Assembly: GCA_016748015.1 (NCBI GenBank)
Contig: JAAOMT010000128.1
Location: 1,049,471 to 1,113,470 of the forward strand
From: Geosiphon pyriformis
Lineage: Eukaryota; Glomeromycota; Glomeromycetes; Archaeosporales; Geosiphonaceae
Reading direction: 5' to 3'
Length of the DNA stretch: 64,000 nucleotides
The notes beneath the pieces are model-generated. The model was not told the origin of the DNA. It saw only the letters and a list, made by a program, of their open reading frames with translations, and did no database searches. A program made the translations under genes and the position numbers. Positions within the stretch are counted from its first letter, which is position 1. Each line of letters starts with the position of its first letter. Shown here piece after piece: positions 1 through 64,000 of this stretch.

Positions 1-470
1 ATAAACCTCATTTTGGAAGACAACACGGACTCTTAACTCTTCGGACTTGACAATCAGACGTTGACAGAAATGGTAATGTTTCCGAAGCAATTTTCGGACA
101 GTATTTTTCCCGTACGATTCGTCATGACGATTGCGTCAAACTCGCGAGGGAAGAACACGATCGCCTTTCTGTGAATCTCACTCTGCAGGTGCACAATTCT
201 TCATCGTATGTGCGAGACTGCTTTACCGAGTCTCTGGGGAAATTTTGCGCTTATCATCGTCGAAGAGAAACACGAGTTTTGTAGAACGAAGACGAAGTCG
301 CAGAGATGGTCGCGACTTACCAGTTCCAATAGAGCCTTCGGTTGTTTGAACCTTACACCTGAGGGGAGGTTTGTAGGTTGGAAATTGAGAACCCTTTTGT
401 CGCTCGAGATACTTTTCTTGGTTGGCGCTAGAGACACGGCGTAGAGATAACCTTTCTTAGTAGCGGAGGT
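1..470 (-). pseudogene. Fanzor (TnpB-like) nuclease remnant, internally deleted, cut by window edge
   Basis: Read on the minus strand, 470-226 matches the 5' flank and start region of the Fanzor relic at 37.2-37.7 kb, for example around GTTTGTAGGTTGG and around the start codon near 255. Then 225-1 jumps directly into the C-terminal RuvC half. One frame gives HLQSEIHRKAI..FFPREFDAI, the typical TnpB/Fanzor helix after the bridge. Another frame gives RKLLRKHYHFCQRLIVKSEE and then FQNEVY at the window edge, the RuvC-II Glu block. The coding frame switches between these blocks and stops interrupt it, so it cannot make a nuclease. The zinc ribbon and RuvC-III would lie outside the window. Family assignment is from motif memory; the shared 5' flank is seen directly. 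A decayed transposase of another family is unlikely given the order of blocks. Confidence 0.68.
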
Positions 471-771
471 AGTGGCGGGCGGTTATAATGATTGGATTTT
501 AGGGGAAAAAGGGAAGATAAATACATGGGGAGAGAAAAGATAGCAAAAGAGGAGATAGGAGGCTATTTTACTTTTTCCAAATCTGTTACTCGCAGAATTA
601 CTTAATTATACTTTTTAAAATGAAATTCTCACGTTCTTATGTTTATTGAGGAACATAGTGCATAGCCTTTTTTTTAAAATATTTTCATATATTACGGTAA
701 TGATACAAATTATCTTTGCTAAAAAAATGATAACACTCTCCCAAATTCTTAGCAATCCAAATATTCAGGAA
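471..771. other. intergenic, no gene seen
   Basis: AT-rich spacer between the Fanzor remnant and the 3' end of the PHP gene. It holds poly-T and poly-A runs and no open frame or motif I can support. Confidence 0.6.
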
Positions 772-2573
772 TTATGGAACTTCTCCTATCCCCACTAATC
801 CGTCAGTTACTCCCGCCGTGCTATGAAGATTGTTATACAAGTTCAAAAACCTTCTCCAGTTTCCACCATCTCTTTGAATAAATTTAATGATTCCTCTTCC
901 GGCCTCACAACATAAAAAGAAGAAAAAACACCACAAGACGAAATAGGAATAACTCTCAAAATGCATATTAAACTTTCGCGGATGGCAAAACGTACCTTGA
1001 AAAGAGTACATCCCACGCGTTTCGCTATAAAATGACGTCCAATATTCGGCCAGCAAAGTAATTGGCAGCATTTTGAAATATATAGGATTATCTTTTGGAT
1101 AGGCGCGGGGTCGGGTGCCAGTCGGGTCAAATAAAAAACTTGTGCGTTTCGCGTGGAGCTCGGCCATTACTCCAGCCATTGTTTTGTTGGGAGCTCTGAT
1201 TGTGGTCCAAGAATAAGCCCCAGTTGATGGGGAGTGTACATCAGAGCCGGTAAGCATTAAAAGACCGTGTTCTTTTGCAAAAAGATAGGTTTGCAAGTCA
1301 AAGGTATTTCCATTAATTATTTCAAAGGCGTCGACACCCTTCCAATCCAGTTTCAAAAAGAATTTTCATTAGCAAGATGCCCAGATAAAAAAACAATGTC
1401 CAATATTTTTTACCCATTCTAAGAGATCTTCACGAGTTGGATGTTCCAGTAAAGTACCAACTTGATACCAATTTTCTATTGAAAAAAGCCCGAGCTATGA
1501 ACCTAAATGTTATAAAGCTCAAAAATCAATTTTATTCATTACCCGTTTTGTTGCTCCAGGGAATATGATTAACTGACACTAATCCACCAAGTTCATGAGT
1601 ACGTTGAATTATTTTCTGCAAATCCTCGTCCGAGGGAAAGTCAGGTCCAACAGGAATCGGTACATTGATCCCGATCAAATTCATATGAATTCTACATGAG
1701 CTACAATTTCCAAAATTTTGGCGAACATGAATACCAAGATAGTTTCCAATCACAAAGGAAGTTACAATTTCCATACCTATATTCCATAGCAGGTATCACT
1801 ATTATTGTGTCATTATACTTTGCACGTGCAATTTCTTGCGCGTGAAAACCTCCATCTAACGTGTTGTGATCGCTAACAATAATTGCGTCATACCCATTTG
1901 CTAGATTTTTGAGAATTTTATTTTACAGTTCATAGCTCACAATACTATAAAACATGAATTGGTCCCGCACAAGGATCACCTAGATACCTATAGCCCATTT
2001 CAGCAACATCTCTGGTTCCATCAAGCCATCTGACATTGTAGTGTGTGAATGCCCGTCCAATAACAAATTAATTTCTCCAAACTCCGTATTCATCGGTTTT
2101 AAATATTTTAGTGGCTCTATTCGTGGCCACGAAAACTCAATATCACTATAAATATATCGGCTTGGAACTGCTCTGTACTTGACAAAAGTCAGCGCTATGA
2201 ACACCACTATTAAGATCAAAATGAAAGAAAGTAAGCGGTTGCACGCTTCCTTGAGATATACGCAAATGATATCCTTTTGAAAGGAAGGAGATAACGCCCT
2301 AATCAAGCCTCGTACTGATTCCAGTATGTGTTGAATGCTTGTCAGAGACCCTGTTCTAGGCAAGCGTAAAGGAGTTTGGGGTATGATTTGCTGGGAGGGA
2401 AGTGGGGAATTGGAAGAGGTTAGTAGAAGTCGTTCAACTTCGCTGCTACTAGAATCATTTTCGTCGTCATTATAGCTCTGCGCGAAACTCGGTGTTGGTG
2501 GAGGTATTATGTTCAAATCATAGCGACTGTTGTTTGAGGCGTTGTTAGGCTTGAAATCATTGAGTTCACTCAT
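772..2573 (-). CDS. PHP-domain phosphoesterase, N-terminally membrane anchored
   Basis: Five exons fit in phase: 2573-1988, 1900-1777, 1691-1543, 1460-1414 and 1338-772, giving about 490 residues. The N-terminal ~120 residues are Ser/Pro/Asn rich and presumably cytosolic. A hydrophobic segment (LLSFILILIVVFIALTF) follows, then the PHP domain. Metal-site motifs are visible in order: DGHSHTTMSDG, ANGYDAIIVSDHNT, a conserved Glu in PAMEYR, VNHIPW, and GSDVHSPS near the end. The last exon also holds a second hydrophobic stretch (YFVLWCFFFFLCC). PHP proteins are metal-dependent phosphoesterases, but the substrate of this membrane-tethered fungal type is not known to me. An extra intron may start inside the last exon at a GTACG near residue 410, which would remove or reframe part of the tail. 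The start is the first ATG of a long open exon. Confidence 0.83.
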
Positions 2574-3688
2574 GCTAGTTTCAAGGTTAAATTCTTATCC
2601 CTGCCCTGGACCAAGGACCATTTCGGAATATTAATCATCTAGATGATTTTCACATTTGATTTTTTACAAGAACACTTATAAGTTTTAAATTCTTCGTATA
2701 ATACTTTGTGCTGTTGCTGAACTTTAGGACTTTGCTGCTTCAGTAAGTGAAATATTCTTTTTTGGAATAGTAAGTTTTATAAACTTAACATTATTACTTG
2801 CTTGATAGCAAAAACTTAAATTTTCATAAACACATTCAAGATAATAAAAACCTATCTAAAACTTCTAAAAAATTTTGCATAAAATTAATGGCTGTTGAAA
2901 TGTGTATTTAAACATAATTTTAATATTAAAGTATAATTATTGTTTTTTATTTTTGTTATTTAAAATATTTTTAATTACATATAACAGTATGATCGTTTTT
3001 TTAATTTACATTGTTTTTAGTTATAAAATGGCAAAACATAAAAAATTAAATAAGTTATATTTCATTTTGTTGAATATAAAAATTCGATTAATTTTAAGTT
3101 TTAAATAAAAAAATATGCATTTATGTAAATGATTTTTTATGCGAAACCAGATGTATTCCAAATTTTATTAATAATTAATTTTTTATACTTGGCTATAATA
3201 AATAAAAATAAATAATTATTTATTTATTTATTTTTTTATTGTCTGTTTTTTTAGCACAATCAATTTTTGTGCAATTTAGTTGTAAATAAAAAAATTTAAT
3301 ATAATTTTAGTATTATTAATTTAATATTATATTATTGTTGTTTAAATGTATTAATTAAATATAATTTAAATACATAACAAAAAACATTATATATTATGAG
3401 CAGCTTATATATTTTTTGCTATTTAAACTTATATTAAATTATTTTAAATTATATATGCTAAAAACTTATTTGTTTTATTTTTATTTTATTTAAATATTTA
3501 ATCAATTTTTTTTATGTTTATTTAAATTTTAATAGCTTTTTTTTATATTTTATATTAATGTTTTTATTTTTATAAAAATTAAAAATTAATTAATAATAAT
3601 TTTATGTAACAAATTATATATTTTATTATTATTTAAAAAATATGTATAATGTTTTTTTCAAATTTTATTAAGTTTTTAAGTAATAAAG

Positions 3689-3727
<39 letters not shown>

Positions 3728-5600
3728 TAACAAATACAATTTATTTATTACTTATTACAATACAATTAAAAAAAACTTTAAAATAAATATAATTTATGTT
3801 TTTTTTATATGTAACCAACTATTTAAATTAATTAAAACTATATTATGTATTATATACTATTATATTTATAATAATATTACAAATTTTAAAATATAAATCA
3901 AAAATTAAATTAAAATTAACAATATAATCAAAATTTATTAACAAATTAAAAATAAAATTTTTATTATAAATTATATTTTTAAAACAAAATAAGATTAAAT
4001 TATTAATATTTATTATTATAAATATATTGTTTAATATTAAACTTCTTTTTTTATATTTTGTTTTTAATTTAGAGTTTAACAATTAGATATTTTTTATAAC
4101 TTATAATTATACTATATATAAAATTAATTATATTTAAATTAAGTTTTTTTTTAAAAAATTTTTAAATTAATTTTTAAAAACAAATTTCTTAATTAATATA
4201 AAATTAATTAATAATTATAATATTATATAATATTTACAAAATTAATAAATTAAAAAAAATAACATTAGTTAAAATTATCTATTTTTTTATATCTTTTCTA
4301 ATAAATAATTTTTTTAATAATAAAATTTAAAAAATATATATATATATATATAATTCTGAAAATTTAGAAAACTTTATAATAAAAAAAACTTATTATATAG
4401 GATTAAGCAAATTAGAAAATAACAAAATTATAAATAATATGTTATTATATTAAATTTGTATAAGAATATTCAATTTAGTAAATTTATTATATTTTTTTCT
4501 AATTAATAATATAAGTAATAATAATATGCTAAATCTTTTTTTACCAATTATAATTAACTTAAAATCTGTGGCTATTAATTCTAAAAAAGTAAAAAAAATT
4601 TTTGTATTAGTAAAATTATATATATTAAATATTAATATATTAATTGTTCTAAAAAAAGTTTAAATAATAAATTAAAAATTGTTAAAAAATTGTTTTATTA
4701 AATAGATAATTTAATTAATATTTATCTTTAAATTTGGTTTTAATTAAGCTAAAAAGCTAGTTATTAATAAAAAAATTTTAATAAATATTAATCTAAAATA
4801 ATTTAATTAAAAATTAATTATTACGAAAATTCTGATTAATTTTCTTAAATTAATAATAAAATCAATATTAATTAAGTACAACAAAATAAAAACAATCAAA
4901 TTGTAATTAATTAATCTTTAAAAAAAACACTAATTAAATTTAAAAATATTGATATTACAGTTAATTTTTATAGAAAAAATTTTGTATATATAATTAAAGT
5001 TAATATTAACAAATAAATATAAGATTTAAAAAATCAGTATTGTGTTTTTTTTTATATAATTCTAATTGGTATTACTATTTATAATTTGTTAAATTTTTTG
5101 ACATTATATAATAAAAAAATATGTATTATAGTATATAATTTAGTTATTTATATATAAATTTATTATATTGTAGTGTATTTTAAATTATTTGATTTTAAAA
5201 ATACTGTTATTTGCTTAATTCTAGTTTTTAAAGATACAAACTTGTATTAAAATAGTTTAATATTACATTTACATACCAATTATAAATAATTTAATTACAT
5301 TTTAAATAATTATTTATAAAAATTTGTTTAATTATAAAAAAATAATTTTAGTTTTAACAAATAATATTTTACATATATATATATATAAACAAGTTTCTAT
5401 TTTTTATCCAATTTTTTTTAATAATAAAATTTGAATTTTAATAGTTAATAATACAAAACTTACTTTTTTTTATAATATATTTCATAATAATTCAACTACA
5501 AAATATTTTTTAATAATTTTGTTTATAATTTTACAAGAATAACTTTGGTTTTGAATTTTTAATTAAAAATTTTAAAATATTCTATAGAACTATTTACAAA
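2574..5600. other. very AT-rich region, decayed transposon sequence probable
   Basis: More than 80% AT by eye, with no open frame longer than ~80 codons and no recognisable domain. It lies directly upstream of, and in the same compositional block as, a LINE relic whose ORF2 starts near 5.9 kb, so it may be the decayed ORF1 of that element. I could not confirm this by translation. The first ~300 bp (to about 2880) is less AT-rich and is probably the promoter region of the PHP gene. Confidence 0.4.
3691..3727. repeat. (ATT)n microsatellite
   Basis: About twelve uninterrupted TAT/ATT units inside the AT-rich block. Confidence 0.9.
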
Positions 5601-8600
5601 CTAAGTTTTTAAAATTTCATGTAAATTAAATATTTTAAGTTTTTTTTTTAGTATTAAGTATTAAAAAAATATATCTGCAAATTTTTGTTTTAAATTCAGA
5701 TATAATTATTAATAAAATATTATCAAATTTTTTAATTGTATCTGATATAATAGATATGTTTTTTCTATTATTTATAAATAATTTAAAGATTTTAATAATT
5801 AAAATTAATAGTTTAAAAACTAAATTATTGGTTTTAGAAAAATTAGTTAAGACAGTTTTAAACAAACTTGATTTTTTTTGTTTAAATAATAATATAATAT
5901 CTTTTTTTTATCTTTTATAAGTAGATTAATCTAAAAAATACCTATATTTAATATTAAAAATATAAATATTTTTGCCAAATATAATAATATTATTAAATAA
6001 CATAAAAATTTAAAAAATAATATTTTAATTATTATAAAAATTAAGTTTTATCTTAGTGTTAAGTCTTGAATTATTAATAAATTTAATAATATAAGAATGT
6101 TTATATTTGATTTAAGTATTAAAATTACAATAATTATGAATAATTATTTAACTAAACATATTTTTAAAGTTTTTAAAATTTCTAACAGACTTTTATTTAT
6201 TAAATTATTATTTAAAAATAAAAAATTTATTATAGTTTTGGGTTTATATATTAAAGTTACTTTAATAAAAAAATTGAATTAAGTTTATAATGTTAATTTT
6301 ATTATGATTAATACTTTAAATACAAGTATATTTGTGGTTTTAAGTAAAGATTTTAATGAAAATAATTTTGGTTACAATATTAGGTTTAAAAAAATTTTGA
6401 ATTTAAATTTATTTAATTTGTTTAATAATTTTAGTTTATATAAATTGCTAATATAATCCAACTTTGAAAATATAAAAAAGTATATAGACTTTATTTTAAT
6501 TAATAATAAGTTTTAAAATTTGGTTTTTAATTAACAAAATTATTATCTTAAAGAATTTTTTATTATAAATTATTTGATATTGTTAATAAATATTGGCTTA
6601 AAAAATTTTTGGATTTTTAAATTAATTTTATGTACAAACAAATCAACAGAAATAAATAAAAGTACAAAGTTAATAATATTAATAAAGAAGTATAAAAAAA
6701 ATTTAACAGTTTGTTTTTAGATATTGTTTTGTAAATTATAAATATTTTTAAAATTAATAAGAAAAATTTGATTTTAATAAAATATAAGTAATATTTAATA
6801 AGATTCTGTATAGTATAATTAATATTAAATTGTTTAAAGTATGATTTTAGAATAAAAATTTAATTAAAAATACTGTATTTTTTAAATTTTATAAGTTAGA
6901 ATTGCTTATTATTAAAATTTTAATATTGTTTAAGTTAGATAATTTAGAAAGATTTGAAATTCTAGTAAATAAGTAAATTAAATTTAATTTAAATTTGGCT
7001 ATAATTTTTTAAAGATTCTTAAGTACTGATTTTAATAATAATAAAGTTAACCAATTTTTAATCTATTCAAAGAAAACTTATAAGTTTTATAAAATATGTA
7101 AATCTAAAATTAATAAGGATTTGTATATTTAAAAAACTATTATCAATTACATAAAGATTTTTGCTAATAATAAAAAATCTATAATCAATAATATTTTAAA
7201 GCAACTTTTTAAAAAAATTATCTTGAATTATTTGGTTAATAATAAAAAACTGGTTTTAAATTCCAATAAAATTAAGAACAAAATAAATTTGCTAATAGAA
7301 AATTAAATTAAAAAGTATATTATTAAAGATATAATCTCTTTTTATTGACAAAAACAGTTTGTTTTTTTGAATTATATTAAATATAATAATAAATTTTTTG
7401 ATATTATAAAATAAATTTATCTTGATAAGTTTCTGTTAATTATTAAGAATTTTCTTGAAAAAAAAGTGCTAATCTATTTGAACTTACTAATAAAATATAA
7501 AAACATTGTAATAAATTTGGTTTAATTTGGCTTTTAAATTTATTAAATATATATTTATTAAAAAAAACAGTTTTTAATGCTTGAGAAAAACTTAAATTTT
7601 AATAATTTCAAAGTTATATAAGTAAAAAAGTGTATTAACAAATATTAAGTCAATTGTTTTAATTAAAACTACAAGAAAAATTTTGTTAAAAGTTTTTTAT
7701 ATTGGATTTTTACAGTTTATAGCAAGTTTAATGTTTTAAAACAAACAATTTTTTAGTATTAAAAAGTATTTTATCTTAATTTTTTATTTTTACTATTAGA
7801 TTTATTGTTAAAAATACTTTAAAAAAAAGCAAAAAGTTATAGTTGGTTCTTTAAAATATGTATAAGATTTATAATTTTATAGATTAATTATATTTATATA
7901 ATAGTTTAAAAAAAATTAAAATATACAACAGATTTATTAGGTTTTTTAAATATATTTACAATAATTACATAAATAAAATTATAACAGACTTTAGATTAAC
8001 AAAAAACTATAAGGTTTATAAAAATTTGAATCAAAGTAAAGTGTTTTTTTTTTTTTAGAGAATTTTTTATGTTTTTTTTTTGTGTTAAGTTAAAAAATAT
8101 AAATTTTTTTATAAATATTGAATAAATATTAAATTTATTATAAAAATTAGCAAAATCAAATTTAATATAAGATTAATTTTCTATTTGACTATTAATTACA
8201 CAGAATATTTTAAATATTGTTAATAAATTTTTTGATTTTATTGATATTTTAATTGATACAAATAAAATAGTAGTTATTTTAATCAATTTACAAATTGAAA
8301 AATTTTTTTGTATATAAATAAATCTTCTATTACAATTATAAAAAATAATAAATCTTATTAATATCTAAGTATTTTTTATTAATAGTAGATTTTTTTAGTT
8401 TTAGTCTAAAAAAAATTATATGTAAAGTTTTTTTTATTTATGATATTATGCAAAGTTATTTTTAATAAGTAGTTTATGTATTTAGTTTTGGTTATATTAT
8501 AGTTTATTATTAAATACAAAACTTAATTCAGTTTATTTATAAAAATACATATAAAAAATAAAATTGTTTAATTAAAAAAAAGTTGAAATATAAGTCTAAT

Positions 8601-9141
8601 TTGTCCAATAATTTTCAAAATAAGGCTGTTGTTATTCATAGAAATTAAGAATTATAATAAGTAAATAAAATAGCCAATCAAAAATAAGCATAGTAAAAAA
8701 AGAAATTCCAGAATTTTTTTTGAAAAATTACAGAATTTTAGAATTTTAGAATTTTAGGATTTCTTGCAAAAAAATTAAAAAATTTTAAGAAATTTTATAT
8801 AATATGAATTATGTATATATAATAAGAATATTAGAAGCAAAAAAGACAATTTAGTTTAAAATAACAATATTTTTTTATTAAAAAATAGTTTTCTATAACT
8901 TGAAGTGGAATTAAATTTATATTAATAAAACATCTATTATTATCTAAATTAATGTTATTATTACTTAATTAAAAAAATATTAATCCATTTCACACTATTA
9001 ACACTCCATGTTGATAAAATTTAATATTTAACTATATTAAATCAATAGCTTTTGATTATGACTATTGACAAAATACTAATTTTTTATTTTTTATTTTTTA
9101 TTTTTTTTGTTGTTTATTAATTAATTAAAGATATTAAGTAC

Positions 9142-10037
9142 TGTTACTTATAGAAAAATAGATTAATAGGAGAATAGGACTTAGTAAGTAAGCACAATAT
9201 TAGAAAATTATGACACATTACTTAGCAATAAATACATTGTTAGTAAATTATGACACACTGCTCAGCAATAAATATATTGTTAAAAAATTATAACATATTA
9301 CTTAGCAATGAGCATATTGTCAAAGAAAATAAGGCATATTGCTCAAAAAAATACAAAATTTCATAATAACATAAATTATATATATATAGCAAAAATATTA
9401 AAAACAGAAAAAATAATTCCAAAAAAATTCAATAGAAGTTCCAAATTAATTTAGAACAATAGCTTTTTTTCAAAAAATAGTTTTCTATGACTTGAAGTGA
9501 AATCATTTTCATATTAATAAAATTATTTATTATTATTGAATTCATGTTATTATTACTTGATTAAGAATATTAATTACTTTTATTACTATTAACACTTCAT
9601 ATTAATAAAATTCAACACTTAACTACATTAGAACAATAGCTTTTAATTATGATTATTAATAGAATACTAACTTTTTTATTTTTTTTTATTTTCTTTTGTT
9701 TTATTTTTTTGTTGTTTACTAATTAATTAAAAAAATTAAGCATTGAATTATTAACATTAAAAAGAACTGGTAAAAAACTCATAAAACAAAAATAAAAACT
9801 CGGAAATTAAGGATAACTTACCAGAAAAAACTAGTTATTAAGCTGAGAAAAAAATTTATAAAATAAGCTTTTAGAAAGATATTGAAATAACCATTAAATC
9901 TCTGTTCATTATACAAAAAATTTAACCAAAACTTTCAGATCATGAAAATTTTCAAATTTACCAACATTATCAAGCTATTAATCACCAAATTATGAATTTG
10001 TTATTTGTACTAACACTCCAAATAATCACTTATAACA
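9142..10037 (+). repeat. solo LTR of a related subfamily nested in the 5' LTR
   Basis: Starts TGTTACTTATAG and ends CACTTATAACA, the same terminal inverted ends as the family LTRs. No internal coding sequence follows. Flanks GTAC (9138-9141) and ATAC (10038-10041) are compatible with a 4-bp target duplication carrying one G to A change. Confidence 0.65.
9201..9345 (+). repeat. 40-bp tandem repeat, about 3.5 units
   Basis: Units start at 9201, 9241, 9281 and 9321 with an exact 40-bp step; the shared core is AAATTAtgACAcAtTactTAGCAAT. It sits in the solo LTR at a place comparable to a different 40-bp repeat in the younger LTRs. Confidence 0.85.
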
Positions 10038-10327
10038 ATACTAAGTAATTAATATTAAAAATAGCCTAGTAAAAAATCTAGAAACAAGAATAAAAAATTT
10101 AAGAATAATTTATCAAAAGAGCATAACTGTCAAAATAAACTGGCTATCATACTGAAGAAAAAAATTTACAGAAAAAACCATTAATTAAATCTCTGCTTAT
10201 TATACAAAAAACTTAACAAAAATCTTTAGACTTTAAAATCTTCAAAAATTACCAAAATTCCCAGCTATTGAGCACTAAATTATAGATTTGTTATTTGTTT
10301 CAACATTCCAAATAATTATTTGTAATA

Positions 10328-12060
10328 TTTGGTGCTTTTTGTAAGATATAATCTAACAGAAAACTAGCACTAACAATAATTATTCAGAAAAGTAACAGAA
10401 TCAGAAGTAACAAAAACAAATTATTTAGGATTTGCCAAATCTTTATTCACTATTACCAAATTTATTTCAGACTAACAAATAATCATTGGCCAGCAGATTC
10501 AGTTTTTAATTTCTATGTTAATAAAAAAATTACATCATACTTGGAAAATCAAGAAGATTTAAAAGTTATTTTTAACAATTTTTATAGTGAATTACTCCAA
10601 AGCACCATGTTTTCACATAATTATTTGTTTGCTTCACTAATCACAAAAATAAATTAAGAAATTGAGAATTATACCCAACAAAAATTTTCTATTATCTTTG
10701 CAGACAAAAATAAAAAAAAGTTACAAACTCCAGCAAAAACACCAAAAAAAATACAACTACTTATTTGAAAGAAACCAAAAGTCATTTTACCTATTTATCT
10801 ATTATACTATTATATACCAGAAAGTACTATTCATATATCATCTAAATCCACATTACCATAAATTACAAAAACACTATTATTCAGAGTATTATTTTAAAAT
10901 AATTAAAAAAAAACCAAATTATTAGAAACTTATAGCAATTTTTTTAAAGAATTTAAATTATGACCAACAACTCTATTAAAACTTTAATTACTGTCACTTC
11001 AACCAAATTTCAGATCTACCAGTTATTAAGAAGATACTAAATTAGAAGAAAAAAAAAACAATAATTAGAAAAATAACAATTAAAATTTAATCTTAAATAA
11101 TCTGAAAGTTCAAACTCTAATTGTTTAAACTTAGCAAAACCTGAACAATCTAAACTCAGTTCTTGTTTTTTCAGAAAACTTATCTCTAGTTATTTTAATT
11201 AATTAACTGCCAGTAGCACTAATTACTGTTTAGTAATAATCACAACAATAATTATTACTCACATTAATAATATATAACCAATCACAAAACTTGAAAATTT
11301 TATTAGCAAAAAAGACAACATCTAAGTATGGATAAATAATATAACAAAAACTATTGCAGCCAACAGATAAAATAATGTCAAAGCACTTTAAGCTATATTA
11401 TACTTTTTCAGAATACTATTAACTTATAGTATTAAAACTTAATTAACAAATTACAAATCTTTAATGCATTTAAAACTGTATTTCTATAATATTTTAGTAA
11501 TTACAACAGTATTAATTAGTTATTAACTAGCTTTACTACTATCAAACAAAATAATACTAAAATAGTTACCACATATCTGAAACATTTTTATCAAAATCTG
11601 TATTAAATTCAAACAATTAAAGCTGATTACTTTACAATACTACAGATTTTAAATCAATTTATTTATGAATTATACAGCAGCTTGTTACAATAAATATGTT
11701 TAATATACTCAAATACTCTTCAAGATACAATTATATATGCCAGAAATTTTGAATCAGCTAAACTTAAAGCCAATCATGCACAAGCTGTAAATTTAGTTAT
11801 AAACAGATCATTTGAATTAAATTTTAAGCTAAAACAATTTAGTAATTTTATTAACCAGAAATTAGAAAGATATTTAATTAACAATTAAGCCATATATTAG
11901 CTTTCTTAATATTACAACAATTCAGAAAATTCCAGTCAATTTTAAAATCAGCTGTGTCTATTATTATTATTATTAAATTAATTATGGCAACAAAAAATAT
12001 GTAATTGCTACTACTGTAATAAACAAGACTATTTAAAAGCAAATTACCATTCTAGGTCTA
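10328..12060 (+). pseudogene. gag-like relic with mutated zinc knuckle
   Basis: Translation from about 10490 (FNFYVNKKIT, then YTQQKFSI, LLYYYIPEST, LLETYSNFF) follows the gag of the 59-kb element block by block. Around 11750-11870 ARNFESAKLKANHAQAVNL matches its capsid C-terminal part. Near 12000 the zinc knuckle reads CYYCNKQDYLKANYH: the expected His and last Cys are both Tyr (CAC to TAC, TGC/TGT to TAT type transitions). Several stops; not functional. Confidence 0.7.
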
Positions 12061-12599
12061 ATAATTCACCAATATAAAAGTCCTAATTGCAGATTTTAAA
12101 CCAGAATTATACCAATAATTTGTTATTAGAATTATATCAATTCTATTATGTACTAATAACAAAACAATTTATATATATATCTTTAATATATTAAACTTCA
12201 ATATTAATAATCTATCAATTACAGCCACAAATAATTTATTAAACCCAAAAAATTCAAATATTACTTCAATATATTGTGCCAATATCAACTAGAAACCAAA
12301 GACCAAGAATTATGCACACCCAACAAAACTGGAAATTAACAATAATAATATATTAATTGATTTTCAGTTTATCAAATTAGCTATTAGAATTATGCCAACA
12401 GAGTTCAGAAAGTGAGTACATCTAAAATCTAAATTCCAAAACTATTTAAGTCTATTAGTAATTCCAAAAATTACAATATTTAAATCACTAAAAACCAACT
12501 TAATACTACTTATTAACAATATTTCACTAGCAATTATCATAAAAAACAAATTACTAACCACTATTTTTTCATTTGAGTTGAAAGACTAATCAGAAATTT

Positions 12600-12960
12600 C
12601 ATTATTCAATGAAGTTATTTTTGATACTAAACCAATTACTGCCATGTATACTAATGTCAAAATTAATGACCACTCTATTAAACTAATTCTTAATAATAGT
12701 TTAACAGACAACATTATTACATAACAACTTATAAATCAAATAGATTGCCAAGTTGATTGTACTGCTAGTATTAGAATTATTACTATTAATAGAGCTTCTA
12801 AGACTCTTATTAGTAAAATCAATAACTTTTCTTTTAAAGTCAATGGCATTATCATACTTATTAAAGTTATCATAGAAGCCATATAATATTAAATTTTTAT
12901 TAGTAATAACTAGCTGTCTAAGACCAATATTATATTTAACTAAAATACCCAAAAGCTATA
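12600..12960 (+). pseudogene. retropepsin-like protease relic
   Basis: The frame around 12625-12960 reads AMYTNVKINDHSIKLILNNS, then ITXQLINQIDCQVD, then FKVNGIIILIKV and LSKTNIIFN. This fits an LTR-retroelement aspartic protease (core hydrophobic-hydrophobic-D-S/T-G, flap, second I-G-x-D/N-W block). The catalytic triplet has become N-N-S, and the later block carries in-frame stops. Confidence 0.6.
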
Positions 12961-13299
12961 GTTTGGTCAAAATGGTCAACATATTTAAGTACCAGCTATC
13001 TGTGATTACTTTAAAACAATTTTATTCCAATTACTGATAGAATTTAAGAAAAAACAAACAAATCTATCTGAAAAGTCTATTAAGTTTTATGGACTAATAA
13101 TGATTACAATAAGCTATTACCAATCCTCTCTTAGGATAAAAAGAAAAAAAAAAGGAAAACAAGTTTTAAAACATTACTATCACAAAGAAACATTCAATAA
13201 TTGGCATGTATCTTATTTATTAACACCAAAAAAAAACCACATTATATCTTACTTATATGTATTGATTATAACAAAAAGCTTTTATTTATAAGAGCTTGA

Positions 13300-14150
13300 A
13301 TTTTTTTAGAAAAAAACCACAAAACATATATTTGTTATTATTGCAAACCATGCCACAAAAAATGTTTTAAGTATTTAAAATAACAAAAAAAGTAGAACAA
13401 CAAACCATGTTTTGCTTGTAAGAAAATCTTATTTAATAAAAAAATATGAAATAATATTCTTGGATAAAAAAGAATGTGTAATATATTATGTCAATACACA
13501 ATTTTTATTAACAACTGGATAAGCAAAAAAATATCTTTTAATATTATATGGAACAGAGCTTTTTTATGCTTAAATAATTATTTACATAATAAAAACAAGA
13601 TCTGAAAAATGATAAGTACTAAAGTTAAAGACATTTTATCTAATAAAATATTAGCAATTAAAAACAACCCACCAGAATTTGTTAAAACTATTTTCATTCC
13701 AAACCCAATATCTTTGTTAATATTTTAAGCAATTCAAAACAATTTTATGAATATTACTAAGATTTAACACTTACTTAAAAAGAGCAAAAGCAGTATTTAA
13801 AATAATTAAATATTAGACTCTATAAATATTGCCTAATTTTTAATGACTTTGAATATTATAATAATTGTGATCTCATTTATAATCTACTATCATACATAAT
13901 TTATTTAATTCCTAAAGAGAAAAAACCAATCAGCAGTTGTACTTCAAAATTAAAATTAAAATTTAATTCTAATTTAAACTCTAATAATGATAACAACAAT
14001 GTTTTTAATTTTGTTTACAATAATAATAACAATAACAATAATTTAAATTTTAATGAAAACTTTAAACATTATATTATGTTTCCAAATCTTTTAAAAAACT
14101 AAGAAATTTAAAAAATCTTAATAGAACTCAATATTAAAAGGAGAGAATAA
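13300..14150 (+). pseudogene. Cys-rich module of unknown role and element 3' end
   Basis: Around 13330-13440 one frame gives CYYCKPCHKKC and, after stops, KPCFACKKILF; around 13490 it gives CQYTIFINNWI. Spaced CxxC pairs suggest a former zinc-binding module. Then comes an Asn/Glu-rich low-complexity stretch (13900-14060), and a purine-rich AAAGGAGAGAA at 14137-14147 just before the 3' LTR that would serve as polypurine tract. I do not recognise a named domain. Confidence 0.45.
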
Positions 14151-14938
14151 TATTATTTATAGAAATTAAGAATTATAATAAGTAGATAAAATAGCCAATC
14201 AAAAATAGATATAGTAAAAAAAAAAATTCCAAAATTTCTCTTAAAGAATTACATGATTCTAGAATTTTAGAATTCCAGAATTCTTTGCAAAAAAATTAAA
14301 AAATTAAAAAAAACCTTATATAACATGAATTATATATATATAATAAAAGTATTAGAAGCAAAAAAAACAATTTAGTTTAAAACAACAATACTTTTCTTTT
14401 TAAAAAATAGTTTTCTATAACTTAAAATAAAATTATACTTATATCAATAAAATATTTATTATTATCCAAATCTATATTATTATTACTTAATTAAAAAAAT
14501 ATTAATTATTTCACACTATTAATACTTTATGTTAATAGAATTTAATATTTAACCATATTGTACCAATAACTCTTAATTACAATTATTAACAAGATATTAA
14601 TTTTTTATTTTTTTTTATTTGTTATTTACTAATTAATTAAAAAAATTAAGAACTAAGTAATTGATGTCAAAAATAGCTTGATAAAAGACTTAAAAACAAG
14701 AATAAAAATTTAAAAATAACTTATCAGAAGGGCACAACTGCCAAAATAAACTAGTTATCATACTTAAGAAAAAAATTCATAGAAGAAACTATCAATTAAA
14801 TTTCTGTTTATTATACAAAAAACTTAACAAAAATTTTCAAACTCCAAAATTTTCAAAAATTACCAATATTTTCAGCTATTAAGCACCAAGTTATGAATCT
14901 GTTATTTGTTCTAATACTCTAAATAATCATTTGTAATA
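14151..14938 (+). repeat. 3' LTR of the decayed element
   Basis: 788 bp. Aligns with 8630-9141 plus 10038-10327 and with the LTRs at 55-64 kb; terminal TG and CA are mutated to TA and TA. Confidence 0.75.
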
Positions 14939-15526
14939 TTGTATATTATCTATTATTATATAATTAAAACTGTTTAATTAAATTCAAACAAAAAGTAAAA
15001 TAATCTTAATAATTTGATTTATTAATACAAAAAGTATTCTTTAAAGATTTTTTAAGCACAGATTATTAAATTTACAAATAATAAATTAAAGTTTTTAGAA
15101 TTTTTTTTAGTTTTTAGTTGGATTAAAAGTTAATTTTATGAATTATTTTTTAACAAATATGATTAAAATATTTTTAAACAATAAAATTTTTTTGGTTGTT
15201 AAGATATTTAATGCTTTTTACTTTAAACATAGTATTTTTGTTTTGAATATATTAAATTAATATTTAAAAAAATAGCTTTAAAATATTTTGTTTAGCTATT
15301 TTTATAATAAAAAACATTTTTCTTATTAAAAATTTATTAATTATTATAAAAAAAGTAATATTTACAACTTTTTTATTTTTTGTTTTGATTGTAATCATAA
15401 AAATAGAAGTATAATAAAAAATTACTTTAAAATTAAGTAATATTATAAAATAATTAAATAAAATATATATTAAAATCTAATTTGTTTTGTTTTTATAATT
15501 AAAAATAATTATATATTAATCATATA

Positions 15527-17815
15527 AGAAAAATTAAAAACTTTTTGTCTCCTTAATTTTATGACCATAACCAGAGCAAAGAGTAAAAAAGCTGCACCTG
15601 ATATCTGTTCTGAGATATCTAATAAAATTTCAACCAGAGGAGCTCTCTCTGTTGTAGAAGCAACTAGACAAAATGTTTTAGAAGCCTTCTTCTTACCCAG
15701 TAATCGTGATAAGCTGCTTTTGGTAGCCACTGAAGCAACTTCTTCATCTTTGGCTGGTTTTTTACCAGTCAAAGTCCTCTCAAAGAGACATCTAAGTTAG
15801 TCTCAGTGTTGTCTTCACCCCAACCAAGAGCCCAAAAGTTTTTAATAATAAACCAGTAAATAAGCTGGTCTTTCCCTTTATAGGTTCAATACCTGGTACT
15901 TCTAGCACCACCTCTTCAAAAAAAATGGTCAAAAAAACCAGAAGTTCAGAAAAGTAGAGCAGTCGCTTGCCTCTGCTATTGTTACACCAAACTCTTTTGT
16001 GGTTCCCAATAAAATTTTAGATGAGATCTCTATAGCATTATCCAGCACATTATCCAAGATGGGCCAAGATCAACCACTGGCTATGTTGTCAAACGTGGTG
16101 TCTTCTGACAGATCATTGCTGGTTGTAGAAGCAAAACAATCTCCTCCTGTTGGGTCACCTGTTCTTGGGAACTAGATTGATTAAATGGAAACTGATTCAT
16201 CTTTTTTTCTAGTTTCTGGTGCTACTTCTGGTGGTGCTTGGGAAACTATTACTAGTCGTTAAAAGTTTGCTGGGTGAGTGGCCTCTACTCTGGTGCCTGG
16301 TGCTACTTTTAAGATCAAATTGGCTTATGTTAAGACTGTTTTTCAGTTTGTGCATGGTTTCTTGGATGCTAAATCTGTTCCAAAAGACAATTTGAAGCTT
16401 TTCTGTATGGAGTTTGCTTTTCAACAGTCTTTGGAAGCTGTGTTTTTGGTTGAGCTTACAAGCTCTGTTTGTTTGACCACTCTCAAAATTGCCAAGTCTT
16501 TGGTGGTTTCTGAATCTGGTTCCCCTCCTGCTGCTGTTGTGCTGCGTAATATACCTTTGGGTATGTCTGCTGCTAATGTTAAGTTGGCTCTCAGTGTATT
16601 TGGTAGTATTACTCGTGTTGTGCTGAAGCCTGCTGGCATTTGGCAGTATGTGGTGGTTTATTTTAAAAAGTTAGACTCTGTTGTGTCTGCCTTAAAGCAT
16701 TGATCAGTCTTGATGGGCAAGGATAGTGTTAGAATCCTCCTTCTGGTGAATCAAAATGAGACTATTTTGTCTTGTGATAAGTTTAAGGCCAAATTAGTCA
16801 ACCTTCCCCCTGGCTGTACTGCCTTTGAAATCAGTAATATGATTTCTCAGATTGGTGGTTGAACATGTTTCATCTCTCGTTCTCCTGATTCTGGTCATCG
16901 TTCCTGGTTTGTTTTGATTACATTTAACTCTCAAGGTGATTTGGATTCTGCTATAGTCAAGACTAGTACTCTAAGGAAATGCCATATCTGGTGGGAAACT
17001 CCTGGCTGCTGGTGCTGTTTTAGGTGTCAAGAAATGGGCCATCTGGCTGTGGATTGCAAAATTTCCCCACTTCCTACTCCCAAGATTTCCAAGGTTTTCA
17101 AGTCTTATTTTGTGGGTAGTGTTTCTTATGCGAAGGCTTCTGCTTTCCTGGATTCTTCTGAGTTTCCTCCCTTGGCGGTTTCTATTTCCTCTTCTATGGT
17201 TGTTGGTAATTCTTTAATGTCTTTCCGGTTGGCTTCTTTGGAATCTGATTTGGTCAAGCTTTCTACTTTGGTTAAGTCTATTGTTAAACCAGTTGGTTTC
17301 TTGGTCAAATTGTTTGAGCAATTTATTAATGGGGATTTGGTCTCAAGCAGTAAACTTGGCCTTAAAGTCAATAAAATTATGGTATATATAGGTTCTTTTA
17401 GTAAGATTGTTGGTAAGTTGAGAAGGGAAGTAGTTTCTTTAAAAAAAGAATGTTGCATGGAAGATATCAATATGTTTGGTAATTCAGAGCATCCAGTTGG
17501 TTTGGATGATGAGGTGTTTTCTAATTTGTTGTCCCTTTGGGAACATGAGCCTATTGATGTTAAAGCTGATGCCTTAAAAACAGCTGAATGGCTGGTTGGA
17601 TTGGTTTCTTGTAGTGCGACTTTGTTTTTGGTTATTTAAAAGATGTCATTTTTGGGTAAGTTTTCTTCTGGTGCATCAACATAGTATAGCCTGAACTGGC
17701 TCGAGTAACTGGTTATATGTAGAAAATGCATGAACTACATCTAATTTAAGACCTTACATAGTCATATTGTATTAGATAGTGGTTGGGTCTTGCTCGTTAA
17801 ACTCTAATAAAAAAA
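15527..17815 (+). mobile_element. LINE-derived element with ORF1 only and a LINE 3' tail
   Basis: Flanked by perfect 9-bp direct repeats AATCATATA (15518-15526 and 17816-17824), with an A-rich end just before the right repeat. The last ~180 bp (TGGTTATATGTAGAAAATGCATGA ... CTCGTTAAACTC) is clearly related to the 3' end of the LINE at 54.0-54.1 kb. Only an ORF1-like region lies between; endonuclease, RT and RNase H are absent. GC content is far higher than in the host AT-rich block, so it is a younger insertion. It fits an ORF2-less element mobilised in trans, or an internally deleted LINE. Confidence 0.75.
15561..17639 (+). pseudogene. LINE ORF1-type protein, RRM-like fold plus zinc knuckle, broken
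   Basis: Open stretches 15561-15800, 16278-16703 and 16914-17639 form one degenerate reading with a few stops and frame slips. Block order is a Ser/Ala-rich N-terminus; then an RRM-like segment around 16530-16700 (AVVLRNIPLGMSAANVK, IWQYVVVYF); then a CCHC knuckle around 17010-17060 (CFRCQEMGHLAVDC); then a helical coiled-coil-like stretch (17220-17460). Such ORF1 proteins bind RNA in LINE RNPs. The C-terminal part (LWEHEPIDVKADALKTAEWL) leads directly into the 3' UTR. Reading-frame breaks make a single full-length product unlikely. Confidence 0.65.
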
Positions 17816-17824
17816 AATCATATA

Positions 17825-17898
17825 GCTATTTATTAATTTTAATAAATATATTATTGTTGTTATTTTTTAATTAAAAAAAGTATTATTAAATTTAAACA

Positions 17899-17929
<31 letters not shown>

Positions 17930-18180
17930 TTTTTTAATTAAAATTTTTTTATAATAATTAATATATTCTATTTTTTGTTATTATAACTTTTACTTAATAA
18001 TATTAAATGCACTTTTAAAGTGTTTAATTTAATTGTTAATATTAAAGAATTCTGAATTCTTTTTTTTTGGTTTTAAATAATTGATTGGTTTTTATTATTA
18101 AAAAAAATTAATTTCAGAAAGTCTAAATTACAAGCCTTTGTTTAGTGGTGATTTTGTCGTGCAACATTAAAGTATCACAA
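17825..18180. other. AT-rich remnant and HSP90 upstream region
   Basis: Continuation of the AT-rich block to the right of the 15.5-17.8 kb insertion, with an (AAT)n run at 17901-17927. No gene seen. Composition becomes normal from about 18120, where the HSP90 promoter begins. Confidence 0.55.
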
Positions 18181-18218
18181 TAACATCGAAGTTTTTCTTG
18201 GTCAATCTCCAACTTACT

Positions 18219-18308
18219 GGAACTTTCTTCATCCAATTTAGATGATCGTTTGATTTATATAAGATGCCATTTCGTTGTGTGATAGAAACTTATGGAAACT
18301 TTTCGAAA
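18219..18308 (+). promoter_or_regulatory. candidate heat-shock elements upstream of HSP90
   Basis: 18284-18308 has GAA at 18285, 18295 and 18305 in a strict 10-bp step, with imperfect TTC-type units between them in 5-bp register. 18220-18227 is a perfect GAA-ct-TTC pair. Both lie 160-250 bp upstream of the start codon and fit the nGAAn repeat recognised by heat-shock factor. Inferred from pattern only. Confidence 0.55.
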
Positions 18309-18465
18309 AGGCCACGACATCCATTTCACCCTTGAAATAAAAGGATCCATCTTGCGCGTTTATTTCCCACTTCAGTTTTTCTCATAAACTCTACTGAAAA
18401 TTCTGTTATTAATATCCCAGTTTACATAATACCTCTTACACAAAAACTTAACACCTACCCTCAAA

Positions 18466-20963
18466 ATGGCCGAAGTAGAAAAGTTCGCCTTCCAAGCTGA
18501 GATTTCTCAGCTTATGTCCATTATAATTAACACTTTCTACTCTAATAAAGAGTGAGTATACCGAGTTTTCTCGCTTTAGCTATTAGTGTTCTTGTACCCT
18601 TCACTAATCAATCTTTATTGTACCTCTTGAATTATTCAGAATCTTTCTTCGTGAGTTGATATCCAACGCTTCTGATGCCTTGGATAAAATTCGATACGAA
18701 TCCCTTACAGATCCTTCAAAGTTAGAAACTGGTCGTGAGCTTTATATAAAGATAACACCAGATAAAGAACATAATATATTGGCAATTCGTGATACTGGGA
18801 TTGGCATGACAAAGGTATAAATTCATGTAACTGCCATAACCAATTCCATTTATCTTCTTACAAGGCATCATCCTTTACTATTACGCGTGTGGATATCTTT
18901 TACTTCAATATATAAATCGAAATAACTTGCTATACCTTATAGTTCCTTTAATTATTTCCTACCACTGTTTTCCCTCGCCAGGATTTTTGAAATATCAATT
19001 AATAGATAATACCTCTTTACTTCATAATGTTACAGGCTGATCTTGTCAATAACTTAGGTACTATTGCTCGTTCAGGGACCAAATCTTTCATGGAGGCCCT
19101 TCAATCCGGTGCAGATATTTCCATGATTGGTCAATTCGGTGTAGGTTTCTATTCCGCTTATCTGGTAGCCGATCGTGTACAAGTGATTACAAAGCATAAT
19201 GATGACGAGCAGTACATTTGGGAGTCGGCCGCTGGTGGCTCATTCACAATTGCCCGTGATACGAAAAACCCTCCACTTGGTCGTGGCAGCGAAATTCGCC
19301 TTTACCTCAAAGAAGATCAACTTGAATACCTTGAAGAAAAGAAGATTAAGGAAGTTGTTAAGAAACATTCCGAATTCATTGGCTATCCCATCCAACTGGT
19401 CGTTGAAAAGGAAGTCGAGAAAGAAGTTGAGGAGGATGAGACCGAAGAGATGAAAATTAAAGAAGAGGATGAAGAGGAGGATAAAACTTCTAAAATTGAA
19501 GAAGTAGAGGATGAAGATGAAAAGAAAGACAAAAAGATGAAAAAAATTAAAGAGAAAACCCTCGAAACCGAGGAGCTTAACAAAACAAAGCCTCTTTGGA
19601 CTCGAAATCCCGACGATATAAAAAATGAGGAATACGCTGCTTTCTACAAATCTCTCACCAACGACTGGGAAGATCATCTTGCCGTTAAGCATTTCTCCGT
19701 TGAAGGTCAACTTGAATTTCGTGCGATTCTCTTCGTTCCTCGTCGTGCTCCATTCGATTTGTTCGAGACGAAGAAAAAAAGAAATAACATTAAGCTTTAT
19801 GTACGCCGAGTATTTATTATGGATGATTGTGAGGATTTGATTCCCGAGTATCTAAACTTTGTTAAAGGCATAGTTGACTCGGAAGATCTCCCTCTCAACA
19901 TCTCACGTGAAATGCTTCAACAAAACAAGATTCTCAAGGTTATTCGTAAAAACATTGTCAAAAAATGTATGGAATTGTTTTCAGAAATTGCCGAAGATAA
20001 GGATAACTTCAACAAATTTTATGAAGCTTTTGCCAAAAATATCAAATTGGGTATTCATGAGGATTCTCAACATCGAGCCAAATTATCCGAATTCCTTCGA
20101 TATTATTCCACAAAGTCAGGTGAAGAGTTGACCTCGCTTAAGGATTACGTAACACGTATGCCTGAGAAGCAAAAGGCCATATACTATATAACTGGTGAGA
20201 GCCGTCAAGCTGTCGAAGGCTCTCCATTCATCGAAGTATTAAAGAAACGGGGCTACGAAGTCCTATTAATGACCGACCCTATTGACGAATATGCTGTTTC
20301 ACAGCTGAAGGAATATGACGGTAAAAAACTTGTTTGCATTACCAAAGAGGGCCTTGAACTCGACGAGGATGAGGAAGAGAAAAAGAGACGTGAGGAAGAA
20401 GAAAAAGCGTTTGAACCTCTATGTAAACAAATAAAAGAAATTCTTGGGGATAAAGTAGAAAAGGTAAGGCGATTTACATTTTCCTTTTTATCTGTTAAAG
20501 AAATTTTGCTCACAATTTTTACGTATAATAGGTGTCTGTTTCAAACCGTATCTCTGAGTCACCATGCGTTCTCGTAACCGGCCAGTATGGATGGTCAGCC
20601 AATTTTGAACGTATCATGAAGGCACAAGCCCTTCGCGATTCTAGTATGGCGTCCTATATGGCATCCAAAAAGATTATGGAAATTAATCCACATCATGTTA
20701 TCATCAAAAGTCTCAAAACAAAAATTGAAGCCGACAAGAATGATAAGACAGTAAAAGATCTCATTTGGTTGTTGTTTGAAACATCACTCCTACAATCTGG
20801 TTTCACCCTCGACGAACCAGCTTCATTCGGTGAAAGAATTTTCAAGATGATTAAACTCGGTCTTGATCTTGGGGATGATGCAGATACTACCGAGCCAATT
20901 GAGGAAGAAGTTCCTCAATTAGAGGAAACTGGCGAAGTTTCTCAAATGGAGGAAGTTGATTAA
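18466..20963 (+). CDS. HSP90: HSP90 cytosolic molecular chaperone
   Basis: Four exons, 18466-18551, 18640-18814, 19036-20463 and 20532-20963, join in phase to 706 residues, the normal length. The N-terminal ATPase (GHKL) domain shows [31 protein letters not shown] and [16 protein letters not shown] charged, Glu/Lys-rich linker follows (around residues 215-260). The middle domain has [11 protein letters not shown]; the C-terminal dimerisation domain ends in MEEVD, the TPR co-chaperone docking signal that marks the cytosolic form. It folds kinases, steroid-receptor-type clients and others in an ATP-dependent clamp cycle. The start is the first ATG after a pyrimidine/A-rich leader and matches the usual family start. 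Heat-shock elements upstream suggest stress induction. Intact, with no odd residue seen. Confidence 0.97.
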
Positions 20964-21396
20964 AAGAAATTTTCCAAACTTAATTTGTAAATGGACATTT
21001 TAACCTACTATTCTTTTGCTGTTGCTAGTTTAAGGCTGTATAGTATAGGAAGATGAAATCAGGTATACAAAAGCAAAGCGGTAGCATTTACTATGATGTA
21101 TTTAGGATAGAATAATCATAATATGATGTTAATGATGTTAATACTAATAATAGTAGTAAATATAAAGAGACGCAGCTTATTCGTTTTCTGACTGTTATTA
21201 TGAAATGATTGGTTCCCAAGGTTTCCAATATTGCCATTGTTGTAAAATACTAAACGTTTGAGTAGCCATTTTGGAATACTATCACATAGAGTACCTTATA
21301 CATATATGTCGTGTGGCCAACAATGCTTTTTTAAATTGTTTAAAAGCAGTAAAGCGTAATTGAATTTGATGTAAGGCAAATACGTTGGCTAAAAAT
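20964..21396. other. intergenic, HSP90 3' region and next promoter
   Basis: No open frame or structured RNA recognised. Contains short direct repeats (AATGATGTTAATGATGTTAAT near 21125). Confidence 0.6.
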
Positions 21397-22648
21397 ATGA
21401 GTACCGCTACTATTTCAGAGGCTCCAGTTTTAAAAGAGCAAACGGAAGAGGTTCAAACCTCTTTATTGCAGGAAGCTCCAAAAAAAGATAAACAAAAACA
21501 AAAGAAAGAAAAAGAAAAGGAGAAAAAAGAAAGGAAAGAAAGAGAGAAGAAAGAGAAGAAAGAAAAAAAAGATAGAAAAGGCACCAAGGACGAAATACAA
21601 AGTAAAGTAATTCAAAGTTTACGTTCTTTGAATGGGTGCCCAAATTCACATCCTTGCTGCATTTTGCTTACCAATTTTCACTTTTAAAGACGGGAAATCC
21701 GAGCCAGCATCCCCGATTACATCTATCGTAAATACGGATATTAAAGAAAACGGTGCCTCTTTACCACAGATTGACGCTTCAAATTTGCAAACTCCTTCAG
21801 CCTCTACATCACCTGTAACACCAGCTTCTGCTTCTACCTTTTCAATTTCTTCTATTCAGAGCACCCTTCCTTTGACTACAAGTATTAATCAAATTGTTGA
21901 GGAAGAAATACAATCGCCCATCGCAATTAGTGAGGTGCCTAGCCCTGAGAAACCGCCTAGTATTGATACCAATTTATCAGCGACATCACGCAGTCTTGAA
22001 AGTGCTATTATTGATGCTACTCAAACCAATATCAATGAATCAAATGAGGATCTATTTATTGAGGATACATCTTCCGGATGCGAACCAACAATTTCTGAAG
22101 TAAAAAAGAATTGGGTAAATGCAATTGGTCAAGTCCGTGGCTTTCTTGTTCGCACTTCAAATACAGTTGTCGAGAAAATTAATCAGAAGCTTGATGAATT
22201 GGATGAGCAACTAATGGAACAATTCAGCGATGAAGAATTTATAGATAGTGAATTGGAAACTCATGAACCGTCAGTTGAAGATCCTACAAATCTGGTGACA
22301 GAAGATTTACCGCAGCCTGTCGCTTCATCCACACAACAACCTGCTGTTATTGAGGCGCAAAAGCAACGTGAAGAATTACTTGAAAACATAGAATCTACCA
22401 ACGCCATTATTTCTACTCCTCCTCCTTTGCCACCAAAAGATCCAAAATATACTCACCCTCGTCAAGAATTAGCTGGTACCCAATCTGTAATGTCTGAGAA
22501 TATGAATGCTCTCATAGAGCGAGGAGAAAAAATGGACCAGCTGAACGATAAAATGGAAGGAATGAGCAACGCAAGCTCTGAATTTGCAAGGATTGCAAGA
22601 GAAATGGCTAAACGTGAAGCCAATAAAAAATGGTACAATATTTGGTGA
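21397..22648 (+). CDS. soluble R-SNARE-like coiled-coil protein (tomosyn/amisyn-type C-terminus)
   Basis: Two exons, 21397-21601 and 21690-22648, 387 residues. Residues 30-65 are an almost pure Lys/Glu/Arg stretch. The middle is Ser/Thr/Pro rich and disordered. A conserved-looking helix (VKKNWVNAIGQVRGF) lies near residue 215, and a proline cluster PPPLPPK near 320. The C-terminal ~50 residues (NALIERGEKMDQLNDKMEG..., ending in EFARIAREM and KKWYNIW) have the heptad pattern and central Arg of an R-SNARE motif. There is no transmembrane segment. This matches the soluble R-SNARE tails of tomosyn or amisyn proteins, which compete with synaptobrevin for t-SNAREs, but the WD40 repeats of tomosyn/Sro7 are absent. 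Role in vesicle fusion control is inferred. Confidence 0.72.
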
Positions 22649-23008
22649 AAGTTTCTCTATCAGACAATGTCAGAATTTTATCATGGAATCAAAACTCGAT
22701 TTGTTTTTATGTTTTATCTTTTTCTCGATTCATGCGGGGCGTCCGTATATTATGTAGTATATTTAAGGCATCATGTGGTTTCCCTTTCGCTGTATATTTA
22801 GTTTTAAACTTTTGGTGAACGCAATCTGCTATTTTATTCATATCGATAATAAATTTTTACGCATTATTCGACAACTATTTGAAGATATGAAATTTTATAT
22901 TAACAGTGCTTCATTAAATTGTGGATCTGCCAATAGTTTGGAATTCGATTTTGTTGATCATTTGGCAAGTGTCGTTTAAGCTTTCGGAAAGAAGCTTTTT
23001 CTTGATAA
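22649..23008. other. intergenic
   Basis: 3' region of the R-SNARE-like gene and short promoter of the next gene. No gene recognised. Confidence 0.6.
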
Positions 23009-23889
23009 ATGTCACCTTCCGTACCTCCTCCACCTCCTTCGGTGTTATCTTTCTCGACAGTAGGAGAGCTTTCAGTAGCTCTTACTGACCTGATAGTGAA
23101 ACTATCTTCTGAATCAATCGCTGCTCGTGGTCGGTTTACGATAGGTTTGTCTGGTGGTTCTTTACCAAAACTACTGGCTGCTAACTTGAAAAGTAAAGGC
23201 CAAGAGGTGATTGCGTGGGATCAATGGAGAGTATTTTTCTGTGATGAAAGGTCTATATTAAGATTTATGTCAAGCTGAATATGTTTTTGACTTGAAGCAA
23301 ATTCGAATGAATTGCGACATGTCAATAGGGAGAATAATAATCGCTTTTCATGATTAGACTTGTCCCATTAGATCATGAGGATTCAAACTACAAATTATGG
23401 AAGCAAGAATTATTTTCAAAGGTTTTAATCCCAGATGAGCAAATTTATGCGATAAATGAAGAATTAATCGATAACGCGGAAGAAGCTGCAGAGGACTACA
23501 AAGATAAATTGATTGAGGTATTTGCCGCGATGAACACGGCAAAATTTCCAGTGTTTGATCTGTTACTATTAGGCATGGGTCCTGATGGGCATACTTGCTC
23601 ATTGTTTCCCGGACATCCGGCCCTTGATGAAACCACAGATTGGGTAGTAGCTGTTGAGGACTCCCCAAAACCACCGCCACGTCGAATCACCTTTACTTTG
23701 CCTGTGGTTAATCATGCACACCATGTCGCATTTGTGGTTACGGGTGAAGGAAAACAAGATATGATGAAAAAGGTGGTGGAATTGAAGCAACAAGAATACC
23801 CAAGTGCTCGTGTTCAACCCGCGCATGGGAAGCTTTATTGGTTTTTGGATGATGCAGCAAGTGCCCAATTAAGCTCAGTGGAGAAATAG
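23009..23889 (+). CDS. 6-phosphogluconolactonase
   Basis: Two exons, 23009-23250 and 23358-23889, 257 residues, the usual length of fungal Sol-type 6PGL. It hydrolyses 6-phosphoglucono-1,5-lactone to 6-phosphogluconate, step two of the oxidative pentose phosphate pathway, normally in the cytosol. Motifs: FTIGLSGGSLPKLLA near the N-terminus (phosphate-binding glycines), [20 protein letters not shown] across the intron, FDLLLLGMGPDGHTCSLFPGH (catalytic His region), and RITFTLPVVNHAHHVAFVVTG. The N-terminal poly-Pro stretch is a minor extension. All core blocks are intact. The S. cerevisiae paralogues are SOL3/SOL4; I give no symbol because orthology to one of them cannot be decided here. Confidence 0.95.
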
Positions 23890-24350
23890 GTAACAATAGT
23901 TATTTTAAATGGCAGGCTCTAATCGCGATTCATTTTATGGTTTTCATTTCTCGTTTCTACTGAAATTTGTACTAATCATAGCTGTTAATTGAAGCTAGCA
24001 TTTCTCATAGAAATAACGCGCATACATTTTTGATATTATTTGCCAAAATAAAAAATATCTCGAATCTTCGCAAATAAGACTTAGCATTGACCCTTAGTTA
24101 TTTGATCATTATTTCTAGAAAAGTCATCTTAACCATTCCAACATATATGGGAGCTTTTTTAGCACAATTTGTAAAAAGAAGATATGAATTTGGATTACGT
24201 GAGATAAGTGGTATAATAAACATAGGAACATATCAAAGTCTGCTATTTTCATTTAATAATCAGAAGCGTAATCCCTATCAAAGTTTCACCCAAAAACGAT
24301 AGCATAGAATCATCAGATAATCCAGTACGAAAATGATAGCTCGATTTGGT
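23890..24350. other. intergenic between convergent genes
   Basis: Shared 3' region of 6PGL (+) and bL27m (-). Short open frames here have no recognisable content. Confidence 0.6.
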
Positions 24351-25086
24351 TCACACATAAATCGGTTTTTTTTCTCTTTCGGCCTGTGCTTTTGCCCGTT
24401 TTTGGGCCAGGTTTTCGCGATACTCGACCAAATCGATGAGACCAAATCGACGAAACCTGGGATCCGTTTTGGCTCGTGGAAGCTTATTGTTTTTGTCGAA
24501 TACGATTCCAATATAATGTCTTTTATCACCGGTTTCTGGTGGATTGTGATAGAATCGAACGTAGCCTGGTTCTAATGCAAAGAGCGTAAAGTCACGTCCG
24601 CAACCTACCTATTGAAAAAATTATGGATCGTATGAATCGTGCCAATTGACAGACATATCCAATATGGAATGAGTATAATATTAGAATTAAATCGTCAAAG
24701 AATTTGAGATCAATTACATGCTCGCCCGGATGAAATTTTGTCCCTCGTTGTCGCACTAGGATCGTACCCGTTTTAACATATTCATCTTTTGGTGGTCGAT
24801 CGTGATAAACCATGTGAAGCATTGGTTACACAAACGGTTTAAATAAAGGTATCCAAACCTAGGTTAAATAAAAATACCTGAAAATTTCTTGAGGCCCAAT
24901 CGTTGCCCAGGGGAGTCTCGACCATTGTGTGACGAGCCCCCTGACTTTTTGGAGGCCCATCTTTGTTGTTGCAGCTGTAGAGAAACTTTTTTGAAGGAGG
25001 TTGCAAAAATTATAAGAATTCAATGGGTTCTTTGCCCCCCAAAATTGTCGGTATGATTTTACCTGTTTTTGGGAATAAAGCACCAT
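24351..25086 (-). CDS. MRPL27: mitochondrial large ribosomal subunit protein bL27m
   Basis: Four exons, 25086-25063, 24974-24878, 24785-24718 and 24608-24351, join in phase to 148 residues. The bL27 signature is clear: RWASKKSGGSSHNGRDSPGQ, RLGLKKF, GTILVRQRGTKFHPGEHV, GRDFTLFALEPGYVRFY. A Lys/Arg/Glu-rich fungal C-terminal extension follows. bL27 reaches toward the peptidyl-transferase centre with its N-terminal segment; the mitochondrial form is imported and clipped. The predicted presequence is very short (MVLYSQKQLQQQ), so the true start may lie in an unrecognised upstream exon or the first exon may be longer. The first intron acceptor was chosen because only it keeps the L27 frame. Confidence 0.88.
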
Positions 25087-25371
25087 AAAGTGATCGAGAA
25101 CTTGTAGAAAGTATTAGGATGTTTCTAAATATTGTAGCCATAGTTGAAGATTTGAAGGATCCAAAAGTGCTATTTGTAGTCCCTTTGTTTGGCTATTTCA
25201 ATTATTGGTAAAATACTTTAGTCTCCGGAGATATCTCCGAAAAGAACTGATTTTCCGGATGGGGAAAATATTTTATTACGTGATGCAAGATCTGATGCTA
25301 CAAATTCTTACGAGACTTTAAAATTTTTTTTAAGAAACAGTACTCAATTCTCAAAAACCACGATTAAAAAA

Positions 25372-28300
25372 ATGGCAGACCCTTTTGAGCAAAAGCCTTG
25401 GGAAAATCCGTTTGACGCGCCTTTAATGATAAGGGTTGATAGTTCAGAAAAAAAACCGTGTGCGAGTTTCTTACCAAAGATAACATACACCCAAAGCCAG
25501 GATTTGGCTTCTGAACCCATACCCTCTGAGTCAAAGATCCCGCTTATAGTAGAAAAAAAGAGTGAGCAGGAGTCGGAGGAGGAAGAGGTTGAGCAACTAA
25601 TACTGACTTCTGAAGGATGGCTTGCTAAATTCGCCCCCCCTGGAACAATAAGTACGGAGGATTTGTCAATACGACTTACACCTTCAAGCTTACCAAGCCC
25701 TTTTAGAAGTTCAGAGGTTGAGACTTCTGAAATAGATCAATTACCAGTTACGCCTCAAAAAAGTGAAAAAGAATTGGAAAATTTTGATGTTTCTATAGTA
25801 ACAGGAGCAAGCACTGTGTCCGTTTTTCCCGCTCAAAAACGTGAGATTCAAAGCTGTAAAATTAATTCAGAAAATCATCCAAAGTCAATTCATGGTTTGA
25901 ATCTTTCAAACTCACCTGCATTTATTGCGAGTGGAGCTAAGTCAGATAAGTTCACTGTAGATGAATGTATAGATATTGGGACGAAAGATTTGCTTAAGAC
26001 AAATCCTACAGACTTATCCAATAGTATGACTTTGGACCCTGCTGAGGACAGTATTGATATGGTTATTGCTATGACAACAAAATCATCCGTTACTCAAATT
26101 GAAATGAGTGGCTACGAATCGAGTGATTTAAGTGATGAGGAAATAGAAGACGCGAATTATGAAAGGGAGAATAAAGCGAAAGAATCAATATTGGGGCTAA
26201 ATGTGAATCAAGGATTGCCAGATCCTGCTGATGGACAAATTCATCAGTGAGAAATTTATATGTTCATTCAATTTTCTTGGGTTACTTGAGACTTGAGTTT
26301 TTCAGTTAATAATAATTTTGATTAAAAATAGTACAATAAATTGCCCATTTTCTCTGCAGATCAAACATCGAATCTTTAAATTCTCAACTTAGTATCACTG
26401 AATGTCAGCAGACGAATGATTTTGCCGCTAATGGATCATTAGACAATTCAGCAGTATATAAGGAAAATAAAGATACTGCTAAAATATTTGAATCGAGTGC
26501 GTCAAATGTAGTAGAAGATTTTTTGGAGAAACTCAAATTACCAGAAGGCAGAGAAAGGTCTTTAAAATTTTTTTACATCTCGAATATCCAAACTTATACT
26601 TACTAGAATCAAATCTCTTTAACAAAAGCTCAATACAATTATGTGAGTCTAATAATCGAGGTGATCAGGATGATTTGGTTATTCCTGAATTAAGCTTTGA
26701 AGAACGTGGAAAACTTTCAAGAAAAATGGATCTAGTGTGTGATGGTGAATTTGCTACCCAAGAAAAGCTTAGTGAAACAAGTGATGAGGATCGCTCTGAA
26801 AAAACATGTGATCCCGATGATCTCGAAAGTTCAGAGGACGAAATAGGATATGGTGATATGAAAGTTTCATTGCATACTAAAAACGAAATCTTGAACGTTC
26901 CTGTGACAAAGCCTGAGGTGGTGATAACAGAAGACATGGAAATTCAGGAAATAGGTTTTGTACATAGTGTAGTGGATAAGGATCTTATCATTTCTTCCGC
27001 CATGAGGGACCCGGATAAGACATTAGACGCTGGGAGCATTATTGTTCTGGAAAATAGAGAGCTAATTGGCGAGGTCAGAATTAATGTTTTGATCAACGAA
27101 TTAATTTCGATTATTCAGTGAAATATTTGAAATATTTAGATATACGAAACATTCGGACCAGTTATTCAGCCACTTTATAGTATAAAATTTGCTGAAAATG
27201 ATTGCATTGACAGAGAAAAATTTCGCGAAGGTGTCAAAACATTCGTGGTTTCACAATATGCTTATTATGTATTCCTTCAGCCTCTTAAACAAATGAAAGG
27301 TTCGGATGCTAGTAATTTATATGATGAAGAGGTTAATGAATCGGTATGTTGCAATTTGATTCAAAGTTAATTAGATTCTTCAAATTTCACATCAAAAATC
27401 TTGTCCTTTAGGAACTTGAATTCTCAGATGATGAAAAAGAAGCAAAATATAAAATGATGATAAAACAAAAACGCCAAAAGTTAGTACTGCTTTGATTTTA
27501 CTCGCAAAGTTACGTTTTATATATTTTTACCCACTTTTTAAAATAGGTTGTTAGAGAAAGGTGGTATCCAGACAAATGAAAGTGCGTCAAGGAATAGAAA
27601 GAAGGCCAAGAACAACTCTAAAGCATATTCACCTACCGTTATTAAAGATGAAAACCCTTTCGAATACAACCTTCTTCAAAGACCTAAAGAAATGGCGTCC
27701 GAATCTCACTTTTTAAATATAAATTATGCTCACTTTAGTATGCAAGACTCTGGGAATCCTGTTCAAACAATCTCATCACAAAGTGTTCCTTACCAATCTT
27801 CCGCTAACCAAGCAAATCTAATCCCGAGACCCCAAGATCAAACCTTTCTTCCCCCATTTGCATATGAAAAATCAACTGGGGAAGGCCTCGAGCTGGCTTC
27901 ACCACCATTACAGAGCAATTCTTCCGCTACTCCATCTCCGTCTGATCAAAGATTTATCATAGGACAACCAAATAAAACGCATTTTTCGCCATTTGGACAG
28001 GGTCGGGGGAGAAATAATAGAGGTCGACGAGGTCGATGGAACGGGCGAGGCCGTGGTAATTGGGAATCTGAAAGATCAAATAATAATCCCCAAGTGGCAG
28101 AATCACCGCTAGAACCACGATATTCTTACGAGCAATTACTTACCAACACCCAACCAAGGTGGTCAAGCCCTGCCGTAGATCAAGGTCCACGCTTCCCAAA
28201 TCCTACCATAAACTCTCCAATGACTTTATATTCTTCACCTTCAGCGAATCAATCGGTATCCGGGCAGAACAACTGGAGTCGGCAAACATCGTTTGAGGCA

Positions 28301-28525
28301 ACCCGGTCATATAATCCGCAGTCATTTCCTATGTTAGCACAGACTCCTCAACAAGAACCAAGGCATTTTCAAGCTCAATTTGAACAATTACAACAAATTT
28401 CACGAACAACCCAAGTAGCACCATCCTCCCAACAACCACCATTTAATCAATCCTCCCAACAAGATACCACATATCGAAATTGGGAATCATCACCATATCC
28501 ATTCAATAAACCGGATGCTTTTTAA
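25372..28525 (+). CDS. NAF1: H/ACA RNP assembly factor NAF1
   Basis: Six exons, 25372-26246, 26360-26557, 26629-27073, 27140-27343, 27412-27479 and 27547-28525, join in phase to 922 residues. The Gar1-like core spans exons 3-4: DAGSIIVLENRELIGEI, then YETFGPVIQPLYSIKF, QYAYYVFLQPLKQMKGSDAS, NLYDEEVNES. An acidic stretch EFSDDEKEAKYKM follows, a hallmark of Naf1 just after the core. The N-terminal half is acidic and disordered. The C-terminal third is Pro/Gln/Ser rich with an RGG-like patch (GRGRNNRGRRGR). NAF1 brings dyskerin/Cbf5 to nascent H/ACA snoRNAs in the nucleus and is later exchanged for Gar1. It is longer than yeast Naf1 because of the flanking low-complexity regions. Confidence 0.9.
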
Positions 28526-29007
28526 GATATATTGTACTTTTGAGGCATTATTCAAAGTATATGCGTTTCTTGGAAAAAGTTTAAGCTTTAAGGTCCTTGA
28601 TTATTCAGAATCATTGCAGAAAAACTTGCGACCGATAATTAGTTCTTTTAGGAACCAGTTTCCTTGCAACTTTGATAATTTACAAATTAAAAAACACAGT
28701 GGTGAAACAGTTAATACTATCAAAGTAAATTTTGGTGCCATGGCTGCATATAGTAATTATCACTATTATCTTTATTCTGACAAGGCTCAATAAGTTAATC
28801 AATCTTTAGTTATAAATTAGCTTCAACTAATAGTGCTGCTTTAGCACATGCTTAGATTTCCAGTAAATTTGATCGACTTTACAAACACGTGATAAGTATC
28901 TTGGCTTTTCATTGCCTTAAAAATGTCCCACAATTTCACAGCTGCACATTTAATATAACTCATTTTCAATATAATCATATTGAACCCAAGACCCTCAATT
29001 TTCTTTA
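28526..29007. other. NAF1 3' region and U2 upstream region
   Basis: An open frame at 28515-28793 overlaps the NAF1 stop and has no recognisable domain; treated as 3' UTR. The ~200 bp before 29008 should contain the U2 snRNA promoter. A TTAAAAATG stretch at 28917-28925 is a possible TATA-like box, but I cannot define a PSE. Confidence 0.45.
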
Positions 29008-29195
29008 ATCCTCTCAAGCCTTTTGGCTAAGATCAAGTGTAGTATCTGTTCTTTACAGTGTAATATCTGTAACAGAGTTCACTGAACTCTTACGATATTA
29101 GACTAATTTTTGCCATTAGGGCTGGAGTCCCTGGCTTGCTACACTCTGGTCCATGGGTGTCCCTAGTATTGCACTACTTCTAGGTTGACGCCCAC
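29008..29195 (+). ncRNA. U2: U2 spliceosomal snRNA
   Basis: The 5' end ATCCTCTCAAGCCTTTTGGC, then TAAGATCAAGTGTAGTATCTG, is the conserved U2 stem I region. GTAGTA at 29039-29044 is the branch-point recognition sequence, which pairs with UACUAAC-type branch sites. The Sm-binding site AATTTTTG lies at about 29104-29111. It is followed by 3' stem-loops, including CTAGTATTGCACTACTTCTAG (stem IV region) near 29163-29183. Length about 188 nt is normal for U2. The exact 3' end is uncertain by a few bases. Confidence 0.95.
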
Positions 29196-30084
29196 CCTCC
29201 TGGGGGAGGTTAAAAACCCACCACAAAAATAGCGGGGGCGGGAATAGAAATAGCAACACAAACATATAAATGTAACTCATAATTATATAATGCTCGTGAT
29301 TACTATACAACTCTAATTACGGTGGTTAATTGCGAGAAATAAATATTTTTGAATTGCAAAATTTGGGAAGAAATAAAATATATACATATTTAAAACCACT
29401 TCGGGTCGTATAAAGTTGGCATCTGGGCCGAAATTGAGATAAAGCTGTTTTTTTAGCGCTCAGAAACCTTTTTTTGCTTGGAGTAAAAACACGACTGGAA
29501 GAGTATTTTTCTTAATCGCAATGTGTAAAATTTAATATATAAAAGAATTAAAAACCAAAAAAAATTTTAAAATCTCCAAATAAATGATTTATATTAATAT
29601 ATAAATTCATAAATTAAGTTATATTTTTAAAATTTAATATAAATAGACATATTTTTGGTTGTAACAAAGTGAGATTTTTTTATTATTTATATTAAATACA
29701 ACAAAATTATAATGTATATTAAAATATTAATAATTTTCAAAAATTAAACATTATTAATATACATATTGTTATATATTAATATCAAAAATACTAATATATA
29801 AAACACAAATTAATTTTAATTATTAAAATATTTCAACTTACATAAATTTTATTATAAGATTGTTAAATAAATTATGTAAATAATAAAAAACAGATTTTTA
29901 ATACAGCAAAATTGAAATCGATTAAGATATATAAATTGCTATAAAAGAATCAACGGAGAAGAAACTTAGGATTTTTCATCTTAACCTTCATTTCAAGAAC
30001 CCCTAAAAATCGAAATCAATTAAAATTGGTCAATAAAAATATTCATATGGTAAGGACAATAATGTGAAGAAAATGAAATATTTC
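29196..30084. other. intergenic, mostly AT-rich
   Basis: The first ~100 bp is U2 3' flank. 29520-29960 is strongly AT-rich without a recognisable element. No gene seen. Confidence 0.6.
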
Positions 30085-30645
30085 TTACATTTTCAAAATC
30101 ATTGTCAATAGAACTACATAAGTAGCAAGCCCCATTAGCCCGGTTAAGATCACGTAACCACCACTAGTTATAAACGGTTTTGAAGTATCAAAAACATCCT
30201 TATTGCGCTGCCTCCGAATGGCAGCAATACATAACAATACCCCACCATAAGCTACGAATACAAGTCCAATACGATAAAATGCTGGTTCAAATATACGAAG
30301 AACCACCAACGCAAACCCAAATGAAGAAAGACATGTTCGCCAATAGGCTCCTTCAAACGTTCTTTGTCGTGCTATCAGATAAGAATGGTTTGAATAGAAA
30401 GTAAGGTCATTTTATCTACTCCTTCTATCTTTTTTACCAGACTTATTGGTTACTGGCTTCAGTCAAGGAAGAATGATATGACAAAATATATAAAAACTTT
30501 ACCTCTATAGAAAATAAGAAAATTTAATGACAGCGCTGAAGAGATTGTACTAGAGAAGGAATTTTTGAGCTATATATTACCTAATTTCTACCATTTCAGC
30601 TTCTGTCATAATGATTGGTTCACGGTGCGTGTGCTCATTCGACAT
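30085..30645 (-). CDS. DUF202-family small membrane protein
   Basis: Tentative three-exon model, 30645-30581, 30549-30503 and 30371-30085, 132 residues with consistent phases. The core reads ARQRTFEGAYWRTCLSSFGF, matching the (R)ERT-x-lAW-(I)R-T pattern of DUF202. Three hydrophobic segments follow (FALVVLRIFEPAF; IGLVFVAYGGVLLCIAAI; YVILTGLMGLATYVVLLTMI). DUF202 domains occur as stand-alone membrane proteins and as the membrane part of vacuolar transporter chaperone subunits; there is no SPX or polyphosphate domain here. Intron 1 would be only 31 nt, so the first two exons are the weak part. Function unknown. Confidence 0.65.
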
Positions 30646-30968
30646 TTTTTCGACTTATGTTTTTAGAGGCAAATGGCAAGCGGCAACCAGGGATAAAGAA
30701 CCTCAATAAACTATAATAATGTACTATAAAGAACCCACTTTGCAACTTCGTTGTGCCATTTTTTGACGCCTTTTTGGATTCTAGAAACATTTCCACGTGT
30801 GTACCTTAAATGAAGTTACACAGACTTTGTGGCGTAATATTTAGTACATTTTCATTAATGAATCTCTGGTGATGATCGAAGTCTATTCTCCTTTGCTTTT
30901 CCGAAATCGGGCATCCTCAAGCTTTATAATACCTTCTTTTCTATTCCTTGCCGTCAATTTCCTCGCCA

Positions 30969-32388
30969 ATGTCTTTCAATGATTTGGAAAGGGGCCACGG
31001 ATCGGGCTCTCAAAGTGGTCGTAGTGGGCATTATTACAGGGCATCTCCAGCTGTCTCAGGTGGTGAGTATTTGAAAACCTGTTCTATAAAAAAACCTTTA
31101 TTAAGCACCCTCAAGCTAATCTTTCTTTCTATTCCTAAGATTTTTGCTATATCTTTGCAGTGTTCAGATTTTCCTTCCTAAAAACTATTACCCAGGAATA
31201 AAGTTATGCAATTTGGACTGGTAATAAGAATCAATATTAAAACTTTGAATACTCTTATGCAAAATTGCTTTTTTCAGACGAGGACAAGCATTACAAGGCC
31301 TTGACCCAGGACATTTCCCAACGAGTCTTTAGGATCACCAGTAATGTAGCGACAATGCACAACCTAGTAGGACTTTTGGGGACGGCAAGGGATACTCCAG
31401 AGTTAAGGGCCAAATTGTAGGTTAAACAAGACTGATAAGTGGAATTTTAAATGTGGATCGACTGTTTAAGTTTCCTGTATAATACAATTATTGATTAAAA
31501 TTAGGCACAAATTAACCGAAACGACACGAGAGCTTGTGAAGGATACAAGCAATGACATTAAAACGCTATCTCATTATAAGGGGAGCAGCGTTCAGAATGT
31601 GAGTAAAATTCAGATCTGGGTTCATGAGAGAATAACTCCTACTCAGGCTCTTATCTAAACATTTTTTGTTTTGACGGCTACAGCAAAAGCTTTCACAACA
31701 AAAACTTTCAAAAGATTTTCAAAAGACATTAACAGAATTCCAGAGAGTAGTGCGACTTTCTGCTGAGAAGCAGCGAGAGTATGTCGACAAAGTGAAAGCT
31801 CATAATCTTCGGAATGACGTATAGTAAGTGTTGGTGTGTATATGTTATCTCATGGATTATCAAGTATTGTTGAAATGTGGAATTCGCCTATTTTCTCAAT
31901 AGTAGTGATGACGAAGATTCGGGTATTCCTGAAGAACAACCGCTGATCGAAGACTCCCAACGAAGGCTCCAACTCCAAGTACTTGACAATGAAATTGAGT
32001 ACAATGAATCCCTAATTGCTGAACGTGAGGAAGAGATCAGGGGCATTGAACAAGGAATCAATGAGCTAAATGAAATTTTCCGAGACTTGGGAACTTTGGT
32101 GACAGAACAGCAATCAATGTTGGGTGAGTGGATGTTTTTTATTTTGTATTATCTCGGTTTTTTCTCCTTTTTTTAAAATTCACCTTCTCTTTGGACCGTA
32201 TCTTATAAATTCTCGCGACAGACAATATTGAGAGTAATGTTAGCAACATATCAAACAATATGAGAAATGCAGCCGAAGAGTTGACGGTCGCCAGTCGTTA
32301 CCAGGCAAAAGCACGCAATCGAATGTGTTGTCTTTTATTAATTTTTGCTGTAATTGGCGCGGTTGTTGTTCTAGCGGCACTCGCCTAA
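30969..32388 (+). CDS. endosomal/vacuolar Qa-SNARE (syntaxin, Pep12/syntaxin-7 type)
   Basis: Six exons, 30969-31062, 31278-31416, 31505-31598, 31684-31823, 31906-32123 and 32222-32388, all in phase, 283 residues. The N-terminal three-helix (Habc) region includes LTQDISQRVFRITSNVATMH. The SNARE motif runs from NEIEYNESLIAEREEEIRGI through ELNEIFRDLGTLVTEQQSML to VSNISNNMRNAAEELTVAS, with the central Gln of a Q-SNARE in TLVTEQQ. A C-terminal anchor (CCLLLIFAVIGAVVVLAALA) ends the protein. QLQVLDNEIEYNE with NEIF.DLG is typical of the Pep12/Vam3/syntaxin-7 group acting in endosome and vacuole fusion. Its last exon is repeated beyond the assembly gap at 33369 (33389 onward), a scaffold artefact rather than a second gene. 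Confidence 0.92.
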
Positions 32389-33368
32389 GGGAGAATGTTT
32401 GAGAAAATTGTCATTAGATTGGTTGCGTTTTCATGTATTTTTAAAAAACATATTTTTTTATCATTCAATGTTTTCGGATTTTAACCTCGTTTTAGTTGCA
32501 ACAAATTATTTATTTATTATTTGCCTTTGCATGATAAAAATCAATGTAACCTGAATTGATGACATTGAAATACAGTACTATGAATATTCAAGCCTGCGGT
32601 TTGGTGTTAGTCTTGTATCCAAAATAATTGAAGTTTCAGAATACTTGATATCACCTAACTGTTAAACACGCTAAACAAAAATTTATTCAATAATTGTTAC
32701 ATGATTCTTGGGATGAAATTAAGGCGGGATAATATGAACGTTGAGCCAAAGGAAGGTCCATCAAATTTAATAAACTCATGTCAAGTAACTCTGCTCGAAA
32801 ATACAAAATGTTCAAGATGGGTTCCAATTGTTCAATTTTGGGGAGTTTTAATATGCTCAAGTAAATATTACTAAACGAGGTGGATTATAGTGTACTTTTG
32901 GTGGGATCACAAGGGAATTTGCATTATATTTTGAAGCAAATCCCTAGCCACTAAGCAAAATATCAACGGAAACAACGAAAGATATGCAAAGATAAAGGAA
33001 AAAATTCAAAATTATACAAAGAAAAGGGTTGTTCTACATACAGAGGGAGGATAATAAAGGGAATTTTGTGAAATTTAGAGATATTACTATTTAATTTCTC
33101 AATTGAGTATAAAATTCTAAACTGATGATGTTGAAATATGATGTTAATCAGCCAACTAATAGGTAAAACGAACTAAGGGATTACGAAGATTGCTTCACTG
33201 GGTTCGAGTTACGGCGATCCTGTCGACCACCACGACGAGTACGATCACCGTTATTCATACCGGCCTGATTGTATTGTTGATATTGATTTCGAGAATTACC
33301 ATAGGATTGATGCATATTGGGATTTCGATTATCGAGAGGATTTCTATTATTGTTGGGTTGTCTGCGTC
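32320..33368 (+). repeat. left copy of a 1,049-bp direct duplication flanking an assembly gap
   Basis: 32320-33368 reads the same as 33389-34437 at every place compared (syntaxin last exon, downstream spacer, and the 3' end of the NTF2/RRM gene). The offset is a constant 1,069 bp with the N run between. Confidence 0.92.
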
Positions 33369-33388
33369 NNNNNNNNNNNNNNNNNNNN
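33369..33388. other. assembly gap, 20 N
   Basis: Run of 20 N. It sits exactly between the two identical copies, so the real sequence probably has one copy and no gap. Confidence 0.98.
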
Positions 33389-34437
33389 CGAATGTGTTGT
33401 CTTTTATTAATTTTTGCTGTAATTGGCGCGGTTGTTGTTCTAGCGGCACTCGCCTAAGGGAGAATGTTTGAGAAAATTGTCATTAGATTGGTTGCGTTTT
33501 CATGTATTTTTAAAAAACATATTTTTTTATCATTCAATGTTTTCGGATTTTAACCTCGTTTTAGTTGCAACAAATTATTTATTTATTATTTGCCTTTGCA
33601 TGATAAAAATCAATGTAACCTGAATTGATGACATTGAAATACAGTACTATGAATATTCAAGCCTGCGGTTTGGTGTTAGTCTTGTATCCAAAATAATTGA
33701 AGTTTCAGAATACTTGATATCACCTAACTGTTAAACACGCTAAACAAAAATTTATTCAATAATTGTTACATGATTCTTGGGATGAAATTAAGGCGGGATA
33801 ATATGAACGTTGAGCCAAAGGAAGGTCCATCAAATTTAATAAACTCATGTCAAGTAACTCTGCTCGAAAATACAAAATGTTCAAGATGGGTTCCAATTGT
33901 TCAATTTTGGGGAGTTTTAATATGCTCAAGTAAATATTACTAAACGAGGTGGATTATAGTGTACTTTTGGTGGGATCACAAGGGAATTTGCATTATATTT
34001 TGAAGCAAATCCCTAGCCACTAAGCAAAATATCAACGGAAACAACGAAAGATATGCAAAGATAAAGGAAAAAATTCAAAATTATACAAAGAAAAGGGTTG
34101 TTCTACATACAGAGGGAGGATAATAAAGGGAATTTTGTGAAATTTAGAGATATTACTATTTAATTTCTCAATTGAGTATAAAATTCTAAACTGATGATGT
34201 TGAAATATGATGTTAATCAGCCAACTAATAGGTAAAACGAACTAAGGGATTACGAAGATTGCTTCACTGGGTTCGAGTTACGGCGATCCTGTCGACCACC
34301 ACGACGAGTACGATCACCGTTATTCATACCGGCCTGATTGTATTGTTGATATTGATTTCGAGAATTACCATAGGATTGATGCATATTGGGATTTCGATTA
34401 TCGAGAGGATTTCTATTATTGTTGGGTTGTCTGCGTC
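33389..34437 (+). repeat. right copy of the duplication
   Basis: Identical to 32320-33368. It contains a dead copy of the syntaxin 3' exon and the true 3' end of the gene at 34250-36543. Confidence 0.92.
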
Positions 34438-35574
34438 GTTCTTCGGTGGTTACAAAGGAGTTATTAGTTCCAATCCGAATTGAATGCGCACTGAGTGCCT
34501 TTTTACACGCTTCCGGAGTAGAAAACTCGGCGAAAGCACAGTTCTATCAAAAGAACAAAGAGAAACAATGAGATCCTGAAGAAATGAAATTAGAATTAAA
34601 GATTGGGGATCAAGCAATTTCTCTCACTTTATTGTTAACTACGTCGAGATGCTTAATAGTTCCAAAAACACTAAAAGCCGTTCGAAGTTGTTCATAAGTC
34701 ATTTGATCGGTAACACCTTTAATGAATATAGAAAGCTGAGGATCTGAAAAATATGAAAATAGATCACAATTAAATCAGATATTAGATATAGGGTGAAAAA
34801 ATAGAAGATTGAGAATTTTCGCAAATAATATTACCCCCACGTTGGACATCTGAACGACGATTTCCTTGATCACGAGGCATTTGTTGTGAAGGTTGCTGCT
34901 GGGGTTTGGAAGATGTGGCAGGAGGAATTGATGCGACATGGCCAGGAGTAGATGCAAGTTGCTTGTTCCACCTGCCCTTATCGTCGGCGGCCAAACGGGC
35001 CCAACTTTTTGTGGCATTTGATTCGCTAGGTGCTTGAGCTGGTGGCTGATTAATTGTGGGAGCTCCTGATGAGGAAATTGGTATTTGATTGGTGCCAGTT
35101 TTAGTATTGGGTTGAGGATGACTCGGAGTAGGAATCGGAGGCGTAACTATGGGGGGTACAGAAGTGAAAGTTGTCTGGGCGGTAGGTTTTGGGTTGGTTT
35201 GAGGATTTGCGACATTAGGTGGATTAGGAGATTTTTGCACTTGAGCTTGATTAATTTGAGCTGGTGCAGCTTTATTTGCTGCTGGTGGTTGAGCGTCTAT
35301 TTGGGAAGATGTGTTCTGATTTACATACGCTGGTGCAGCTTGTGTACCATTATCGTTGGTCGTGATGGTTTGTCCAACGACTGGAACAACTGGTGTTGGT
35401 AGAACCTTTGCTGGTGCTTGGATTTCGTTTGTTGTATTTGAGTTTGGGGGAGTGGTAGGAGGCACAGATGGTGCTGCAGCTAGAGGAATCAATTCTTGAG
35501 CTTTTAAGACAGGGTTAGCTTCTGGGGCAGGTTCTTCAGCATCTTGAGGTTCTTGTTGCTGCTGCTGCTGCTGC

Positions 35575-35634
<60 letters not shown>

Positions 35635-36543
35635 TGAACATTGTCATGGATTGGTTCTTCGATCAAAGTACCTGTAGGAGAGGTAGATTCCTCTCCCAAA
35701 GGTTTTTCTTCGGGAAGAGGATTGAGATCTTCCTCGATACCAATAGATGTCTCTACTTCTGCAACTTCATCATCTAATTCTGGATCATCAACTTCGTCCA
35801 TGAGGAAGCGAAGTATATCATTAAGAATAAAATACCCATTTGGCTGTACGCTTAGGAAGAAGGTTTGAGCGAACTTTCTCGAGTCTTCGCCGCTATTCGC
35901 CATTTGGCCTAATACTTGAATAATGATTCCGCCATGTGAGGAGGCTTGGCTATCGACATTAGTGACAAGTACACGAGCATCTTTCAAGTTCAGTTGTTGT
36001 ATCTTTGCATTTATCTCCTACAGTTGATAATAATAGAATAGAAGATAAATATGATGTTACCTTTTCAACTAATTAAAGAAAATTATATAAGAGATTATTA
36101 AATCGGTTTAAAATAAAAGTGATTTTTCATGTGTCGAATGAAGGATAAAGACGAAGCAAAACGAATATTGTTATTTTTGACTTGAATGAGCCCTTAAAAA
36201 GTAAATAAGGCCAAGAAAACTTTTACAAGTTCAAAACTCATTATTGTAGCCGCAGTAAATAATGTATCAACACCTGGAATTCACCGAAATAAACAGAAAA
36301 AGGAAGATGATTTGATACCTGAGGACCATGGCATGTCTTCACTGTTTCACCCTCTACGCCAGTCGTATAAACAGATTTTCGACCATAAAAGCAGTATAAT
36401 CGACTAGGATCTTTGTGCATAAAGGTATAATACTCTTGAACAAAGAGCCAGCCGATCTCTGTCGGGTTAATGGGTTGTCCAGGTTGTAAAGAAGCCTGGG
36501 CAGGAGGCATTGCAGCTGTAGAAGTATCCACTGTGGTTGCCAT
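34250..36543 (-). CDS. G3BP-like NTF2-domain and RRM RNA-binding protein with polyQ
   Basis: Four exons, 36543-36319, 36017-34835, 34743-34628 and 34543-34250, in phase, 605 residues. The N-terminal NTF2-like domain shows PINPTEIGWLFVQEYYTFMH, LYCFYGRKSVY, NVDSQASSHGGIIIQVLGQM, and QTFFLSVQPNGYFILNDILR. A long acidic then Gln/Pro/Ala/Asn-rich linker follows, with ~29 consecutive Gln. SWARLAADDKGRW precedes the RRM (LSIFIKGVTDQ as RNP2; NCAFAEFSTPEA as RNP1) and an Arg/Asn/Gly-rich tail (RTRRGGRQDRR). This is the architecture of animal G3BP and fission-yeast Nxt3, which act in stress-granule assembly and with a ubiquitin protease. No symbol is given because orthology was not tested. Confidence 0.9.
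35553..35637 (-). repeat. CAG/CAA repeat encoding polyglutamine
   Basis: About 29 codons in the linker of the NTF2/RRM protein. The centre is almost pure CAA and both edges pure CAG (read on the minus strand), so codon use is layered. Confidence 0.95.
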
Positions 36544-37189
36544 ACTGTGTGCAAAGAGATAATAGAAAGGAAAATTTTTTAGAAGGGAAATAGGTTATGA
36601 AACTTGAACTTAAGCTTAAAAAGGAACAAAGAGACAGAAGAAAGATCTATGTTTTGGATTTTCAAATGATACCTATTTATAATGGTATTTTTTTTCAGCA
36701 TACGTCATCAAATATTAGTTTTTACCTGCTAAGCATTTTGCAAATTCCCTCACCCAACCCCCGGAAAAATCCGTTTTTACAACGAAAATATCAAATGCTC
36801 AATCACTAATATGGAAACCTTTTTTCCGTAAAAAGAAAGCAGTACATGATGGAGATTTACAAACTCAGTGATGATTATTGTTTCAAGTGATATAATTGGC
36901 GATTAGATTTCTGTGTTTCATGAATTTTCAGTATGATATATAACATTAATGAGCTAAAAAAAGTCTCAAAAATAACTTTAGTTTCTTTGATAATTTCTAT
37001 AGTTTTAAAAGTTCAAAAAGCCGCAGTACTCTATGAATAGTGTCAATATTAACATTAATGTTATTGTGAAACTACCAGTTTAATTTTTATGTGTATTGCC
37101 ATACTTTCACGAGAAGCAACTTTTCGGGTTAGAATATTCTTCTTTCAAAGAAGGGCATATATTCTTACGCGTTTTTCTACAGAAATACG
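36544..37189. other. intergenic
   Basis: Promoter region of the NTF2/RRM gene on the left; the rest is AT-rich and has no open frame I can support. Confidence 0.55.
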
Positions 37190-39060
37190 GGTCAATCTAA
37201 TTTTTTTATGAAAAAAAAGCAGCTCTTGCAAGTCACTGTAAATAAATTAAGATATTTGAATCGCGAGGAGCCAGCAATTAACATAAAAGCATGCTTATCA
37301 GGTTTAAAATGACGAAAATGAACACCTTTTTCTCTTCCCACCTCCCTCTTTACTGAGCTAACTTCTAAAAATGCTGATACACCACCTCTGCTACCAAGAA
37401 AGGCTACCTCTACGCCCGTATCTCTAGTGCAAAGTAAAAAGAGGATCTCGAGAGACAAAAACAACTACTCCTCGGTTTCCAACCTACAAACTATTAAGCG
37501 ATATCAGCTTTGGCGTCAACTTCAAGCCCCAAGAGTTTAAGACCCTACTGGAACGATCAAGCCACGGTGCTGTCTCGGAGGTTGCCATTACCTACTGTGA
37601 TTGACTCTGTTTTTTGCCTTTGACCTCCTCCAACATCTCTTCCCACTCCGCAAAACTCGTGATTCTCTTCGACAATGCGATCTCAGAAAAACACAAACTC
37701 TTCCAGGATATTTTTGCCGTCAACACCGTCTTCTGCTACATGCAGGGAAGGAGAGCTGCTTGCTACTGAAAGGAATGCAAGTAAAAAAAAGCACCAGGGA
37801 AAAGCAACAGCAAACCGTGACAAACGTCAGAAGACGGAAGGCATCCTTAACCGCACATTACTAGTCAGGACGTATTCTGACTACAGATATTGAAGCGATG
37901 GATGGACTTGGTGAGATTTGCCTTTAGTATTGTGGTGGGATGGAGCAAGAGGTATCGCATCATTATTTTTCGGCTATCTAGGTGAAAGAAAATTTTGCAG
38001 AGCCATCATCTGTCTTGACATGCTCTTAAGAGTTTGCTTATGCTCAACTCCTACTAACATCACGGACGAAGCGATTGATCAAGCCTTGGTTGCGTGAAAG
38101 GAAGTTATTAAACATGATGCACAGCGACAACAAGGTGCATCAACATATTTTTTTCTTTTCAATCTTGTAAGGCACTGCATCACACCATAACAATTTGTGC
38201 TCAGAATTTTGTCAAGTATCTTAGAATCGCTTCTAAAGATAATGAAAATTTTCCGTTTTTGGGTTTTTTTAAATTGTTTTATACCATTATTTATGTCGTT
38301 TTTATGCCATTTTTTTTATCCTTTATTTTTGACATGTATTATAGCCTCTCCACTTTGAAATAAATGGCCCAATCCACCCAAGATTACATGTGATGTCAAG
38401 CTCACCCACTATCGCAGAACTAATGAGTGGAAGTTTGCCTGAATATACGAGACCCAAAATAGCTCTGCAAAACCCAAGCGGATGGCTCTGTTCATGCAGT
38501 CTATATTAATCCTGGCGTCCGTATATCTTTTACAAAAGGTGTATGCAATATTGGTAAAGATTCAATTGGACATATAGTTCACATTTGCAAGTACTTTGAT
38601 GATCTCATCTGCGAAAAGGAAAAGTTATTAGCATCTTTCTCGAGACGTAAAAATAAAATGGCCTGGTGACTCGATAAGGCTATTTTTCGGATGCGACGAA
38701 ATTTTCTACGTCTCCAAAGTGAAATTCGTCAAAAATCAATAAAAATCTTTATTCGCGAATTCAAATGCTATTATCATTTCTCCTTTTTGAAGTGTCAGAC
38801 ATGGTAAATCGTAAGAAAAGAGATATTACACAAAAAACTGTCCAGAAAATGCTTTGTTGGGCGTATTGTTGCTTTCAACAATGCCTGATCAGCAAAGTTC
38901 AAAGAATTAGGGGTTCGTGTTATTATTCAAAATGAAGCTTACACATCCAAGACTCGCAGTCAATTTGGCAACACCCAAAGAATTGGAGGATCTTCCTCTG
39001 CCTATTATTGATGTGTTAAAATCCATCTGAAGATTTTTGAATAGGTGGAACAATTTCGGT
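37190..39060 (+). pseudogene. Fanzor (TnpB-like, OMEGA family) RNA-guided nuclease relic
   Basis: 37190-37560 is 5' flank shared with the remnant at 1-470. From 37675 an Arg/Lys/Ser-rich N-terminus is readable. Near 37890 MDLVRFAFSIVVGW fits the TnpB entry helix (W-x-G-x-x-R-F-x-Y-N). From 38390 the beta-barrel strand LTHYRRTNEWKFA appears. RuvC-I at 38502-38525 reads YINPGVRISFTKG, where the catalytic Asp (D-P-G-V-R) has become Asn. FRMRRNFLRLQSEIRQKS (38685-38740) is the following helix. RuvC-II at 38925-38955 reads QNEAYTSKT with Glu kept (38934-38936). In the zinc ribbon the expected CxxC is R-x-x-F, one later Cys remains, and the DRD/NGARN block is destroyed. At least four in-frame stops plus frame shifts. 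Function in life: RNA-guided DNA cleavage linked to a transposon. Certainly inactive here. Confidence 0.8.
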
Positions 39061-39229
39061 TACCACGTATACAATTTAAATAATCAATTCCTTAACTCGT
39101 TATTGTATATTAAGGCTTTTATTGCTTCAAAGTTTACAGGGATAATAAATGTTAGGGCTTTACTGCGCAATGAAGTCAACTTTTTTCAGATAAATTTACA
39201 TTTAGCCAAAATAATAAAACTCTGAAATA

Positions 39230-39540
39230 TTGAACATTTGCATTTTTGAACAATTATAATAATGTTTGATTTATTAATCAAGTTATATAGTTTAAAATTA
39301 TAAGTAAGAGAAAATTATTTGCTTAATTAAATAAGTTATTCTTAATAATATATATTTTTTAATATTTGAAAATTTATTGTTTAATTTTGTATATTATGTA
39401 AATATTAAATTGATTTAATATATCAATTAAATGGTTAATATTTTAAAAAATATAATTCCAAATTTATTTTGTATTTTCCAATTACATAAGTTTACTTATA
39501 AAAAAGTAAAAATTAAAAAGCACAATATAAAATGAAATCG
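39230..39540. other. AT-rich spacer
   Basis: No gene seen. It could include the right end of the Fanzor element, but no end motif or inverted repeat was found. Confidence 0.5.
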
Positions 39541-39554
39541 AAATTATGCAATTT

Positions 39555-40200
39555 TTGTCAAAGATCTAGATGCCAATAGTCTGGTGATTCAAATTTACCA
39601 ATGACATACCTCTGATATAACTCTGGCCTTCGGTCTTTGTTTGGAGATGGTGATTTGAGTTGCAATATCACAAGCTAAGTTTCAATTAGTATAAATTTTA
39701 AAATGAAATAATCAGTATGTTCGGAACCAAGTAATTTTCCGATTTTTCATGGTTACAGTTCGGAAATCTCACCAAGTTTTCACTGACATAAACACCTGAA
39801 AAAATTACCCATGTTTTCTATAGCCTACCATCTCAAAAATAAAAATAAAAATCAATTACAACGGAAATCTAATCGATCGTACCTAAAATCTTCGAATCCA
39901 AGCTGTCACTTAATTAAAGATCTTTTTTATATTAACCCACAATTCCGAGTCGATCTTCGATAGCATGTCTCAAAAAGAAAATAGTAATATGAAGGGATGG
40001 GGATGACAGATAACATGAAAAAGCTCCTTAAACCAAGCGTCTTTTAGCAATTGTGAACTCCTCCGGTGGTACTTATGCCATTTGAAACAAATAATAAAAA
40101 AAAGCAAAATTTCGGGAAAGTACAATCCAAAAAAACATACCCTCGAGTCGTCTCGAACGATATAGTTACCCAATCCTGCATATCATTACAAAATTCAATA
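39555..40200 (-). CDS. possible small multi-exon gene, unrecognised
   Basis: On the minus strand several short open blocks are bounded by plausible splice sites: LGNYIVRDDSR (ending at a GTATG donor near 40141), a block near 39985-39950, LDSKIL (ending at GTACG near 39883), VYVSENL (between TTTTTCAG and GTGAG, near 39800-39776), and a block starting LVILQLKSPSPNKDRRPELY after a TACTAAT..TTAG acceptor near 39680. One combination keeps phase throughout and ends at TGA near 39557. I do not recognise the protein, and neither start nor exon set is secure. Alternatively this is a pseudogene or chance structure downstream of FNIP. Confidence 0.3.
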
Positions 40201-40352
40201 AATTAAATATGAATAAATGAATGGATTGATGGAGAAAAATGTAAAGAATTAAGAATAAAGAATCAAAATGGGCCTGCAATCAGTCGGTGTCTCATCTTTC
40301 ACAGTGCAATATCATCACCAAAATGCCGTTCCAGATAGGCATTTGATTGATT

Positions 40353-43300
40353 TTAAAATGTAGAGCTGATGGCCCGGAGCAAGGCCATATCCGACATCTG
40401 TAATCCCAGCATCGAACAAAGATCGAGCGGTGCAAGCTCTTTAGCAGAGGGCTCCTTATATAGTTGTGGAGTTGTCGGAGTTTGCGTAATTACATTGACT
40501 AATCTTTTGTACATTAATGTTTTCAAGTAAAGTATTCGAAGTTGATCTTCTAAATAATCGAGACACTAACAAAGCGGGGTGAAAGGCAATAGTAAAAAAG
40601 TTTATTCTAAATTTTTTGAATGGCAAAAGCTATGTAGCAAAATACTCACAGATTCAGCCGGCATCCCCATAGTCGCGTAAAGATTGTTGCATTCGTGGAG
40701 CAGAGTATAAACGTATTCAGACATTTGGGATCGATGAAGAAACATTGATCCGTCGCGAATCTGGTTACTCTGAGCGGTAACACTGGCTATTGAAACGCTG
40801 GGAACAACTACAGGGTGAAGCACGTCCGCCTCATAGCCAAGGACAGTACAATTTCTAGTTTGTAAATGTTTAAATCAAAATCGATTAGAATAAGGTTAAA
40901 CCAACGTGTAGATCACATCGAATCTATGAATGTATTTACAGATTGTTTAGATCTCCAATAATGCATTGTGAGCTTGAAACTAGCTCAGGCGTTGAAAATT
41001 GCTAATCAATTTTACAGGAGGAAAAATGAGTCAAGTAAGAATGCTATATACAACCGTATAATATGATATCCTTGATACCTGAACAGATTCTTTCAAGTCC
41101 GCTTCCAAAATATCTTGAAAATTGTATTGGGGTAGACCCATTAAAACGAAGTCTGACATGTAAGATTGACAATAACCAGCCATCAATGAACGACCATAAG
41201 ACTTTACAAAAAGTTGGTCTGCGCGATAAAGTGAACCAATAGGATTCTCTATTATAGATGAATTGGTGGAAATTGATGGATCAGGTATTGTCGTGGGAAT
41301 ATGTGAGCTGTTAATTTGAAAACAAAAATGGTGCTTAATAAGGAAAACCATTAATTCTAGAAAGCAAATACATACTTATGTTTAGAGTCAAACAGGCAAA
41401 GTTCTTATGTACCTTGGCATTGGGACATCCATAAATTGATCGAGGCAAATATCTACAGGAGATCCTAATATTGCACTTGTTCTTCGAGTTTCAACTTTCT
41501 CCTCTTTACATTGCCGTTTTGGACCTTTTAGCTCATTAGACACCATATGATTGGAATTTAGGGTAATTTCTCGGCAGGCCTCACCCAATTGTAAACCTTC
41601 AGAATTATTAGTTTGGGAAGTGCTTTGCTCTTTAGTGATGGTTGTGGATGATTTTTGAGGGGATGATATATTGATATTTGTAGAAGAGGGTTTTAAAATT
41701 CTTGTATTTGGCAAAGAGACTTTATTTTCACCGAAAGAGGCCTCTAAATCTTCGACATCATTTGTGACTCCATTTTTTGTGAATTTAATGGAGGAATTTG
41801 GAATTGGGATTGGAATTGTTTTTGTAACCTCATTTTCCGGACTTTTCATTTTACCGGTTGAATTTGCACCGATAGCTGAACTTATCTTTTCTGGTGCTAA
41901 TTGCTCGTCTACTTTTCCGGTCATAGGGACCATTTGCTCCATATTTTCAAATACTTCGTTACACCTAATAAAGTAGCTAAGAACATAGAGAATCCGACGG
42001 ACTGTATTTACGTCTTTGCCGACAATGATGGTCCGGCTCATTATTGATGGGGTCCCGATATTACCGTATAGATCCCTGAAAAGGACCAATGAGTTAAAAA
42101 TTGAAGCTTGTATTTCCAAATTTTACTTTCATACCCGAGTTGAGCCCATAATGGATCATATGCCAAATTTTTCCCATTCTGTTAAAATTTTGAATAAGAT
42201 TCAACAACTTGTTCCAAAATTGCTTGTTAGCATGAAAATAAAACTGACCCGCTCTTCGAAATCAGCGATGGGTGCAACAGTGGGAACCCATGATAAATGA
42301 TGCATTAAAATTGCTGTAATCAGAGTCGAAACGAAGCTAAATAAATAGGTAGGATATGGTTAATCGTAGGGATTTGTTAAGAAATTGATTTTTACAATGA
42401 ATAAAACAGTGGGAGTTTGTATCAATGACTAAAATATAGTTCAAACTAAGAAAAGATACAAGTTGCTTTTCTTATCATCATAATTGTGGAGTAAATAAGC
42501 CATTTCTATAAAGAAGTTTTTGGCCAGAACGCTCCTTTGATTGGGAAAGGTGGATATGTTCAACCATAATGGCTCCTAAATCACGAAGAAGCGATGGATA
42601 TTAGAATTTTTTATTTTGGAATTAGCTCTGGTACCAAGAATGTGCAGATAATCTTGAGTAAGGAATTCAACAGCTAGAGCCTTTTTTTGAATTCTTTGCT
42701 TTCTATTTTTTGATACCTGTATTCGCGGTGTGTTATATAGTTGACACATGAAGGTCTTGAAACGAAATACTGCCTCTATTAAAAGAGGTTCATTCTGAAG
42801 TATCAATGAAGTTAAATACGGCAATGAAAAACGTTGGCGACCTGGTGGGCTGAATATCTATAACAGAGGAATCCAAGGGTTGAGTTTTCTTTAGTGATAA
42901 AATTAAAAAATGAGCATTCTTAACTTTCTATACCGAATTGGGTCCACTAATTGACATTTGCTGGGGTGTCTTGTTTAACATGTGACAGAGCAATTTGAAG
43001 GCCACAGCTTGTAGTTGATGAAGCCTGTTTTCCAATAAGGCGAAATGTGAGAATACAAAATCCTCAAGCAAGCCATTATTTTCCAAATTTATAACGACCC
43101 CAACGGCATACATGATGGAGCGTGACGGGTGCTTTAAAGTTAGCTGAAAAAAGGAAGGATAAATAGATGCAGCTCATGGAAATATATTTAGGGCAATTTA
43201 AAATTTATTTCAACTTACATTGGGTTCGGGACGCGAAAAACTTCCGGGTAACGGAGTTGGGTTAAATACCCCATTCTCCATACTTGTTTGACTGAATCTA

Positions 43301-44952
43301 CGTATTCTTCGATTGGTGAAAGTATTTCGTGGAGAAGTCGAGAGAGACGAGGTGGGGGATGTTATTGTAATACCACTCGGTCGAAGCCCAAGTATCGGAG
43401 GACCAGGATGAAATAACGATGCGGGAGCGCTACATGCAGAAATTCGAATAGATTCTTCATCACTTGATTCCGAATATATCGAATTTGGTCGGGAGGGATA
43501 TAGATTACGATTCTCATTGGAAATACCGCCCTGACTCGATGAGGCTATAGATGTGTCACTCCCCATCGAGGAGAATGAGCTTCTTCTACCCTGTAAATAA
43601 TTCTCCAAATCCGTGGTGTTTACCGAAAATAGCTTCGTTAGGAGAATCTGGGAATTGGGATTTTTCATGTAATGTATCTTGGTTGTCATCCCTTTATAAG
43701 ATAATGGGACAGCACCAAACATCATTTCCCCAATCAAGTCAATATTGTGTGCGGCCTGTGGAATGGTGGTGGGAGGGGGGGAAGGTGAATATGTAGAGAA
43801 GCCGAACAAACGATGTTACGTCAGATTAAGTCTTGTCTCGATTAATATCCTTCCAGAAAAAATCTTTCCACCGAATTTAAAACTTATTTTGATGTTGTAG
43901 CATCAGGTATTAAAGTCTTGAAGTTACGGAGAATAAATCGCCATTCTGCTCATCCACCGCTAGTCAAATCGAGGCTTGGCAGTTGCGTCATATATATATT
44001 TGATCGTCGAATGCTCTTGGGAATTTGAATGGATGAGTAGATATGTCGAATAAGCTGCCCGAATTGCAAAAATTGATTTCTGGGTGAGCTTTTGTAAAGT
44101 AAAGACTAGCGGTGGATGAGAGATCAATTCAGACTGATACTTTTTGGATGTATTTAAGAGTTGATATTTTTTTATAGTAAGCTAGAAAGTTGATCAATAA
44201 ATAATTACTGACCTTTCTTTGAGCTATCAGTCCATTGCTACGATTAAGGGAGGGTGGAAGAGTACGGACGCTGGATTTGTTTGTAGTTTCCGAGTTGGTT
44301 CTATTTTCGCCAGGAAAATGGTCGGTTTGACGCGGATGATGAGTGTTATTTGACAGTAGATGAGAACCATTGGGATTTTTGTTATTGGTGTCTCCAGTTT
44401 TCGCCTGATTTGTTAAAAAACTCGCACTCAAGAAATTAACACTACTCCAAGAAGAGAGGTCAGCATTTATCCGATCGCGTTCCTCTGGTGTTGTTGGAAC
44501 CAGGGAATAAGCTGAGTCAAAGAGGGTAAGCTTAGCCTTGTCACCCGTATCTTGACAGAGGATAATACGGATTTGGCCGGAATTGAAGGCTGGGGGTGAC
44601 CAGCTGATAAATAAATAAACATAGGAAGGGAAAACACAAAAAAAAATGTGCATACTCAATTTATTAAGATAGTTATCTTGAATACATAGTTCGTGATTAG
44701 TTTATATCTTTTTTTTGAAATCATGCAAATATCCGGCATCTAAGCTTATTCTCTTGATATTCTTTACTTTTATCTTTTTTAGATTTCTCCTGATCCGTTA
44801 ATTAACTACTCAAGAATAATCCACTCGGAGGCAAATCAAGCCACGGGTTTTGAATTGAATACATACGAATCTGCTTCCAAAAGAGCTTGAGTATGTTTGG
44901 TATCTTCTACATCTTTTAAGGTTGTTTTTGTACGAAAAAGCTTTTGCAGCAT
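40353..44952 (-). CDS. folliculin-interacting protein (FNIP/Lst4 family)
   Basis: Thirteen exons join in phase to 994 residues: 44952-44867, 44603-44213, 43755-43219, 43143-42934, 42857-42717, 42575-42460, 42336-42249, 42178-42135, 42075-41413, 41307-41079, 41001-40940, 40854-40650, 40565-40353. The N-terminus MLQKLFRTKTTL and SGQIRIILCQD with LTLFDSAY start the longin-type part. DLIGEMMFGAVPLSYKGMTT with KIHYMK is the FNIP signature. The middle (DENN-like) part contains HHLSWVPTVAPIADF, DPLWAQLGDLYGNIGTPS and RILYVLSYFIRC. The C-terminal part has KSYGRSLMAGYCQSYMSDFV, YLEDQLRILYLK and the end SDMALLRAISSTF. FNIP binds folliculin; the pair is a GAP for Rag GTPases at the lysosome/vacuole and controls TORC1 in response to amino acids. 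A Ser/Thr-rich insert (~residues 470-620) separates conserved blocks. Confidence 0.93.
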
Positions 44953-45345
44953 GGCGAGAGTAAAAGAAAATTGGATTCGAAGTTTTGAGGTTGAAAGTTG
45001 GATTTTATCTTGGATATTAAAATATCATTGATGTTAAATAAAGAAATTCAATTGGATATTCATTTTGATGATTTTGAAGGATTGCGCGTTTTCTGTTGGT
45101 GCATTATAAATAAACAATAATTCCCGCACTTTCACAAGTTCACAGCAGGTTCATCAGTTATTTGATCACAATATTTGCTTTTTACCAAAAAAAAAAAAAA
45201 GGGTTTTTTAACAATGGTTTTTACTTAAAACAAATGTGATCGAAGATGACCAAATTTTATGATTAGATTGATTGACAAAATTAATACGGGTTTATGTTTC
45301 ATATTTTGTTAGCACTTCCACATCGAAAAAAAAACTGAAAGGGGT
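44953..45345. other. FNIP upstream region
   Basis: Presumed promoter; includes an A14 run near 45190. No gene seen. Confidence 0.55.
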
Positions 45346-47425
45346 TGGCAGTAAAAAGTTTTAAAAATAATATTTTTAGTTTCGATAAACATGTTATTTT
45401 AAATAAATATTTATTAATCAAATTAACTGTTCATTTAAATATTACAAACTTAAAAGCCACTATAAATATATAATGTTAATACCAATAACAAAATAATGAA
45501 TTAATTTTTATTCGTAAAAGGAAATTAAATTTAATTAAAATTTGATAAAAACTCTTTTTTGTAAAGAAACTAAGTTTTTTTTAGTAGTAAAGACAGTTGA
45601 ACAAAAGGTTTTAAAGCTGTTTTTCTTAAATAATACAGATTTAAAACAGCTTTTAAAGTACCTGTAAAATTTCTTCTTTTTTACAATAGAAATTGACAAG
45701 CCATTGATGAATAAAGATGCAATTTTGACTTGTTAATTAATTAAAATAGCCACTGTTTTGTTATTATTAATCAAAACATTATTAATCTTAAAAAATTCAC
45801 TTGTAATATTCAATATATATTAAGTAAAAGTCTAATTATTCCCAATTCAAATTATATTATTAACAAAAGTATCATTTGTTAAAAAAAAAATCAAATCTTT
45901 TTGGGTTTTCATGTTTTTTTATCTTGTACAAAAAAAAATTATAAAAGATCTTTTAAAACAATAATAAGAAAACTTTATCTTAGTTTAACTTATTATTACA
46001 TATTTTGATTCTTAATAAACTATTTTTTAAATAATATTAACATATTAAGTTATAATTCTTGTATATATATTGTAAAACCAATTACAACTTATAATTTTTT
46101 TTAAACCATTTTTTATAATAGACGTTATAACAAAAACAAAAAATTAAATAAAAGTAATTTTCAAAACAAAAAAATTTTTTTTGCTGCTTTAATTAAAACA
46201 ATAAATTAAATATTAATAAAAATATTATTATATTTATAAAATTTAAAAATTATTAACATCAAAATTTTTTTTTACAAAATAAAAACAAGTTTTATAATTA
46301 AACAAAAATTTAACAATTTTAATAACAATTTTAAAACAAAATTATTACAATATTTTTAAAGTTTATTTATAATACTTAACAAATTAACTGTTTTATTATT
46401 CAATAAATACTTAATAATAATTAACAATTTATTATGTTTGATTTTATTTATAATATTAACAAATATATTATTGTTTATATAATATAATAAAAAATATTAA
46501 TAAAGTTATAAAATAAATATTTTTGTTAATATTACATGTTTTTTGATCTAGTTTTTTATAATATTATTTATTTTAAACTTGATTTTTTTTAGTTTTAAAA
46601 TTATTTTATTATTAATAACCAAATAATTTAATACAATTTTATAAAATAGAAATTTTAATATATTTTTAATTATGTAATTTTTATTAGTATAAAACTTTTT
46701 ATATATTTTTTAATAATTAAATTTATATTTATAATCTTGGCTGTTTTAAATTTATAATATATAAAAACTTAATAATTTTTCTAATTTTAAACAAAATATA
46801 AACAATATTAATCAAACTTATATTATTATTTTTTAATATTTGTATTTTAAATATTTTAACAATATTAATAAAAAACTATATATATAAACTTAAAAATAAA
46901 ATTTAATATTTATGTTTTTATAATTTTAATTATCAGTAATTTTAATTTAAAAAATCTTAATAAATATTTGTTTTTAAAATTATTATATTTTTTAAATCAA
47001 AATTTGAAAAATATTTTATATTATATCAAAATCTTTAAACTTTTTTAATATATTAAATATATTTATTATATTTTATGTTTTAAACAAAAACACTTTTTTA
47101 AAACAGCTTTATTTAATATTTTTAATATTTTTAATTTTATATTTTCAATAAATTTTGTTAACTTATTTATATATATAATTAAAATAAGCATTTAAAAAAC
47201 TACTTAAATTAATAGAAATCAAAACAGTTTTGTAATTATTATTAAAAATTTCAAAAATATTATAAACAAAAACTTATTAATAAAGATATAAGGAAAAAAT
47301 CTTTCTCTCATCAATTCCCTGACCACAACGAGAGTGAAAGATAATTTTCAAGAAATCACTTTTCCTTTTCCCTTTCACCTCAGTCCCTGTTAACTATTTC
47401 TTTTAACTTATTTTTATTTGTTGTG

Positions 47426-49313
47426 ATGGAACCAGTAGGCTCGTCTGTTGGTGGTTCTGGTTTGGGTTTGGCTGGTTTGGGAACCTGCCAGAATGCTAAA
47501 AACAAGCATGTTGATATGGTCTATGACTGTGATGTGTCTTACAAAAAGTCTAAAAAGCCTGCAGCTGGCATTTCAGTTGAGTCGTCTGCTGGTCTTCTAC
47601 ATTTGGAAGACTTGAGTGGTGACAATGGTAAGCTAGCAACATCCTGGAGAAGCAGAGTGGGTAGCATTTCTAGCAGTGTAAGTGATCTTTCAGATGTCGA
47701 GAATTTGGAGAACTTAGTTGCCGAGGAGACAAGCTACGTTGATTCAGGGAAGAACAACAAAATGGACAAGACTACGCTGCATAGGACTCGTACTCAGATG
47801 TATATGTTGGAACAACCTTTTAAGACACCTCTATTTGCTACTATGAATGATGATGATGACAATTCCGTGTTGCCACCTCCTAAAATCAATGAGTTCAATT
47901 AGCTGTCCTCTTCTAAATCATGTGTTCTCGAGAGTCGTAGTTTCGGGCCAGTGAAATTGTTTGCTCTGGATATGAATTTGTTAGCTGTTCCTGACAGGAC
48001 TAATAGTGATAAGCTTATTTCAATCAAAAAATTTTTTTACAAAATTGATGGTTTTGGGAAAGCTTCAACTCCCTCAAAATTTCCTGGTGTTATTCATTCA
48101 ACTTTCACAAGTAAGTCTAGTTTGATTAAGGCCAGGGAAATGGCAATCCATGAAAAAATTGTTGTCAATAGTGATCTCAAAAAAGCAAACATTCATTTGA
48201 ATCAGGAAGTGATCATCAAGAAGATCTCTGTTGATCTTCCAAAGTTGGCTGTGAAATCAGTTTTTTCTAAATTTGGCAGGGTTGTTTTCATCAGGATGCA
48301 ATTAATTGGTCTTTGGCAAAAGACTTTGATTGAATTTGAGTTATCAGAAGTTGCCAGTTTGGTTGTATCTAAATGGTCAGTTCTCATGGAAAAGGATTTG
48401 GTGCATATGGCTTTGGCAGTTAGTAATAAACAAATGTGGGTATCGAGAGATCAGCATTGGGCATTGCTTTATACTCTTTTAATCGGCACCACTGCTCATA
48501 ATCTTTCTGGTTTGTTGGATTCATATGGTGAGAAGTGTTATTGGCCGTAATCCAGTTATGTATGTTCGAGATAGGTGTGCTGTTATTTGTTTTGCTAATG
48601 AAGCTTCCAAGTTGGCTGCTTTTGGTTCAGTTTTGGTTTTTAAGAGAGTGAGTTTGTGCTGAACTGGTCTTTTTCTGGCTCGCTGCACTGCATGCAATCT
48701 GTATGGTCATACTAGTGGAGTGTGTTCAGTAGGTGGGAATTCTGGTAGCCATGGAAAAAGGGTGGTGACCGATCTGGATCGTGTTTGTTTGGCCAGCATT
48801 TATAAGAAGAAACAGGCACCTGTTACTTGTCCAGTCTCTTTCGGTGACAGAACTTGGGCATCGGTGGTTGGTGCTCTTTTGGTGCATAGTTCTTATGGTG
48901 ATAGTTTGATTCTTGGTTCCAATAAAGTTGGTAAACCTCTCCCTTCTGTTGTGAATGATTTGAAAGAGCATTTGATAAATATTGAAAGCAGTTTCATCAG
49001 CCTCGCAGGACAAATTGATGAGTTGGCTAAGAGGTTGAATTCACTTATGCTGGCAGTTTCTCAGCCTAGTCCTGGATGTTAGCTGCTGGTAACCTCCCTG
49101 TCGCAGAATCAAGGGAAGGATATAGTGATGGGAGTGGGTTTGGGTGATGCCACTGGTGATGAGACTGCTGCCATTGTGCATTCAACTGCCTCACTTGAGG
49201 TTGTGAAATTGGAGAACATGTTGGAGGGTCTTGCTGCTTTAGTCATGAGCCTATCAGTGCGCTTAGATGGTTTGGCTTTGGCAGGTGGTGCTCCTCTTCT
49301 ACCTCCTTTTTAA
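47426..49313 (+). pseudogene. LINE ORF1, broken into segments
   Basis: Open segments 47426-47902, 47951-48550, 48720-49082 and 49125-49313 make up one former ORF1. The N-terminus is Gly/Ser-rich, then acidic. The second segment holds an RRM-like unit (TFTSKSSLIKAREMAIHEK; LAVKSVFSKFGRVVFIRMQL; GLWQKTLIEF), giving it the usual RNA-binding role of LINE ORF1. A degenerate Cys motif lies around 48665-48725 (CTACNLYGHTSGVC, CCHC-like). The last segments look like a coiled-coil tail. At least three stops or frameshifts separate the segments. Confidence 0.7.
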
Positions 49314-49315
49314 TG

Positions 49316-52300
49316 AGTGGTCTGGTATGGAAAATTGCTACGTGTAATGTTTGTGGATTGAACAATCCTACGAAGCAAGATGATGTAATTCATTGGCACA
49401 AGGATATAAACAATTTGGTTTCTATTTTTACAGAGTCAAAGCTTAAAGAAAAAGCTTGCCCATAGCTGACCAACAAATTTGATGATGTTTGAGTTTTTAC
49501 TTTTAGTTTAAATTCTGGTTTTTTGGGTGCTGGGGTGTTAATCGTAGTGAATTCTTCTTTGGCAAAACATGTCTACAAGGTCTCTGAGGTGCCTGGTCAG
49601 CTCCTATCCATCAAGTTGCTTTTCAAAAATAAACTTTCAGTGTTTATTTTGGGGCTCTATGCTGGTGCTTCATTGGTGGTTCAGTTTTCTCAGACTGGTG
49701 AAATCAACTCTCTCATTGCTAAAGCTGTTAATGAGTCTTCTTTTATTATTCTTGGTGGTGATTTTAATGAGGATGGTTCTCACAAATGTGCCAGTTTTAA
49801 GAAATGGTTTGATTTGGATTTGATTAACTCTCTGAGGGGGAGCTCTTTTGTGAAATCACTTACTTGGTGCAATTCTTGTGGTATCTCTAAGACAATTGAC
49901 TATGTGTTTATTTCTTCTAATTTGGTTGGTGTGATAATGGATTGTGATGTGGATGGCATTGAGGACTATTTTGATACTGATCACAAGGCTGTTTATGTTT
50001 CTGTGGGACTGGGTGGCCTGCTCAATGTTCGGTTGAACTTACTGCACAAACAAGCAAATAGAGATTATTGGAAGTATGATATCAATAATACCAATGAGAT
50101 TGAGTATTCAGAATTCAGGAATACTATGGCTGCTAATGTTGTTATGTTCTCGGATGAGTTTGATGCAGCTAAGTGGTTTTCTAATCTGGATGTGATGTGA
50201 GACATTGTTCGTAAGATTATGGTTCTTTCAGCTGATAGAACATTCAAGAAAAAATGGTTTAAGAATTTTGAATGTGTTTTTAATAAGGTTTCTTCCCGGT
50301 TTCATAAACTGGAGCTACTTGTGTCTAAACTGGTGAAGGCTTCTCAGTTGGTTTCTGGTGGGGATTTTGCCTTATTGTTGAATACTTAGAACAGGTTAGA
50401 TTCTGTGGGTGCTTCACCAGTGAATTCTCTGTTTCTTTCTGGCACTGGTTTTAATGCAGTCCATTCTGGGCTGGCTAAGACGAGGAAGTCTTACTGCTTT
50501 TCTAAGTTGTTGGAATCTAAGTGTGCTGAAGAATCTAGTGTAAGGCAGGCTATTGGGAAGAGAATGGAAAGTTTTGAGGTGGATAAGAGTTATACTATTA
50601 GGAGTGTTTTGGAGCATCCTTTTCGTAAAGTGGTGTTAGATTATTTGGTAGATGGTGAGAAGTTGGTCTTGGAGCCTGATTTGGTTAAGTCTAAGATGGA
50701 TGAGATCATGGAAGATTAGACTAGGAAATGTGTGATGGCTTTTGATATCTCTGGTGATTGGGCAAGACAATTTCGGTCTTTGGATCATGTCTTTGATAGT
50801 GCCTTCTCTAATGTGATGTATTCAATCAGTTTCGATGAGATGTTTGGTATTATTTCAAATTTGCCCAATGGGAAAGTGGCTGGTCTTTCTGGTATCACTA
50901 ATGAACTTTGAAAACACTATGACAAGTCAGTCTTGGATATGCTTTTGGTGCTCTTAAATTTTTGTTTGGTTTGTGAGTCTGCTTGGATCTTGGAGGAAAG
51001 CCTGGATCTTAATAATACCTAAACTTTATGAGTGGGAAGGAGTTCTTATGAATACCTGTCTCATTGCTTTGATTGAAACAGCTTGCAAGGTTCTTTCCAA
51101 GATTCTTTCAGATTAGATCTCTTTGGCTTGTAGCACTTTTGATGTCCTCTATGGGGACAATTTCTCTGTCCTGAAAAGTATGTTTACTCAATTACTTATC
51201 TTCGCTATTGGTTCGGTGATCAAGGATGCTTTGGAAAAGAACCAAGAGTTGTGGCTGGTTTTATAGGATATGCACAAGATTTTGTTGGTTGAGAGCATCT
51301 CAAGAGAAGTTTGGTTAGGATCAAAATGTGTAACAAATTTATCAGATTTTTTGGTAGCATTCATAATGGTCGCATTAACAGAGTAATGACAGATTTTGGT
51401 TTGACTGATAAATATCATGTTCACGATGGATTAGATCAAGGGGAGGTTTTTTTGCCATTTCTCTGGCATATATTTTATGACTCACTTTTGTGTGAGGTTA
51501 AGAAACAGAAGAGCATTTGTGGTTACAGGTTGATTTTTCATTTCGTTTCTAAGACTGGCCAGGTGGAATCTCAAGCTGGGCTAATGTTGTTTCTGGCCAC
51601 TGGTGTATTTGTTAATGATACTATCTGGGTCAGTAGCAGCCAGGCTGCTACACAACACATCCTTAATGTTGCTAGTAATTTCTTTTATTTAAATGACATT
51701 TCAATAAACAATAACAAGACTGTGGCCATTCCTATCAACTGTCAGGTCACTGCTCCTTGTCTGACTATTAGTGGTATGCCAATTTCCATCACTAAAAGAG
51801 ATAAATCTCATCATTATCTGGGAATTTTTTTGTCTTCTGAAGGTTTTTCGAAGCCTAGCTTGGTTAAGACACATTCGGATGTTCGGTTTTTCATCAATCT
51901 TGTTCTGAGAAAAGCTATTTCAGATAAACAGTTTGCTTATTTGGTGTCTTCGGTTCTCTTTCCTATCATCAGCTACAGAACTCAGTTCAGTTTTATTCCT
52001 TTCAGTGTATGTAATAAGTGGGATGCTTTGATTCACAAAGGTCTGAAGTCCAAATTTGGGCTGCCTCTGAACTTTCCCAATGATGCACTTCATCATTCTT
52101 CCTTGTACAATTTAAAAACTTTTGAGCAGATTCAGGCTGAGAGCAAGTCAGCTTCAGTTATTGCTTTTGTGAATTTGGTTGGTGTTTTGGGTCGCTTGTT
52201 TTCTTATAGGTCTCACAATCTCCAGGTTCTCAGCTGGTGTCCTCGTTACCTTTTGTTGTTTTCTGTTCATGTTAGAGTCAGCCCTTCAAACAACTTTTTG

Positions 52301-53992
52301 GCAGATGTGGTTCGTATTTTTTCTGGGTGTGATTTGTCTTTGGATGATTCTCTGACTGGTGCTTTTTATCTTCAGAGTGGTACTCCTATGTCTCTAGTTC
52401 TTGGCAAGACAATTTTCTTTAAATGTGTTTCTTCTCTTAGGCATTATGGTATTGCTTTCATAGAACAGCTGTGTGACCGAAATGGTGTTGTTTTTAATTG
52501 GAAAACTTTCAAGCATTGGAAAAAACTAGACCCCCGTGGCCCAGTCCCTTCCTGGTTTGATCTCTCTATATGTTTTTTTGGTGGTGTAACTTCTCCTTCT
52601 AGGCATTCTTCTCATGAAAGTGTTTATGGCACTTCTGACATCTGTTAGTCTCTTGGTTTTGGTGTTGTTTGTAATGATCTGTTGAATGTTGGTGCTGTCC
52701 ACCTATCTGTGTACACGGATGGATCTCTGAGTAACTTGGGCATTGTTGACATATTAGCTGAGACTGCAGTTTTCTTTGAGAACATTAATTCGGGTCTGGG
52801 TGTAGAGGTTTCTGGTTTGGTTTTTTCTACTTTGGTGGAGTTGCAAGCCATTGCTTTAGTTCTTGAGTGTGTTCCTTCTTTTCATTCAGTTGACTTGTTC
52901 TTGGACAGCCAGGTGGCCATAGATGCTTGCAGGTCGGAGTCTTTATCGGTTGGCACTGATTTCAGGAATCATTGTTGGATTGAGTGTCATCAAATCACCA
53001 ATGTCATTTGTCACAAAAATTTGGATGTCAATTGGATTAAGGTTAAGGGCCATTCGGGTGTTTCAGGCAATGAGCATGCTAATGTGCTGGCTAAGGATGC
53101 TGCACTTTCTGCCTGGCACCTGTCTTATTTGGTCAGTGAGAGGTTTTTGAAGACTGGTGTTGGTACAGTTTCTGGCAATTCGAGGCATTTTGTTCGTAAC
53201 ATATACAGGTCAATTCATTATGTGCACTGGGAGGTTGGTTCTGGTTCTTGGATTGTTCCAGGTTGTTTGTATGTTGATATTGACTGGTCGAGGTCTTCCC
53301 TAGTGTGGCACCTGAATTCCCACATGGCGACTGGTTCTACTAGTATTTGGACAGCTGGCTTTCATATGTATTTCATGAAAGCCCTTTATTATTGCCTTTC
53401 TGTTGCTATGTGAAAGCGTCTGTATGATAGGGGTTATTTCAGTGTAGTTTGTTTGTTCTGTAGTGAGGTTGAAATCTCAAACCATATCTTTTCTTGCTCT
53501 TCTGATGCTAATAGTCACACCAGTTTGTTGGACAATTATGCAGTTGTCTGGGAGGTGCATTCTGGCCTGTCTCATTCTTTTTTGTGCATATCACAATTGT
53601 TGTCAACTTGCATTTCAGATGTGACTGTTAGTACAACCCTGTGTAAAGGCTTTGTTTTTGGCAATTGGTATTGCGAGTCTGTTTCTGTTTACAAGGATCC
53701 TAAGGTGGCAGTGGTTAATGTTATAAATTTTGTATGTGAATTCTGTCTTGTGTTTCATAATAATATCTGGCTGGTCTGTGCGAAACACCAGGTCATTATG
53801 GAGAAAAATAAGCTGATTTCACGTGATGATTCTATTTCTGTCGCTATTTCTGGTTTTTCTATGTGGCTTTCGGCTGGAGTAATTAGGTTGTTGGGTATTG
53901 CTGATGCACTTGGCATCAGTTTTGGGTATTGTAAGCATTGTTTGTTTTATGTAGGTGTTGGTGACATGGCTTTCATTCATATAAGTGCGTAG
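49316..53992 (+). pseudogene. LINE ORF2: APE endonuclease, reverse transcriptase, RNase H
   Basis: Endonuclease starts VWKIATCNVCGLNN (49325) and includes ILGGDFNED and DTDHKAV, both catalytic blocks present. RT spans about 50600-52000: GLSGITNEL, GLDQGEVFLPFLW, and the active-site motif FVNDTIW where FVDD is expected (D to N at ~51610). RNase H at 52690-53110 shows YTDGS, LVELQAIALVLE, FLDSQ and GHSGVSGNEHANVLAK, the last Asp also changed to Asn. The C-terminal domain begins with CLFCSEVEISNHIFSC near 53448. In-frame stops occur around 49463, 49490, 50198, 50388, 50717 and 50908, then several near 51020-51120. No full ORF2 can be made from this copy. Confidence 0.85.
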
Positions 53993-54599
53993 TATTGTTC
54001 TGACTAGTCTGAGTGTTTGGTTATGTGTAGCAAAGGCATGATTTGTGCCTAGTTTAGATCATTTGTATGATGTATAGCACTAGGTGGCATTTGGACTTCA
54101 CTCGTTAAAAAAATAAAAATAAAAAAAAAGATATAATTAATTATTTTTTTTGTTTTTTTAAAATTATATTAAATAAAAACTTTAGTCATAAAACAATCAA
54201 CCAAAAAATTACATAGTTCTAATTCAAAATATTTTTAAAGCTAATATTACAATTAGTATTATTTTTATTAAAATTGTTTCTTAAAATTACATAGATATTA
54301 AAATTTATTGTTTTAATAATAAAAAAATTAATTAAAATATTTATATATAAACCAAAAATTATAATTAAAAATTTGTTTTTAAATAGTAAATAAACTAAAA
54401 AAAGCTGACTTACAATTTTTAATATTACAAAAACATATTTAATTAAAGTATTATTTATAATAATTATAATATTAATACTTAAAAAATTTAAATTTAAGAT
54501 AAATATATATATTTTATTAACTTTTAACTTTGTTTTTATAATAATTAATATTATATTGTTTATATTTTTAATATTATATATCTTAATATTTTTTTTATT

Positions 54600-55265
54600 A
54601 ATTTAACAAGTGAAGTCTAAACACTGCCTAGTGACAATACATCAAATTAATGATCTATACTAGATATGAATCATGCTTTTTCTACATGTAACTAGCCATT
54701 CAAGCCAATCAAGACTATATTATACATCTACATACACAGAAACCAAATTACCTATACCTGAAAAAAATCGATAGAAACTGCACAACCCAAAATTAATACC
54801 AAATGCATCATCAATACCAAACAACTTAATTACTTGGACCAAAAGTGTCGACATGCCACCAGACACTGAAACAGAAATCAAACCATTGTGAAGGATCAGA
54901 CCATGTTTTTCTATAAAAGCATAATGCTTGGAGCAGACCAGCCAAATATCATTCCTAAAAAACAAGCACAAACCATGAACAAACTCAACTATCTTATCAG
55001 ATACAATCTTAGAGTTATCAAAACAGGAAGTGGCCTTCTGGTACCAATCCATAAGTATAAAACCTTTGCACAGCAAAGCAACCAATCCCAAATTAGCCAA
55101 ACAGGTAGATAAAATTTGTGACACATAAGAAGAGGCATGAAGTAGACCAGAAATAGCTCTCCAAGCAAAAGCAAAATCAACAAACAATTAACTCTGAGCA
55201 GCCACATCAAATGTACAAGAAAAAACATAGTCCAACACTTCAATATTGTCACAATACAGGCATAT
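54600..55265 (-). mobile_element. 3' fragment of another LINE, minus strand
   Basis: The minus-strand frame 55187-54720 (FAWRAISGLLHASSYVSQIL; LCKGFILMDWYQKA; NDIWLVCSKHYAFIEKHGLI; KLFGIDDAFGINFG) is homologous to the ORF2 C-terminus at 53550-53990. It is followed by the same type of 3' UTR and an A-tail (T-rich at 54580-54600 on the plus strand). 5'-truncated: it starts at 55265, where the LTR element begins. It lies tail-to-tail with the 47.3-54.1 kb LINE. Confidence 0.8.
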
Positions 55266-55329
55266 TACTATTACTTATAAAATATAGGAAGTATATTAGC
55301 ATATAAATTAGCCAATCAGAAGTAGCTGT

Positions 55330-56308
55330 TGTTACAGATGATTATTTGGGGTCTCAATTCAAATAACAAATTCATAACTTGGTGTTTAGTGACTAATCTA
55401 ATAGATGATGGTGGTAATATTAGTATATTGTTTTTATCTGAAGGTTTTGTTGATCTGAAGGTTTTGGTTAAGTTCTTTGTATAATGGACAGAGATTTACT
55501 ATGGTTGGTTTTGGTTGATTTCTCAAGTCATTTTCTCAATTTCTGTCTTCAGCGTGGTGGCCAGTTTAATTTAGCAGTCATGCCTTTCTGGTAAGCTATC
55601 TATTAATATATATAATTCTACTCTTATTTCTGGGTCTTTTACCAGGTTATTCTTGACGTTAATAACTCAGCACTTAACCCTCAATCAATTAGTAAAACAA
55701 AGAAATAAAAGAAAATAAAAGAAAATAAACAAAAGTAATTGCAAGTTAGTATCCTATTAATAGCCATAATCAAGAGCTATTGTTCTAGCATGATTAAAGA
55801 TCAATTATTATCAACATAAAGTGTTGATAGTGGAAAGTGAATTAAGATAATGAATAATTATTTATTAATATTTGTGAATTTGGAAGATTGCTTAGATTTA
55901 AATTTAAACGGGGAGGTTTTTAACTAAAGAATTTTTTTTTTTTGTAATTTTAATAATTATGATTTGTGAGTTTAATTGATTCTATGAGTCTAATTGACTC
56001 TGTGAATCAATTAACTCTGAGTTCCATTGACTGATTTTTTAACTTCTGATACTATTACTATATATATATGTATTTGAGATTCCTCAATTTCTCAATTCTT
56101 CATGTCAGAAATTCTGAAATTCCTGGAATTCTGCAATTCCTTTGAGAAAAATTCTGGAATTTTGAAATCTTGCAATTCCTCTTATGAGAATCCTGCAATT
56201 TTTGGAATCCTGCGATTCCTCTGAAAGGAATTCTGGAATTCCACATTTACTATGTCTACTTATAATTGGCTAATATGTTAATATACTTCTTATATTTTAT
56301 AAGTAACA
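55330..56308 (-). repeat. 3' LTR of nested element
   Basis: 979 bp, aligns with 57484-58442 throughout. A purine tract (read on minus: AAAGGAGGGAA) lies just inside at 56311-56321. Confidence 0.85.
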
Positions 56309-57483
56309 TTATTCCCTCCTTTAATATTGAGCTCTTACGAAATCTTCTAAATCTCTCTTTTGTATCAATGTTGTTGTGGTAATTTCTATTGCTATTTGTA
56401 AATCTAATTTTATATGTGATTGGGATTTTTAACTGTAGTGGTCTGTTCAAAATATTTATGTTCCAATCTTGTATCTGTATTATGTGCATGTTCAGACATA
56501 ATGTCCTCATTATTATCACTGAATTTAGTTAATTCCTGCTCTATTGTAAGATTTAAAAGTGTAATATATTGTTCAGTGTTTAAAATGGAGTTTGAATTGT
56601 TGTTGGTGGAGTTTAAATTGTCATTGTCCTTTAGCAAAGTTTGAATTGTTGTCATCATTAGTGGAGTTTGAATTGGGATTAAGTTCTAATTCCAATTCTT
56701 ACTGATTGGCTTGTCTTCCTTAGAGTTTGAATATATGATGTGTGGAAGTAGATTGTAATTTGGGGCTGTCAGGTGAGTTTTGATGATTTGTTGATTGATT
56801 TTGGTACTGCTAATTCTCAAATTTTTTTTTCTTTTCTAAGTTTTTTTCGTATTGACACTTTCACAATGCTAATTTTTGGCATAGAAAAAGGCAGTCTTCA
56901 CATAGGTAAGTATGAATCTGGATAGTTTTTTTTGGAATTCTTCCACTGGGTCTTTAAATAATTAAAGTTTTAAATTTCTAGAAGTTTAATGAGTTTTATC
57001 TGAGGTAAGTTTTCTTGTCCAATAGTGGGATTGGACTTATTGGGTTTTGAATGTTCAGAGTTTTAACTTTTAACAAGTTTTACTGAAGGTAAGTTTTTTT
57101 TTATACTAGCAGAGTTAGAATTTATCAGGTTTCAAATGTTTGGGTTTTGAACTATTGGGTCAGAGTTTTAATGAGTTTTATTAAAGGTAAGTTTCTTTAT
57201 ATGATAGCAGGGTTAGAATTATTGGGTTTTGAATAAATGAAGTTTTAATTTAACGAGTTTTTTTTTATGAGTTTATCAATAGTAATTTTCGAATGTTCAG
57301 GTTTTAATGATTAGGTTTTGAATGATCAAAGTTTCAATTTAACAAGTTTTTTAAAGGTAATAGTAAAATAAGAATTTTGCAAATCCTAAATGATTTTCTC
57401 TTGTTTTCTCTTGATCTGTCACTTTTGGATGAGGTTGTTGGTATTGGTTCTCTGTAAGATTATACCTCACAAGAAACACCAAA
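56309..57483 (-). pseudogene. short interior of nested LTR element, degenerate repeats and a gag/accessory remnant
   Basis: On the minus strand 56658-56410 encodes an Asn-rich stretch then EQYITLLNLTIEQELTKFSD and SEHAHNTDTRLEHKY. The end of that block resembles dUTPase motif 1 (A/T-D-A/T-G-x-D-L) in degraded form, only a weak hint. From 57370 to 56950 a degenerate ~85-95-bp unit containing AAACTTACCTT (minus) occurs at least three times. No gag, RT or integrase, so the element is strongly deleted or non-autonomous. Confidence 0.5.
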
Positions 57484-58442
57484 TGTTATAGATGATTATT
57501 TGGGGTCTCAATTCAAATAACAAACCCATAACTTGGTGCTCAGTGACTAATCTGATGGATGATGGTAGTAATATTGGTATGTTGTCTTTATCGAAGGTTT
57601 TGTTGATCTGAAAGTTTTGGTTGAGTTTTTTGTATAATGGACAGAGATTCATTATGATTGGTTTTGGTTGATTTCTTAAGTCATTTTCCCAATTTCTGTC
57701 TTTAGCATAATGGCCGGTTTAATCTGACAGTCATGTCTTTCTAGTAAGTTATCCGTTAATATATATAATTCTACTCTTATTTTTGGGTTTTTTACTAGGC
57801 TATCTTTGATGTCAATAACTCAGCACTTAACTCTCAATCAATTAGTAAAACAAAAAAATAAAAAAAAATAAAAGAAAATAAACAAAAGCAATTACAAGTT
57901 AGTATCCCATTAATAGCCATAATCAAGAGCTATTGTTCTAGCATGATTAAAGATCAATTACTATCAACATAAAATGTTGATAGTGAAGAGTGAATTGAGA
58001 TAGTAAATAATTATTTATTAATATTTGTGAATTTGGAAGGTTGCTTAGATTTAAATCTAAATAAGAAGATTTTTAACTAAAAAATTCTTTTTTTTTGTAA
58101 TTTTAATAATTATGATTTGTGAATTTAATTGATTCTATGAGTCTAATTGACTCTGTGAATCAATTAACTCTGAGTTCCATTGACTGATTTTCTAACTTCT
58201 GATACTACTGCTATATATACATATTTGAGATTTCTCAATATCTCAATTCTTCATGTCAGGAATTCTAGAATTCCTAGAATTCTGCAATTCTTTTGAAAAA
58301 AATCCTGGAATTCTAGAATTCTGTGATTTCTCCTATGAGAATCCTGCAATTTTTCTAAAAAGAATCCTGAAATTCTATATTTACTACATCTACCTATGAT
58401 TGGCTAATATGCTAATATACTTCCTATATTTTATGAGTAATA
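57484..58442 (-). repeat. 5' LTR of nested element
   Basis: 959 bp. Its inner end is followed by the same putative primer-binding start (read on minus TTTGGTGTTTCTTGTGAGG). Confidence 0.85.
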
Positions 58443-58446
58443 CTGT

Positions 58447-59244
58447 AGTAAATGTGGAATTCCAGGATTTTTCTTAAGAGAAATTGCAGAATTCCAGGAA
58501 TTTCAGAATTCTTGTACAAAGAATTGCAGGATTCCAGAATTTCAGGATTCCCCTCAAAAGAAATTGCAAGATTCCAGGAATTCTAGGATTTCTGGTGTAA
58601 AGAATTAAGGAATTGAGAAATCTCAATTATGTATATATAGTAATAGTATTAGAAGTAGAAAGGACAGATCTTTCAAGTTTAGATTTGATTTAAGCAACTT
58701 TCTCTTCACAAATATCAATAAATAATTATTCACTATCTTAATCTACTCTTCACTATCAATACTTCATGTTAATAGTAATTGATACTTAACCATACTGAAA
58801 CAATAGCTCTTGATCATGGCTATTGACGAGATACTAATATTTATTGCCTTGGCTTATTTTATTGTTTATTTTTCTTTTATTATTTTATTTTCTTTATTTT
58901 ACTAATTGATTAAAGATTAAGCGCTGAGTTATTGACATTAAGAATAACCTGGTAAAAGACCCCAAAGGAAGGGTATAGAAATTGAAAGTTTAAAAATAGC
59001 TTACCAAAAGAGCATTTCTGCCAGATTACTGGCCACCATGCTGAAAAAAAAATTCGATGGAATTGCGATTCCAGAAGACTACTGGAAAGACAACAATTGA
59101 ATCTTTGTTTATTATACAAAGGACTCCAATTAAAACCTTCAGATAAAACAACACCTTCAGATATTACCAACAACATTATAATCAATTGAGCATTAAGTTA
59201 TGGTTTGTTATTTGATTTGAGATCCCAAATAATTAACTATAACA
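58447..59244 (+). repeat. main part of 5' LTR of outer element
   Basis: Continues from 55329. Ends CTATAACA at 59244, directly before TTTGGTGC. Confidence 0.85.
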
Positions 59245-59289
59245 TTTGGTGCTCTCTGTGAAGTATAATTTTGCAAAAAACCAGCACCA

Positions 59290-61090
59290 ATGACACCTAT
59301 CCCAAAAGTGGCAAAATCAAAAAGAATAGAAGCAAACTATTTAGAATTTGCAAAATTTTTGTTTCAACAGTACAGCCAACAATTAGGACTAAACAATAAC
59401 CACTTCCCAGCAAAATCAGCCTTCAACTTCTATGTCAACAACAAAATCACAGACTGTTTAGGAAAAACAGTTAACATTGAATCTGCAAGAGAAAATTTCT
59501 ATACAGAATTATTCCAACATACCAGCTTACCAAGGAACTACAGTTTTGTGCCAATCATCAGGGAAATAAACCAAGTTATTGAAAGATATACACAACAACA
59601 ATTCTCAATCACATATGCAGACAAAGACAAGGAAAGATTGCAAACACCAGCAGTAACACCAAAACAAATACAACCACCCACTTGGAAAAAAACCAGAGTT
59701 GAATTACCAACCAATCTATTATACTATTATATACCAAAAAGTACCATTAACATCTCATTAACAGGCACGTCCACATTAAACATGACATCAATATTTGGGC
59801 AACTTCTCTTTCAAAGTAAACAAAAGAAAGCAGAATTACTAGAAACCTACAGCAATTATTTTGAAAGATTTAAATCGCAATCGCCAATGCCATCAGGATT
59901 CTGATCACTGCCATCTCAACCAGATTTCAGAAACATAAGTCCTTGAGAGATAATAGAACCAGAGGAGAAAAAAGAAGAAGAAGCCAAAGATCAAGAATTT
60001 ACTTATTAGAAACTGATTCTAAAAAACCTGAACATTAAAACCCTGAACTTTTAGACTCAGCAAGATCCAAATTTAAAAAATCCAGAAACTAAAACTCCGA
60101 ACTTTCAAATTCCTCAAAATCCGAACAATACAAATCCCAAAATAATTAATCAGCAAAACCTACCTTCAGTACTCATTATCAATTAACCACCAATTAAACC
60201 AGTTATTGAACTGATTCAACAGCAGCCACTTTAACCATCTCAACAACCACAACAGCCACTTCAACAGCTGTAACAACAACTTTAACAACCAAACTTAGAT
60301 CCAATGGCTTACACCCCAATAGCAAAACTTGAGAAATTCACAGGAGAAAAGGACAACACACAAGTGTGGCTAAATGATGTAAAAAAGGCCATTACAGCCA
60401 ATGGATGGAATAACACCAGAGCACTCTAAGCCATCCTTTATTTCTTATAGAATACCGTTAACTTGTGGTATCAAAGTTTAGTTGCCAAACCTCAAACATT
60501 CCAAGAATTTAAAGTTGTATTCTTGAAATATTTTAGTAATAATAACAGTATTAATTGCCTGACCAACACCTTTACTACAATCAAACAAGGAGAAACAGAA
60601 GTAGTTACCATGTATTTAAGACACTTCCATAAAAATCTGTGCCAGATCTAAGCAATCAATGCCAATTATTTCACAGCAGTCCAGATCCTAAACCAATTTA
60701 TTCACGGATTATGCAGTAACATTCTGCAATGCATATGTCCAATGCATCCAGCCGATCTGCAAACTGCCATCACAAATGCCAGAGATTTTGAAGCAGCTGA
60801 ATTAAAAGCTAACCATGCCCAAGCTGTAAATCTAATGATGAATAGATCATCTGAATTGGATTCCAAATTGAAACAATTCAGTAATTCCATTAACCAAAAG
60901 CTTGAAGAGTACTTAGCTAACAATTGCGCAATTTATTAGCCACCTCAATGATGCAATAATTTAGGAACTACAAATCATCCACAAAATCAGTCATGTCTTT
61001 TATTATTATCCAATCAGCCATGGCAGCAAGAAATGCATATTTGCTACTATTGTAGTAAACAAGATCACTTATAGTTTGAATGCCATAAAC
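59290..61090 (+). pseudogene. gag polyprotein with zinc knuckle
   Basis: The N-terminal frame 59290-59904 is open (204 residues). A Gln/Pro/Asn-rich linker with stops follows (59905-60300). The capsid-like part is 60304-60941, with WLNDVKKAITANGW, NVWYQSLVAKPQTFQEFK, GETEVVTMYLRHFHKNL and LQTAITNARDFEAAELKANH, the usual retrotransposon gag pattern. The CCHC knuckle near 61034-61085 reads CYYCSKQDHL-stop-FEC and keeps all four ligands. At least five stops interrupt the frame. Gag would form the virus-like particle and bind the element RNA. Confidence 0.75.
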
Positions 61091-61214
61091 GGCTAAATGA
61101 ACAAAGATTAGGCTATTAGTATTGAAACTCTAATCACTGACTACAAACTCAGAATTACATTAGTAATCAATCACCAGAACTGTATCAACCGACTTACCTA
61201 CTTATAACACAACA

Positions 61215-61580
61215 AACTATTTATTATTACCACCAATACATCAGGCCAAGCATTGGGAGCAGTACTATCACAGAAAAAACCAGACAAAAGAGAGCATCTA
61301 GTAGCTTATGCCAGTAGAAGCTTAAGTTCAGCTAAAAAAAACTATAGAACTTCAGCATTGGAACACTTAGCTATCTATTGGGCTGTCATTAAATGGAAAA
61401 AATACTTGAGTCAAAAATTTGATGTGTATACTGATTACAAAGAATTGACTTCAATTCAGAAACAAAAATTTGGAGACGATCACTATGCCAGATAAAAAAT
61501 AGAACTTTTATCATTTAATTATACAGTACATTATAAAAAAGGAAAAGAAAATGGAAATGTTGATGGATTGTCATAAATGA
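61215..61580 (+). pseudogene. LTR-element RNase H fragment, RT missing
   Basis: TNTSGQALGAVLSQKKPDKR, VAYASRSLSSAKKNYRTSAL, EHLAIYWAVIKW and VYTDYKEL follow the gypsy RNase H pattern; the first Asp (T-D-A-S-G) is Asn. There is no protease or RT between the knuckle and this block, only ~130 bp, so an internal deletion has removed them. Confidence 0.8.
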
Positions 61581-61779
61581 GACAAATCTAAAAACATTTC
61601 AACCCAAAATATATCAAAAGATAAATATACAGAAATACCAACAACTCCAACATTATATAAATACCCAATTGTTTAAGAAGAAATTATCTCAAAAGAAACA
61701 AAGAAACATAAAACAACAAGCAAAATATTTTATCAATCATCAAAATATACTTTATTAAAAGAACAAAAGAAATCCAGAT

Positions 61780-62900
61780 CAACCAATTAGAGTAATCACA
61801 GAATCAGAAAAAGAGACAATATTATTTAACATGTACACAAATCCAACAGCAGAACATTTTCATAAAGAAGCAATCATAAAAAGAACCAGAAAAAGATATT
61901 ATTGGCCATCAATATATCCAGATATCATTCAATATGTTCAAAATTGTGATGCTTGTCAAAGAAGAGATGGGACAAAACCCAATAAACCATTGAGACCAAT
62001 CAAAGTGGAACAACCATTTAACCATATTGGAATCAACTTAGTTGGACTATTAACAATCACCAGCAGAGGCAACAGATATATTGCAGTAGCCATAGATTAT
62101 TTTATGAAATGGCCAGAAGCAAAAGCCATTCAAAGAGCAGATGCGGAATCCATTGTGGAATTTGTTTATCAAAATTTAATCTGTCAACACAAATGTCCAA
62201 AAAAACTATTATTAGATTAAAAAACTTATTTTGTGAATAGAACATTGGCAGAATTAAGCCAAAGATTTGGAATAAAAAGACCATTATTATTACTATACCA
62301 TCTACAAACAAATGAACTAGTTAAAAGATTTAACAAAATATTGTGTAAAACCATTACCAAAATCAGCCAAGAAAACCAGAATGAATAGGATTTGATTATA
62401 TCATCAGTATTATTTGCTTATTAGACAATAAAGCAAGACACTATATAAGCAACACTATTTAAATTAGTTTATAGTAGAACAACAACACTGCCAGTTGAGA
62501 TAGAAGTCAACACTTATCCAACAAAACCAATAATTGAGGACAATTTTTAGGAAACATTGCTAAGAAGAACATATGACTTAATGGAAACACTAGAAAATAA
62601 ATGGCAAAGAGCAGCTGATAACATCCAAAAGTCACAAGAAAAACAAAAAGAAAGACATAATAACAAACTACCAAATAAACCAGTTGAATTCAAGATTAGA
62701 GACAAAGTACTTTTACATTATACCAAAGTGAAAAAACAATGGAGTAGAAAATTTGATCCCAAATAAGATGAACCATTTTACATTGAAGAAATTCTTGGAA
62801 ATGGAGCTTATAAATTAAGATAGGACAACAAAATCTTAGCCAAAGCAGCACATAGTAATCGACTGAAACTATATTACCATATAGTGTTACTATCCACCAA
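61780..62900 (+). pseudogene. gypsy-type integrase, broken
   Basis: The zinc-binding N-terminus HFHKEAIIKRTRKRYYWPSI, then CDACQRR, is complete. In the catalytic core, INLVGLLTITSRGNRYIAVA has Asn where the first Asp of D,D-35-E is expected. LLLD is followed by a stop (62218). HLQTNELVKRFNKIL keeps the Glu. The C-terminal part shows KIRDKVLLHYTKVKKQWSRK. Several stops. Integrase would insert the cDNA into the host genome. Confidence 0.82.
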
Positions 62901-63711
62901 TAATATTCCACAATTAAGAATACAAAAGATACTAGTCCAACCAGATAAGACTCTATGAGATCTGGAACCAATCATAATCATTAGACCAAACACATAAAAT
63001 TGAACAATAAAAAAAAATATATAAAGACATAATAGATGCAACAAAAAACTTCAGAAAAATGGAAATCACTGATAACATCCACTTATTAGCACAACAACTC
63101 TTCCAACTAATTCAACAACAGAATATGGAAATTACTATCAATCAACAAATTATTCGATACTGAGATACCAGAAAGAGATCCAAATACAAAGGTTAAAAGA
63201 AACCAGAAAACACTATCGACAAAATGGTTTTGAAAACAAAATTATCAATAGAAAAACCAATAAGTATCAACACATATCAAGAGTTAACCAAAGAAACTTG
63301 AAAATAATAGATACATGAATTTCCAAAAAACTTTTGTTATTTTCACTTGGGATGATACTTGAATATTCAGAACTTATACACGGATAAAACAAAACAATTA
63401 TTCGACACAACAATACTGCAACAATTAAAACAATTTGTGAAAAAGAACAATTTAACAACACAAGCAAGAGCCATCTATTGATTGCATGCTGGATTCCAAA
63501 ACAGACTGAAAATTCTACTTAATTCGAAAATGAACTCCATTACAGCTAACCAAATAGGAAAAATAACCAACACCCAATTTGAAAAATTACAAAACAAAAT
63601 AACTCAAGTAATTTTTAAAAAAGAAGTTCAAGAAATACTCCAAAATAAAGAATTAGAGTTAGAAGATTTGGGAAATTTTGATGGAGCTCAATATTAAAAA
63701 GAAAAGAATAA
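62901..63711 (+). other. element 3' internal region
   Basis: Degenerate coding sequence downstream of integrase. A last open frame, 63482-63697, ends in ELELEDLGNFDGAQY directly before the purine tract. Function unknown. Confidence 0.45.
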
Positions 63712-64000
63712 TGTTACTCATAAAATATAGGAAGTATATTAGCATATAAATTGGCCAATTAGAAGTAGCCATAGTAAATGTGGAATTCCAGGATTCCTCT
63801 CAAGAGAAATTGCAGGATTCCAGGAATTTCAAGATTCTTGTACAAGAAATTGCAGGATTCCAGAATTTCAGGATTCCTCTCAAAAAGAATTACAAGATTC
63901 CAGAAATTCCAGAATTTTTGGTGTGAAAAATTGAGGAATTGAGGAATCTTAATTATGTATATATAGCAGTAGCATTAGAAATAGAAAGGACAGATCTCTC
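63712..64000 (+). repeat. 3' LTR, truncated by window end
   Basis: Starts TGTTACTCATAAAATATAGG and matches 55269-55329 plus 58447 onward. Confidence 0.88.
63791..63930 (+). repeat. 40-bp tandem repeats within the LTR
   Basis: ATTGCAGGATTCCAG-type units restart at 63811, 63851 and 63891, exact 40-bp step. Each carries palindromic GGAATTCC or GAATTC-like cores. The same array is in the 5' LTR at 58450-58610. Confidence 0.85.

Follow-up and report, generated by a model that had tools for sequence, protein, structure and literature searches.

Relic of a probable IS607-type Fanzor2 transposon, apparently extinct, in the genome of Geosiphon pyriformis

The window, by which we mean the whole 64,000-nucleotide stretch of Geosiphon pyriformis DNA analysed here, carries at about 37275-39028 what we read, with a probability of about 0.93, as a single IS607-type DNA transposon, now degraded, that encoded a serine recombinase (TnpA) and a Fanzor RNA-guided nuclease. 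These limits are those of the genome DNA matches to 37190-39260. The anatomy of the relic is that of IS607/Fanzor2 rather than that of a stand-alone Fanzor, since terminal inverted repeats were not seen, subterminal repeats and a right-end hairpin accompany the family, and the junctions carry CG or one of its decay products. An earlier note on this DNA had described a Fanzor relic at 37190-39060; the Fanzor does lie inside that range, but homology starts only at ~37275 and stops at 39028, and the note had missed the IS607-type element to which the nuclease belongs as the 3' gene and which brings its own serine recombinase, whose remnant occupies 37393-37769.

The window copy is dead: the catalytic Asp has become Asn, the ribbon and last Asp are deleted, and both TnpA and Fanzor are interrupted. 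We describe it as a copy of an IS607-type Fanzor2 transposon that is apparently extinct. It is of an ordinary kind and stands out by its copy number, its CG junctions, a TnpA without DNA-binding domain and an intron.

Two interrupted genes in one element

The element has the make-up of a eukaryotic IS607-type DNA transposon and carried two overlapping genes. Its parts are collected in Table 1.

Table 1. Features of the relic and its right flank, in window positions
Feature	Position	Strand	Basis
IS607-type TnpA and Fanzor element, whole relic	37275-39028	+	Own-genome DNA matches, HSP limits, right end in 33 copies, left end in relatives
Catalytic-domain remnant of an IS607-family TnpA serine recombinase, with frameshifts and stops (TKKGYLYARISSAK-stop-KEDLERQK ... 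LLSDISFGVNFKPQEFKTLLERSSHGAVSEVAITYCD ... LFQDIFAVNTVFCYMQGRRAACY-stop)	37393-37769	+	
TnpA stop codon	37767-37769	+	
Fanzor N-terminal strand/entry helix remnant (RQKTEGILNRTLLVRTYSDYRY-stop)	37825-37893	+	Translation; same block in relatives L088, L044, L061
Deletion site, ~70 bp that most copies carry	37963-37966	+	Alignment
Remnant of intron-like GT...AG insertion, 5' donor side deleted	38235-38331	+	Common to at least 10 copies; absent in L088/L049
Fanzor RuvC-I block DGSVHAVYINPGVRISFTKG (YINPGV; family SIDPGV/I)	38481-38546	+	Translation
Catalytic Asp codon, GAT to AAT (Asn)	38508-38510	+	Aligned copies
Fanzor RuvC-II (NEAYTSKT), first half of zinc ribbon with Cys lost, deletion joint, terminal AYY stop	38889-39011	+	
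Joint of a ~120-150-bp deletion (second Cys pair and RuvC-III Asp gone; DRDENG in relatives)	38992-38998	+	
Right end CTGCCTATTATTGATGTGTTAAAATCCATCT, 3' arm of hairpin, putative guide-RNA scaffold end; next base G	38998-39028	+	
Host flank (would have been guide), outside the element	39029-39250	+	Copies share no similarity past end

The first gene is recognised most clearly through its relatives, whose 5' part reads KKGYLYARVSS.KQKEDLERQ ... DIGSGINFKR.GLKTLLER ... VSEI..TH.DRL. The NCBIfam model NF033518 (IS607 transposase) matches a read-through of the window copy at E=9e-4 (residues 37479-37607) and the relatives L088, L089 and L038 at 1.5e-23, 1e-17 and 1.8e-13, respectively. This IS607-specific model was needed because PF00239 (Pfam Resolvase) gave no match to the window pieces alone; PF00239 matches L038 at 1.8e-4 and stands above its cut-off at three places in the genome. 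At C397:2607, a Resolvase match, a Fanzor and a perfect right end lie within one copy. The PDB matches are IS607-family TnpA structures (L088 against ISC1926 TnpA, 8.8e-13), and the best TnpA matches in the genome all contain stops.

The N-terminal DNA-binding domain of TnpA was not recognised, the NF033518 match starting at profile position 51-54 of 187, and the distance from the left end to the catalytic motif is under 200 bp, as measured in one internally deleted copy. As its TnpA shows no such domain, the amplified form of the element may have been non-autonomous. Substitutions between copies show a codon-phase bias in the TnpA frame, with a third-position peak (p 0.002-0.06), and also peak at the third codon position in the RuvC frame (7e-9), from which it follows that selection once acted on both genes. 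L088 also has, at L088:254-833 (+), an open alternative frame of 193 codons that covers the whole TnpA region and runs into the Fanzor N-terminus; along it there is no stop in at least 40% of copies. We do not claim it as an overprinted extension of Fanzor, since substitution phases favour the TnpA frame and the majority sequence interrupts it once.

For the second gene, much of the earlier note is sustained by own-genome copies, PF07282 and family proteins, all of which match. Its N-P-G-V-R RuvC-I block is found in the translation, ELGVRVIIQNEAYTSKT and a degraded zinc ribbon are confirmed, and the Asp-to-Asn change was placed exactly: GAT stands in 18 of 26 aligned copies and AAT in three, the window copy among them. 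Both cysteines of the first ribbon pair are gone (TSKTRSQFGN against TSKTCSQCGN in relatives). The OrfB/Fanzor profile search that the note had proposed as a check finds PF07282 (TNB/zinc ribbon) at window 38889-39008 in a direct scan (E=1.5e-4; 22.3 bits, below the 26.3 cut-off) and at C370:1088350-1088496, equal to window 38880-39026, in the genome scan (E=0.005). A relative's protein matches window 38523-38765 at E=5.8e-21. PF01385, the OrfB_IS605 middle domain, has no match in this genome.

Relatives carry the full D-X(125,275)-[TS][TS]xx-C4 ribbon-RD motif (IDPG ... TSKTCSQCGN ... CRNCGIVIDRDENG), of which the relic has Asn for Asp and a deleted second half of the ribbon. A DPG in RuvC-I together with an alternative RuvC-II glutamate separates Fanzors from ordinary TnpBs (PMC10711439), and the copies have both, as SIDPGV/I and QNEAYTSKT. 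Their Fanzor frame extends into the right end of the element (...MLSIAYY stop). The PDB match of the Fanzor is the mimivirus TnpB-like protein L79 (3e-17), and the SpuFz1 chain is absent among the PDB profile matches.

In a tree of 86 columns that took in no Fanzor1 sequence, the family of the window relic (family A) and a second family of this genome (family B) group with Fanzors of viral contigs, apart from ordinary TnpBs, with 96/98 support; family B is not sister to family A. Several of these viral-contig Fanzors have a complete IS607 TnpA upstream, and viral contigs (IMG/VR) are the closest database relatives of the TNB region, at up to 58% identity (L092). The Fanzor-like group of the tree also holds TnpB-type proteins of Poribacteria metagenome contigs (L102-L106), which are either pro-Fanzors or misbinned contigs.

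Ends, junctions and the putative guide scaffold

The right end, which overlaps the 3' end of the Fanzor gene, has at least 33 occurrences in the genome within 3 mismatches, against 0 for a reversed control. We took 17 right-end loci individually for comparison; the compared copies end at ...TTGCCTATTATTGATGTGTTACAATCCATCC, with unrelated DNA beyond. The left end of relatives, ATGAAAAGATTTGCTTAATAATGCC, occurs 19 times, against 0 in the control, and is unrecognisable in the window copy. Compared by eye, the two ends showed no inverted repeats, and subterminal direct repeats GCTTARTAWTGCCTATYA stand near both.

The dinucleotide at the right junction is CG in 19 of 29 cases and TG or CA, the decay products of CG, in 6 more (25/29), against a background CG share of 1.6% among window dinucleotides. 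At the left junction, CG is found in 4 of 10 copies identified without CG in the pattern and in 8 of 19 from the pattern search. Matching CG dinucleotides at the left and right junctions, without target duplication, are as for an IS607 element: such elements are free of inverted repeats and duplications, and their exchange takes place across a matching dinucleotide, which is GG in IS607 (PMC6188088). The right end of the window family likewise matches the near-fixed right-flanking base described by Yoon et al. (PMC10711439).

The arms of the right-end hairpin, AATAATAGGC/GCCTATTATT, pair in 93.9% of cells, compared with 25-67% after sliding, and the relic has lost the 5' arm. Compensatory changes in this hairpin were not above shuffles, and RNAalifold gave no useful consensus for the right end because the copies carry many deletions. 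A guide scaffold finishing at the element's right end is plausible. The earlier note had placed the scaffold at 39060-39250, which proves to be unrelated host flank; the conserved right end is 38998-39028.

We infer the functions of both genes by analogy. The serine recombinase, as the TnpA catalytic domain, would have been the mover of the element, and experimental work on relatives suggests that movement would proceed via recombination between matching dinucleotides. The Fanzor guide RNA would end at the right end of the element, with its guide read from the flanking host DNA; cutting by Fanzor, directed by this right-end RNA, is thought from the same kind of work to favour retention of the element.

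These ends and junctions bear on the best-surviving alternative, namely that the relic is a stand-alone Fanzor1 in a MuDR-, mariner- or Helitron-like cut-and-paste transposon of eukaryotes and its recombinase-like part is due to chance. Such elements are known in the fungi Mucor, Rhizopus and Phycomyces (PMC3627910), and introns are frequent in Fanzor1 genes. The proposal is nonetheless largely refuted, and we consider it very improbable: IS607 TnpA homology reaches 1.5e-23 within the same copies, the ends lack visible inverted repeats, the CG junctions lack duplication, among solved structures the nearest relative is a TnpB-like protein of a virus, and at the DNA level it is viral Fanzors that come closest, several of them beside an IS607 TnpA.

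Copies, decay and apparent extinction in the genome

Searched against the assembly of 124.7 Mb in 406 contigs, 37190-39260 (2,071 bases) gives 88 DNA matches, a count that includes the stretch itself; identity in the remainder is 64-97%. The PF07282 model finds 117 places in the genome, with the relic among them and about 68 family places above the cut-off. To judge from dozens of copies with exact shared ends and unrelated flanks, the element itself moved within this genome. The same copies speak against a remnant of an integrated large DNA virus whose IS607/Fanzor2 element was not independently mobile here, a reading to which the closeness of the viral contigs lends some support and which we hold to be even less probable than a Fanzor1 origin; nor did anything viral come to notice beside the relic within the window.

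The genome had active Fanzor copies, as the earlier note had supposed, but the intact relatives it expected were not found: more than 100 family places examined, including all fetched copies, hold no open full-length frame. Protein searches with two families listed 86 and 149 matches; most of these contain stops, and no match is full length. Allowing for introns and the limits of the searches, survival of an intact copy is unlikely, and the family is apparently extinct.

Two further sets of copies were observed. One lies at window 1-420 (-) and extends past the window edge to C370:1049005. It is another copy of the element, with internal deletions, in which TnpA pieces (LERQKGSQFPTYK, TKLVFLFDDD) lie beside a piece of Fanzor (KSEELRVRVVFQNEVY); the Fanzor match there, at 123-311, has E=2.7e-5. 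The other is family B (L061, L003 and L004, at C354:385587, C114:445556 and C250:405775), whose zinc ribbon is better kept (PF07282 at 72.9 bits; a single stop within the last 200 aa); the guided_TnpB model NF040570 matches the second family of this genome at 1.6e-23.

A majority string of transposon copies served frame mapping and divergence estimates alone. The window copy aligns with it over 1,614 bases at 80% identity; the differences comprise 125 C>T/G>A changes, 76 T>C/A>G changes and numerous small indels. The stretch that relatives carry at 37963 was considered as an intron lost from the relic and rejected; it is open coding sequence in relatives, so the relic has a deletion. An intron-like GT...AG insertion of ~100-130 bp is present in one subgroup (L012, L032, L045, L058, L060) and precisely missing in L049/L088, which points to intron gain or loss inside one Fanzor family. 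Its partial retention in the window copy indicates that this copy was not processed. A processed (retro-copied) or domesticated Fanzor gene, for which one missing ~70-bp stretch might speak as an intron would, can accordingly be dismissed as next to negligible, since that stretch is coding in relatives, the real intron-like insertion is kept, the copy stops exactly at the family right end and its frame is broken throughout.

Elsewhere in the window we observe a U2 spliceosomal RNA gene at 29006-29200 (+; 157 bits), a very AT-rich tract at 4001-16000 (GC 10-22%, against 35-40% around it) and retroelement ORFs at 49493-53992 (+), 54720-55187 (-) and 59269-62220 (+), with endonuclease/RT/RNase H pieces and gag-like and integrase-like frames. 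We presume that these ORFs, at 49-62 kb, recall those of arbuscular mycorrhizal fungi.

Comparison with known systems

Fanzor2/IS607 elements connect the TnpB of bacteria with the Fanzors of eukaryotes. The many ends and junctions of one high-copy family, apparently extinct, in a single genome supply a statistical record of target dinucleotide, right-end (guide-RNA) boundary and decay, and they shift the search for the guide scaffold to the right end. We tentatively propose, at somewhat less than even odds, that an IS607/Fanzor2 lineage rose to more than 100 copies in a fungus-like genome with a recombinase without DNA-binding domain and CG exchange, then died out completely, and that this happened in two separate lineages (families A and B) of this one genome. 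Our literature search turned up no paper that connects Fanzor or IS607 to these fungi, a result that counts as weak evidence for absence. Set beside described systems, the window family compares as follows:

(i) Fanzor2/eukaryotic IS607-like elements have the same order, an IS607 TnpA and then a Fanzor with DPG RuvC-I and NEAYTSKT/C4/DRD (PMC3627910; PMC10711439), the same lack of inverted repeats and a nearly fixed right-flanking base. In 2013, few families per genome were listed (Bao & Jurka 2013, PMC3627910), whereas here there are many decayed copies (33 right ends), all those examined being dead, with an intron-like insertion, a TnpA without recognisable N-terminal DNA-binding domain, and CG rather than GG junctions.

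(ii) The viral IS607-Fanzor contigs of IMG/VR (L090, L093, L096) share the two-gene order, and their TnpA matches NF033518. The viral TnpA is a complete protein that includes the N-terminal part (L090, profile 2-187), whereas here the match covers positions from 51 on.

(iii) Bacterial IS607 (TnpA and TnpB; PMC6188088) shares the serine recombinase, subterminal repeats, absence of inverted repeats and duplication, and dinucleotide exchange. It prefers GG targets and carries TnpB, whereas the window family has CG and Fanzor.

(iv) The Fanzor1 SpuFz1 of Spizellomyces (PMC10432273) shares the RuvC/zinc-ribbon nuclease and a guide RNA at the 3' end of the element, putative here. The SpuFz1 element has inverted repeats of 30 nt, whereas the window family shows none and adds an IS607 recombinase gene.
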